DNA of 64,000 bases from positions 54,660,972 to 54,724,971 of the forward strand of contig OX393557.1 of the NCBI GenBank assembly GCA_947650365.1, read 5' to 3'. Made by a program: the position numbers and the translations under genes. Below, one piece after another: positions 1 to 64,000 of this stretch; within the stretch, counting starts at the first letter, position 1, and each line of letters starts with the position of its first letter. Source of the stretch: Chamaelirium japonicum. Its lineage: Eukaryota > Streptophyta > Magnoliopsida > Liliales > Melanthiaceae. The notes below the pieces were generated by a model. That model did not search any database. It was not told the DNA's origin and saw only the letters and a program-made list of their open reading frames with translations.

Positions 1-1612
1 CGATGCACAGTTTAGTGATTCAGACACTGGTGCATAAACTATCTTACTTCTATAGATAATCTATCCTTAACCCTGAGGGACCATGTACACTGGGCCAACC
101 AGTTGTGTGGTGCTTTGATATGCCAATGTGTGCGGACCTTCCATAGTCCAATACCACGGTACGTTGAGTTACCCGGCTAGCGCTTGAGTGACATATAATC
201 CCTACAGGTTATCCGACATCCAGTATTGGTTGGGTGCATTTTGATGAGTCAATCTGTCCACACAGTTAACCCAGGCCTGGTGGTTGTCAGTATGACTGAC
301 GATGTTCCGGATGCTAGGCATAGCATCGGAAGGTGTGCGGTGTTATAGATGACAAGTTATCAATTTCTAGTCAGATGATCGATCGGGATCTGACAGTGCT
401 CCCCACCGCCCGAGTCGTATCATGGCACCAATAATAGGAGGGACTAAGGATTATCAGAGTATAGTAGAGAACAGGGTTACGAGGGAGTAACATAAGTTTA
501 GGATCACTAGAGTTTAACTCGTGTCGCACTCTGGGTGGTTACGCGGGTTAATCGGATTATGGCTGATTAACGGAACTTTCAGTGTGTCACTGGAATAGTT
601 AATCAGGGATCTGGTTGGAGCTAGAGATCCTGAAACCTGAATGTTCCACCCTGTCGTTGCGTATAGGAATTGTTCTCCGATCTGGTTGGATACGTTGGAT
701 GCGAAGTAGCGCGATAGAGCACAAGCCCGGAGCCTAAGAACCTAATTCACATGTGATAGGGGTCGTAGGGGTATTTTGGTAAATACTGAAATATGGCTCA
801 GATTATATTAAATATGGATCTTAGAATGAGTGGAATAATTCCAGGAGCTCATAGGCACTGACGGAACTCGATTCCGAGTAGCGCACCTAACTCAATCTCT
901 CTTTCAGTTTTTCACTTTTTGTGAAGGGCATTTTCGTCCAGGCTTCATGATAGACACTTAGAAACCCTGAAAACCGCCCCCCCTTATCCCTATCCATCTA
1001 GGGCCAGCCCTAGCTTTCTTGTAGCACTAGGAGGCCAGCCCTATAAGTGGATTGGAGGGGGAAGGGCTGGCCCTAAGTGCTCCCCCTCTCCTAAAACCCG
1101 ACCCCCTCTCCATCTCTCCCTCTCTCCCACTCTGAGGTTTCGGCCAAGGAAGAAAGAGGAAGAAGAAGGAAAAAGAAGGAGGAAGGAAGGAGAAGGAAGA
1201 AGAAAGAAAGAGAAGGTGGAGATCTCGCGGCTAGCCATCGTGTTCGCAACGAATTCCTCTGTCGGCTCGTAGTCCTTGCACTCAGAGACGGGACTTCGAG
1301 GATTCCTCAATTCGCAAAGAACAAGGTGCTATTCGACTGCTTCCTTTGCGATTCACGTGCGGTTTATCATCGTTCTGTTCTCTCCGGATCATAGATCCTT
1401 AAGGTATGATGATTTTAAACACCTAACTAGATGCATGCATGTCTTTCGTAGATCGTAATATGCCTCTAGGGTGTCCGCACATATGCTAAGATCATAGATT
1501 TGCATGTCGATTGTTTTGTAGAATTAATTGTAATGAAACATATACCGTATGATCTTCGGATTTATCGTTTGCTTCCGCTGTTTGACTCTGATAAGCGGAT
1601 CCAATTCCAGCA
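1..1612 (+). mobile_element. Ty1/copia LTR (same family as C1), cut by window start
   Basis: The + strand is closely similar to the reverse complement of the LTR at 33028-34981 and of the LTR at 40056-42005, so this LTR lies in the opposite orientation to element C1. It ends at 1612 with a CCAGCA-like terminus where the other copies end in CCAACA. It includes the pyrimidine/purine-rich stretch at 1130-1220 seen in the other copies. No primer-binding site follows directly, so it is a 3' LTR or a solo LTR; the window start hides which. It lies in the internal region of a Cassandra element. Confidence 0.85.
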
Positions 1613-1967
1613 AGACCCCCCCATCTCGAGGAGAACCGGCTCTGATACTATTTTGTAACATCCGCCCCAAACACACAAGATTTTGTCCGCTTTGCCCGTA
1701 CCCGCACGAGAACTTCCCAGGGTGGTCACCCATCCTTGTACTACTCTCACCCGAGCACGCTTAACTACGGAGTTCTTACGCGCACGGTTTTAAAACGCGT
1801 CTTATATGTTTAGGAGGGAAAAGTATATAAGTAGCTCAGGATCTCCTTCTCTCCAAGTGATGTGGGGCCAACTCATGGCCTTGTACACCTCATCTCATCC
1901 ATCATGGCATCCCAGCCTCAAGAGTTTTGGCTCTTGGCTATTGGCCTATTGGATCTTGGTTGTCATA
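1613..1967 (-). mobile_element. Cassandra TRIM remnant (one LTR plus primer site)
   Basis: Read on the minus strand, 1967-1654 is an LTR of about 314 bp matching the Cassandra LTR at 21448-21788. It is followed by a primer-binding site like TGGTATCAGAGC (1639-1650) and a short non-coding stretch that runs into the copia LTR ending at 1612. Cassandra elements are non-coding terminal-repeat retrotransposons in miniature, known across vascular plants, that carry 5S rRNA-derived sequence in their LTRs. Only one end is visible here. It lies against the antisense-gene region of a Tat-type gypsy element. Confidence 0.85.
1701..1775 (-). promoter_or_regulatory. 5S rRNA-derived domain in Cassandra LTR
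   Basis: The minus strand reads like the 3' two-thirds of plant 5S rRNA, including AGTTAAGCGTGCTCGGG and GGATGGGTGACC, the region that holds the internal RNA polymerase III promoter boxes A and C. It is embedded in a Cassandra LTR, lacks the 5' third of 5S rRNA, and is not a host 5S gene. Confidence 0.85.
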
Positions 1968-2519
1968 GCCCTTGCCCTTGCCTCTGCCTTTAATCTTCGA
2001 TGAAGTTTTGACCCTCACTTTCCCTTTCTGCGAAGCCCTCATCTTGGACGGGACGACATTCTTCACGCTACCTGAGGAGGGAACAACATTCTTCGCACTG
2101 CTAGATAATGCCATTGCAACCGATCGAGAGAATGCAGAGAGCAGGAAGCAGAAAATTCGTGAGCATAAGCTCTGGACTTTGAAAAATTTTGATAGCGTGG
2201 GGAACACAAATGAACTTCGGAGCGAATTTATAAACTCAATAGAATTGGCAGGAAAAATAAAGTGCCACATGGCGCCATCAGATCAAAAGTTGTGTATTTG
2301 AAAAGGACACGTGGCGCCCATCCAAGCGAAACGCTCTTCCAGACGAAACGTCGGACCAAACGAAGCGTCGGACTTGTCGAAACCGTGGGCTCGGGTGAAC
2401 TGCCGGTCCAAGCAAAGCATCAAACCCGGAACAACATCTACTCCATCACCCCTTCGACAAGCAGACGATCGGGTGATGTGCCAAAGGATCAGGTTAAATA
2501 CAGGTTCTTTTACCCGATC

Positions 2520-4030
2520 GCCTCAACTCCAACCGGTTGAATTTAACCGATCGATCAATTTTGATCGATCAGGTAAATTCAACCGATCGGTCGATTTTCT
2601 ACAAGATCGGGCAAAAAACTCCGCTTTTTGCCCGATCGCCTTGAATCCAACCGGTTGAATTTAACCGATCGGTCAATTTTGACTGATTGGGCAAATTCAA
2701 CCAATCGGTCGATTTTCTACTGGATCGGGCAAAAAACTCTGCTTTTTGCCCAATCGCCTCAAATCCAACAGGTTGAATTTAACCGATCGGTCGATTTTCT
2801 ACTGGATCGAGCAAAAAACTCTGCATTTTGCCCGATCTCCTCGAATCCAACCAGTTGAATTTAATCGATTGGTCAATTTTGACCGATCGGGCGAATTCAA
2901 CCGATCGGTCGATTTTCTATTGGATCGGACAAAAAACTCTGCTTTTTGCCCGATTGCCTCGAATCCAATCGGTTGAATTTAATCGATCGATCAATTTTGA
3001 CCGATCGGGCAAATTCAACAGATCGATCGATTTTTTACTAGATCGGGCAAAATACTCTACTTTTTGCCTGATCACTTCGAATCCAACCGGTTGAATTTAA
3101 CCGATCGGTCAATTTTGACCGATCGGGCAAATTCAACCGATCGGTCGATTTTCTACTAGATCAAGCAAAAAACTTTGCTTTTTGCCCGTTCGCCTCGAAT
3201 CCAACCGGTTGAATTTAACCGATCGGTCAATTTTGACCGATCGGGACAAATTCAACAGATCGGTCGATTTTCTACTAGATCGGGCAAAAAGCTCTGCTTT
3301 TTGCCTGATCACCTCGAATCCAACCGGTTGAATTTCACCGATCGATCAATTTCGACCGATCAGGCAAATTCAACTGATCGATCGATTTTCTACTAGATCG
3401 GGCAAAAAACTCTGCTCTTTATCCGATCGCCTCGAATCCAATCGGTTAAATTTAACCGATCGGTCAATTTTCTACTGGATCGGGTAAACAGCTCTGCTTT
3501 TTGCTCGATCACCTCGAATCCAACCGGTTGAATTTAACCGATCGGTCAATTTTGACCGATCGGGCAAATTCAACCGATCGGTCGATTTTCTACTGGATCG
3601 GGCAAAAAAACTCTGCTCTTTGCCCGATCGTCTCGAATTCAACCGGTTGAATTTAACCGATCAGTCAATTTTGACCGATCGGGCAAATTCAACCAATCGG
3701 TCGATTTTCTAATGGATCGGGCAAAAAACTCTACTTTTTGCTCGATCGCCTCGAATCCAACCGGTTGAATTTAACCGATCGGTCACTTTTGACCGATCGG
3801 GCAAATTCAACCGATCGGTCGATTTTCTACTGGATCGGGCAAAAAACTCTGCTTTTTGCCCGATCGCCTCGAATCCAATCGGTTGAATTTAACCGATCGG
3901 TCAATTTTGACCAATCGGGCAAATTCAACCGATCGGTCAAATTTAACCGATCGGTCACTTTTGACCGATTGGATAAATTTGAACGATCGTTTGATTTTCT
4001 ACGAGATCTGGCGAAAAATCTACTTTTTTA
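2520..4030. repeat. Tandem array, about 118-bp unit, about 13 copies
   Basis: Successive occurrences of GGTTGAATTTAACCGATC lie 115-119 bp apart, with two shortened units of about 84 bp near 2772-2855 and 3443-3527. Each unit contains several self-complementary GACCGATCGGTC-type motifs and a block ending in GGGCAAAAAACTCTGC. It lies upstream of the polypurine tract and 3' LTR of T0. Long apparent reading frames across it follow from the repeats and are not treated as genes. Confidence 0.95.
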
Positions 4031-4262
4031 CCCGATCGATCAGGCTCCACCGGTTAAATTTGATCGATCGGTCAAATTTGACCGATCGGACAAATTTAAC
4101 CGATTGATCAAAATTGACCGATCGGTCGAAATTGACCGATTGATCAGATTTGATCGATCGGTTAAATTTGTTCGATCGATCAAATTTGACCGATCTGTCA
4201 AAATTAATCGATCGATCAAGTTCGACCGATCGGTCATGTTTGACCGATCGGTCGGATCTGAC
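4031..4262. repeat. 18-bp subrepeat array of GATCGGTCAAATTTGACC type
   Basis: About a dozen degenerate units of 18 bp, each a variant of CAAATTTGACCGATCGGT, directly follow the 118-bp array. The same 18-bp words occur inside the 118-bp unit, so the larger unit probably grew from the smaller one. The exact multiple of three gives an open hexapeptide-repeat frame of no evident meaning. Confidence 0.9.
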
Positions 4263-4447
4263 AGACCAGGTGGGTTTGGCACACCTATTGCCCTCAATCT
4301 ATCAATAGTTCTCGTTTCTTCACAGGAACCTGGATCCCGCAAAGCTCTACAAAACCTCAACATCACTGGTCCTTGACAAAGAGACTGATTTTGCACCAAG
4401 AGTCCAAGTCAGCAAGCACTGCCCCTAGCCAACTTGGAGGGGGTAAC

Positions 4448-5313
4448 TGTGGGTGCAAATTTTGACCAAATGTTCCACACACCGCGAGACCCACGAGCCC
4501 TGCCTGGTGGATCCATGGAGGCTACCGCGGGACCCCCCAGCCCTGTCTGGGGGTCCACGGAGACAACCACGGGATCCACCAGCCCTGCCTGGGGGGTCCA
4601 CAGAGACTACCACGGGACCCACCAGCCCTACCTGGGGGGCCCACGAAGACCATCGCGGGACCCACCAGCCCTACCTGTGGAATCCACGGAGACTACCGCG
4701 GGACCCACCAGCCCTGCCTGGAGGGTCCACAGAGACTACCGCGGGACCAACCAGCCCTGCTTGGGTGGCCCCACGAAGACCACCACGGGACCCACCAGCC
4801 CTGCCTGGGGGGTCCACGGAGACAACTGCGGGGCGCACCAGCCCTACCTTGGGAATCCCTAGATACAAAGGCAAAAACCGCCATTTGCCCCAGATTTCCT
4901 CCCAGAGTTTTTCTATAAATAGCAAAACCTTCAAATGTAAAAGGATCTGAAATCTGATTCCAGAAACCAGAGACCAGAATCTTAAAACCCAGAGCTCTAA
5001 CTTTGATATTCTATTACCTTCAATCTCCTTTTCAAAGAGATCAATGACACTCGGCCTGTCGAGGTCACTTCGAGCGGAGAGTTAGTGAATTCGGGTTACT
5101 CCCTATTGCACGGAGACGTAGACTTTGGGTGACCTCCGAGATCACACCTTGTGTCAACCTTCTCTCTGTTTGCATATCGAAAATCTTAATTCTAAGTCAC
5201 CAAGGCATCGACCTTCGGACCTGCCTTCTAGTCAGCAGATCGATCAAAAACCTTCGACTCAATTGACTGGTTGGGCGGAGTCTTCGGATCGGCACGAAGA
5301 TTTTTTCCCCACA
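4448..5313 (+). mobile_element. 3' LTR of T0
   Basis: The LTR starts TGTGGGTGCAAATTTTG directly after the purine tract TTGGAGGGGGTAAC and ends CCCCACA at 5313. A TATA-like TATAAATAG sits at 4914-4922. It holds a 43-bp minisatellite near its start. Related LTR starts occur at 7935 and 9066. The right boundary is inferred from the CA ending and the start of another repeat, so it is less certain than the left one. Confidence 0.7.
4490..4860. repeat. Minisatellite inside LTR, about 43-bp unit, nine copies
   Basis: The core ACCAGCCCTGCCTGGGGG recurs near 4495, 4540, 4581, 4624, 4666, 4708, 4751, 4796 and 4838, a spacing of 41-45 bp. It is GC-rich and open in several frames because of its composition and repetition; no protein is proposed. 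Confidence 0.95.
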
Positions 5314-5860
5314 ATATAAATGAGCCCAAACCCGATCAGATGGGTTGGGTTCAACCCGCCCAATTTGCATGCCAGTAGATCCAACACACGATGAAGTGGC
5401 GTGTAGGTATTGGCGAAGGGGATCGGGACCCACAGTGGAAAAAAAACCCTTGAAGTAGGGTGATGTAGTTCCCAATGCCAGCAAATCCTTATCGGGGTTT
5501 TTTTTTTACTATGGGCCCCACTCTCCTGAACGCCACCTCCATAGCTCTACCAGCTTGCGGGGTGGCAAGGAGCAATGCTATTCATTCCGAAAGTTTTACC
5601 GAAAGAGTATTACCGAATGACATCGCACCCATTCACAACGCACCTTTTTGCTTGGTGCTCCCGAAAGAGTGATCATTTGTCTAGGTGGGTGATAGCGGAC
5701 GGCTATGATCACGTCACGTCATTCGGTAAGACTCTTACGGTAAGTCTTTCGGTATGAATGGCTTTTCTCAGGTGGCAAATATGTATTTTCTTTATACACG
5801 CCATGAATCTTCTTTTATAATTAAACTCTTAGTAAACTAGAAAGAAAGATCCCTTCGAAA
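5314..5860 (+). repeat. Dispersed composite repeat R1, copy 1
   Basis: It shares with 44838-45540 a GAGCCCAAACCCGATCAG block, a block with GTAGGTATTGG and CCCTTGAAGTAGGG, a block with GGGCCCCACTCTCCTGAA, a small inverted-repeat element, and a terminal block ending in AAACTAGAAAGAAAGATCCC. The third copy is split by C2 (27890-28115 and 43758-44160). No coding sequence is seen, and its class is unknown. Confidence 0.8.
5577..5762. mobile_element. MITE-like inverted-repeat element inside R1, copy 1
   Basis: The ends form an inverted repeat of about 43 bp: ATTCATTCCGAAAG with TATTACCGAATGAC at the left is mirrored by GTCATTCGGTAAG with CTTTCGGTATGAAT at the right. Length is 186 bp. Copies lie at 43845-44020 and 45243-45428, always in the same context, so it may have entered R1 before R1 spread. 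No target-site duplication could be fixed. Confidence 0.7.
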
Positions 5861-5932
5861 TTTGCAACTTCTTTATACAAGCCACAGTTAGATGGTGTCA
5901 CGTATCGATCAACGCATTAGGTGCAGAAACTT

Positions 5933-6019
5933 GGCTAGGGATTGAGTGATGGTGTGCTTATATACCCTCTGGTGGACCTCTCCTTACGACCCGGGTTTAG
6001 GGGCGAGAGGGTATCTACA
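5933..6019 (+). mobile_element. TRIM LTR remnant
   Basis: From GGCTAGGGATTGAG to GGGTATCTACA it matches the inner and 3' part of the two LTRs of the complete TRIM at 44399-44744. Only part of one LTR is present. Confidence 0.8.
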
Positions 6020-6784
6020 ACAAGAACAAGACCGATTTTGCAGAAGATCTGATTCCCATTATGACCGATCTCATGGAATATCGGATTTCTGAGTACAAAA
6101 CCGATCTTGTAGGAGATTAGATTTTCACCCGACCGATCAATGCAGAAGATTGAATTTTCAAGTACAAGATCGATCTTGCAGAAGACCGGATTTCCATATT
6201 AAAAGAAAAAAACCGGTCTTGCAAAGGTTCGTCCAGATTTCAGCACAAGACATCTTCTGATCATAGAAGACCATTCTGCCAAAGCTAAAAGATGAGGGAG
6301 AAGCTAAGCAAGATGTCAGAGAAGCGAAATATACGAGTTCGCTGACGTAGATTGCTTGCAGCAACACTAAATCTGATCCATTATCGGTCAGTTTCTGGCC
6401 AGTACGTCATGGCACAAAATCAATCTCCAGCAGGTCGAACTTTGAGGAGTCGGCTAAAATTGAAGAAGTTGGCCGATCGACCAACTGCACCAGCCAAAAT
6501 CGTAAAACAAATTAGCTACGGTTCGACGGAAGAACAGTCCATTGTTTCGACCAATCAACTGTTCTCTTTCACAAAATTACAGCAGACTCAAGAATTCGTC
6601 CGATCCTCTTGACCATGACTGACTGATGACCGATCGATCGGCTAAATTCCTCTGCAAATATACAACCCTTCAAGTACATACAAACTAGGCATGATGATCA
6701 AAACCATCCTTCGCAACTATCCCTGAAGCATTGATGCCCAATGCTCCACTCGATTGATGTGGCAACCGATCAGAGGGTCTTGGG
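6020..6784. repeat. Degenerate GATC-rich repeats; no gene seen
   Basis: From 6020 to about 6240 the words AAGACCGATCTTGCAGAAGAT and variants recur every 40-50 bp, as they do at 44285-44398. From about 6600 to 6785 the sequence is similar to 10550-10890 (GACCGATCG, CAACCCTTCAAGTACATAC, CAACCGATCAGAGGGTC). These look like non-coding ends of decayed gypsy-type elements; the family is not certain. Confidence 0.6.
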
Positions 6785-7415
6785 TAGGCCTGTCAACCGG
6801 GCTAGACTGGGTCAGTCAAGATCTGTCCAAACCCAGCTCGAACTTTAGGTGGCCCTTCCAAGTCCGAACTCGGCGTAGAGCTTTACCATCATGTTGAGCC
6901 CAAATTTAGCCAATTTTTCTTCTTGGATTTCAGACCAAGTTCGGGCCGACCCCAATAAGAACACTGTGAGTGAAAAAACGTCATGAAAAAATAATATTCA
7001 TTATGCTCCTACAATTTATAAGTAACAATACATCTCACCATTTCATAACCTAGCATTTTTGTATGGGTGACATACCTAAATTCATAGACATACATAGAGC
7101 AACAAAAGCTATGGGATTCTAAAAATAGTAACTCTCACTAAAAACCAATTTGTGCAATAACTTTATCTCCTAGATAAGCAAAATATATCAAGAGGGTATG
7201 TTTCAATAAACTAATACACCCTTACTATTTCTGGTTCGGGATTAGAACGGTCCAAGCGTAACACGGCCCGAACTGGACCCGAACTCAAGTTCGGGCTAGA
7301 AATCATATCCAAGCTCAGCCCAGCCCAGCCCAAGCTAACATAAAGCTCGTTCCAATATTTTTTTTCGGGCCGAACAAGTAGGTATCGGGCTAGCCTAGCC
7401 CAATTGACAATCCTA
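6785..7415. mobile_element. hAT-like non-autonomous DNA element
   Basis: The left end TAGGCCTGTCAACCGGGC and right end GCCCAATTGACAATCCTA are inverted relatives of the TAGGGGTGTCAA-type termini common in plant hAT MITEs. The interior is rich in GGGCC/GGCCC words near both ends and AT-rich in the middle (about 7000-7240). No transposase frame is seen and no clear 8-bp target duplication could be read. Confidence 0.55.
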
Positions 7416-7786
7416 GATTCACAAGCTTTGAAAAACGTGATGAGCAGTGTTGGGAAGGGGTGGCAATGGACTCAGAAAATCCGAATACCCAATCCAAACC
7501 CGACTCGAAACATTAGGTATGGCTACAGATTTTGTACCTGAAATATGGTTTGAGTAGGGCATAGTTATAGGAACTCTGCCCGATTAACTTTCAACGATGA
7601 CCAAGGCCCCCTACGACCTCAACAAGGACGAGCCCCACGACTGCCCATGACACTAAGATGACACCCACGGTTGCTCGTGGCACAATGACAACGCCTACAG
7701 CACGACGATGATGCACGCGACCACCCATGTTATAGTGACAACCATCGATGATTTTAGGCCGAGTTTACCTTCAAGATCGATCAACA
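7416..7786. other. No gene recognised
   Basis: A moderately GC-rich stretch (about 7590-7740) holds repeated CACGAC and CCCATG words but no sustained reading frame. It may be the decayed inner part of the gypsy-type element whose 3' end lies at 7787-8280. Confidence 0.4.
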
Positions 7787-8006
7787 CAAAACCAATCAGT
7801 CAACGATCGGTCATCAATCTTCAGAAGCAAATCCATAACCAATCACATGCCACAACATCTCCAGAGCAGCTTTAATTTTGCGCCGAGGATCTCAACCAGC
7901 TAGGTGCTCACCTAGTTAACTGGGAGGGGATAACTGTGGGTGTAAAAAATGGCTAAGGTAATTAACCATCCTATAGGCCTGCAGCCTATCGAAAAGCAGG
8001 CCAGCA
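7787..8006 (+). repeat. 220-bp direct repeat, copy 1 (gypsy 3' end)
   Basis: It is nearly identical to 8918-9137. It holds the last part of an element interior, a purine tract GGGAGGGGATAAC and an LTR start TGTGGGTGTAAA at 7935, of the same type as the T0 LTR start at 4448. Confidence 0.9.
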
Positions 8007-8280
8007 AGAATCCACATCACCAAGGCCCACGAGGACAGCCCGTGGCCACTAGCAGGCCACCAGAGGCCCACAGGAATAGCTCGTGACCTTCCAGCAGGCC
8101 AACAGAGGCCCACAGGAATAGCTCGTGGCCTACCAGCAGGCCAGCAGAGGCCCACGAGGACAGCTCCTGGTCCATTCATAGCCCCATACGTGGACCAACC
8201 GCATGATGCCATGTGGACCAATCGCAGAATGATACATCAGCTCCAGTATTTCATTGAAAAGAGTAACTATAAATACAAAT
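7935..8280 (+). mobile_element. Gypsy-type LTR fragment related to T0 LTR
   Basis: It begins TGTGGGTGTAAAAAATGG after a purine tract. It carries a minisatellite of about 42 bp (GGCCCAC starts at 8024, 8065, 8107, 8149) and a TATA-like TATAAATA at 8268-8275. The right limit is uncertain because LINE-like sequence follows. Confidence 0.6.
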
Positions 8281-8641
8281 CAAGATAACAACAGAATGAC
8301 TTTTGGCCATACAGTTCAAGCACCTGCAGCCTCGCATCGAGTAGCAGAGCCACTTGACCAAAGATATAGGCAGTTACAATGGGTATGTATCCCATATAGT
8401 GGAAGTGAGTGTATACGTTGTACAATGCACTAACTTGGTTCTTATAATCAAGATAGGATTTAGCCAATCTATGAATAAGAGTAGGGCATGGATTCCTTCC
8501 TCTAAAAATGCTTTCGTTCCTCATTTTCCATATAGCCCATAAGTTCAACCCCCTCCCCTTAGAGTTTTCAGGAGCGTATTGGAAGACTTCCGAGTGGATT
8601 TCGGGGCACCCGCCGATGAAGAAAAACAAAGACAAAAACAC
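8267..8641 (-). mobile_element. LINE-like remnant (C-terminal region of ORF2 type)
   Basis: A minus-strand frame includes LNLWAIWKMRNESIFRG followed by NPCPTLIHRLAKSYLDYKNQ, which resembles the stretch after the reverse transcriptase in plant L1-type ORF2 proteins, near the zinc-binding and RNase H region. Only about 120 codons are open; no endonuclease or reverse transcriptase core and no poly(A) tail are seen. The call rests on this one motif. Confidence 0.45.
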
Positions 8642-8744
8642 AAATTTGGACCAAGTTTAGCTAGTTGACGAATAAATAGACCCGATACTTTGAATCATCT
8701 TGCAAACTCTTTTTGTTTGTCTATTTCGACGTAGGGGCATATCC

Positions 8745-8911
8745 TAAGCAACAAAATTAAAAGAAGACTCCAATGAAAAAAATACTTCTATTTTAACCGC
8801 AACATCGTTGCTTGGATTCTTTTACTGGCCTGCGGGGAAGGAGACGACGTGGTGGCCAAGCTGCTATGCAGACGGAAATTTTCTATTAGAACATAAAAGG
8901 GGACATAAACT
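8745..8911 (+). pseudogene. Relic of MiAMP1-like gene upstream region
   Basis: AAAAGAAGACTCCAATG, GGAAGGAGACGACGTGG and GGAAATTTTCTATTAG with AACATA match in order the region 140-370 bp upstream of the genes at 26262 and 54727. Here CCAAG (8856-8860) runs straight into CTGCTATGCAG without the MITE found in the other copies, so this is an empty site. No coding part follows. Confidence 0.75.
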
Positions 8912-8917
8912 CAGACG

Positions 8918-9137
8918 CAAAACCAATCAGTCAACGATCGGTCATCAATCTTCAGGAGCAAATCCATAACCAATCACATGCCACAACGTCTCTAGAGCAG
9001 CTTTAATTTTTCGCCGAGGATCTCAACCAGCTAGGTGCTCACCTGGTTAACTGGGACGGGATAACTATGGGTGCAAAAATTGACTAAGGTAATTAACCAT
9101 CCTATAGGCCTGCAGCCTATCGAAAAGTAGGCCAACA
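8918..9137 (+). repeat. 220-bp direct repeat, copy 2 (gypsy 3' end)
   Basis: It is nearly identical to 7787-8006 at a distance of 1131 bp. The LTR start is TATGGGTGCAAAAATTG at 9066 after GGGACGGGATAAC, and the LTR is cut after about 70 bp, where relic MiAMP1-like upstream sequence resumes. Confidence 0.9.
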
Positions 9138-9285
9138 AAATTAAAAGAAGACTTCAATGATATTTTCTATTAGAACATACAAGGGGACATAAAGTCGGAC
9201 ACGTCAGCATTGTTTCCAATTTGTCCCCTACATGGCATGCCCTAAATAGCAGTGCTCAACCAAAAGACAGCAACCAACGGGCTCT
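9138..9285 (+). pseudogene. Second scrap of MiAMP1-like upstream region
   Basis: AAAATTAAAAGAAGACTTC and TTTTCTATTAGAACATAC repeat words of 8750-8900, and ATGGCATGCCCTAAATAGC at about 9233 is like the TATA block of the two gene copies in shortened form. No coding sequence follows. Confidence 0.5.
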
Positions 9286-9466
9286 TGGTCCTCTCTCCCA
9301 TGAAGGAGAGGTTCCTTGTTCGACTTCCGGTATGGACGTGTAGTAAACTTTCCCTCAAGGCCGTTGTGTTTTGTTTGCACATGCGAATCCAGGCCGTTGA
9401 TATCATGCTCACGGGATTATAAAAATAATAAATAGCAGCTGCTACTGAATGCCTCCACCGTTTCAA
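9286..9466 (+). mobile_element. tRNA-related SINE-like sequence, copy 1
   Basis: It is homologous to 46896-47083. CTCTCCCATGAAGGAGAG could be an anticodon-type stem-loop, and CCTTGTTCGACTTCCGG resembles a pol III box B. The rest (GTTGTGTTTTG to AATAAATAGCAGC) is unassigned. No poly(A) tail or target duplication was found. Confidence 0.45.
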
Positions 9467-9740
9467 TCTTCAGCCTCATTGAGCCATTGCTCTAGCGCCC
9501 AGTCCTCTGATGGAATGGCTAGTCAGAGAAAAAAAATAAAAACAAAAGACTGCAAGAGAGAAATGGGGTTTGTCTATATCTATGTCCCGTTGTATGTTCA
9601 AATAACATCACTCTTGTTTCATAAACCATGAGGGTTGCATGTCTTACCAAGTGAGCTATCAATTTGTATAAAATTGGCTCAACAAACAAGTGTTACTTGA
9701 GCCGCAAGGCCAACTCCAGCCCTCGTTCCCAATTCCCCCT
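9467..9740. other. No gene recognised
   Basis: Mixed sequence without a sustained reading frame, motif or repeat that I can assign. Confidence 0.4.
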
Positions 9741-10345
9741 CTTTGCCTTTTAACCTTCATCTCCCTGCATTCCATGCATCGTTTCCAAACATACTCGGCG
9801 GAGCTATTCCACGTGGCATTATCAAACTAGTCGATAAATGCATTGCAATAACTAGGCGGTGCTATTCCACGTGGCATTATGAAACACATTTTGGCATAGA
9901 ATCCAAGTGTAAAAACCTTGATCAGTTGTGCCTTGCCACGATCAAGTGACGCTATTCCAACATGTCGTTATCAAATACAATCTGGAGCAAAAACCAAGTG
10001 TAGGAAACCTAATCAGTATAGTAAATGTACTGCCACGACTAGGCGTTGCTATTTTACACATCAGTAAATGCATTGCCATGACTAGGCGGCGCTAATCTAC
10101 ATGTCATCAAATACACTCTAGCACATAAGCTAAGTGTAAAATCCTTGATTAGTTAGTTCCTTGCATGATCAGGTGATGCTATTCCACATGTCATTATCAA
10201 ATGCACTCTAAAGTAGAAGACAAGTAGTGTAGGGAACCTTGTCGGTAAGTGCAATACCCAAACTAGGTGACTCTATTCCACGCGTTGGTATTAGACACAC
10301 TCTTGAACAGAAGCCAAATATAAAAATCTTGGTTGGTATTATAAC
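9741..10345. repeat. Degenerate tandem repeat, GCTATTCCACGTGGCATT type
   Basis: The word GCTATTCCACRTGKC recurs near 9803, 9862, 9950, 10038, 10092, 10178 and 10273, alternately about 55-60 and 86-95 bp apart, joined by CCAAGTGTAAAAACCTTGATC and AATGCATTGCCATGACTAGG blocks. A related fragment lies near 44225-44290. No coding sequence is seen. Confidence 0.8.
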
Positions 10346-10900
10346 TAGTTCAGGATCACCTTCTTTTCAGGATCATCTCACCACATCCATCTTGACATCA
10401 CAACCTCAGAAGTCTTAGGTATTGGATCTTGATCATCACAACGATCGATCAGTCAATTACCTTGACAAATTTGCAACAAAGTAGTGATTTTGTCTGATCC
10501 ACTCGACAATGACCGCTAGCAGATCGACGATCGATCTCCTCGAGTTTTATCGACTGACAGATGACCGATCGGCCAAATTCCTATGCAAACCTCCAAGCAC
10601 ATACAAATAAGGCAATGCATTGTGTTGAAGGGCAGCTAGCAGCCTAGCAATACATGGCAATGCCATACAACCCTTCACGACGGCTATCCGCTTGGACTTC
10701 ATGGATCTATACTACCAAAAAAAAAAATGCCATACAACCCGTCAAGTACATGCGAACAAGGCACAATGGACCAAACACTCTAAGAGCAGCGGCTGATGAT
10801 CACAACCATCCTTTGCAACCATCCCTAAAGCTTTGATTGCTCCACTCGAATGACGTGGCAATGTCAATCGCAACCGATCAGAGGGTCACAGGCTCCTCTC
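10346..10900. repeat. GATC-rich dispersed repeat (partner of 6600-6790)
   Basis: GACCGATCGGCCAAATTCC, ACAAATAAGGCA, CAACCATCC and CAACCGATCAGAGGGTC match 6640-6780 in the same order. A small retroposed insert interrupts it at 10678-10726. Confidence 0.7.
10678..10726 (+). mobile_element. 49-bp poly(A)-tailed retroposed insert
   Basis: A 38-bp segment plus a run of about eleven A is flanked by direct repeats of 18 bp with one mismatch (10660-10677 and 10727-10744, core ATGCCATACAACCC). The homologous repeat at about 6659-6676 lacks the segment, giving an empty-site comparison. This is the mark of LINE-type target-primed insertion of a very short template. The source of the 38 bp is not recognised. 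Confidence 0.75.
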
Positions 10901-11296
10901 CCTCCATCTAACCTCACTTCACCACTGCACCATTCCAAGCTGGCATGCCACGTAAACACATGACGTCAGCATCTTGGTTTGTGGGCTCACCACGTCAATT
11001 CAAGCCGCCTACTTCAAACCAGGATAATCGATCGAATAGTTTGGTGGTTGTCCAGAACAATCAACGAAAGCACGATCAACTTCACAACAGTAGACATTAG
11101 TAGGGTTGGGATTTGGTCTGGATGAACTTGAGAAATCGGATCAAATTCTAAATTTGAACAATCACGGATAACAATATTTAAGAATTTGGATGGGTATGGA
11201 TAAATTTTATTTGTTCGAATTTGAATTTGGACAATCATGGTCAACCGTATGACCAACCCGAGGAACCCGAGGAACATATTATATATTATATATATA
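10901..11296. other. No gene recognised; AT-rich with TATATA run
   Basis: Non-coding sequence with words such as GGATTTGGTCTGGATG and repeated GAATTTGGAT in 11105-11240, ending in an ATATTATATATTATATATA run. It may be decayed MITE or LTR sequence. Confidence 0.4.
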
Positions 11297-11675
11297 GGGT
11301 AATGATTGGATGACCAATGAAATTTTGACCAATCATCCTAATATTTGAATTCGAGTTTTAGAATGTACTGATTTTTTGTGAGGTTGATCAACATAATATA
11401 GATAGCATACCCTCAAGATTTTAGTTGATTCTAAAACCTCTAGCGCCATCAAATGTTATAAGCTTTTTTGACTATCAATTTTAACCATTGATTTAAAGAG
11501 CACAATTGATACACCTAGAGGTTTTAGAATGTGCTGATTTTTTTTTAGGATGATGATCAACATACCATAGTTAGCACCTCTACAAAAAATCAGCACATTT
11601 TGAAACATGAATCCAATTATTAGTATGATGGGTAAAATATGGGTAAAAAAATTATGGATCAGCCAATCCTGACCC
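11297..11675. mobile_element. MITE with terminal inverted repeats of about 95 bp
   Basis: The left end GGGTAATGATTGGATGACC continues through TTTTAGAATGTACTGATTTTTT. The right end, read in reverse complement, starts GGGTCAGGATTGGCTGA and continues through TTTCAAAATGTGCTGATTTTTT. The core holds further palindromic words (AGAGGTTTTAGAATG). It is flanked by AT-only sequence (TATATA left, ATATATAA right), consistent with a TA-rich target. No open frame. Confidence 0.75.
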
Positions 11676-11728
11676 ATATATAAGAGGGATTTTGCCCACT
11701 CGTATACCGCCCTACTTGCTTCCTTTTT

Positions 11729-11796
<68 letters not shown>

Positions 11797-12124
11797 GAGT
11801 TCGTACCAACAAGGGACTCCGATCATCTTGCAAGAATCCGAATGCCATATGTGATCGGGTGAAACTTGAAGGAATTCTTCTTCGTACCACGTGTGTGTAG
11901 GTCAGATTTACACACAAGGATTTTCATCAACAAGGGCCTCTGAACCGAGAGTTCCAAGCAACTAGAAGAACTAGCTTCTCCGCGTTTAAAAGATCCCCAC
12001 GAAGATATGATCATCTAAACCCTAGATATAGTGTAGATAAGAATTTGTATGCATGCTAGATAATTCGATTCGCTAGATCATTGTTAGGTTTCGATGTACA
12101 ATCCATGTATGCATGTTTGGTTTA
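11676..12124 (+). mobile_element. Copia-type LTR remnant, left part, interrupted by G1
   Basis: Sequence running from a TATA-like ATATATAAGAGGG (11675-11688) through a GA run to 12124 appears to continue at 25501-25594 beyond G1. The join is marked by the duplicated pentamer GTTTA (12120-12124 and 25496-25500). The far end (GATTAATTCCGACA) and its GCTTCTGCTTCAACCC context are like the ends of the copia LTRs at 1612 and 33028. The left limit is unknown because a MITE sits there. Confidence 0.6.
11733..11799. repeat. (GA)n microsatellite
   Basis: About 33 GA dinucleotides with one GG interruption, in the leader-like part of a copia LTR remnant. Confidence 0.95.
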
Positions 12125-13511
12125 TGTGTGTGCATCAACAAATGAAGGAACGAACAAGACCCGGCCGCGTGTTAGGCGCCGGTTGGCCATGCGCCATGTC
12201 TCGCTGGGCGTGGCCGATCACGAACAAATGGAAGAAGGGGATTCGGCCGACCGATCGCCCGTTACAAGTCGGCTGGTCGCGCATTACAAGCCTTGTCAAT
12301 CACGCGTCGGGTCGGCTCCGCATGGAACTACTACTGTTACTACCACAACTACACTCTGATCCAGGCTTTGATGCAATGTGTTTCTCTTCGATGGTTTCGA
12401 TCCTCTCCTCCGATCTGGCTTCCGAATAGAGTGGGACCTGAATACTACCGGGTTTCGGCTCTGCGCGATATGCGGCTCTTAGGGTGCTCAAATTGACGAT
12501 CGCATCGTAATCATAGTTGCTCGATTCGGAGGAGGAGCTTGAAGATGTGATTCTTCTTTTTCTTAATCTCCTTATCCCTTTCCTTCAACTGCTTCAGTTG
12601 TGCCAGGAGAACATCTGCCGCTTCCGCAATCATCCTCCCCTCATCTACCCAAACCTAGAGGTCAGCCGGCCGTGCATTACGAGCTGGCCGGCCACGCGTT
12701 GCGAGTTTGGCCGAACGTACGTTGGGTTGGCCGCGTGTTACACGCCGGTCGACCACGCGCCCCTTCTCGTTGGGTATGATCAGTCACGAGTAAATGGAGG
12801 AGGGGATCTGGAGGGCCGACTGCGCACTTCAACAGACAGGTGCGGCCGGCCGTGTACTATCTTCACTTCGGGAAGGGGGGAACCTGCTATCTCAACCCCA
12901 AGGCAGTTTCAATATTCGTGCAACGAGCTCGCACAAAGATCACGTATCCAGATCATGCAGTAGTTATTTCCGAGAATCTCGGCCGGGTGACAATTACGGG
13001 AAGATAACTCACACCCCGAGATTTGTGGTTGTCCAATAAGGCAAGAAACACCCCTGGCCATAAATATCGGGTGCCCATCGTGCGACATGTCCCCCACTCA
13101 CGAGTAGTTATGCAAGTCGCGAGAACACACCATCAATGCCACCTCGCACGGAGCGCCCCATGCAGCTTTCACCCCGGAGCACTATAAAAGGAGGCCCACC
13201 CCCTCAGAGAAAAGGATCGAAATTTTGGGAAGGGGAAGTGTTGCCCGTTGCATTCATGAATTTTCAAAGCTAGAGAGAAAAAGACTTGAGAGGTTGGAAT
13301 TTTGGGAGGCCGGTCCACTCCGGGTATATGTGGGTCAGGGTGAGCGTTGGTACTCGTGTTGCATTGTTAGTGCATTCTCACCCCACCTCGTGGTTATTTT
13401 CCATTGACGTTGCGAAGAGTTTTTCCATGTAAACCCGGTCTATTTGTGTTATTTGGATTGTTTGGTTGTGTCTTCCAGTTGAACCACCCAATCCAAGAAA
13501 AATCCCCCATA
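12125..13511 (+). mobile_element. 5' LTR of G1
   Basis: It begins TGTGTGTGCATCAAC and ends in CCCCCATA, and is similar throughout to 24136-25495 and 52385-53812. A TATA box (TATAAAA, 13193-13199) is conserved in all three LTRs. The sequence after it, ATGGCATCATTTGTGGG, resembles the primer-binding region of Tat elements (TGGCGCC...TGTGGG type). Confidence 0.85.
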
Positions 13512-14128
13512 ATCATGGCATCATTTGTGGGATAAGTCTTCGAGACTTCCTACTATAATTCTTGACCGTCGACCTGTGGGTGTCGACCAGTCAGTCATTC
13601 CATCTCACTGCAGTCTTGGATACCCGCCTTGTAACCTACTTGAGTATACCGACCGACCGATCCGTGGGTGTCGGCCGACCAGTAAATTTGGGAGTTATCT
13701 CCATGATCACACGATTGATGAACAATGGCAGGTGGACCATATCATACCCATTCAACCTCGCAGCTCCAGTCCAATATTGCTGCACCAGGGGATGCCAGTT
13801 ATGTCGGACATCAAATTCAACCACCCCCGAACTCGGAGTGCACCGCCCCGCTAGTGAATCCTTCATTGGGGGTCGGTGAGCTGAGTCAAGCTCCAGTGCT
13901 AGTCACGGCCACCCCAGGAGGAGGCCTATCTTACGCTTTCCTAGCTACCATGATGATGACCCAGCAAGCTTTTATCGCACAGCTCCAGACGATGCAACAT
14001 AACTAGAAGAGTTAGGCGACTTCGTTCGAGCCGCACCGGTGGGAGTCCCTGTAAACCCGGTCATACTTGCTCCAACTGGACAAAGCCTTCCTGCTTAAGT
14101 TACCCAACTATTGTAAGTGCAGCCGTAA

Positions 14129-15370
14129 TTGAATCCTCAGGTTGAGGTCAGAGCAAATCGGTCTGCAGAGGTTCAAAGCGCGAATCCCGATGGAAAGGGA
14201 TCAAGTAGTCTGGAGCCTGTCGAAAGAAACAAACGAGCCTATGCGGCATCGGGGTGCTCGGATGTCTGGTCTGGGCTTGGGGCACACCACCGACAGCCGC
14301 CAGTGTCCAAGCACCACTCGAAGACAGGCTCAGCTCAGCCTCGCCATCCGATGCGTGAGAATAGACATTGTCGTCAACCGAGTGAAAGTCATCACTCTCG
14401 TGTGATACCGGCTAGTCGGCGGCTGGCTCATACTGCTGACAGAAGAAGTATCCATGACCGTATCAGGTTACCTGTTTCAGAGCGGCTTGGAGATCAAGAA
14501 GAAATCCAGCAAGACCGATCAGGAGCCCGAGCTTCTGACCGACTAGAGGAGGTCACCATTCGAGGAGTCGTGCGGTTGCCACTCATTGAAAAACTCCTCA
14601 GGAAGCCATTCTCATGTGGGTGGAATCCTTCCTGCCTTCCTAAGTTCAATAGATCGAAGGACCCGATAGAGCATGTGTTAGCCTTCCAAGATGCACTGGT
14701 CCCCCACGAAGATGACCAGATCCTCAGTCGGACCTTCACTAGCAGCTTGTTGGGAACTCCCCTTGAGTGGTTCCACAAGCTCAGACCCTCATCCATCTTA
14801 TCTTTCTCGAAACTGAGCACACGGTTCATTGATCAATATCATTGCAACCATCAGGAGCTGAAGACTCTGGAGTCACTCTTCGGGATAAGCATGACCCAGA
14901 AGGAGACGCTGAAGTAGTTCTACCATGGTTCAAGGCTGAATATCTGAGCTTGGCAGATGCTGACAAGAGGATCGCATAGTGATCACGGACTTTAAGAAGA
15001 CCATCTAACCCAACCAGCTTGTCAACGCTTCGCTCATAAAACGCATGCCCGAGACAATTTATGAACTGTCTCTTCGAGTCGAGAAGTACATCAAGACTAA
15101 AGACGCAGATCGCAAAAGGAATGTCGCAGAAACCAAAGCTCTACACTAGGGCTATGTCAAGCCAGCGGCGATGAAAAATGTCAATAAGCAGCAAGGTGAG
15201 TCATCTCGGCACGACACGATGTGGCAAAGACAAGACGAGCCAGCAAGGCCGCAATGGAATAAGGAGTTTACATTAATAAAATCCCCTATCGACCAGATCT
15301 TAGAGGCCATCAAAAGTGAACCTTACTTCAAGTGGGTGCCACCACTTGAACCCAGAGAAAGGGGAGCAAG
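14129..15370 (+). mobile_element. gag region of G1
   Basis: The best open part encodes LPLIEKLLRKPFSCGWNPS followed by a RSKDPIEHVLAFQDAL stretch and SLLGTPLEWFHKLRP, which fits the retrotransposon gag family of plant gypsy elements. Downstream parts of gag are decayed. Fossil. Confidence 0.7.
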
Positions 15371-16699
15371 AGATGCGTCGAGGTATTGAGAATACCATCA
15401 AGGCTAAGGCCACGCTACTATACAGTGTCGGGCACTTAAACATCATATTGAGGATCTCATTGAGGCCAGTCATCTTGACTGCTTCATTGACCTCCCTCAA
15501 CGCAAGGAGACTAAAGTCGTATGAGAAGTCCAATGGGGAGAGACTCCTGGTCCTCCACCAAAAAGACACCAGCTTTGGGAGATCGATGCAGCCTACGGGT
15601 ATCATGGCCCTGTACCGTCTTCCAATTCAGTCGATCATCAAGTCCGGCATATAGAACAAGCACGGCAAGTCCACCATGTGGTAATTGACCCCATCATTCA
15701 CCCCAATCCAAAGGTGGAAGCGGTAGTGCAGTTTTCGATAGCTGATTTGGTCAGGATTGAGATACCCCATAATCATCCCCTGGTCATATGACTGCAAATA
15801 GCAAACTGCTTACTGAAAAAGGATCCTGGTCGACGCAGGAAGTTCAGTAGACGTACTCTTTCTCAGTGCTTTCGATGCCATGCAGCTAGACCGCGGGCAG
15901 CTGACCGACTCATTGGCAACGATAACGGGTTTCATGGGAGAGGTTGTGAGGGTAGTTAGTGAGATCACCCTCCGATCACAATAGGGCACCTCACCAATCT
16001 CACCTAGTTTAACATAATCGAGGCTAATTCTGCATTCAACATCATCTTCGGAAGACCGTGGCTTCACCATTTGGATGCGGTCCCCTCATCGGCCCACCAA
16101 GTTGTTAAATTTTGGACTGAGCGAGGCGTGATGAGCCTTCGAGGCGACCAGTCCTTAGTAGCAAAGTGCGAGTTAAGTGCTATTCATATGAAGACGACTT
16201 GCCAGATCGAGTGATGTGAACCAGGAGAAGGCGAAGATGAATCATTCATTGTCAATATCTAGACTATGAAGCAGAATCAAGTGCCTCAGACAGTTGAGCG
16301 CCTCGCGGAACCAAATTTAGGAACTCCAAAGAGAAAGTTACCACAGAAGACAGACCAGACAGCTGAACTTAAAGAGCTGGCTGAGCCAAGGAACGTGTTG
16401 AGGACCATTCGGTTAGTTGAACCTAAAGAATTGACCATATCGACGAACTCGAAAAAGACCAGCTGGGCAGCTAAATGTAAAGAAGCTGACCGAGTCATAG
16501 AGTCCGTCGAAGACCGGCTGGCCAGCTGAAGTAAAAGAGCTGGCCATGTCGATGAGCCTGCAAAAAATCGACTGACCGGTTGAACTTGAAGGACTAGTCG
16601 AGTCGAAGAAATCAAGGATGACCGACCCGAACACTGAATGAAAAATGTCACTTGCAGTCAAGCCGATATTACCTGTGGACTTGGGGGAAATAGGGAATC

Positions 16700-19600
16700 C
16701 GAGGGTCACATTTCATGGGTCGTAACTACCAAAGCCCCATATCGAAGCAATGGTGGCCTTCCTCAAGACGAACCAGGATGTGTTCGCATGGTCGATCGAA
16801 GATATGCCAGGCATCAAACCAGAAATAGCCTGCCATCACCTCAACATTCGGGAAGAAGTCGCACGCATCCGTCAGAAGCCCTAGTCGCTAGCACTGGAGA
16901 AGGCAACTGTTGTCAACATGGAAGTCAAAAAGTTATTGTGGGTCAGCATTATCCGAGAAGTTCAATATCCTAAGTGAATCGCTAATGTGGTCGTTGTCTC
17001 AAAGAAGTCTAGAGTTATACGGGTCTGCATCGATTTCACGAATCTTAACCAAGCTAGCCTGAAGGACAGCTACCCATTACCTCGAATTGATACCTTGGTC
17101 GATTCAACGGCCGAACATGAGAAGCTCTCATTCATTGATGGGTATGGGTTATTGTCAAATCCTTATGTACCTGGAAGACCATAAATATATGGCCTTCGTC
17201 ACCTGCCGAGGACTTTACTACTACTAGATAATGCCCTTCGGGCTAAAGAATGCGAGAGCGACTTACAAAAGCCTAGTCAACAAGATGTTCGTCGAGCAAA
17301 TCGGGAGGAACGTGAAGGTCTTCGTCGACGACTTATTTATGAAAAACCGGGCGGACAAGAAGCATATGTAAGATTTAGAGGAGACCTTCGCAACTCTGTG
17401 AAGGTATAGCATGAAACTAAACCTGGCCAAGTGCGCCTTTGTCGTGATGCCGGGAAAATTCCTAGGCTCCTGGTCACTCGACGGGGGATTAAAGCCAACC
17501 CGGAGCAGATCTGGGCCTTGGCGGAGAAGTCATCACCCAAGTCATGGAAGGAGGTGCAGAAGCTAACCGTCCAGATAAATGTCTTTAATCATTTTATATC
17601 CAAATCCTCCGACTGATGTCGGTCGCTGTTCGAAAGGCTAGGCAAGCTTGCACCTTTCAATTGGGATCAGCGTTGTGAGAAAGCCTTTCAAGAGCTGAAG
17701 TCATACCTCGGTCGACCTCCAATCTTGACAACCCAAGAGCCTGGTGCAAGTATCTTTCAGTATCTGAAGTAGCAATTAGTGCAATACTAATATACACGTG
17801 AGACAAAGTAGAGAGACTTGTCTACTTTGTCAATCGTATCATAACTTCGGCCAAGGCTAGATATGCATCCAGAAGGCTCCACCCATAATTCGTTGCCCAT
17901 CCTATTGAAGTCATCATTGAGCATCCCCTGAAGAAGGTACTAGACAACTCAACTCGAGTAGGCTTCTAAGCTTCAAGAGATTGGCCCTAGATACGTGCCT
18001 CAGAAAGCCATCAAAGGCCAAGCACTTACTGACTTCCTCAGCGACATCCCGTTGGAAGACCTGTCGATCGCAGTTGGCTGACCCGTTGGAGTTAGAACGG
18101 TAGTAGGTCAGGAGGAGAGTAAAAAGGAAGGATGGAGGTTGTTTGTTGCCAGCTTGTCATACGCAACCAGAAGTGGTGTGGGGGTAGTATTGATTACCCC
18201 TGATAACACGAAGATCGAGAAGTCGGTATAGATACTCTTACTCGCGATAAACAACGAAGCTGAATATAAAGCAATGTTAGCGGGGCTGGAGATGGCAGAA
18301 GCATTGGAGCTAACCAATTTGCAGGTCTGCGGTGACTCCCAACTCATGATCAACCAGAACATCAGTAAGTATGAAGCCCACGATGCCAGAATGATGGCCT
18401 ACTTGAAGCTAGTGCGGGAATTGATGGCCAAGTTCGAAAGCATAGACTTCTATCAATTCTCCCGAGTTGAGAACAAGCGTGCCAACGCCCTTTCTAATCT
18501 AGCATTAGTTCTTGGAGAAGATGAGGGAAAGTGTGTCATCATCGAAGTACAAGCAAGTCCAAGAGTCATACGCTGCACTGAAGAAGGCTCCCATAATAAA
18601 GAGACCCAAGTCATCAAAATCGTCGGCATCATCATGGCAAACGAGAACTGGGTGGCCAACATGAGAAGCTACTTGCTCGATGGGATACTACCGGAGGACT
18701 CGGGGGAATCAAAGAGGATCAAGACTCATGCACCTAGGTACACCCCCATAGAGGATGAGCTCTACAAGCGCTTGCTTGGTGGACCCTACCTCAAGTGCGT
18801 TACCAAGGAGCAAGCAGTAGAAATCATAAGGGAGGTTCATGAAGGTGGATGCGGAAATCATTCAAGAGGAAGGTTGCTCACCCAGAAGATCAAGCTGTAG
18901 GGCTACTATTGGCCCACTATGGAGAGGGATGCAGGAGAATACGTGAAGGGTTGCATTCAATGTCAGAGATTTGCCACCAACATCCATCAACCGGCAGAAG
19001 TGCTACACCCAGTTCCTAGCACCTGGCCGTTCCAACAGTGGGATTTGGACATCTTAGGTCCCTTCCTAACATCTCCTAATCGTCAAAAGCTTTTACCCGT
19101 TGCTATTGATTACTGCACAAAGTGGGTAGAAGCGATACCACTATTGAATATTAGAGAAGTGCAAGTTGGTAAGTTCCTGTGGAGCAACATCATCTACCGA
19201 TTCGGCTTGCCCAAGGCATTTGTCGCTGATAATGGCCGCCAGTTCGACGTAGAGGGGGTCAAGAAATTTTGTGCTGATAACAATATCAAACTATTTTTCT
19301 CAACTCCTCGGTACCCTCAGAGTAACAAGCAAGCCGAATCCTCAAATCGAGCTATTCTAGACATGTTGAAGAAGAAGTTAGGGCAGAAGAAGAGCCAATG
19401 GGAGGACGCTTTACTGAGAGTTCTTTGGGCCTACCTCACTTCACCCAAAAAGTTGATTGGAGAATCTCCTTCTAACCTCACCTATGGCTCCAAAGTGGTC
19501 CTCCCCACTGAAGCGCTGGTACCAACACTGCGAACAGTTGTGACTGCGGACCCGAAAGTGAACTTGGAGATCTTACATGATAACCTAGATCTACTGGAGG

Positions 19601-19700
19601 AAAAAAGAGAAAGATCTAGATCTCACTTGACTAGCTATCACCAAACGATCAAGATCGAAGGTGCATGATCGCAGAGTCAGAAATCACATTTTCAAACAAG
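16700..19700 (+). mobile_element. pol region of G1 (RT, RNase H, integrase)
   Basis: Recognisable in order are a reverse transcriptase piece (KSRVIRVCIDFTNLNQASLK), an RNase H piece (MLAGLEMAEALELTNLQV, then FYQFSRVENKRANALSNLA) and an integrase with a zinc-binding-like YVKGCIQCQRF and a core holding WVEAIPLLNI and YPQSNKQAESSNRA. These are diagnostic of Ty3/gypsy pol. The region is broken in several places. Confidence 0.85.
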
Positions 19701-19999
19701 GAGACCTAGTCATGCGAAAAGTTTTTGAGAACACAAAGACGTCAGGAAGTGGAAAACTGGGGGCTACTTGGTAAGGATTGTAAATCATTGATAGCATTGG
19801 AAAGAATGGAGCCTATCGATTAAAGACTCAAGAGGGAGACGTGATGGCAAACCATGGAATGCAAACAACTTGCGAAAGTTCTACCAAGGCAAGTGATTAG
19901 AGGGAATGCTTGTAACCGTCTTGTAATTCGAATTCAATTCAATAAAGTCACACCTTCTTGATGCTTCTATACATGTGTAATGGTGTTAATCGTTTTGAG

Positions 20000-20815
20000 C
20001 AACGAAAAACAAAGTAGTGTATAACACTCAAAGTGAGTTCTACCGCTTGGCCGATCGGTCGACAGGTCCCTTCGTAGGGCATGATCGGCCAGAGAACAAT
20101 TAAAAGACTGGTTGACAGACCCCGCTTGTGTACGAACGATCAACCTACTTAAACCAAGTAGTAAATAAAACTCTAAATGAGTTCTACCACCTGGTCGACC
20201 GGTCGATAGGTCCCTTCGCAGGGCATGATCGATCGGGGAACACCTGGAAGACCGATCGACAGACCCCGCTTGGGTACGACCGATCAACTAACTTAAACCA
20301 AGTGATATATAATACTCTAAGTGAGTTATCCACCTTGCCGACCGGTCGACAGGTCCTTTCGCAGGGCATTACCGACCAGATAACACCTAGAAGACCGATC
20401 GATAGACCCTACTTGGGTATGACCGATCAACCAATTTAAACCAAGTAGTATATAACACTCCAAGTGAGTTCAACCACTTGGCCGACCCGTCGACAGGTCT
20501 CTTCACATGGCATGACCGGCCGGAGAACACCTGGAAGACCAGTCGACAGACCCCGCTTGGGTACGATCGGTCAATCAATAAAAATAAAGTGGTATATAAC
20601 ACTATAAATGAGTTCTACCACCTGGCCAATCGGTTGACAAGTCCCTTCGCAGGGCATGACCGGCCGGTGAGCACCTAAAGATCGGCCGACAGACCCCGCT
20701 TGGGTAAGACTGGTAACCAATTTAAACCAAGTGGTATATGACACTCTAAGTGAGTCCTACCACTTGACCGACCGATCGACAAGTCCCTTTGCTGGGCGAG
20801 ATCAGTCGGTGTGCA
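20000..20815. repeat. Tandem array in G1, about 144-bp unit, 5-6 copies
   Basis: The word ACACTCYAAGTGAGTTCTACC recurs at about 20012, 20163, 20308, 20450, 20594 and 20737. Each unit holds GACCGRTCGACAGGTCC, CGCAGGGCATGACC and CAGACCCCGCTTGGGTACGA. The matching array in G2 is at 48855-49645. It lies between integrase and the antisense gene. Confidence 0.92.
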
Positions 20816-21447
20816 ATCAATGTTAAAGGTTGATAAATGCATCCAAGAGCTAACATAATTAAAGGAGAAAGATAGATAACCATGACCAGTTCTATTATAG
20901 GCAAAGAAAGTAGTTCATCACATCATAAAGTACAGAAAATGGGGGGTTGAGTGCATTAATCCTCTAAGGGGCCCTTTCATTTCCCTTTCGATAACTGACT
21001 TCGCAACTTGTCGACCTTCCTCCGCCACCCGGCAGCTAGAGTGTCGAGGGCCACCTGTGCTTCCTTGTTGAATTCTTCTAACTGCTGAGCAAGCGCAGCC
21101 TTGTGCAATGCAGTTGCTTGCTCTGTAGGTAGCTGGTGGGTAGAATTCAACACGGAGACTTCAGCCTCGTGAACTGCCCGGGCTGCGGTCGCCTCACTTT
21201 GGAGCATCATAACCATAGCGCCTTGATTCGTGAATCGAGCATTCACTGTAGCGAGATCGGACTTCTTAGTATGTAGGGCAGCCTCAAGGTCGAATCAGTC
21301 CATGATAAGATCCGCCTTCGCAAGCTCCAATTGGGCCTTGAGTTCAGCCACCTCCTCGGAGTAGAGCTTTCGGGCCTTGGACAGCGTGTCCCTAGTCCAA
21401 ACCAGTTCCCACTGGGCTGTCCACAGATTGCGCTCAAGCTCAGCAAC

Positions 21448-21930
21448 TGTGACGACCAAGATCAAATAAGCCAAGAGTCAAGAGCCAAGACTTTTGAGGC
21501 TGTGATGCTAAGATGGATAAGGTGAGGTGAGATGAGGTGAGGTGTACAAGACCACAAGTTAGCCGCACATCACCTAGAGAGAAAGAGATCTTAAGCTACT
21601 TATATAATTTCTCCTCCCAAACATAGAGACGCATTTTAAAACTGTGCGTCGCTACAGATTTCGTAAGAACTCTATAGTTAAGCGTGCTCGGGCGAGAGTA
21701 GTACTAGGATGGGTGACCACCCTGGGAAGTTCTCGTGCGGGCACGGGCAAAGCGGACAATATCTTGTGTGTTTGGGGCGGATGTTACAAAATGGTATAAG
21801 AACTGGTTCTTCTCGCAATGGAGGGGTCTAACCCTACACGAGGACGTGTAGCCCTAAGGAGGGTGGATTGTGACGACTAAGAGCTAAGAGCCAAGACTCC
21901 TGAGGCTGTGATGCCAAGATGGATGTTACA
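21448..21930 (+). mobile_element. Cassandra TRIM inserted in G1
   Basis: The 5' LTR is 21448-21788 (TGTGACGACCAAGATC to GGGGCGGATGTTACA). It is followed by a primer-binding-like TGGTATAAGAAC (21792-21803), a short non-coding interior and a much shorter 3' LTR (21869-21930). The target duplication GCAAC flanks it (21443-21447 and 21931-21935). The homologous site in G2 (50286-50290) has a single GCAAC and no insert. The element is non-coding by nature. Confidence 0.92.
21665..21740 (+). promoter_or_regulatory. 5S rRNA-derived domain in Cassandra LTR
   Basis: AGTTAAGCGTGCTCGGGCG, GTAGTACTAGGATGGGTGACC-type sequence and CCTGGGAAGTTCTCGTG correspond in order to the box A to 3' end part of plant 5S rRNA. 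Whether the pol III promoter still works cannot be judged here. Confidence 0.88.
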
Positions 21931-22034
21931 GCAACCCTCTGTAGAGGACGTGTAGCCCTAAGGGGGGTGGATTGTGATGACTAAGAGCTAAGAGCCAAGA
22001 CTCCTGAGGCTGTGATGCCAAGATGGATGTTACA
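21931..22034 (+). repeat. 104-bp tandem copy of Cassandra 3' end
   Basis: It repeats the last part of the Cassandra interior and the short 3' LTR (GAGGACGTGTAGCCC to GATGGATGTTACA), starting again with GCAACCCTCTG and followed by a third GCAACCCTCTG at 22035. GCAAC therefore occurs three times. It probably arose by slippage or unequal exchange after insertion. Confidence 0.85.
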
Positions 22035-24135
22035 GCAACCCTCTGCACGCTACCTTCAATGACTTGATCAGCCAACAGGTTGATCCGGTCACCCATCTGT
22101 CAAAGGTAGAAGTACTGAGCATCATAGAAAGGGTAGAGTGAATTACTACTGGAAATAAACCACCAGCTCAGAGAAGAATCACCTCGTGAAGGTCAACTAG
22201 TGTGTCTCGCCAACTTGAACTACCAGCCGCTACCTCCTCCCTCGCCCGCCTAGGGGGAGGAGCCAAATCTTCTTCCTCCATCTCAAGGTGAGTCGAGGTC
22301 TTTCATAGGGCAACGACGAGGAGTAGGCTCAGTAGTCTCAGGATGAGACCCAGGAGGAGGCCTAGCAGCACCTACCAAAAATAGAGAGGGAAGGCGAAGG
22401 AAGATGAGTCGGTAAGGTCAAGCGAACCCCCTACATAACAGAGGTCGGAGCAGTAGGGGCATGGGCTGAAGTTCGAGCTCGGACTTCACAGAGTCTGAAA
22501 GATATGATGTGCCGTCTCCTCCCATAAGAAGGGGGGAGTATAGCTGCACGACATCTCTGATACATCCACCTCCACAAGACTCAGACTATGGGGAAAGACA
22601 TCCTTAACCCAATCGTCAGGGAGAAACAGCAGCACCTTGAAAGTAGATCGCCTTATGACACGGCCTTCCACCATATCGTCATCCTCAATAGGATTGGCAG
22701 ATTCACCAAGGACAAGACGTCTCCTTGAACCCTTCCATCCAGTTGAGGCGGCAGCGCCTTCGGGAGCATCTGCTCTACTGCCCTCGCCTACAGCCATAGT
22801 AAACCATGTACAGTGGCTGAGGATTACGCAAAACTTAGACTTTGCAGTGTTGGGATTGTAACGTCTAACAGAGCTAATGTACCTATCAGGAATTTCCGAA
22901 GTAGAAGCAGATCGCCCTCCACTTTCGCTAGTCGCTGCAGGAGGACTGACAGATTATGTTGTCTCCTTTCCTTTCTTAGGAGTCTAGCCGGTATGATGAG
23001 CCCTGACTATTGGAAGCTTTAGAAATAGCCACCTCTAGTCGTTGTCACCTTCAGTGATTCTCTCGATCATCTCATCCAATTCTTTCTCAACGGCTTCTAG
23101 ACACTTGAGTTGCCCGGTGGGGTAGTAATCCTCTATGACATAAGCAAGGTGGGAGGGAGTTCCAGGAACAATGTAAAATCCCCTCCACGGCCCCCTAACC
23201 ACAAAAGGGCAGTTTTTCCAACCCCTCACAGAGTCAGACAAGCCACCGATAGGAGGATGGCAACCATCATGAGTTTGGAGGCTAAAGTATGAGTACTCGG
23301 CACCTACGATTACCTTGTAATCTTTGAGAGTGTATTTCTTGAACAGATAAGCTACATAAAGTTATTGCACAGATAGTTCTTCTACCGCTTCCATGCAGCG
23401 AAGGATCCTCCAACCGTTACCCGTAATCTGACCGGGTGCAACTCCTATGCGCTCCAGTAGTCGGCCGGAGAAGCTCGCCAAAGGAAGCCTCAAGCCACAT
23501 CTCAGTTGTCCCAATGTGACCATTGTCCGATATTCTGAGGATCTAAGAGACCAGTTGCACAAGAGAGGGAGATGTTGGTAGGAACGCCGAAGGCTAGCCT
23601 AATATCTTTCATGAGGAGGGGTTTCTTGGAGGGAGTGAACCACTCGAAAGCCATAGTCAATGAAGGGGAAGCAAGTTGACGGGATGAATAACTACTTGGT
23701 ATGAAATATGCGGCTGGACAAGAAGCCTAACGGAGCGACTTGATCGACGAAAAGGGGGGGTCGAGCATTGAGTGCGCGACCTGCCCACAAGACGCATGAC
23801 CGACCCACGAAGCGCATGACCGACCCAAAAAATGCCCGACCTGATGATGGAAAGAGAGCAAGATTTGAAGCAGAGGTGAAAAATGAGAGCCCTCTAGGCT
23901 CTATTTATAGAGAAACTTGGGGCCTTGGGGGTTGGTACAACCCCCGAGGAAGGCAGGAAGCTATGTGGCGACGCGCATGGATGCCGTGGCGCAAGCGGGA
24001 AATAAGTCGGTCTAACATTTATGACTCCAGCAACATTAAAGCTGGGGCCTGATGCCCTAAGACACGCAAACCAAGATAGAATGGTCCCGATCAATCAAAA
24101 AGCCCTGAAATTCGACCGATCAGGAGGGGGCATTA

Positions 24136-25495
24136 TGTGTGCGTCGATAAATAAAGGAACGCACAAGACCCGGCAGTGCGCCATATCCCGATCGGCCATG
24201 CATTTCGCGCCGGCCGGCCGTGCGTTACGCACCGGTCGGCCACGCGCCATGTCCCGCTGGGCGAGGCTGATCACGTACAAATAGAGGAAGGGGATCTAGA
24301 GGCTTGGCCGGCGGCGCGTTACAAGTTGGCCGGTCGTGCGTTACAAGTTGGCTTGGTCGGCTGCACGTGGAACTACTATTGTTACTACCACAACTACACT
24401 CTGATCCAGGCTTTGATGCAATGTGTTTCTCTTCGATGATTTTGATCCTCTCCTCTAATCCGGGTTTTGGAGAGAATAGGGCCTGATTGCTGTAAGGTTT
24501 CGGCTCTGCACGATATGTGGCTCTTAGGGTGATCAATCCGATGATAGCTTCGCAATCGCAGTTGCTTGATTCGGAGGAGGAGCTTGACGATGTGTTTCTT
24601 CTTTTTCTTAATCTCCTTCTCCCTTTCCTTCAGCTGCTTCAGTTGTTCCGGACATCTGTCGCTTCCGCAATCATCCTCCCCTCATCCACCCAAACCCAGA
24701 GGCCGGCCGGCCACGCGTTATGAGCAGGCCGGCCACGAGTTACTACCCTGGCCGGTCGTGCATTGGGTTGGCCGCGCGTTACATGTCGGTCGGCCGCGCG
24801 CGCCTGCTCGCAGGGTATGACCAGTCGCGAGCAAATAGAGGATGAGATCTAGAGGTCCGACTGCACACTTCGATAGACAGGTGCGGTTGGCCATGCACTA
24901 TCTTCGCCTCGGGAAGGGGGGGAACCTGCTATCTCCACCCCCAAGGCGTTCAAGATCATGCAACAGTTACTTCCAAGAATCTCGGCCGGGCGACGGTTAC
25001 AGAAAGACAACTCACGCCCCGAGATTCCCGGTTGACCATTAAGGCAAGAAACACCCCTGGCCATAAATATCGGGTGCCCGCTGTGCAACATGTCGCCCAC
25101 TCGCGAGCAGTTATGCAAGTCGGGGGAACATGCCATCAATGTCGCCCCGCACAGAGCGCCCCAGCTGTCACCCCAGAGCACTATAAAAGGAGGCCCACCC
25201 CGGAATTTTGGGAAGGGGAAGTGATGCCCGTTGTATTCCTGAATTTTTGGAGCTAGAGAAAGAAAGACTTGAGAGGTCGGCAATTTGGGAGGCCGGTCCT
25301 CTTCAGGTGTATGTGGGTCAAGGTGAGCGTTTGTACTCGTGTTGCCTTGTTAGTGCATTCTTGCCCTACCTCGTGGTTTTTTCTCTTCGAAGTTGCGAAG
25401 GGTTTTTCCACGTAAACCCGTTCTACATATGTTCTTTGGATTGTTAGGTTGTGTCTTCCAGTTGAACCGCCCAATCCCAGAAACCCCCCCCCACA
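24136..25495 (+). mobile_element. 3' LTR of G1
   Basis: It follows a purine tract (CAGGAGGGGGCATTA, 24121-24135), starts TGTGTGCGTCG, has TATAAAA at 25182-25188 and ends CCCCCACA before GTTTA. The following genomic sequence is the same as after the LTR at 52385-53812, so those two LTRs descend from one by duplication. Confidence 0.9.
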
Positions 25496-25500
25496 GTTTA

Positions 25501-25594
25501 TATGAAATTTAATTTGGTAGACGCACCATCTACGATCCTCGGATCAAACCTTTGCTTCTGCTTCAACCCTTGATCCATAGGATTAATTCCGACA
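25501..25594 (+). mobile_element. Copia-type LTR remnant, right part
   Basis: Continuation of the LTR piece ending at 12124, on the other side of G1. It holds CACCATCTACGATCCTCGG and GCTTCTGCTTCAACCC and ends in GATTAATTCCGACA. The same piece, also cut by a gypsy LTR, is at 53813-53911. The copy at 47084 lacks it. Confidence 0.65.
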
Positions 25595-26156
25595 CTAATA
25601 ATTACTATTGGCAAATAAAAATATTTCCTCATTGTAGTGGTAAGCCTTCCACCCTGTGAGGTTTTTAAAAATTTGGACATTACGCTCGCTTTTGCAACCT
25701 AACAAGTGTGGTGACCACTATGGTGGTCTCTTTAAAAAAATGAAGCTTCCAAGTACGTTGGTGCGTATTACCAGAGGGAGCAATTTGATCCCAATGTAGG
25801 TCCATTGCCGAAAAGGTTTCAGGACAACCGCCAATTCCAAAACGAAGAAAAAAAATGAAAAGAAGCTAGGCTCCAACAAAGAAACTACTTCAATCTTTAA
25901 CTCGACATTGATCTTTTCTTGTATTTTCATACTTGACGGCGGGAAAGAAGACGGCATGGTGTCCAAGGGGGTGTTTGGTAGGTGGAACAACTGTTCCCCT
26001 TAACCCTCTTTCAGAAGAGGTTATTATTGTCATTTACTGTTTATAATGGAATTTGATGCCGGCGCCCCCCCCCCCCCCCCCTAAGCTGCTAGGCAAAGGG
26101 AAATTTTCTATTAGAGCATACAAATGAGCATCGCTGGGGTTTCATATGCCACCGCT
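25595..26156 (+). promoter_or_regulatory. Upstream region of MiAMP1-like gene 1
   Basis: This block is shared with 47084-47570 and 53912-54636 and partly with 8745-8911, so it travelled with the gene. Near 25630 the words TAGTGGTAAGCCTTCCACC resemble a tRNA-type box A, perhaps a SINE scrap. A MITE sits at 25978-26080, ending 76 bp before the TATA box. No further cis-elements are claimed. Confidence 0.7.
25978..26080. mobile_element. MITE in gene 1 upstream region, shortened copy
   Basis: It starts GGGGTGTTTGGTAGG after CCAAG, like the longer copies at 47469 and 54290, and ends in a run of about 20 C followed by TAAGCTGC. Compared with the 272-bp copy at 54290-54561 most of the interior and right end are missing. 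The orthologous site at 8856-8860 is empty. Confidence 0.8.
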
Positions 26157-26164
26157 TATAAATA
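26157..26164 (+). promoter_or_regulatory. TATA box of MiAMP1-like gene 1
   Basis: TATAAATA, 105 bp before the start codon, is conserved in place at 54637-54644 upstream of gene 2. A (CT)n tract (26199-26225), common in plant 5' leaders, lies between it and the ATG. Confidence 0.75.
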
Positions 26165-26261
26165 GCCATCTACAGGCTTAGCTCTTTCAAACAATAGCTC
26201 TCTCTCTCTCTCTCTCTCTCTCTCTAAATCTCTGTGTGTGTGTGTGTTGAGTTGTGAGAGC

Positions 26262-26600
26262 ATGGCCAACCAAGGTGTGGCGATGGTGGTGCTGATGATT
26301 ACACTGATGATCCTTGCGCAGAGTGAGAGCGTGGAGTACTCCACCAGTGTTTACTGGTGGTCGACTACCGGCCACTGCCCTGGCACCAAGTACAAAGTTG
26401 TTGCAGACGTCTGTGATTGCTATAAATTCACCGATAAGGTTGCTGGATACGAGATTGACTTCATCAGCCAAATAACAGTCACAATGTACAACGACGATTG
26501 CTGCGGCACCCCGGCCTTCACATTCACCTCATCTAATAGCGCCTGCGGTCAGTTCGGCTGGAAGTCTGTCATGATCGGAAATTCACAAATATGCACCTAA
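26262..26600 (+). CDS. MiAMP1-like antimicrobial protein (gene 1)
   Basis: An intronless 112-residue secreted protein. Residues 1 to about 22 form a signal peptide (MANQGVAMVVLMITLMILAQ). The mature part matches MiAMP1, the Macadamia antimicrobial protein with a beta-barrel fold of beta/gamma-crystallin type. The family pattern C, CxC, C, C, C is seen as Cys39, Cys51/Cys53, Cys80 or Cys81, Cys95 and Cys111, together with the aromatic YWWS near the start and the hallmark GQFGWKSVMI near the end. There is one extra cysteine (Cys80-Cys81). Family members are defence proteins acting on fungi and bacteria outside the cell; that role is inferred. The ATG at 26262 is chosen because it sits in GAGCATGGCC context, starts the signal peptide and is conserved in gene 2. 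The frame, TATA box and AATAAA site are all present, so it looks functional. Confidence 0.85.
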   Translation: MANQGVAMVVLMITLMILAQSESVEYSTSVYWWSTTGHCPGTKYKVVADVCDCYKFTDKVAGYEIDFISQITVTMYNDDCCGTPAFTFTSSNSACGQFGWKSVMIGNSQICT

Positions 26601-26666
26601 ATTCCTATCAATATGATCATCTCGTACGTGGTCTTGGTTTGGGTTGAAGGTACGAGATGATCATAT

Positions 26667-26702
<36 letters not shown>

Positions 26703-26723
26703 ACCCCCCCCCCCCCCCCTCTC

Positions 26724-26754
<31 letters not shown>

Positions 26755-26979
26755 TATGATATCCCATATGAATAAACTGAAGTCTTTTCTTCCACTCCCA
26801 TGTTGGGAGCTTCACCTGCTCTCCAAAAATATCCTTATTAATTTTCAATAAGACGCAGATTATTTCTAAAATATCTTATATGCTTATTATTATCAGGATA
26901 TATTTAAAATAAAAGTTGACAAGAGGAAGCTAATTGCAAATTGAGTGTGGTTTATGATTCAATTAACGTAATAAAAAAA
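26601..26979 (+). promoter_or_regulatory. 3' region of gene 1 with CT/C runs and AATAAA
   Basis: It holds an 18-bp palindromic pair around GTACGAGATGATCATATT and ATATGATCATCTCGTAC (26611-26667), a (CT)n-C(n)-(CT)n tract (26672-26753) and AATAAA at 26771-26776, 171 bp after the stop. The block ATATGAATAAACTGAAGTC and the following 100 bp are conserved after gene 2 (62231-62430). Confidence 0.65.
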
Positions 26980-27715
26980 GGGTTTTTACAAAACAATCCC
27001 TACAATCTTTTCAATTTACGTATAAACCCTTATCAATGTGATATTTAGATATAACCTTCAATTCATTCAAATATTACATATTGACCCCTGCAGTTGGCTG
27101 ACATCCAAAACAAGAAAATATTTTTGATTTCATCCTTAATAATTTACCTAAACCATGTAAATACTCCTCCAATGTGAGAATTATTCCGATTAGGTCCAAG
27201 TTAGATTCAAGTTTTTTTTTTTTTTTGACATCGGCGGGTGTCCCGAAACCTTTCGGGCAATGGCCCACTTCAGGCTCGGACTAATCCCTCCGGGAGTGAA
27301 GCCCGACCCACTCGGCAATTCCCACTTCACTCCTGGGTAAATCGAGGGGAGGAAGAGTTGAACCCACAACCTCATCACCAAAGCATCAGTTGCTTTGCCA
27401 ACTCTCCAATCCCCTGGTGGGTAGTTAGATTCAAGTTATGTCTGTGCTTGTTTTGGATTAAGTCCATGTTCAATAAAGATATGCCAATTTATGTAATTAA
27501 AACTATAGGCAAATCGGTTATTTCCTCTTTAGATTAAAAAGATAACAGGCAATTGAAGGAATATTTCCAAAATATTTTTTCATTTTGGATACCAACTAAC
27601 TACAGAGGTTGATATTTAAATATTGGATGATTTAAGGGGTTTATGTGTAAATGTTGACTTTATAGGGTTTTATATGTAATTGGATAAGATTACAGGGGTC
27701 AATTTGTAAAAATTC
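26980..27715. mobile_element. TIR element (MULE/MITE-like) with SINE inside
   Basis: The left end GGGTTTTTACAAAAC, ATCCCTACAATC, and AATTTACGTATAAACCC is mirrored at the right by GGGTTTTATATGTAATT, GATTACAGGGGTC and TTTGTAAAAATTC, an imperfect inverted repeat of about 80-100 bp. Inner words (CAGTTGGCTGACATCC and GGATACCAACTAACTAC) are mirrored too. There is no coding sequence. Without the SINE it would be about 510 bp. Family uncertain. Confidence 0.6.
27214..27422 (-). mobile_element. tRNA-derived SINE with perfect 15-bp target duplication
   Basis: Read on the minus strand it starts CCACCAGGGGATTGGAG, has a box A-like GAGTTGGCAAAGCAAC, a box B-like GTGGGTTCAACTC, a body of about 200 bp and a tail of about 14 A (27214-27226 as T). 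AGTTAGATTCAAGTT occurs on both sides (27199-27213 and 27423-27437) without a mismatch. The perfect target duplication suggests a fairly recent insertion. Confidence 0.9.
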
Positions 27716-27889
27716 AAAAATAAAAAATTTCTGTAGTTAGTTGGTATCCAAAATGAAAGACTTATTTTTGCCAAAAATCTTATTTAGATTCTTTTTAACT
27801 TTCTCCACGTAGCATTGTAGCAAGTGTGAAAGACTTCGGAATTCTAGTAGTATCAGGATCATTCGCCCGGGTTGCCCAAACCCAAAAAA
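27716..27889. other. Short unassigned stretch
   Basis: AT-rich sequence with words that also occur in the preceding TIR element (GTAGTTAGTTGGTATCC) and an A run at 27886-27897. No gene is seen. Confidence 0.4.
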
Positions 27890-28115
27890 AAAAAACTTGT
27901 CGGCTACCCCTGTGTGCATGCCGGTAGATCCAACACACGGTGAGGTAGCTTGTAGGTATTGGTGAAGGAGAGCGGGACCCACAGTGTAAAAAAAACCCTT
28001 GAAGTAGGGTGACGTGTAGGTATTGGTGAAGGAGAGCGGGACCCACAATGTAAAAAAAATCCTTGACGTAGGGTGACGTAGTTCCCCATGCTATCAAATC
28101 CTTATCGGCTTCTTT
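27890..28115 (+). repeat. Composite repeat R1, split copy, left part
   Basis: It matches 45000-45157 and 5365-5500. A 66-bp piece (GTAGGTATTGGTGAAGGAG to GTAGGGTGACGT) is doubled here. The match stops at TTCTTTCTTCTTT, exactly where C2 begins, and resumes after C2 at about 43758. Confidence 0.85.
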
Positions 28116-28284
28116 CTTCTTTATGAGATCTTCCGATCATGTGGATTGTCCACCGTCGGATCTCTCCCATGGATTAGGATTTTTCAGGGATTACTTGGGC
28201 CCTAAGTTAATTTATCCTATAAATAATATGTGGCCTTGAGGGTGTGGCACGGTTTTGGTATCTTCTCTCTCCTGTTTCACAATA
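28116..28284 (+). mobile_element. 5' LTR of C2
   Basis: ATGAGATCTTCCGATCATG to CTGTTTCACAATA is matched by 43592-43757. It holds a TATA-like TATAAATAA at 28220-28228. Confidence 0.85.
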
Positions 28285-29600
28285 CGTTATCAGCACGAAG
28301 CTTTCGAGCCCCGGCCGATCGACAACGTCTCCACCTCCACTGCGTACATCTTCGACCAATGGTTGCATCCCCGGCATCGTTTTCCTACCGAGGTCTCCAC
28401 ACATGATGGAATCTCAAAACACGTGACCTTCAAATTTTCCAACTGACCTATGATCGCACCTCGATGAACAGCCAACCAGGTACACCCGGAGACCCCCCTC
28501 TCGTGTGTTGTCGTAGTCGGTCGGAGACCCCTCCGACCATGCCAGAACCAGTGGCAATGGCCCAAACGACCGGCGACAACATCCCTCACGTTCGGCGGCA
28601 TCCGACGCGGAGCCCGAGCGCTTGCTCCCTGCTCGACCGGCGACTATGGCCCGCACGACCGGCGGCAGCAGCCCGCACGCCCGGCAGGAGCTGATGCGGG
28701 GCCCGAGCGCTTGCTCCCTGCGCGTGACAGGCAGTGTCCAATGGCAGTGTGCGCTCGTGCGCGACGTCGCCAGATCCAGCCATGGGGCGGCGATGTTTTG
28801 AGTCCGGTTAGGGTTTCCGTTTCCTTCGGAGACGATGATGAACAATTGTGTTTCATTGGGTTTTAAACTCGATTACAACCGGACCTGACTTGTGCATCCC
28901 CAATCCGTTAGCCATTTAATGGCTAAAACCCGACCCGAGCCATAAGCTCAGATCCGATATTCATTAGTCCAGACCCAACCCAATTGTATACAACAGATCC
29001 GACCTGATTGTATACATCAAATCCGACCCGATTGTATACAGCAAATCCGACCCGACTATATACAACAGATAAGACCCGCTGTTATATAGCAGACCCGACC
29101 CGACTGTGGTTAATACAAACCCGACCCATCTAAGTTTACATGCATTCACATATATGTATCTGTCTGATTTATTCTAAACCGTCAGTTTTATTTTGTGATT
29201 GTGGGCCAGATCTTGGCCGGATCTAATCGATCCAAGAAAGGATCTTGACTATTTGGACCGTTCCGGATCCATCAGTATGATCCGATCTTAGAACTTCATT
29301 TTATATAATGCATGTTTAATTTGGACTGTTTAATTTGATATTGTGATCCCGAGTCCGATATAGATCCTTTTTCAGCGATCCATATATCGATCTTGAGTAT
29401 TTGGGCCATTTCGGACTCATCTGTATGGTCCGATCTTATCAATTTAAATAATTTAATGCATGGTAAATATAGACCATTGATGTTAATTATATGATCGTGG
29501 ATCCGATCTAGACCGGATCTAGATGATCCAAATATGTATCTTCGTATTTGGATCATTCCGGAGACAACGATATGGTCCGATCTTACAAACTCAAACTGTT
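28285..29600. repeat. C2 leader: GC-rich repeats, then GATCCGATCT repeats
   Basis: 28560-28730 is GC-rich with a doubled GCCCGAGCGCTTGCTCCCTG. 28950-29125 holds six units of about 29 bp around TATACAACAGATCCGACCC. 29190-29600 holds about three degenerate units of about 145 bp, each with TGGWCCGATCTTA and TATTTGGAYCATTYCGG. No gene is seen; open frames in the GC-rich part are compositional. Confidence 0.75.
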
Positions 29601-32600
29601 TTGCATCTTATCATTGTTTATGATAATGCAATTGATACCTTTCTTGTTTAATTAAATTGGTTAATGCGAGTTTATTTATTAGGTATATTTCTACTTCATA
29701 ATTCAAAATAGATATAGTATCTTTACCTTGTATTTCATTTGATAGTATGGATTTAATTTTATTCTGATTAGTTAACAATAGTTTTAACTATTGTCAATAC
29801 AAACATAATCTTGCGTCTTCATCCATAGCCTTGTGTGAGCTTAGCCATTGTCAACCAAGACGGTACAAATGGCTACGGATACCTTTTAATTAGTTTTTTA
29901 GGGCCAGTAGCCCTATAGTAGATATAAATTTAGTGTTCCCAGAATCCGGTAGTTTTAATCAGTTTTCTGATTATGCAATGCTTAGAATTCCATACATATC
30001 CTAATTAGAATTCAAGGTCCTTGAAGTCAGTGACAAGAATTATCTAGCCTGGCATCTAGATGTCACTCTTCACTTATAATTGAAGAAACTACAGAGTGCA
30101 ATCGAGGAGGAGAAATTAACTTACTCTTACAGAGAAAGCTAAGGAAACAATCCTATTATGTCATCACCCCCAATCCTGACCTCAAAAATGAATACCTAAC
30201 CGAAGTAGACCCCTGACCATATGGAGGTCCTTGATGGACAAATATGACCACCAGATGATGGTTATACTCCCAATGGTCAGAGGCTAGGGAATGAACCTAT
30301 AATTACAAATCGGTATCATAATACAGCTCATCAATGTTCAGTATAATCTTGCGCATAAAATTGTATGGAGAACTTGTCAATTAATGACAGTCAAGTAATT
30401 GACAAAACACTGTCTTCTTTTCACGCCACGAACGTGCTCCTGCATCAGCAATATTGTGAGCAAAACTTCTCAAAGTTTGCTGATGTTACAAGAAGAAAAT
30501 AATAAAGTTCTGATACAAAATCATAGCCCCAAGCCTGCTATAGCCATGAAATTACCTGAAGCAAATATCAATGAAGGATATCATATATATCGAGATAAGG
30601 GTTGTGGTAGAGGAGCTCATCCTAACTACCCCGAACATGGTGATAATCATGATAGAGGTAGCTACCCTGGAAGAAGTGGCTATAATGATTGAGCAAAATA
30701 TAACCACCCATGAAGAGGTGGATATAATCCACAAAATTTTATAAATTTTAAGAAAGCAAATATGGACGTGGCAGGTGTGGAGGCATAGATCATTGGTCAT
30801 GCACCTGTCATGCATCGAAGAAAAATATAGAACTGTACCAGAGTTCCCAAAAGACTATGAAGGTACACGACAAAGGATTTTTATGATATAAATAATCTAG
30901 ACGATACTTCCGATTGCACCTAGATAAAAGCCCTTGAAATTCTATAAAGATATAGATGATGGACTTGACAATAAATAATGTAGGTCTAGATGATATAGCC
31001 TTATATATGATAATTTTTATTCCAGTTTTATATGCAGTATTATCTATAAAAAAAAAAGTGATGTAATTTACACTTGTTTTAGATAATATTTATTTTAGGA
31101 AATATTTTTCACCCTCATAATGTGTTAACCATAGCTGGGCCTATACAAATGATAGAAGGCTCTGGAAGAGTCAATATTGTGTTATCAAATAATATCCAAT
31201 TTATTTATCTAAAATGCTTTATACTCAAGTAGTTCTAGAAAAACCTTACTGAATCTTAAAGACATTTGTATGAATGAATACCATATTGAAACACAAAACA
31301 AAATAAACTTGAAGTTTACTTTAGAAAAATTCTCTACCCTCTCAATAGGGATATATTACACTCGTATTTGGATAGTCGAATCTCATGCAATTATGAGTCA
31401 GAAGTTCATTGCCAATAAGAAGTCTTTGGTAAGCTAGAAGCTTAAAGACCCTGTAGTCATAAACTTTTGACATGACCGACTTGGTCATCCTGGATCCTTT
31501 ATGCTTGAGAGGATCATAGATAACTCTATTAGCTATCCTTTAACCTCTGAGTCACCACCTTTCCTTCATAGGATATAAGGTGACATTTGTGTGCTTATAC
31601 ACCCCTCTAGTAGACCCTTTTAGATGCTATATGATATTTTTAGATGCCTCGACTAGATGGTCACATGTTTGTCTTTTATCCACTCAAAATCTTGCTTTTG
31701 TTAGACTGCTTGCCCAGATTATCAAGCTTAGAGCTCATTCTTTAGACCATCCTACAATCAATAAGATTGAATAATATAGTGGATTTCACCTTCCCAAGCC
31801 TTTGATGATTTCTATTCATTAATATGAATTGATATAGAATATTATGTTTCTCATATTCAAACCCAAAATGGTTTCACAGAATCTATTATTTAACGTCTTC
31901 AGTTGGCAACTAGGTCACTTTTAATACAATCTAGACTTCCCGTTATTGCTTAAGGGCATGTCATATTGCTTGTTGCAATTTTTATTCAGTTTAGAATCAC
32001 ACACTATAAAATTTTTTTATTCGTTTGGTATCGAAAAACCAATATAATATCTCGCATTTGTGAAAATTTGGCTATACAGTAGAAATTTCTATCTCATCAC
32101 CAAAGAGAACTAGAATGGGTTCCCAATGAAGATTAGGTATTTATATCAGTTTTGATTGGATCACCGTCTATAATTACATACCTAGAATTATTAATCGGTA
32201 ATCTATTTTTTGTAAGGTTTATGGATTAATTATCACTTCAATGAGTCAGAATTCCCACCATTAGGAGGAGATAAGAGCACGGGCGTTCTGGAAGAACGAC
32301 GTGAATTATCGTGGAATACTTCCATTCCGTCTCATCTAGATCCTAGGACTTCCAAATGTGAATATGAAGTTAGGAGAATTATGCATCTATAGGAAATTGT
32401 AAAAAATTTACCTGATGCATTTAATGTTGTAGCTAGAGTGACAAAGTCACATATACGAGCTATGAATGTGATAGTTTGAATTAGAATTCCAGAAGGATAG
32501 AATTTGAACACTGCGATAAATGAGTCCATTGCACGCTAGAAGCACAATGGACCTATAGGTTCCAAAGATTTAGATCTCCGAAGAGAATTTAAGTGAAAAA

Positions 32601-33022
32601 TTATGCCCTAAAATGACTTCAGAAGTAGTGCCTTTGGAAGAGGTGATGCATAATGCTCCGGTCGAGATTATGCCCCAGATCCTTGAAGTGACTGGGAATC
32701 AAATGACCAATTTACCTAAAACCATACATAACGCTCCGGATGAGGTTATAACCCAGGTCCTTGAAGTGACTGGGAAATAGTACCGGTACCGAACAATAAT
32801 GAGATCTCAATGTTCTATTTATATTCAAGAGAAATTTGGGACCGAAAGAAAGTAGTCATCGATGACATATTTACATATACAGTAGCTACTGAATACAAAA
32901 GGGTAATGATATAAAAAGCATCCATGAATGCCGATAAATGAAGAATTGGCCAAAAATGGAAAGATGCTAATCAAGCGGAACTAAATTCCCTTGAAAAATA
33001 TAGAGTATTTGAAACTATAGTA
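29601..33022 (+). mobile_element. C2 interior, left half (gag to integrase remnants)
   Basis: KVLEVSDKNYLAWHLDVTLH near 30020 is the N-terminal gag signature of copia elements of this primer type. A Gly/His/Tyr-rich stretch and a CGGIDHWSCTCH zinc-knuckle-like piece follow near 30600-30810. Integrase words (DASTRWSHVCLLST) are near 31650. The region is decayed. The part between 31800 and 33022 has only weak pol resemblance. Confidence 0.7.
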
Positions 33023-33027
33023 CAAAC

Positions 33028-34981
33028 TGTTGGAATTGGATCCGCTAATCAGAGTCGCAGCGGAAGCAAAAGAAAGATCCGAAGATCATACAGTATATGT
33101 TTCATTGCACTTAATGCTACAAAACAATCTACATGCAAATCTATGATCTTAGCATATGTCCGGACACCCTAGAGGCATACTACGATCTACGGAAGACATG
33201 CATGCATCTAGTTAGGTATTTAGAATCATCATACCTTTTGAATCTATGATCCGAAGAGAATGAAACGATGAAGAACCGCACTTGAATCACAAGGGAAACT
33301 GTCGGATAACACCTTGTCCTTTGCGAATTGAAGAATCCTCAAAATCCTGTCTCTGAGTGCAAGGATTACGAGCCGACGGAGGAATCTGTTGCGAAGACGA
33401 TGGCGAGCCGCTAGGTTTCCTCCTTCTCTTTCTCTCTTCTTCCTTCTCCTTCCTTCCTCTTTCTTCTCCCTTCTTCTTCCTCTCTTTTCCTTGGCCGAAA
33501 CCACAAAGGAGGAGCTAAAGGGGGGGTTAGGATTTTCTAGAGGAGAGGGAGCTTAGGACTGGCCCCTCCTTTTCCCTATTCCTTTATAGGGCCAGTCTTC
33601 CATCGCTTCAAGGAAGCTATGGCCGGCCCTAGATAGGTTAGGATAGAGAGGGGGCGGTTTTTAGGGATTTTCAGTGTCTATCGTGAAGCATGGACGAAAA
33701 CGCCCTTCACAAAAAGTGGAAAACTGAAAGAGAGACTGAGTGAGGTGCGCTACTCGGAATCGAGTTCCGTCAGTGCATATGAGCTCCTGGAATTATTCCG
33801 CTTATTCTAAGATCCATATTCAATATGTTTTGAGCCATATTTCAGTATTTACCAAAATACCCCTACGGCCCGTAACACATGTGAATTAGGTTCTTAAGCT
33901 CCGGGCTTACGCTCCATCGTGCTACTTCGCATCCAACGTATCCACCTAGGTCGGGGAACAATTCCTATATGCAATGACAGGGTGGAACCTTCAGGGTTCG
34001 GGATCTCTAGCTCCAACCGGATCCCTGATTAACTGTTCTGGTGACACACCGAAAGTTCCGTTAATCAGCCCTAATCCGATTAACCCGCATGGCCACCCAG
34101 AGTGTGACGCGAGTTGAACTCTAGTGATCCTAAACTTATGTTACTCCCTCGTAACCCTATTCTCTACTATACTCCGATAATCCTTAGTCCCTTCTATTAC
34201 TGGTGCCATGATACGACTTAGGCGGTGGAGAGCACCATCAGATCCCGATCGATCATCTGACTAGGGTTTGATGACTTGTCATCTATAACACCACACACCT
34301 TCCGGTGCTATGCCTAGCATCCGGAACATTGTCAGTCATACTGACAACCACCAGGCCTGGGTTAACTGTGTGGATAGATTGACTCATCAAAACGCACCCA
34401 TCCAATACTGGACGTCGGATAACCTATAGGGATTACATGTCACTCAAGCGCCAGCTGGGTAACCCAACGTACCGTGGTATTGGACTATGGAAGGTCCACA
34501 TACGTTGGCACATCAAAGCACCACACAACTGGTTGGCCCAGTGAACATGGTCCCTCAGGGTTAAGGATAGATTATCTATAGTAGTAAGACGGTTCATGCA
34601 TCAGTGTCTGAATCACTGAACTGTGCATCGTCTTGGTTCCTGTTCAACACGATCATCATGCTTGGTCAGGTGAATGAGAATCCCACGTTCCCGTGGTGGA
34701 TACTTCATCACATCCTCTACCTGCCAACAACTTGTTCTCGGTGAAGCGACCTGCATCACGTAAGCTGTGAACTAGTTCTAGGTCTACACAGAACTGGTCT
34801 ACTGGGTCTCCCAAGCATGGGTCCTCCATGCGCCTCAGTGGCCTACTGTGTTCCCTAGGGTTCTTTTATTATATGAGTATTATCATATACCAGAGTAGTC
34901 TTCTAATTAAAGCAATAACCAAAGTCATCTTTATTAATGTTAAGACAGAAATTCCACGCTAAGGACACAGGAGCTACAACA
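33028..34981 (-). mobile_element. 3' LTR of C1
   Basis: 1954 bp, TGTTGGAATTGGATCC to GGAGCTACAACA on the + strand, matched by 40056-42005 and by 1-1612 in the opposite orientation. The purine tract AAGTGGGAGAT (minus strand) adjoins it at 34982-34992. Confidence 0.93.
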
Positions 34982-35199
34982 ATCTCCCACTTGGCCTAGC
35001 GGGGAACAACAGTCTTAACTCACATGGCATCCACGTGCTTCTCAAACGCCTTGGTCGGTAACGCCTTTGTGAAAGGGTCCGCCATGTTATCTGTAGACGC
35101 CACCTGAGTCACTGCAACCTCCCCTTGTTTCTGCAAGTCCCAGATAATGTAGTATTTCCGCTCGATATGCTTGCTCTTCTGGTGATATCTTAGCTCCTT

Positions 35200-37700
35200 G
35201 GATTATGCTACCGCTCCACTATTGTCGCAGTAAAGGACAATAGGATCTTGAGCTCCCGGTACGCATCCTAAGTCCGTGAGAAACTTCTTGAGCCATACCG
35301 CCTCCTTAGCTGCTTCGCACGCCTTAACGTACTCAGTCTCTATCGTCGAATCCGCGATGCATCCCTGCTTCACGCTCCTCCAACTGACAGCTCCTCCTTC
35401 TAATGAAAACACAAACCCTAACATCGATCTCCTGGATTCCGGATTTGACGCAAAGTCAGAATCCGTATATCCAATCAGTATCAGTTCCTGTGAAGAGTAA
35501 ACTAACTAATAATCTCTCATCCTACGGAGATACTTGAGTATACTTTTCACAGCAGTCTAGTGCCCTGGACCCGGATTTGACTGATACCTACCCATCATGC
35601 CTACTGCATAGTATATATCTGATCTCGTGCACTGTATAACATACATCAGACTCCCTACAGCCGAAGCATAAGGTATCTTCTGCATCTCTTCCCTCTCCTC
35701 AAGAGTCTTAGGATCCTGATCCTTGGAAAATTTCATTCCATGTCTGAATGGAACCAGTCCCTTCTTGGAGTTGTGCATACTGAATCTGACCAAGATAGTA
35801 TCTATGTAGGCTGACTGTGACAGCGAGAGAGTCTCATTTTGGCGATCTCGAGTTACCTTGATCCCCAGAACATAACTTGCTTCACCCAGGTCTTTCATGT
35901 CAAATTGAGAGGATAACCACACCTTCACTGTAGACAATGTTCCAACATCGTTTCCAATGAGCAGGATATCGTCTACGTAAACCACTAGAAAAACTACTGC
36001 AGTTTTATCGCTCCTCTTATAAACACATGGTTCATCCACGTTCTGCTCAAATCCATAAGACTGGATAGCCTGATCAAAATGCATGTTCCAACTTCTGGAT
36101 ACTTGCTTCAGTCCATAAATGGATCTCTGCAACTTGCACACCAGACTTTCCTGACCTTTTGCGACAAAGCCTGGAGGCTGAGACATATGGATGTCTTCTT
36201 CCAAATCCCCGTTGAGGAATACGGTCTTGACGTCCATTTGCCAGATCTCCCAATCATAATGGGCTGCAATGGATAAGAGAATCCGGATGGACTTAAGCAT
36301 AGCCACTGGCGAAAAGGTTTCGTCATAGTCGATCCCTTCTCGCTGGGTATAACCCTTAGTGACTAGTCTTGCTTTGTAAGTCTCAACGGTACCATCCGGA
36401 CCTCTTTTCTTTTTGTCCATCCACTTACACCCAACAAGTTTAATATTGTGAGGTGGTGTTATAAGTGTTCAGACCGAGTTTTGGGACATCGATGTCAGTT
36501 CTGCCTCCATGGCTTCCTGCCATGCTGCATGGTCAGAGGATACCATCGCTTTGTCATAGTTCAGAGGATCATCCTCCTGAAACTCTAGATCTACTATAAA
36601 GGCTTCTCCAATGTATCTATCAGGAGCACTTGTGGTCCTTCCACTGCGATGAGCCTGCTGTGGTTCCATAGGAGTCGATTCTACAGTATTGTTTATCTTA
36701 GTGGTATCGGCTCCCACTACATTTTTTGTCTGCGTACTCCCATCAGTACCAAGCAATTCTTTAAGAACTACTTTACTGGTAGGTTTATGGTCTATTAAAT
36801 AATCCTGCTCCAGGAACACGGCGTTTGTCGAGACGACAACCTTTCTATCCTCAGGATCATAAAATAAACCATCCTTTGTCCCTTTTGGATACCCAACGAA
36901 CAGACATACCTTAGTTTTTGACTCCATCTTATCTGGCTTATCCTTCCGCACATGTGCTGGACAACCCCAAATCCTAAAGTGCTATAGGCTTGGCTTTCGC
37001 TTCAACTACAGCTCCCAAGGAGGTAGGGGTACTGACTTTGATGGAACAAAGTTCAAAGTATATGTTGCCATCTTTAGGGCATATCCCCAAAAATTAGGTG
37101 GTAATGTTGCATAACTCATCATAGTCCGAACAATGTCTAACAAAGTTCGGTTTCTCCTCTCAGATACACCGTTTTATTGCGGTGTCCCTGGTGCAATCAG
37201 CTGGGATACGATCCCATGCTCACGCAGGTACCCAATAAATTCATCCGATAGGTATTCACTCCTCGATCCGATCGAAGAGACTTGATACTTTTACCCGTCT
37301 ACTTTTTTGCTTCCGCTCTGAATTCCTTGAACTTATCAAAGGATTCAGACTTCCATCGCATTAGGTATATGTATCCAAACCTCGAGTGATTATCCGTGAA
37401 GGTGATGAAATATTCGAAGCCTCCTATAGCATGAACACTTATGGGCCCATATACATCAGTGTGTACCAACTCTAATACCTCCTTAGATCTGCTACCTTTG
37501 GCTCGGAAAGATCTTTTAGTCATTTTGCCTTCCAGGCAAGACTCATATGTCGGTAGGCTTTCTGAAATATCTGGACTTAAATGTCCTACCTTAACCAACC
37601 TGTGAATTCTGTCTGAGGCGATGTGTCTAAGCCTTAGATGCCAAAGGAGTGTTGGATTATCTGAGGGATTTTTCCTTTTAGATGAATTAATCACACAAGC
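35200..37700 (-). mobile_element. pol region of C1
   Basis: Recognisable pieces on the minus strand are GAG-pre-integrase (TLLWHLRLRHIASDRIHRLV), integrase (FITFTDNHSRFGYIYLMR), reverse transcriptase (YDWEIWQMDVKTVFLNGDLE and VVYVDDILLIGND) and RNase H (TIETEYVKACEAAKEAVWLK). They are clearly Ty1/copia pol. The region is broken in several places. Confidence 0.9.
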
Positions 37701-37833
37701 TTCAATTATGTTATCCTGCTTATGATTGGAGTTAATTACATAGAGACTATTCTATATCTTTCCCTTACAAACAAAGGAACAATTCAATTTAATTGACATA
37801 CCAGAAGCATCAAATAAAACTGAAAAACCTTCA

Positions 37834-38925
37834 TTATTCAATAAGAAAACAGAAATTAAGTAATAAACTTCTTCCATCAAGGAACTGCAAGACGGCATCT
37901 CCAACTGCTTCAGCCTCTGCCACGGCCTCAGTTCCAATACTTAGGATTATCTCCCCATCACCCAGTTTTTTTGTCTCCTTGAATCCCTGTAAATTATTGC
38001 AAGCATGGTTAGTGGAACCAGAATCCACAATCCATGAAACTGGAGAACAACTGGATACTACAAGGAATTCCACTATGTGGATTTGAGATATACCTATCTC
38101 AGCCTTCTTGGGAGCCGCGCGACAGTCGCCCTTCCAGTGCCCCTTCTTGCCGCATCGGAAATATTTTCCTTTGGGCTTCGTCGGACCATTCTGCTTAGGA
38201 ACCTGTAACTGCACCTGGCCCATCTTCACGGGCTTCTTAGATTTTCTTTTCTGAAATTTGCCTTTGGCTTTCAGAGAAGAATTTCGTTCCACGTTCAGGG
38301 ATTGGGCTCCTACCTTCATCCCGTCCTCTGCCGCCTGGAGCGCCGCTAGGAGCTTTGTGTTAGACATCTCCAACCGGTTAAGGTTAAAGTTGGTAACGAA
38401 GCCCTCAAACGCTCCTGACAGAGACGCGAGGAAAATATTGGTCTGGATCTCTGCATCCAAGATGACATCGAAGGAACCAAGCTCGTTCACATAGCCAAAC
38501 AATTTCAGCATATGATCCCGAACTAAAGTCCCCTCTGCCATCTTCGTGGACACCAATTTCTTGATGGTCAGGTAACGAGTTACCCGACTACGACCCTCGA
38601 ATATTTTCTTTAGGTAGAGCATCATGTCTGAAGCAAAGGCCATGTCTTCGACTTGCTTCTGAAGGGCGGTCTGCAAGGATGCCACTATGTAGCACTTGTA
38701 CATCTTATCAGCATCTAGCCAGTCTTTCCATTCCTTTAACTGAGCCTCAGTTGCACTTGGTCCCGGCATGGCCGGTTGAGGGGTACTTAGGGCAATTGAG
38801 TGTTTGGCAACCCTTAGGACGAGCATCAGGTTACGCTTCCAGTCCTCGTAGTTTAGTCCCGTAAGTTTGTTATCATTGAGTATGGAGGCAAGGGGGTCAA
38901 GCTTGGTCATGATTCCTGTAAACAA
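37834..38925 (-). mobile_element. gag region of C1
   Basis: An open frame of 363 codons. The N-terminal part is typical copia gag (LTGLNYEDWKRNLMLVLRVA), and a CCHC zinc knuckle (YFRCGKKGHWKGDC) lies near residue 260. A protease-like DSGSTNHACNNL motif follows near residue 308. It is the best-preserved part of C1. Confidence 0.88.
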
Positions 38926-40041
38926 TAGTTCAAAGCAAAATTAGGGTTTACTACAATCTATTTCATAGAATTTAGAAATAGATAATTTCTACTCCAGCTG
39001 CTATGTCTTCACCACCTCAAGTGGAGACATCCAAGAATCTAAATTCCCTGGGCTGGAGTACTGAGACTATCGGCCTTGAATTGGAGACAGCATCTCGGTG
39101 AGAGCATGCAATCGCTTCTGCCAACGGGGTTTTTACGACCCAGTCTTCATCAGAATTACCCATGGCAAACTGAAAAACCTCCCAGTCTCCTTTTGGCCAG
39201 CTTTATGTGACCCGCGTGCGCAGCAACAGTGGCTTCACACAAGCTTTCGGATGCTTCCCACAAATCTAGGTAGTGTCGGCAGGGGGGTTCATTGGCTCCC
39301 ACGGTGCAGGAAAAAACCGTCACCCACTGCACCGCGGGAGCCAATGAAGGATGCCAAAGGGGAGCCAATGGAGGATGCATAAAACCATCACCCACTGCCA
39401 CCGGCATCCTCTAGAGACAAACTCACAAGCAAGATAATAAAATTATCATCGGGGTTCTCTAAACAATAATTATAGAGAATCAACAGAAAAACATCCAAAC
39501 TGAATCAAGTCCAGGGTCTGACCCCTGAACCTGAATAGCACAGCCAAGTATCCTGCTCTTCCGTTCTGCACGATCTCTGACGACGATCCCTATCATCGCC
39601 AACGTGCACGCTTTCGCCGGGTCTTTGCACGCCATGGTACCGCTTGCCCGAACCGTGGATGAAGCATCATCTCCTTTTTCTTGTGACCGAAAAACTAACA
39701 TGCTCCGAGCAAGTACTCGTTTGTGTATAATTTTGCTAGAAAGAAAAGAAGACAATCTTAAAAACATGGCTAGGGAACCGAGGATGGTCAACCCCCACCC
39801 TCGCCCATCTAGAGCTTTAAAATCCACAAGCACAATAATAATCAATGCAAAAAAAAAAATCTGGGGTCCGACCACCGGATGCATGCAATCACAGATTACT
39901 ATTCAGCGCGGCACCTGTAAAAAGATGATACATAGCACAATCCATATGCATAATCTACGCCGAACCCCGACGAAAACATATGCCATCATATATTTACATG
40001 ATGTTTTCACGAATTCATGCATGAAACATACACCAAAGCAT
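38926..40041 (-). mobile_element. Leader region of C1; no gene seen
   Basis: It lies between the gag start and the primer site on the minus strand. It contains a short imperfect repeat (CACCCACTGCACCGCGGG and GGAGCCAATGAAGGATGCC words, 39290-39410). Small open frames here have no recognisable similarity. Confidence 0.6.
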
Positions 40042-40053
40042 GCTCTGATACCA
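40042..40053 (-). other. Primer-binding site of C1 (initiator Met tRNA)
   Basis: The minus strand reads TGGTATCAGAGC two bases after the 5' LTR, the standard plant copia primer site. Confidence 0.93.
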
Positions 40054-40055
40054 AT

Positions 40056-42005
40056 TGTTGGAATTTGATCCGCTAATCAGAGTCGCAGCGGAAGCAAAAG
40101 AAAGATCAAGATCATACGGTGTATTTTTCATTGTACTTAATTCTACAAAACAATCTATATGCAAATCTATGATCTTAGCATATGTGTGGACACCCTAGAT
40201 GCATACTACGATCTACGGAAGACATGCATGCATCTAGTTAGGTGTTTAGAATCATCATACCTTTTGGATCTATGATCCGGAGAGAACGGAACGATGAAGA
40301 ACCGCACTTGAATCGCAAGGGAAACTGTCGAATAGCACCTTGTCCTTTGCGAATTGAAGAATCCTCAAAATCCCGTCCCTAAGTGCAAGGATTACGAGCC
40401 GACGGAGGAATCTGTTACGAAGACGATGGCGAGCCGCTAGGTTTTCTCCTTCTCTTTCTCTTTTCTTTCTTCTCCTTCCTTCCTCTTTCTTCTCCTTTCT
40501 TCTTCCTCTCTTTTCCTTGGCCGAAACCACAAAGGAGGAGCTAAAGGGGGGGTTCGGATTTTTAGGAGGAGAGGGAGCTTAGGGCCGGCCCCTCCCTCTC
40601 CCTATTCCTTTATACGACTAATCTCCCATCGCTTCAAGGAAGCTAGGGCTGACCCTAGATAGGTTAGGATAGAAAGGGGGCGGTTTTTAAGGATTTTCAG
40701 TATCTATCGTGAAGCCTGGACGAAAACGCTCTTCACGAAAAGTGGAAAACTGAAAGAGAGACTGAGTGAGGTGCGCTACTCGGAATGGAGTTTCGTCAGT
40801 GCCTATGAGCTCCTGGAATTATTTCGCTCATTCTAAGATCCATATTCAATATGTTCTGAGCCATATTTTAGTATTTACCAAAATATCCCTACGGCCCGTA
40901 ACACATGTGAATTAGGTTCTTAGGCTCCGGGTTACACTCCATCGCGTTACTTCGCATCCAACGTATCCAACTAGGTCGAGGAACAATTCCTATACGCAAC
41001 GACAGGGTGGAACCTTCAGGGTTCGGGATCTCTAGCTCCAACCGGATCCCTGATTAACTGTTCCGGTGACACACCGAAAGTTTCGTTAATCAGCCCTAAT
41101 CCGATTAACCCGCGTAGCCACCCAGAGTGCGACACGAGTTAAACTCTAGTGATCCTAAACTTATGTTACTCCCTCGTAATCCTGATCTCTACTATACTCC
41201 GATAATCCTTAGTCCCTCCTATTACTGGTGCCATCATACGACTCGGGCGGTGGGGAGCACCGTCAGATCCCGATCGATTATCTGACTAGGATTTGATGAC
41301 TTGTTATCTATAACACCACACACCTTCCGGTGCTATGCCTAGCATCCAAAACATTGTCAGTCATACTGACAACCACCAGGCCTGGGTTAACTGTGTGGAC
41401 AAATTGACTCATCTAAACGCACCCATCCAACACTGGACGTCGGATAACCTGTAGGGATTACATATCACTCAAGCGTCAGCCGGGTAACCCAACGTACCGT
41501 GGTATTGGACTATGGAAGGTTCGCACACGTTGGCATATCAAAGCACCACACAACTGGTTAGCCCAGTGAACATGGTCCCTCAGGGTTAAGGATAGATTAT
41601 CTATAGTAGTAAGACGGTTCATGCACCAGTGTCTGAATCACTGAACTGTGCACCGTCTTGGTTCCTGTTCAACACGATTATCTTGCTTGGTCGGGTGAAT
41701 GGAATCCCACATTCCCGTGGTGGAGACTTCACCACATCCTCTACCTGCCAACAGCTTGTTCTCGGTGAAACGACCTGTATCACCTAAGCTGTGAACTAGT
41801 TCTAGGTCGATACAGAACTGATCCACTGGGTCTCCCAAGTATGGGTCCTCCTTGCACCTCAGTGGCCGACTGTGTTCCCTAGGGTCCTTTTATTATATAA
41901 GTATTATCATATACCAGAGTAGTATTCTAATTAAAGCAATAACCAAAATCATCTTTATAAATGTTAATACAGAAATTCCACGCTAAGGACACACGAACTA
42001 CAACA
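40056..42005 (-). mobile_element. 5' LTR of C1
   Basis: 1950 bp, + strand TGTTGGAATTTGATCC to CGAACTACAACA, followed by the target duplication CAAAC (42006-42010). Confidence 0.93.
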
Positions 42006-42010
42006 CAAAC

Positions 42011-43591
42011 CCCATCCAGAATAAACCTAGTAGATTTTAGATGGGTGTTTCTCCGGTAGAGGAATAAAAATAGTAAAATTTAAAGATATAAAGCACGACT
42101 TGTGCATAAGGTTTCTCACAGAAACCTAGGATCGATTACGAGGAAATATATTCTCCGGTAATGGATGCAATAACGTTCATTAGCTTAATAGTATCTTAAA
42201 AACTCCACATAAAGCTAATGGACATCATGATTGTATATGGAGAACTAGACATTGAAATCTATATAAAAATCCTTGAAGGATTTAAATTGCTAGAAGCAAA
42301 GTTATGAAGCACACACTCAATTTGATTAAGACGTGTATTGTACGGGTTAAAAATAGTCTGGAAGACTAGTACAACCATCTGAGTAGATATCTGTCTAGAG
42401 AATGTTATAAAAGCTATCTCATATGTCCTCGTGTATTTATAAAGAAATCCCTGAATGAATTTTCTATAGTAGCAGTGTATGTTGATGGCATCAACATAAT
42501 CGGGACTCTAGAAGAGCTCGAAAAGACTGCTAACTATTTGAAATAAAAGATCTAAGTAAAACTAAGTTTTATCTCGGCCTGAAGATTGAGCAAATGGAGA
42601 GTAAAATTTTGCTCTATTAATCCAATTATATTGAGAAACTCTTGAAGAGATTTAGTATGGATAAATATCATCCATTAAGTATACCTATGGTCGTTCGGTC
42701 TTTGGATATTGAAAGAGATCCATTTAGACTAAGAGTGAAAAACGAAGATATATTTGGTCTTGAAGTGCCATTTTTAAGTGTTATTGAAGCAATACTGTAC
42801 TTAGCACTATGCACTAGACCTAACAAGGTATTTTATGTAAATATACTTGTTATATATAGTATTGTAGCTATTCTTTGTCACTGGAACATGATCAAACATA
42901 TATTTATATATCTTCGTGAAAATATTGAATGGAGACTATTTTATTCTTATGATAAAGCTAACATGATTGGATATGCAAATTCAGGTAATGTTTTTGACCT
43001 ACATAAGGGTCAATCATAAATATATTATGTTTTATGAATAGTAATGTGGCTATCTTTGCTTTCTACGAAACAAACTCTGGTAGCTACTTCCTTGAACTAT
43101 TCTGAAATTCTTGCATTACATGAAGCAGTTGTCAGACCCCCTACTGCTACAGATTAATCTACTATGATATATGAAGACAAATGCCGCATGCATCACACAT
43201 GAACTCCAAGAGAAGCAAGAAATCAAAGTGGAGCAAGTTCGATCCAGCGACAATCTTGCAGTCCTCTTCACCAAGTCACTTCCAAAATCAACCTTCCAGA
43301 AGCTGGTGCATGGAATTGGACTTCGAAGACTTCATCAAAGAAATTGTTAAATAATATAATAATCAGGGGGAGTTTTTTTATTTATTTTTGAACAATGTAA
43401 TCAGGGGGAGTGTAGTTCTAGGTTGACATCCTGAAGTAAGTCAAGCATCCTTGAGTATGCTAAGCGTGTTGTACTCTTTTTCCTTATTGGATTAGTTTTT
43501 TCCACTACCAAAAGGTTTAAACGAGGCAGCATGATGCGCGTTCACCATTGTTCCTGTAGAATATTATAGCTGGTGGACATCCAAGGGAGAG
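42011..43591 (+). mobile_element. C2 interior, right half (RT and RNase H remnants)
   Basis: Words such as PRIDYEEIYSPVMDAITF, YVDGINIIGTLEELEKT and NYIEKLLKRFSMDKYHPL, then an RNase H tail with EVKVEQVRSSDNLAVLFTK-like sequence, identify copia pol. Two AATCAGGGGGAGT purine tracts lie near 43363 and 43401, and CCAAGGGAGAG ends directly before the 3' LTR. Decayed. Confidence 0.8.
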
Positions 43592-43757
43592 TGTTATGAG
43601 ATCTTCTGATCATGTGGATTGTCCACTGTTGGATCTCTCCCATGGATTAGGGTTTTCCAGGGATTACTTCGGTCCTAAGTTAATTCACCCTATAAATAAT
43701 ATGTGGCCTTAAGGGTGGGGCACAATTTTGATATTTTCTCTCTCCTATTTCACAATA
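43592..43757 (+). mobile_element. 3' LTR of C2
   Basis: TGTTATGAGATCTTCTG to CTATTTCACAATA, a partner of 28116-28284 with about 10% difference, mostly transitions. Confidence 0.85.
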
Positions 43758-44190
43758 TATATATTTTTTGTTTTCACTATGCGTCCCACTCTCCTAAATG
43801 CCACGTCCATAGCTCTATCGGCTTGCGGGGTGGCAGGGAGCAATGCTATTCATTCCGAAAGAGTATTACCGAATGACATCGCACCTATTCACAACGCACC
43901 TTTTTGCCTGCTACTCCGGAAAGAGTGTGATCATTTGTCTAGGTGGGTGATAGCGGACAGCTATGATCACGTCACGTCATTCTGTAAGACTCTTACGGTA
44001 AGACTTTCGGTATGAATGGCATTTCTCGGGTGGCAAGTATGTATTTTCTTTATACAAGCCATGAATCTTCTTTTATAATTAAACTCTAGTAAACTAGAAT
44101 GAAAGATCCCTTTGAGATGTGCAACTTCTTTATACAAGCCACAGTTAGATGGTGTCACGTATCGATCAACACATCAGCTACAGAAACTTA
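43758..44190 (+). repeat. Composite repeat R1, split copy, right part
   Basis: It continues the R1 copy left of C2 (27890-28115): TTTTTTGTTTTCACTATGCG is like 45161-45180 of the unbroken copy. It includes a MITE-like element at 43845-44020 and ends with the AAACTAGAATGAAAGATCCC block. Confidence 0.85.
43845..44020. mobile_element. MITE-like element inside R1, copy 2
   Basis: Same inverted-repeat ends as 5577-5762 (ATTCATTCCGAAAG left, CTTTCGGTATGAAT right) in the same R1 context. Confidence 0.7.
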
Positions 44191-44398
44191 ACTATAAATA
44201 CTTTGGTCGGTCGATCAGCACCTTATCACACCCAGGTGGTACTATTCCATATTCTATTCCAAACACTTTGGTGCGGAAACCAAGTAAAAAAGACCGATCT
44301 TACATAAGATTAGATTTCTAAGCATAAGACTGATTAATTTGGAAGAAGATCGGATTCCCAAGTATAAGACTGATCTCACCCAAGATTGGGTTTCCAAG
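44191..44398. repeat. GATC-rich degenerate repeats; no gene
   Basis: GGTCGGTCGATCAGCACC, then CTATTCCATATTCTATTCC like the 9.8-10.3 kb array, then AAGACCGATCTTACATAAG-type units like 6020-6240. It ends at the TRIM target site CCAAG. Confidence 0.65.
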
Positions 44399-44744
44399 TG
44401 TTGGGTTTAGTCCCACATCGGCTAGGGACTGGGCGATGGTGTGCATTATACCCTCTGGTGGACCTCCCCTTACGACCCGGGTTTTTGGGTGAGAGGGTAT
44501 CTACAATTGGTATCAGAGTCAAGTTGCCACCTTGTTTGGATCTAGTCGGGTAGGCGTGTTCTCCTCCCTTATCGCCTGCCGCACGAAAGGGGGGGCTAGC
44601 GGGTGGTTCAACCCTATCCTCATGTGAGGGAGGGATTGTTGGGTTTAGTCCCATATCGGCTAGGGATTAGGAGATGGTGTGCTTATATACCCTCTGGTGG
44701 ACCTCCCCTTACAACCGGGGTTTTGGGGAGAAAGGGTATCTATA
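44399..44744 (+). mobile_element. Complete TRIM (miniature LTR retrotransposon)
   Basis: Two LTRs of 107-108 bp (44399-44505 and 44637-44744, TGTTGGGTTTAGTCCCA to GGGTATCTACA/TATA) flank a 131-bp non-coding interior. The interior has a primer site TGGTATCAGAGTC (44508-44520) and a purine tract GTGAGGGAGGGAT before the 3' LTR. Target duplication CCAAG is at 44394-44398 and 44745-44749. AGTCCCACATCGG in the LTR start is common in plant TRIMs. It looks whole for its class. Confidence 0.93.
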
Positions 44745-44837
44745 CCAAGAGCAAGATCGATTTTCCAGAATATATGATTCCCATCAAGACCGAACCCAAC
44801 CCATGTTTATGTCAAGTTGACTTTTCAAACAAGATCT

Positions 44838-45540
44838 GATCGACAAATAAATGAGCCCAAACCCGATCAGATGGGTTGGGTTCAACCCGCCCAAGTTGCA
44901 GCCCTTCGGCCTAGGCTATGTTTGTATACAAGTACTCTAGTACAAAGAAAACATCAATTATAACTTCTGCGCTTACTGAAACGCAAAAACAATACTAGTC
45001 GGCTGCCCCATGTGTGCTTGCCGGTAGATCCAACTCAAGGTTAGGTGGCGTGTAGGTATTGGTGAAGGGGAGCGGGGCCCAAAGTGTAAAAAAAACCCAT
45101 GAAGTAGGGTGACGTAGATCCCGATGCCATCAAATCCTTATCGGCTTCTTTCTTCTTTTTTTTGTTTGCTTTTACTATGGGCCCCACTCTCCTGAATGCC
45201 ACATCCATAGCTCTACAAGCTCGCGGGGTGGCATGGAGCAATGCTATTCATTCCGAAAGTCATACCGAAAGAGTATTACGGAATGACATCGCACCCATTC
45301 ATAACACATTTTTCTACCTACTGCTCCGGAAAGAGTGTGATCATTTGTTTAGATGGGTGCTAGCGGACGGCTATGATCATGCCACATCATTCGATAACTC
45401 TTACGGTAAGACTTTCGGTATGAATGGCATTTCTCGGGTGGCAAGTATGTATTTTCTTTATACAAGCCATGAATCTTCTTTTATAATTAAACTCTTAGTA
45501 AACTAGAAAGAAAGATCCCTTTGAGATGTGCAATTTCTAT
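44838..45540 (+). repeat. Composite repeat R1, unbroken copy (empty site of C2)
   Basis: It runs from AAATGAGCCCAAACCCG through GTAGGTATTGGTGAAGG, CCCATGAAGTAGGGTG, TTCTTTCTTC with a T run, GGGCCCCACTCTCCTGAA and a MITE-like element to AAACTAGAAAGAAAGATCCC. At 45150-45165 it is continuous where C2 interrupts the other copy. Confidence 0.85.
45243..45428. mobile_element. MITE-like element inside R1, copy 3
   Basis: Inverted-repeat ends as in 5577-5762 and 43845-44020. Confidence 0.7.
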
Positions 45541-46895
45541 TTGACGTGCAGCTGATGAGACACCATCCCATATTCTTCTACATTGCCCGTTTGCGAGGTC
45601 TATTTGAGATGAGATTTTCCCCTAAAGGATCTGTTGTTGACGATCCGAGTCCCTCGCGCAGTGAAACACGATTAGTGTATTACCACCACGTTGGAGACGA
45701 CCACCGACAAGACCGAGTAATAAAAAGAAGAACAAGCAAAACATCCAAGAAAATTCCGGCAATGACCGATTAATGGATTTACTAGTATGGAAAAAACCCG
45801 AGTACAAGAACAATTATCTCCAACCAATCCCTCATACACCCACAAAGAGATCCCCTCAAGGAGAATAGATCCCGCAGCCTTACACCCTGAAGACAGGAAA
45901 AAATCATTTCCAAAAACCCTCCGATCTCCAATGGTTTCCTCTCCCTCTCCCTTGATGACAGCTACCTTTCAAACCCTAACCCGGGATACTCACATGCAAC
46001 CATGATCCTTTTTTTCTTCCTCCTTAGGGGTTCTTTTATAGCCCCAAGTTCATGCAAGACCTAGGAGAGAAGATAGAAACAAACCCCTACTAGTTATCTC
46101 TAAAACCCATGAATAATCGCAATCGAAACCGCATCCTGCGCATGCCTATTTGGTGCCTGGAGCCCTAGGCAAATGCCCCTTTTTTGCCCCGTATTCACTC
46201 TGTAGCCACTCCATCTTCCACCATCCTTCGCGCACGAACCTTGGACATGTTGAGAGCTTGTTTTAAGCCAACATCCTTAACAGGATCACCAAATTTGCCT
46301 TATTGCTCAAACTAGATGCAATGTTCAAAATAGTTACTTTTCCGCAAACCCTAGAGGGTGAGGGAAAGAGAGAGAAAGAGAGAGACACTTAGGGTTTAGG
46401 ATAATAATAATGTCTTGCCTGTCATTAGGCAATGGCCAACAAGTATATATACAATAATGTGTATTGGGAATGTTTCTCATATACTGAATACCAGTGTATA
46501 ACTTACAATATATACACACACATAGACTAATAATTACCACTAATAAATTTTTCGATCAAAATACCTCTAATATAACAAATTACTTATTCTTTTGTTAAAC
46601 CAATAGAGTCCCAAACACAATTCCTTAGGTTGAGGTGCGTTTCAAACATGAGTGCCCTTCGCCGAAACAACCAGAAAAAAAAAACTCCCGATGGAAACCT
46701 CATAAAGACCTTCGACAATGATTTTGATGCAAGAAAGAGCAATAGTAGTGTGATCTTTGATGACATTTGATGAAAGAATAGAGAAATAAAACTCTTGGTG
46801 ATTTTCAAACGACATTCAGTAAAATAATGAAGGAAGAAAACCCTTGGCAGTCTTCCAAAGACCTACGATAAGGACACCTGCAAAAAACTATTGGT
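45541..46895. other. No gene recognised
   Basis: Mostly AT-rich sequence with short open frames lacking recognisable similarity. It has a GA-rich stretch at 46368-46385 and a TATA-rich part near 46440-46520. The part 46600-46870 has repeated AAACTCYTGGTGAT/AAACCCTTGGCAGT words suggesting an old tandem structure. It may include a decayed LTR, but I cannot support one. Confidence 0.5.
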
Positions 46896-47083
46896 GGTAC
46901 TTCCTTTCTCCCATGTTGGAGAGGTTCCCAGTTCGACTCCCGGTATGGACATCTATAGTTAACTTTATCTTAAGGTCGTTGTGTCTTGGTTGCACGTGCG
47001 AATCTAGGGCGTTGATGTCATGTTCACGGGATTATGGAAATAATAAATAGCAGCTACTGCTGATTGCCTCCCCCCGTTTCGAT
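46896..47083 (+). mobile_element. tRNA-related SINE-like sequence, copy 2
   Basis: CTCCCATGTTGGAGAGG and CCCAGTTCGACTCCCGG look like the anticodon stem and T arm of a tRNA head. The whole block matches 9286-9466. The MiAMP1-like upstream block begins directly after it. Confidence 0.5.
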
Positions 47084-47570
47084 ATTGGCAAATTAAAATA
47101 TTTCAATGTAGTAGTGGTATGCCTTCCACCCTGTGAGGTTTTAAAAAATTTGGACATTTCTCTCGCTTTTGCAACCTAACATTGTGTTGATCACTATGGT
47201 AGCCTCTTAAAAAAAATGAAGCTTCCGAGTACATTGGTGCGTATTTCCAGGGGGAGCAATTTGATCCCAAAATAGGTCCATTGTTGAAAATGTTTCAGGA
47301 CAACCGCCATTGCCGAAAAGGTTTCTAGACAACCGCCATTGCCAAAAAGAAGAAACAAAATAAAAAGAAGGCTCCAACAAAGAAACTACTTCAATCTTTA
47401 ACTCGACGTCGACCTTTTCTTGTATTTTCATACTTGACGACGGGGAAGGAGACGACATGGTGACCAAGGGGGTGTTTGGTAGGTGGAACAGCTGTTCCCC
47501 TTAACCCTCTTTCAAAAGAGGTTATTATTGTCATTTACTATTTATAATGCAATTTGATAGTTCAGCATTC
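47084..47570 (+). pseudogene. Upstream-only copy of MiAMP1-like locus
   Basis: From ATTGGCAAATTAAAATATTTC to TTTGATAGTTCAGCATTC it matches 25608-26056 and 53924-54420. It lacks the copia LTR piece found beside the other two copies. It stops at 47570, where G2 sequence begins, so TATA box and coding region are absent. Confidence 0.85.
47469..47570. mobile_element. MITE, left part, cut by duplication junction
   Basis: CCAAG then GGGGTGTTTGGTAGG as at 25978 and 54290. It is cut at 47570 by the jump to gypsy sequence. Confidence 0.8.
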
Positions 47571-48854
47571 CTCATGCACCTAAGTACACCCTCATAGAGG
47601 ATGATCTCTACAAGCGCTTGTTTGGTGGACCCTACCTCAAGTGCCTTACCAAGGAGCAAGCAGTAGAAATCACAAGGTAGGTTCTTGAAGGTGGATGCGG
47701 AAATCATTCAGGAGGAAGGTCGCTCTCTTGGAAGATCAAGCTGTAGGGCTACTATTGGCTCACTACGAAGAGGGACGCATGAGAATACGTGAAAGGTTGC
47801 ATTCAATGTCAAAGGTTTGCAACCAACATCATTCAACCGGCGGAAGAGCTATACCCGATTCCTAGACCCTGGCCATTCCAACAATAGGGGTTGCACATCC
47901 TGGGTCCCTTCCCAACATCTCCTAATCGTCGAAAGTTTCTACTCGTTGCTACTAACTACTGCACAAATGGGTAGAAGCAATACCACTATTGATCGAAGAT
48001 TGGAGAAGTGCAGGTTGGTAAGTTCATGTGGTGCAACATCATTTGCCGATTCAGCTTGCCCAAGGCATTTGTCGCAATCTAGTTCGACGTAGAGTCGATC
48101 AAGAAATCTTTGTGCTGATAACAGTATCAAACTATTTATCTAACCTTCTCGGTACCCTCAGGGTAACGGGCAAGCTGAATCCCCGAATCGAGCTATTCTA
48201 GACATTTTGAAGAAGAATTTAGGGCAGAAGAAGGGTCTATGGGAGGACACTCTACCGGGAGTTCTTTGGGCTTACCGCACTTTACCCAAAAGGCTGACGG
48301 GAGAATATCTTTCTAGCCTTATCTATGGCTCCGAAGCGGTCCTCTCCACTGAAGCGCTAGTACCAATACTGCGGACAGTTGTGATTGCCGACCCGAGAGT
48401 GAGCGAGGAGCTTCTGCATGATAACCTAGATCTACTGAAGGATAAAAGAGAAAGGGCTAGAGCTCGCTTGGCTAGTTATCACCAAATGATCAAAAGGTTG
48501 TATGACCGCAAAGTCATAAAGCGCATTTTCAAACAAGGAGACCTAGTCATGCGAAAAGTTTTCGAAAACACAAAGGAGTCAGGAAGTGGGAAACTGGGGG
48601 CTACTTGGGAAGGATTGTACATCATTGATAGCGTGGAAAGAATGGAGCCTATCGATTGAAGACTCAAGAGGGAGACGTACTGGCAAAGCCATGGAATGTA
48701 ACCAACTTGCGAAAGTTCTACCAAGGCAACTGATCGAAGGGAATGCTTGTAACTGTCTTGTAGTTGAATTCAATTCAATAAAGTCGTGCCTTCTTGATGC
48801 TTCTATACATGTGTAATGGTGTAAATCGTTTTGAGCAACGAAAAGGCTAGTGTT

Positions 48855-49645
48855 ATATAACACTCCAAGTGAGTTCTACCGCCTGGCTGATAAGTCGACA
48901 GGTCACTTCGTAGGGCATTACCGACCGGAGAACACCTGGAAAACTGGTTAACAGACCCCGCTTGTGTCCGATCGATCAACCAACTTAAACCAGGTGGTAT
49001 TTAACACTCTAAATGAGTTCTACCACCAGGTCAATTGGTTGGCAGGTTCCTTCGCAGGGCATAATCGGTAGGAGAACACCTGGAAGACCGGTCGATAGAC
49101 CTTGGTTGGGTACGACCGATCAACTAACTTAAAACAAGTGGTTTATAATACTCCAAGTGAGTTCTACCACTTGGCCGACTGGTCGACAGGTCCCTTCACT
49201 GAGCATGATCTACCAGAGAATACCTGGAAGACCGATCGACAGACCTCACTTGGGTATGACCGATCAACCAATTTAAACCAAGTAGTATATAATACTCCAA
49301 GTGAGTTCTACCACCTGGCCGACCAGTCGATAGGTCCCTTCACAGGGCATGACCGGCCGGAGAACACCTGAAAGATCAGTCGACAGACCCCGCTTGGGTA
49401 CAAACGGTAAATCAATAAAAACCAAGTGGTATATAAAACTATAAATGAGTTCTACCACCTGACCGACCGATCGAAAGGTCCTTTCGCAATGCATGACCGG
49501 CCGGTGAGCACCTAGAAGACCGGCTAACAAACCCCGCTTGGGTTCGACCGGTAACCAATTTAAACCAAGTGATATATGACACTCTAAGTGAGTCCTACCA
49601 CTTGACCGACCAATCGATATGTCCCTTCACTGGGTGAGATCGGTC
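48855..49645. repeat. Tandem array in G2, about 144-bp unit
   Basis: Units start near 48856, 49000, 49142, 49287, 49431 and 49575. The sequence is of the same type as 20000-20815 with the same number of visible units. Confidence 0.92.
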
Positions 49646-49799
49646 GGTGTGCAATGAATGTTAAGGGTTGATAAATGTAGCCAAGAGCTAACAAATTTAA
49701 AGGAGAAAGATAAATAACCACGACCATTTTATTACAGGCAAAGAAAGCAATTCATCACATCACAAAGTAAAGAAAAGGGTGGGGGGTTGAGTGCATCAA

Positions 49800-51900
49800 T
49801 CCTCTAAGGGGCCCTTTCCTTTCCCTTTCGATAACTGACTTCACAGCTTGTCGACCTTCCTATGCCACACGGCTGCCTTAGTGTCGAGGGCCGCCTATGC
49901 TTCCTTGTTGAATTCTTCTAACTGCTGAGTGAGCACAGCCTTGTGCAATGCAGCTGCCTGCTCTGTAGCTAGCTGGTGGGTAGAATTTAGCACGGAGACT
50001 TCAGCCTCGTGAACCGCCCGGGCTACGGTCGCCTCATTTTGGAGCATCATAACCATGGCACCTTGATCCGTGAATCGAGTATTTGCTGCAGCGAGATCGG
50101 ACTTCACAGTCTGCAGGGCGGCGACCTCAAGGTCAAATCGGTCCATGGTAAGATCCGCCTTTGCAAGCTCCAGTTGGGCCTTGAGTTTGGCCACCACCTC
50201 AGAGTAGAGCTTCTGGGCCTCAGACAGCGCGTCCCTACTCCGAACCAGTTCTTGCAGGGCTGTCCTCAGAGAGCGCTCAAGCTTAGCAACCCTTTGCACG
50301 CTACCTTCGGTGACCCAATCAGCCAGGAGGTTGATGCGGTCACTAATCTGTCAAAGGTAGAAGTGATGAGCATCATAGAAGGGGTAGAGTGAATTACTAC
50401 TGGAAACAAACCACCAGCTCAGAGAAGAATCACCTTATGAAGGTTAACTAGCGTGTCTCGCCAACTTGAACTACTAGCCGCTACCCCCTCCCTCTCCCGC
50501 CTTGGGGGAGGAGCCAAATCCTCTTCCTCCATCTCAAGGTGAGTCGAGGCCTCGCTAGGTCGATGACGAGGAGCAGACTCAGTCATCTCAGGAGGAGACC
50601 CAGGAGAAGGCCTAGCAGCACCTACCGAAATAGAGAGGGAAGGCGAAGGAAGATGGGTCCATAAGGTCAAGCGACCCCCCAACATAGAAGAGGTCAGAGT
50701 AGTAGGGGAACAGGCTGAAGTTCGAGGTCGGACTTCGCAGAGTCTGAAGACACGACATGCCCTCTACTTCCAAAAGAAGGGGGGAGTGTAGCCGCATGAT
50801 ATCTCTGATGTATCCACCTCCACAAGACTCGGACTATGGGGAAGGACATCCTCAACCCAATCGTTAGGGAGAGACTACAACACCTTGAAAGGAGATCACC
50901 TCATGACACGGCCTTCCACTATATCGTCATCCCCAACAGGATTGGTAGATTCACCGAGGACAAGACGTCTCCTTGAACCCTCCTGTCCAATTGAGGCGGC
51001 AGTGCCTTTGGGTGCAACTGCTCTGCTACCCTCGCTTACAGCCCGTACTAAACCGTGTACGGCACCTAAGGATTACGCAAAGCTTAGATGTCACAGTGTT
51101 GGGATTGGAACGTCTAACGGAGCTAACATACCTATCAGGAATTTCCAAAGTAGAAGCAGATCGCCCTCCTCTTCCGCTAGTAGCTACAGGGGGACTAACG
51201 AATTCTGTTGTCTTCTTCCCTTTCTTAGAAGTCGAGCTGGCATGATGAGCCCTGACTATTGGAAGCTTTAGGAATAGCCGCTTCCAGTCGTCGTCACCTT
51301 TAGTGATCCTCTCGATCATCTCATCCAATTCTTCCACAACGGCTTCTGGACACTTGAGTTGCCCGGTGGGGTAGTAATCCTCTATGACATAAGCAAGGTG
51401 GAAGGGAGTTCTAGGAACCTTGTAGCGTCCCCTCTATGGCCCCCTAACCACAAGAGTGTAGTTTTTCTAGCCCTTCATAGAGTTAGACAAGCAACCGATA
51501 GGAGGACGGCAACCAGCATGAGCTTGGACGCTAAAGTATGAGCACTCGGCACCGACAGTTACCTTGTAATTTTCAAGAGCGTATTTCTTGAATAGATAAG
51601 CTACACAAAGTTGTTGCACAGATAGTTCTTCTACCGCTTCCATGCAGCGAAGGATCCTCCAATCGTTACCTGCAATCTGACCGGGCGCAAATCCTATGCA
51701 CTCTAGTAGTCGGCGGGAGAAGCTCGCCAAAGGAAGCCTCAAGCCACATCTCAGTTGTCCCAATGTGACCATTGTCCGGTCATCTGAAGGATCTAAAGGA
51801 CCAATTGCAAAGGAGAGGGAGATATTGGTAGGAATGCTGAAGGCTAGTCTAATATCTTTCATCAGGGGGGTTTCTTGGAGGGAGTGAAACACTCAAAAGC
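49800..51900 (-). mobile_element. Antisense gene region of G2 (Tat aORF type)
   Basis: The minus strand encodes MVTLGQLRCGLRLPLASF and LECIGFAPGQIAGNDWRILR, then a basic/acidic linker, then a well-kept coiled-coil stretch of 134 residues (49895-50299) beginning MQRVAKLERSLRTALQEL and rich in Ala, Leu, Glu and Lys heptads. It lacks the Cassandra found in G1. A structural or DNA-binding role has been suggested for such genes elsewhere; nothing here proves one. Fossil. Confidence 0.65.
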
Positions 51901-52384
51901 AATAGTCAATGAAGGAGAAGCAAGCTGACGGGATGAGTAACTTTTCGGTATGAAATATGCGGTCGGACAAGAAGCTTGATGGAGCGACTTGATCGACGAA
52001 AAGTGGGGGTTGAGCGCTGAGTCCGCGACCTGCCCACTAGACGCACGACCAGCCCACGTAGCGTATGACCAACCCAAAAAATGCCCGACCTAATGATGGA
52101 AAGACAACAAGATTTGAAGCAGAGGTGAAAAATGAGAGCCCTCTAGGCTCTATTTATAGAGAAACTTGGGGCCTTGGGGGTCGGTATAATTCCTGAGGAA
52201 GGTGGGAAACTGTGTGGCAGCACGCATGGATGCCATGTGGTGCAAGCGGGAAATAAGTCCATCTAACATTTATGACTTCAGCAACATTGAAGCCAAGGAC
52301 TGATGCCCTAAGACACACAAACCAAAACAGAATGGTCCTGATCAATCAGAAAGCCCTGAAATTTGATTAATCAGGAGCATGTAT

Positions 52385-53812
52385 TGTATGTGCGTCGAAA
52401 AATAAAGGAACGTACAAGACTCGGCCGCGCGCCACGTCCCGATCGGCCGTGAATTTTGCACCGGCCTGTCGCGCGTTACGCGACGGCCGACCGTGCGCCA
52501 TGTCCCGCTGGGCAAGGCTGATCGCGAACAAATAGAGGAAGGGGATCTGGAGATTCAGCCGGTGGCGCGTTACAAGTCGAATAGTCACGTGTTACGAGCC
52601 TGGCCAGTAGCGCGTCTGGTCGGCTACGCGTGGAAGTACTGTCGTTACTACCACAACTACACTCTGATCCAGGCTTTGATGCAATGTGTTTCTCTTCGAT
52701 GATTTTAATCATCTCCTCCGATCCGGGTTCCGGAGAGAGTGGGGCCTGCTTGCTGCCAGGTTTCGGCTCAGCGCGATATGCGGCTCTTAGGGTGCTTAGT
52801 CCGACGATCGCTTTGCAATCGCAGTTGCTCGATTCAGAGGAGGAGCTTAAAGATGTGTTTCTTCTTTTTCTTAATCTCCTCCTCCCTTTCCTTCAGCTGC
52901 TTCAGTTGTGCCAGGAGAACATCAACCGCTTCCGCAATCATCCTCCCCTCATCCACCAAAACCTAGAGGCCGGCTGGCCACGCGTTATGAGGAGGCTGAC
53001 CATGCGTTGCGAGCCTGGCTGGTCGTGCGTTGGGTTGGCCGCGCATTACACGCCGGTCGGTCGTGCGCCCCTGCTCACTGGGTATGACCAGCATGAGAAA
53101 ATGGAGGATGGGATCTGGAGACTCGGCTGCGCGCTTCGACAGACAGGTGCGACCGGCCGTGCACTATGTTCGCCTTGGGAAGGGGGGGTACCCGCTATCT
53201 CTGCCCCAAGACAGTTCCGATATTCACATAACGAGCGCACGAAGACCACGCATCAACTTCATGCAATGGTTACTTTCGAGAATCTTGACCGGGCGACGGT
53301 TACGGGAAGACAACTCACGCCTCGAGATTCCAATTTGACCATTAAGGCAAGAAACACCCCTGGCCATAAATATCGGGTGCCCGCTGTTCAACACGTCGCC
53401 CACTCGCGAGAAGTTACACAAGTCGTGGGAACACGCCATCAATGCCGCCCCGCACGGAGCGCCCTAGCTGTCACCCCGGAGCACTATAAAAGGATCCCAC
53501 CCTCTCGGAGAAATGGATCGGAATTTTAGGAAGGGGAAGTGCTGCCTGTCGTATTCCTGAATATTTGAAACTAGAGAGAGAAAGACTTGAGAGGTCAGTA
53601 TTTTGGGAGACCGGTCCTCTTCGGGTGTATGTGGGTCAGGGTGAGCATTTGTACTCGTGTTTCCTTGTTAGTGCTTTCTCGCCCCACCTCGCGATTTTTT
53701 TCCTTCGACATTACGAAGGGTTTTTCCACTTAAACCCGGTCTACTTATGTTCTTTGGATTGTTAGGTTGTGTCGTCCAGTTGAACCGCCCAATCCCGAAA
53801 AAAAACCCCACA
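52385..53812 (+). mobile_element. 3' LTR of G2
   Basis: TGTATGTGCGTCG to ACCCCACA, TATAAAA at 53485-53491. It is followed by GTTTATATGAAATTTAATTTG-type flank as after G1. Confidence 0.88.
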
Positions 53813-53911
53813 GTTTATATGAAATTTAATTTGAAAGACGCACCATCTACGATCCTCGGATAAAACTTTTGCTTCTGCTTCAACCCTTGATCCATAGGAT
53901 TAATTCCGACA
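53813..53911 (+). mobile_element. Copia-type LTR remnant, right part (duplicate)
   Basis: Second copy of the piece at 25496-25594, ending GATTAATTCCGACA. Confidence 0.65.
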
Positions 53912-54636
53912 ATAAGAATTACTATTGGCAATTAAAATATTTCCTTGTCGTAGTGGTAAGCCTTCCACCCTGTGATGTTTTTAATAATTTGAACATTACT
54001 CTTGCTTTTGCAACCTAACAAGTGTGGTGACCACTATGGTGGTCTCTTTAAAAAAATGAAGCTTCCGAGTACGTTGGTGCGTATTACTAAAGGGAGCAAT
54101 TTGATCCCAAAGTAGGTCCATTGCCGAAAAGGTTTCAAGACAACCGCCAATTCCAGAAAGAAGAAAAAAAATAAAAAAAATAAAAAAAAGGATCCAACAA
54201 AGAAGTTACTTCAATCTTTAACTCGACGTCGATCTTTTATTGTATTTTAATACTTGACAGTGGGGGAAGGAGACGACATGGTGTCCAAGGGGGTGTTTGG
54301 TAGGTGGAACAGTTGTTCCCCTTAACCCTCTTTCAACAGCTGTTCCCCTTAACCCTCTTTCAACAGAGGTTATTACCGTCATTTACTATTTATAATACAA
54401 TTTGATGGTTCAACATTCCGGTTGGCATAGAAACAGCCGGACTGACTTATATCTTTTAGTCCCCAAGTCCTTCATTCCACCGGAACAATTACTGGCCGTT
54501 ATTTTCAAATCATAGAATTCGGAATGGACATAGATTGTTCTGGAATGATGCAAAACACCCCCCAAGCTGCTACCCAGAGGGAAATTTTCAATTAGAACAT
54601 ACAAATGAGCATCGCTGTGGTTCACATGCCACCGCT
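53912..54636 (+). promoter_or_regulatory. Upstream region of MiAMP1-like gene 2
   Basis: Matches 25595-26156 block by block, with a full-length MITE at 54290-54561 lying 76 bp before the TATA box (54637-54644). Confidence 0.75.
54290..54561. mobile_element. MITE, full-length copy (272 bp)
   Basis: Ends GGGGTGTTTGG and AAAACACCCC form a 10-bp inverted repeat, flanked by CCAAG on both sides (54285-54289 and 54562-54566). The homologous site at 8856-8860 has one CCAAG and no insert. CAGCTGTTCCCCTTAACCC is partly doubled inside. Family not certain. Confidence 0.88.
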
Positions 54637-54644
54637 TATAAATA
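54637..54644 (+). promoter_or_regulatory. TATA box of MiAMP1-like gene 2
   Basis: TATAAATA, at the position corresponding to 26157-26164, followed by a shorter (CT)n leader. Confidence 0.7.
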
Positions 54645-54903
54645 GCCATCTACATGCTCAGCTCTTTCCAAACAATATCTCTCTCTCTCTAAATCTCTGT
54701 GTATGTGTTGCATGGGTTGTGAGAGCATGGCCAACCAAGTAGTGGTGATGGTGGTGCTGATGATTACATTGATGATCGTTGCTCAGAGTGAGGGCCAGGA
54801 CACCTATGCTTACTGGTGGTCGACAACTGGTGGCTGCCCCGGCACCTCAAACCCTATTGATTACTGCAATTGTTATAAATTCACCGATGGGGTAGCTGGA
54901 TAC

Positions 54904-55863
54904 TGTTGGAAATATGACCGTTCTATACTAACAAATTTAGGAATTAATCAAATTCTTAAGATTAAAAATTGATTAGCAAATATTATTTTAGCAAACAAGG
55001 ACAAATCACAAAATTCTTTTAGAAATGGTTTGCCAAGGCAGAGCGGGTTCTATGGAACCGTCATTCACCTTGCCGAACTTTTCTAAAAGTGATATATATA
55101 TAAATATATATATATATATAATTCTAAATATTATTTATCGCTATTTAGGTTTTGAATTAGATGCAAATTGTTTTTATGGATTAAATAATAGCAAAGAAAT
55201 GAAGTTAGAAATTCTGGCCTGATAGTCGAAGCACGCTAGGCGTTGTCCCAAGAAACTTATTGCCCCCCCTCGTGCGGGTCTCGTGGCAATGGTTCTCGGA
55301 GATACGACGACCCCGGTCAGGCAACCTCCTTCTCGTCGGCACGGCTCCAAGAAGGCTTTGCGAACCTCGATTGACTTACAGGAACCCAGCGACACTAAAG
55401 AAAATCGATAGAAAGAATCCCTCCGAAAAAGAAGAAGCGGAATCGCAACACTTCTTTTTGACCAAAATATGAGAAAGAAATTGCACAGAGTTTTTAGAGT
55501 GGAAGATGATATTTTTTCTATGTCAAAGCATTGGTCTCAAGTGGCTTTTATAGGCTTTTCCCAAGGTTTTACCGTTGGGCAGCCATAAGTGGCCATCAAG
55601 CCGTTGGATAGCCATAAGTGACCATCAAGCCGTTGAGCATTTGATGCATGGGTTACCGTTTGAGCTCATGTGACCGTTGGATTAAAATCCAACGTATTCT
55701 CAAAGGCCGGATGTTACCGTTTGGGCCCATGTGACCGTTTGATAACATCAAAAGCCTTGATGTTACCAACGATCAAAAGGGAAAAGGTAGTGGACAGCTG
55801 TACTGCAGAGCAGTACTGTGGACAGCTCATAACATTTACTGTTTTTAAAACATTTCACCAACA
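54904..55863 (-). mobile_element. 3' LTR of C3
   Basis: 960 bp, + strand TGTTGGAAATATGACC to CATTTCACCAACA, with an (AT)n run near 55094-55121. Confidence 0.95.
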
Positions 55864-56404
55864 ATCCCCCACATGTTTTAAAAACATCAAAAATTAAATT
55901 CAAATAAATAAAGACTTTTGCTGGATTCCTTATACTACGCAGTAGGTGTAGGTACCTTCCGGTTTGAACCTTCACTTAGTACAATTGTATACATCCGTGA
56001 GGACTTGGTGGTCTGCGCCTTGAACCAGTCTCATTTATCGGGTTTCTACAGGTTGTACACGTAGTACAGTTTTCGATGGTTCTAAGCGGGTTGCGCTATT
56101 AATGGCCTTGCGCAGATATCTTTTCGTGTATGTTTCTAGGGAGCAGCCCTGGTCCCAGAGTTGCGGCCTCACAACGACATACATATAGGTAAGTCCTAAT
56201 AGGGGTGTGAGCAAGGCGACACCCCGCCTCATGGGTCTTGGACTTATTAAGAGTTTTAAACTCATCCTACCCCTTGCTTTTAATAAGCACTGACGTCATA
56301 GGGACGGGAGCATTATTCAGTGCTCCTCATTTTCAATCACTACTACAGTTTGTTTCTACCCATTGAACCTCCGTGAGGTTGGGTTCCCACTGCGGTGATT
56401 TTTC
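55864..56404 (-). mobile_element. C3 untranslated region before 3' LTR
   Basis: Between the polyprotein stop and the purine tract on the minus strand. No further coding sequence or antisense gene is seen. Confidence 0.7.
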
Positions 56405-59400
56405 TTATGGGCTTAATCCCATCCCCCTCGACGATTCTAAGACCACTGTCCTAGAAAGGCCCTTAGTTAGATGATCCGCTAAATTCTTTTCGGATCTAAC
56501 AAAGTCTAGGGCAATTATTTGATTTTTCATTTTATATCTGAGAGATCTATGTCTCACTTTCATATGTCGATTTATTTTTACATCAGCATTCTCTTGATTA
56601 CATTTATCAATAGCTGATCGACAATCACAATGGATAGATATAGCCGGTAAAGGCTTTTCTATCAATGGGATCTCATATAGGAGATCTCGAAGCCATTCTG
56701 CTTCTGTGCTAGTGGTATCTAGCGCTATCATTTCCGATTCCATGGTACTCCTAGCTATAACGGTCTGTTTGGTGGATTTCCAAGATATGGCTCCACCTCC
56801 TAGTAAGAATACAAACCCGGTTGTTGACTTAATATCTATCGAGTCACTAATCCAGTTGGCATCAGAGTATCCCTCTAATACAGCTGGATATCCACTATAG
56901 TGGAGACCGTATGATATGGTTCCCTTAAGGTATCTAAAGACTCTTTCTAACGCATTCCAATGGGACAAATTCGGGTTAGACGTATAACGACTAAGTCTAT
57001 TTACCGCGTAAGCGATATCGGGTCGAGTATAGTTTGCTAGAAAACCTAGCGATCCTATGATCTGAGCATACTCGCTCTGTAGTCTAGGAAGTCCAGTATT
57101 CTTTGTCAGATGGGTATTTGGATCATATGGTGTAGATACCGGTTGACAATCGGGATCGTAAAATTTCCTAAGAATTTTTTCTATATAGTGGGATTGGGAT
57201 AACACTAAACCATTGTCCTTTCTAATGATCTTAGTGTTCAAAATAACGTCGGCTTGTCCTAGATCTTTCATGTCGAAGTTTTGGGACAAAAAATGTTTGA
57301 TATCATTTATGATTTGTATGTTTGAACCGAATATTAAAATATCGTCAACATACAAACATAAGATGACAACATTATTATCATCTACTTTATGGTATACACA
57401 TTCATCCGTTGAATTGATATCAAATCCATAGGATAAGATAACTTCATCGAATTTCTTGTGCCATTGTTTTGGGGCTTGTTTAAGTCCATAGAGGGATCGA
57501 ATTAACTTACACACCTTTCCCTCTTGTCCAGGTGCAGTGAATCCCTCGGGTTGGTCCATGTATATTTCCTCATTAAGGTCGCCATTCAAGAAAGCAGTCT
57601 TAACATCCATTTGATGTATGACTAGCTTATAGATTGAAGCTAAGGCGATGAGGATCCTAATCGTGGTTATCCTAGCGACAGGTGAGTAGACATCAAAGTA
57701 ATCTACTCCAGGTTTTTGGGTAAAGCCCTTGGCTACAAGTCGTGCCTTAAATTTATCTATGGTACCGTCGGGTCTAAGCTTTTTCTTAAACACCCATTTA
57801 CATCCTATGGTTTTACAACCAGGAGGTAAATTGGTGAGTTCCCAGGTATGGTTTTGAAGTATGGATTGGATCTCGTTATCTATGGCTTCTTTCCAAAAGG
57901 GTGAGTCTATGGACTTCATTGCATCTGTATAGGTGGAGGGAGAGTTCTCCACCAGAAGTGCATAGAAGTCATCAAAGACTTTCTCTACACGGGCACGTTT
58001 ACTCTTCCTAGGTTCGGTTTGGGTTACCGGTTCAGTCTGGTCTTCAGGTTCTAATTGGACTTCAGGTTCGATATTAGTAACCTGATTAGAACTGGAGGCC
58101 TGGTTACTAGTATTAATCCTAGTGTTGATCCTAGTCTTATAAGGGAAGATATTTTCGAAGTATGAGGCATCTCTAGCTTCGATTATGGTGTTATTGGCTA
58201 TTTCGCTTATTTCAGAGTTAAACACTAAAAAACGATTAGCGTTACTATCTGAAGCGTAGCCAATAAAGATGGCATCTACAGTCTTAGGTCCTATCTTCTT
58301 CCTTTTGTTATCGGGGATTTTTACCTTAGCTAGGCACCCCCACACTTTTAAATATTCTAAGTTAGGTTTTCTATGTTTCCATACTTCGTATGGGGTCAAG
58401 TCATTGTGTTTGAAAGGAATACGGTTAAGGATAAAACATGCCGTCATTAGGGCTTCCCCCCACAAGTTCTCTAGCGCTCCAGAGCTTAGTAACATGGAAT
58501 TGACCATGTTCATTAGGGTTCTGTTTTTCCTCTCTGCTACACCGTTGGATTGGGGAGTGTAAGGAGCTGTGACTTCATGGAGTATTCCATAGTCATCACA
58601 GTACTCACTTAACTCATTTGAGATGTACTCCCCTCCTCGGTCTGACCTAAGGATCTTAATGGTTTCGTCTAATTGGTTCTCAACCAGAGCTCTGTAAATT
58701 TTAAATTTACTGAGTACTTCATCCTTAGTTTTAATAAGGTATAGGTGGCAATATTTTGAAGCGTCATCTATGAACGTTACAAAATATCTATTGCCACCTC
58801 TCGAGGTTCTCCCAGAATCACAGACATCGCTGTGAATTAATTCAAGTATATGGGAGTCTCGATCGATGGTTTTAAAAGATTTCTTAGATTGTTTGGCTTC
58901 TACACATATCTCGCACTTATCGAGATTCCTAGTATCGGATTTAGGGATAATGTTTAAGGTCATGAGTTTCTTAATAGAATTATAGTTCACATGACCTAGT
59001 CTTTGGTGCCAAGTGACCGAAGACTCAACATTCAGAATTGTAGAAGAAGGATTATAAACATTCAATTTAAATAATCCATCACACAGAAATCCTTTTCCAA
59101 TAAAATTTGTTCCTTTAGTTATTACAACTTTATTGGACTCGAATACAAGCTTATACCCATGTTGTACTAACAAGGACCCACTAATAAGATTTCTCCTAAT
59201 CTCCGGAACGTGATGGACTCCGCGCAGGGTCAGGGTCTTCTCCGACGTCAGCTTCAGGTCGATCCGTCCTATCCCTAGCACACGAGCCTCAGCATTGTTC
59301 CCCATGCTTACAGCTCCTCCACTTGAGACCTGATAGGTGGAAAACAAAGATTGATCAGAGCAAACATGGATGTTAGCTCCTGTGTCAATCCACCAATCAA

Positions 59401-60547
59401 ATGCTTGAAAGGTCATGTTAACTTCAGGGGTGAAGAGAACAGACCTGAAAGCGGTCCCAGAAGAGCCAGCTCCAGAGGTCACCATGTTGACTTGGGAGCC
59501 GGGTGGCATTTGACCATTCCTTCTTGGATTTGGAGGTGGTGCTGTCTTCTTGTAGAAGCATTGGTTGGCCATGTGATTGGTCCGACCGCAGACATAGCAG
59601 CATCGCACTCCTTCCTTCTTTTGGTCCTTGGGATGGTTTGGATTATGGTTACTATGGTAGGGCTTCTTGGTATAGGGTTTAGGCTTAGGGTGGAAGGGTT
59701 TCTTTTGGAACTTATGTCTAGGTTTTTGGAATGGCTTGGATGGTTGACTCTCTATGATGTTGACCTTAGGTTTGGATTCAGAAGATCCCTTTTCCCTGAG
59801 CCTATGTTGCTCCTCAATTCTAATAGAGTTTAGAACTTGAGTTAGGGTTAGATCACCTTGGGTATGACTTAAGTGCTTAGAGAACTCAGACCAAGAAGCA
59901 GGTAGTTTATCTATAAGACAGGCTATTTGGAAGGTTTCATCAAGGGTGGAACCATTAGTCTTCAGATGTTGGACTAGGTTCTCAAACTCATGAATCTGAT
60001 CATTCATGGGTTTGGAGTCAACCATTTTGAAGCTGTTGAAGTCAGACGCTTTGAAGCGTTTTACTCCAGCATCATCTAGGCCATACTTACGCTCTAGGGT
60101 ATCCCATAGGTCCTTAGGATTTTGAATGGTATAGTAGATATCATATAGCCTATCAGATAAGGCTCCTAGGATCCTATGAAGGCCATGGTAGTTGATTTCT
60201 TCTGGGGTCCTAGTGGGAATGCCAGAAGTTGGTTCAGTTTCAGGTTGAGAAGTGGAGGCTCGGGTACGACGAGTTTGGCTAGACCCATTGGATACTCCTG
60301 GTGCGGTTTCACCTATGGCTGACAATAACCCAAGTGTGGTTAGCCAGAATCGCATCTGGTTTTGCCACCTCTTGAAGTTAGACCCGTCAAACTTCTCGGG
60401 TTTGGCACTAAGGGTTTCACGGTTTGGTGATGTCATTTCGGACCAAAGTAAGGAGTTGAAATCTGATAATTGAAAAAATAAGAGTTTTGTCAATTTTAAA
60501 GCAAACTGTATAGATTTGACTTTCAGAAGTCCAAATGAAACTTCCAA
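56405..60547 (-). CDS. C3 gag-pol polyprotein
   Basis: One continuous frame of 1380 codons; the likely start is the Met at residue 38 ([10 protein letters not shown]). Order: gag (about 40-260), CCHC zinc knuckle [15 protein letters not shown] (317-331), aspartic protease [13 protein letters not shown] (385-397), GAG-pre-integrase (about 510-560), integrase core (about 570-690), reverse transcriptase (about 915-1150, with [12 protein letters not shown]) and RNase H (about 1240-1370). This order, protease-integrase-RT-RNase H, defines Ty1/copia. Length is normal for the family. The element is part of the virus-like LTR class and is described only as it stands. Confidence 0.95.
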
Positions 60548-60880
60548 ATCCTAACGGCCAGATGGGCTCCAGGTAGGAGGTGGAGCACTAGGCTCGCTTA
60601 AATACCAAGCTACCTTGGGCAATTTAATGCCGGTTTGACAAGCCTTTCTAGACACCGTAGGCAGTGGAATATTCCAATGACGACTTTTAGTCTTTTCTAT
60701 AATCTATGCTTCTAATTAACCTTGTAAATAATAATTTTGCAACTAGTAACTAGTAGCAACTAATAGATAGCACGGAATAATATCTAATAGATGATCACGT
60801 AGGCTAACAGATGATTAGTGAGCACGTTACAAATAAAATAACTTATGAACGATTAAGTTATAACAATAAGTTTCTTGGAT
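60548..60880 (-). mobile_element. C3 leader; no gene seen
   Basis: Non-coding stretch between the 5' LTR and the polyprotein frame on the minus strand, AT-rich, with repeated AACTAGTARC and AATAGATARC words near 60740-60800. Confidence 0.7.
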
Positions 60881-61067
60881 TGTTGGAAATATGACCGTTC
60901 TATACTAACAAATTTAGGAATTAATCAAATTCTTAAGATTAAAAATTGATTAGCAAATATTATTTTAGCAAACAAGGACAAATCACAAAATTCTTTTAGA
61001 AATGGTTTGCCAAGGCAGAGCGGGTTCTATGGAACCGTCATTCACCTTGCCGAACTTTTCTAAAAGT

Positions 61068-61118
<51 letters not shown>

Positions 61119-61858
61119 CTAAATATTATTTATCGCTATTTAGGTTTTGAATTAGATGCAAATTGTTTTTATGGATTAAATAATAGCAAAGAAATGAAGT
61201 TAGAAATTCTGGCCTGATAGTCGAAGCACGCTAGGCGTTGTCCCAAGAAACTTATTGCCCCCCCTCGTGCGGGTCTCGTGGCAATGGTTCTCGGAGATAC
61301 GACGACCCCGGTCAGGCGACCTCCTTTTCGTCGGCACGGCTCCAAGAAGGCTTTGCGAACCTCGATTGACTTACAGGAACCCAGCGACACTAAAGAAAAT
61401 CGATAGAAAGAATCCCTCCGAAAAAGAAGAAGCGGAATCGCAACACTTCTTTTTGACCAAAATATGAGAAAGAAATTGCACAGAGTTTTTAGAGTGGAAG
61501 ATGATATTTTTTCTATGTCAAAGCATTGGTCTCAAGTGGCTTTTATAGGCTTTTCCCAAGGTTTTACCGTTGGGCAGCCATAAGTGGCCATCAAGCCGTT
61601 GGATAGCCATAAGTGACCATCAAGCCGTTGAGCATTTGATGCATGGGTTACCGTTTGAGCTCATGTGACCGTTGGATTAAAATCCAACGTATTCTCAAAG
61701 GCCGGATGTTACCGTTTGGGCCCATGTGACCGTTTGATAACATCAAAAGCCTTGATGTTACCAACGGTCAAAAGGGAAAAGGTAGTGGACAGCTGTACTG
61801 CAGAGCAGTACTGTGGACAGCTCATAACATTTACTGTTTTTAAAACATTTCACCAACA
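60881..61858 (-). mobile_element. 5' LTR of C3
   Basis: 978 bp, nearly identical to 54904-55863; the (AT)n run is about 18 bp longer. Confidence 0.95.
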
Positions 61859-62001
61859 GATACGAGATCAACTACGGCGGCGCAACGCCAGTCACAATGT
61901 ACAACGACGATAGCTGCGCCACCCCAACCTTCACATTCACCTCAAGTAATGCCTACTGCGGTCAGTATGGCTGGAAGTCTGCCAAGATCGGACAGTGCTA
62001 A

Positions 62002-62441
<440 letters not shown>

Positions 62442-63566
62442 GGGAAATTTTATTCATACCCCATAAATCTGTAATTAGCCCCCATTTCCAACAAACTTGA
62501 ACACACCCAATTTTTTTTTTCATACCCCATTCCTATCCCAAAAATACCCTTCCCCCTTACACCCCACCTTTAATACACCCCAGTTAAATGGCCCGCCCCA
62601 ACTTGATTATATCCCAATTAAACACATACCCCTTTAAATATACCCCAATTATATGCACTCTTGAATACACCCTACTCTTAAATAAACCCCATGCAGTTGG
62701 CTGATACTTGAAGGCACAAGTAGAGCTGCAACTTGGGCGGGCCAACCTGAACCCAATCCGAGTCCAACCCGAACCCAACCCCGAATTTGGGCGGGCTAAT
62801 CCGAGCCCAACCTAAATTATTTCTCCTCGACCCGACTGGACCCGACACGAAATTAGCTGGTCTGGGACCAGGCTAAACGGGTTCGGGTCGACACGATAGA
62901 CCCTTTTAATAAACGGGTCAGGTCCGGGTTTAGGGTCTGGACACGGTAGACCCGGGAAGACCCGTTTAGTATTCAACGAGTCATGTCGGGTCGGGTCGGG
63001 TCGGGTCGGCCAGCAATTCAATACTATAATATATAATACGAGTGGGTCTTTCGGGTCAGGTCGGGTCAAGTCGGATTGGGTCGGATCGAGTCAACTGAAT
63101 AGATCCGGGTGGTAAACAGGTCTAACCGGGTCTTATCGTGTACCTATTTATTAGCGAGTCGGGTACGGGTTTAGGATCTAGACACGATTAGTTAAACGGG
63201 TCGGGTCCGGGTCTAGGGGTTTTGGACACGACACGAAACTAGGCACGACACGAACCCGACACGACATGACTCATTGTCACCCCTAGCTGCAACTTGGGCG
63301 GGCCAACTCGAACCCAACCCGACTTTGGGCAGGTTAACCCGAACCCACCCCGCACAACCCGGCCAACCCAATGGGTTGGGCTTGGGCTAAGTTTAAACAA
63401 ACATTGGATTGGGTTGGGGGTACAAAAGACGCTGAGCAAGGGCTTTGGCGTTTGGGGTAAAAAAAAAGGGCATTGTTGGTATTAAAGGATTGTTGAGTAA
63501 GTTATTGAGAAACGCTAGGGATACGGGGGCTAATTACAGATTTTTGGGGTATGACTAAAATTTCCC
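62442..63566. mobile_element. TIR element (1.1 kb) with 8-bp target duplication
   Basis: The ends GGGAAATTTTATTCATACC and its mirror GGTATGACTAAAATTTCCC continue as an inverted repeat of about 43 bp through GGGGGCTAATTACAGATTT. AAATTTTA flanks both sides (62434-62441 and 63567-63574). The interior is non-coding. It contains an inner block of CGGGTCGGGTC/GACACGACACG repeats (about 62800-63285) ending in a hAT-like TGTCACCCCTAG terminus, probably a nested element. An 8-bp duplication points to hAT or a related superfamily. Confidence 0.8.
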
Positions 63567-63582
63567 AAATTTTATCCATACC

Positions 63583-64000
63583 AAATTTTATTCATACCCC
63601 AAAAATCTGTAATTAGCCCCCTTTCCAATAAACTTGAACACACCCCATTTTTTTTTTTCATACCCCATTGCTGTCCCAAAAATACCCTTACCCCTTTCAC
63701 CCCACCATGAATACACCCCAGTTAAATGACCCGCCCCAACTTGATTATACCCCAATCAAACACATACCCCCTTATATATATCCCAATTATATACACTCTT
63801 GAATACTCCCCTCTTAAATAAACCCCATGCCGTTGGCTGGTACTTAAAGGCAAAGGTAGGGCTGCAACTTGGGTGGGCTAACCTGGACCCAACCCGAATT
63901 TGGGCGGATTAACCCGAACCCACCCTGTACAACCCGATCAACCCGGCCAATCCGACGGGTTGGGCTTTATTTAAGAAGCTCAAACGAACCTTGGGTTGGG
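63583..64000. mobile_element. Second copy of the same TIR element, cut by window end
   Basis: AAATTTTATTCATACCCC onward matches 62446-62780 with modest divergence, including CCATGCCGTTGGCTGGTAC and GGGCTGCAACTTGGGTGGG. It continues past the window without the inner hAT-like block at the point seen. Confidence 0.8.

Follow-up and report, generated by a model that had tools for sequence, protein, structure and literature searches.

A MiAMP1-like array gene of Chamaelirium japonicum split by a young Ty1/copia element

Described systems and the interrupted gene

MiAMP1 proteins are characterised by six cysteines, three disulphides and a small beta-barrel. In Lemnaceae, according to the available text of the study, the family has gone through lineage-specific expansions with rapid birth and death (PMC9828482). 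The locus described here, contained in a 64,000-nucleotide stretch of contig OX393557.1 (the window, whose positions are used below), is similar to these expansions in its high copy number and copy turnover, but differs from them by its arrangement as a physical array and by one death event with a datable cause. Transposon-split copies are not described in the available text of the Lemnaceae work, the word 'tandem' being absent from its main text, and our limited search of the MiAMP1 literature, as far as the accessible texts go, found no report of transposon-split MiAMP1 genes. As for the inserted element, self-priming has been published, in the part of the source considered, for the Ty1/copia TAR lineage (Neumann et al. 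2019, PMC6317226), and was thus dropped as a novelty.

The interrupted gene starts with an ATG at 54727, is read until 54903, resumes at 61859 and ends with a TAA at 61999-62001 (Table 1). The preliminary description had proposed that this MiAMP1-like frame is open on both sides of the element, and we indeed find neither a stop nor a loss of frame in either half since the insertion, together with 3 + 3 cysteines over the two halves. When the halves were scored separately and never joined, the 3' half passed the Pfam PF09117 cut-off (26.1 bits against 26) and the 5' half alone matched no Pfam family. Aligned with five paralogues whose own 5' halves are almost complete, the latter shows 68-89% identity; the three of these paralogues that are open and full-length all pass PF09117. 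In the solved-structure search, the 3' half matched the Macadamia antimicrobial protein (PDB 1c01), and nothing credible was obtained for the 5' half. The locus is thus like the MiAMP1 family in that its 3' half and open paralogues match the Pfam model, in its six cysteines, its signal-peptide-like start and its single short open frame, and unlike 1c01 in the weakness of the similarity (phmmer E 0.013, 3' half) and in being split by a retrotransposon. Judged from its sequence, the interrupted gene is a MiAMP1-family frame, with a putative antimicrobial role taken from the family.

Table 1. Positions of the gene halves, the inserted element and related features in the window.
Feature	Position	Strand	Details
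Paralogous MiAMP1-like gene	26262..26600	+	open, 112 aa, PF09117; equivalent site uninterrupted
TATAAATAG box, kept	54637..54645	+	TATA box upstream of interrupted gene
5' half, MiAMP1-like gene	54727..54903	+	open; signal-peptide-like start and mature N-terminal part; 3 cysteines
Target-site duplication, left copy	54899..54903	+	GATAC
Ty1/copia element C3	54904..61858	-	6,955 bp; antisense to gene
3' LTR	54904..55863	-	960 bp
Polypurine tract region	55864..55880	-	adjoins 3' LTR; sense ...ACATGTGGGGGAT
Open gag-pol frame	56405..60547	-	1380 codons, first ATG at 60436; gag, integrase, RT
Primer-binding site	60864..60878	-	CCAAGAAACTTATTG; complementary to own LTR
5' LTR	60881..61858	-	978 bp; within the LTR, TATAAA at position 312 and primer segment at position 602
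LTR segment	61243..61257	-	CAATAAGTTTCTTGG (sense); exact reverse complement of primer-binding site; other LTR copy 55248-55262
Target-site duplication, right copy	61859..61863	+	GATAC
3' half, MiAMP1-like gene	61864..62001	+	in frame; 3 cysteines; ends ...KIGQC + TAA

The inserted element and its age

Element C3 displays the features expected of Ty1/copia, i.e., TG...CA LTRs (TGTTGG...CCAACA), a 5-bp target-site duplication and an integrase ahead of the reverse transcriptase. The duplication within the coding region is, as previously reported, perfect over its 5 bp, a match whose probability by chance is about 1 in 1024. The single continuous polyprotein frame announced earlier is likewise present, and contains CCHC, DTGA and YVDD motifs. 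When gag-pol was scanned against Pfam in four pieces, the cut-offs were passed by copia gag, Pol beta-barrel, gag-pre-integrase, SH3-like and RVT_2 domains; the integrase core (29.2 vs 32.6 bits) and the CCHC knuckle (19 vs 20.8) scored below theirs, each domain being split by a piece boundary. As no Pfam family corresponding to RNase H was matched in gag-pol, the full competence of C3 is only putative.

The primer site is a 15-nt exact complement of the element's own LTR and does not start with TGG, the missing TGG being the single feature from which tRNA complementarity was judged. The complementary LTR segment is present in all 40 family LTR loci, and the primer site is exact at 19 of the 20 inner junctions and differs by one base at the remaining one, the other 20 loci being LTRs followed by the polypurine side. 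Primer site and LTR segment are thus both nearly invariant across the family. C3 resembles the TAR lineage, as characterised in the part of the source considered (PMC6317226), by its copia domain order, its 5-bp duplication, the lack of a TGG-type primer site and a primer site complementary to its own LTR; no departure was noticed in this feature-based comparison. C3 is probably a self-priming member of this lineage.

The near-identity of the LTRs, already pointed out in the preliminary description, survives proper global alignment: only 3 substitutions are found over 899 compared sites (K 0.0033, i.e., 0.33%), at 55323/61318, 55332/61327 and 55772/61767. All are transitions, either C-to-T or G-to-A, and the sole length change is an AT microsatellite that is longer by 18 bp in the right LTR. 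As each substitution is private to C3 (1 of 40 family LTRs), they most likely arose in this copy after its insertion. At 1.3e-8 substitutions per site per year, the insertion would date back to about 0.13 My, and to at most 0.7 My at slower rates. The Poisson interval on 3 substitutions is wide (0.6-8.8); we estimate an age of roughly 0.03-2 million years. The claim of a very young element therefore holds for its absolute age, but not within its family, where LTR substitutions are fewer in 10 of the other 15 dated pairs, and absent from 5 of these. A perfect 5-bp duplication, as aligned, is found in 13 of the 16 dated pairs, including C3. C3 is young in absolute terms, and not exceptionally so within its family.

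Gene conversion between LTRs can make an element seem younger. Potential conversion has been predicted in 25% of plant LTR pairs, according to the available part of Jedlicka et al. (PMC7251063). It is accordingly conceivable that homogenised LTRs hide a much older insertion, all the more so as two of the three substitutions lie 9 bp apart and could leave room for a converted block elsewhere. We nevertheless regard this as very improbable, since the target-site duplication and both gene halves are without decay, and microsatellite lengths are still unequal between the LTRs.

The gene before its interruption and the fate of the array

The interrupted gene belongs to an array of at least 23 MiAMP1-like places over 1.34 Mb, 11 of which are open and 12 broken. 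The paralogue located in the window scores 40.4 bits with PF09117, and the nearest open paralogue (L003/L033) 27.8 bits. The dS between the latter and the interrupted gene is 0.076 (with 0.062 and 0.027 on the interrupted gene's own branch for the two halves), exceeding the LTR divergence more than 20-fold; by these divergences, the gene was a separate open paralogue for far longer than it has been broken.

Whether this paralogue was still functional is less straightforward, as its dN/dS of 0.63 relative to L003 is statistically compatible with neutrality (Fisher p 0.34), which leaves prior gene function only putative. In the mature part, the ratio is even about 1.1 (dS 0.055, dN 0.061), a value not distinguishable from neutral. 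C3 could thus have hit an unconstrained, already dead yet open copy: about half of simulated 15-substitution histories are without any stop, and about half of the array is broken anyway. This possibility is, however, rather unlikely in our opinion, as all three coding gaps relative to L003 are multiples of three, compared with 7 of 57 indels in duplicated flanking DNA, the first 22 aligned codons are free of non-synonymous differences, and six cysteines and a TATA box have been retained.

A second MiAMP1 gene of the array is split by an 11.46-kb LTR element (C9:54630383-54641844, duplication GATGG). Over 963 columns, the sampled LTR parts of this element show 70 differing sites, and the downstream gene half already carries a stop; this split is older than that caused by C3. 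The broken copy L008, which displays a TG at its break, had been considered as another LTR insertion, and was rejected as no LTR pair lies within the 7.5 kb examined. Its 3' half was not found within these 7.5 kb either, and the sequence beyond the breakpoint corresponds first to pieces of the window at 6534-7780 and then to 12898-15490, so this break looks like a rearrangement. Among the other broken copies, the 5' part is absent from the stretches examined (at most 3.2 kb) for L028, L080, L081, L082 and L083, as is the 3' part for L078 and L079; further insertions among these copies are possible. As the interrupted gene is one among many broken copies in a cluster with intact relatives, its loss looks like ordinary birth-and-death, dated unusually well.

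Allelic state and consequences of the insertion

The presence/absence polymorphism proposed in the preliminary description, in which a null allele carrying the insertion would still segregate with an uninterrupted one, is a further claim, compatible with a recent insertion into an open gene. The LTR divergence of 0.33% is below the mean divergence between contigs C9 and C16, which is about 0.8% (61 mismatches over ~7,890 bases; 0.4% in three region pairs and 1.4% in a fourth). C16 possibly represents the alternative haplotype of a different part of C9, in which case the insertion would be younger than a typical allele pair. This yardstick is however weakened by a fifth C9/C16 pair (C9:2396000, C16:2683000) that gave no alignment, and by a non-positional pair (L091/L094) that shows the same degree of similarity as the positional pairs (6 mismatches over ~1,390). 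Furthermore, no second allele, empty or filled, is found among the assembly matches to both flanks (40 best candidates each). For each flank the inserted locus is the lone 100% match, and the next ones among these candidates are paralogues, with 86-89% identity on the left and 92-94% on the right; a third piece (window 26671-27800) matches at 100% over most of its length only itself, an internal repeat aside. We therefore consider current segregation as possible, at somewhat less than even odds.

The reading that we favour is one of ordinary integrase-mediated transposition, in which C3, with its open gag-pol, landed behind codon 59 of a gene belonging to a large, fast-turnover MiAMP1-like array; this target was an open paralogue up to that point. 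The product would then be at most 81 aa long, combining the signal-peptide-like start and a portion of the mature region with LTR-derived residues and keeping three of the six cysteines, and the interrupted gene is almost certainly null. Starting from directly observed features (insertion, target-site duplication, LTR divergence, open frames and family context), we assign a probability of about 0.86 to this whole account, i.e., a probable-TAR copia insertion, some 0.03-2 My old, into a previously open array member that is now null. The defence-gene knock-out put forward in the preliminary description is thus upheld as a recent insertion in an open MiAMP1 frame, but its effect was probably overstated, because at least 11 open paralogues persist in the array and probably buffer the loss.

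One could also imagine that antisense read-through from the downstream LTR into the 5' half yields small RNAs dampening the open paralogues. We hold this to be a most improbable scenario; if true, the broken copy would be a dominant regulator of the cluster.

What the locus adds is one array death event caught with its datable cause, the 5-bp duplication and self-priming being already known for TAR elements from the part of the source considered (PMC6317226). It offers a clean, datable case of an antimicrobial-peptide gene array losing members to active retrotransposons, with an older case of the same kind, whose frame has decayed, in the same array. If the insertion still segregates, it would provide a natural test of whether one redundant member of a defence cluster matters.

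Structure of the C3 insertion

C3 is a young and cleanly resolved retrotransposon that inserted into one member of a large array of antimicrobial genes. The window was placed on contig C9 (74 Mb) of the 1.52-Gb genome, at 54660972-54724971; coordinates without a contig prefix are window positions. The preliminary description had seen in this Ty1/copia element near-identical LTRs, a perfect 5-bp target duplication and a continuous polyprotein frame, and had taken the MiAMP1-like gene around it to be open on both sides, all of which is borne out. GATAC adjoins C3 at either end as a target-site duplication, the LTRs align with three differing sites and an 18 bp difference in an AT microsatellite (3/899 sites, K2P 0.0033, without the microsatellite), and the frames of both gag-pol and the gene pieces are open.

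Features of the C3 insertion and of the gene that it interrupts
Feature	Position	Strand	Length	Remarks
Interrupted gene, 5' piece	54727-54903		59 codons	from ATG
Interrupted gene, 3' piece	61859-62001			in-frame continuation, stop TAA at 61999-62001
C3 LTR element	54904-61858	minus	6,955 bp	
C3 LTRs			left 960 bp, right 978 bp	both start TGTTGG and finish CCAACA
C3 gag-pol	56405-60547			single open frame

Scanned as four pieces, gag-pol reaches the Pfam cut-offs for copia gag, Pol beta-barrel, gag-pre-integrase, SH3-like and RVT_2; the integrase core and the CCHC knuckle, both split by piece boundaries, fall slightly below them, and no RNase H family is matched in this four-piece scan. The frame also carries DTGA, CCHC and YVDD motifs.

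Primer sites for a tRNA 3' end begin with TGG. The sense strand of C3 beside the 5' LTR reads AT-CCAAGAAACTTATTG, without this start, and the primer-binding site (60864-60878) is complementary over all 15 nt to a segment within the LTRs of C3 itself (61243-61257, also 55248-55262). The segment is exact in 40/40 LTR loci of the copia family of C3, and the primer site at 19 of its 20 inner junctions. C3 has this layout in common with the TAR lineage of Ty1/copia, for which self-priming is predicted in PMC6317226; as it is already in print there, the site is a classification clue and no discovery.

Age of C3 and of its relatives

Insertion age was calculated as T = K/2r. Alternative substitution rates of 7e-9, 4e-9 and 2.5e-9 place the C3 insertion at 0.24, 0.42 and 0.67 My, respectively. 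With r = 1.3e-8, a rate applied to plants in PMC7251063, T is 0.13 My. The Poisson interval for three events (0.6-8.8) extends these values to ~0.03-0.4 My with the fastest of these rates and to ~0.14-2 My with the slowest. Each of the three changes is present in 1/40 family LTRs; the left LTR carries two of them and the right LTR the third, and all three are C-to-T or G-to-A. Such changes are expected of methylated repeats, so that the real age of C3 may be lower. LTR gene conversion, a known caveat according to PMC7251063, acts in the opposite direction, making an element look younger than it is.

Sixteen LTR pairs of the family were dated, drawn from the best 40 of 2,931 candidates and therefore biased to close relatives. 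Without the microsatellite, they differ by 0 (five pairs), 1 (four), 2 (one), 3 (two, C3 and one other), 4 (two), 6 (one) and 9 (one) substitutions, 10 of the 15 other pairs from these best 40 of 2,931 candidates being less diverged than C3. As aligned, the duplication is a perfect 5 bp in 13/16 pairs and agrees at 4/5 bases in one; it is mismatched in the remaining two, whose flanks agree with a shifted boundary or a 6-bp duplication. Two of the 16, with spans of ~15-16.6 kb, probably contain nested insertions.

The interrupted gene within its array

The 3' piece of the interrupted gene barely clears the Pfam MiAMP1 threshold (26.1 vs 26 bits) and aligns with PDB 1c01 (E 0.013), and the 5' piece alone gives no Pfam family and no credible solved structure in profile and structure-sequence searches. 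Five paralogues whose 5' half is almost complete match the 5' piece there at 68-89% identity; a shorter stretch of L005 reaches 83% and the L007 stub 56%. PF09117 is found in the three fully open genes among those five (L003, L004 and L006, refetched as L033, L019 and L012). Each piece holds three cysteines and a TATAAATAG box is retained at 54637; the remaining truncated frame is 81 aa long, its tail made of LTR-derived residues.

DNA searches, in which the best 40 candidates were scored for each flank, gave 41 matches to the left flank and 40 to the right, counts that are lower bounds, and PF09117 gave 28. At least 23 MiAMP1-like gene places lie across 1.34-Mb of C9: 11 are fully open (L003, L004, L012, L013, L015, L016, L017, L020, L023, L024, L077), with L012 being the first of the window's two genes, and 12 are broken (the interrupted gene, L007/L022, L002, L005, L008, L078, L079, L028, L080, L081, L082, L083). 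L002 has lost one base near its start, although a later ATG could serve in its place. L007/L022 is one gene, with a stop in its downstream half, cut by an LTR element (C9:54630383-54641844, TSD GATGG) whose LTRs differ at 70 sites in 963 aligned columns of the sampled parts. An LTR of this element is ~92% identical to the LTR pair of a relative at window 33028-42005 (LTRs ~1.96 kb, 93.3% identical). As the missing half of seven other broken copies lies beyond the short fetched stretches, more insertions are possible.

A direct duplication of ~7 kb and ~86% identity (18725-26058 / 47571-54407) lies upstream of both MiAMP1-like genes of the window. L002 (C9:54522832) and L003 (C9:53612360), 0.9 Mb apart, are identical in coding sequence over the tree-compared part, which suggests recent duplication or gene conversion. 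At ~27212-27424 lies an insertion of ~209 bp that has a poly-T end, is accompanied by a ~13-15 bp direct repeat and is absent from the paralogous stretches. It has 21 matches elsewhere in the genome among those listed (100% over ~212 bases) and resembles a recently active SINE.

The interrupted gene groups with L003 and L002 in trees of the 5' half (support 97/94) and the 3' half (90/90), with an own branch of 0.062 and 0.027 changes per site, respectively; against L003, dS is 0.076 and dN 0.048. Set against the LTR divergence, these values indicate that it had been distinct and open for a period more than 20 times as long as the one that the LTRs record. Its three coding gaps relative to L003 are all multiples of three, as against 7/57 indels in the adjacent duplicated DNA, a sample in which some tandem alignments overlap and 41 gaps are a single base long; the pattern favours a frame constraint that would have acted before C3 inserted. 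The dN/dS comparison with L003 does not separate constraint from neutral change (Fisher p 0.34 on rounded counts), and a stop-free outcome is also obtained in about half of simulated 15-substitution histories.

C3 runs antisense to the gene, with the downstream LTR of the element directly beside the retained 5' half. Among the 234 distinct 21-mers of 54650-54903, 70 are common to L003, 60 to L002 and 1-13 to each of ten other compared paralogues, low-complexity words being left out of the shared counts and kept in the 234. Through these common words, hypothetical read-through small RNAs could reach paralogues, chiefly the nearest.

Possible presence/absence polymorphism, and turnover

The proposal that an uninterrupted allele still exists in the population is plausible. 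In the assembly search, with the best 40 candidates scored for each flank, either flank matches only itself at 100%, as does a third piece of the window, a short internal repeat aside, so that a second haplotype was not seen there. On contig C16, MiAMP1-like matches are ordered as they are in a part of C9 near 2.1-2.3 Mb (L026/L027, L089-L094). Three of five C9/C16 region pairs have 6 mismatches each per ~1,570-1,600 bases and a fourth has 43 in 3,137 bases; no alignment was obtained for the fifth. Gaps aside, the likeness of the arrays is ~98.4-99.6%. C16 could possibly be an unmerged second haplotype of this part of C9, a reading weakened by a non-positional pair as similar as the positional ones. 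If C16 is the other haplotype, alleles would diverge by ~0.8% on average, more than the 0.33% of the C3 LTRs, and an insertion that still segregates would then be favoured.

In Lemnaceae, MiAMP1 genes are numerous and undergo rapid birth and death, and taro has several (PMC9828482), a precedent for both the copy number and the turnover of the C9 array. The C3 insertion is ordinary birth-and-death of the genes of this array.
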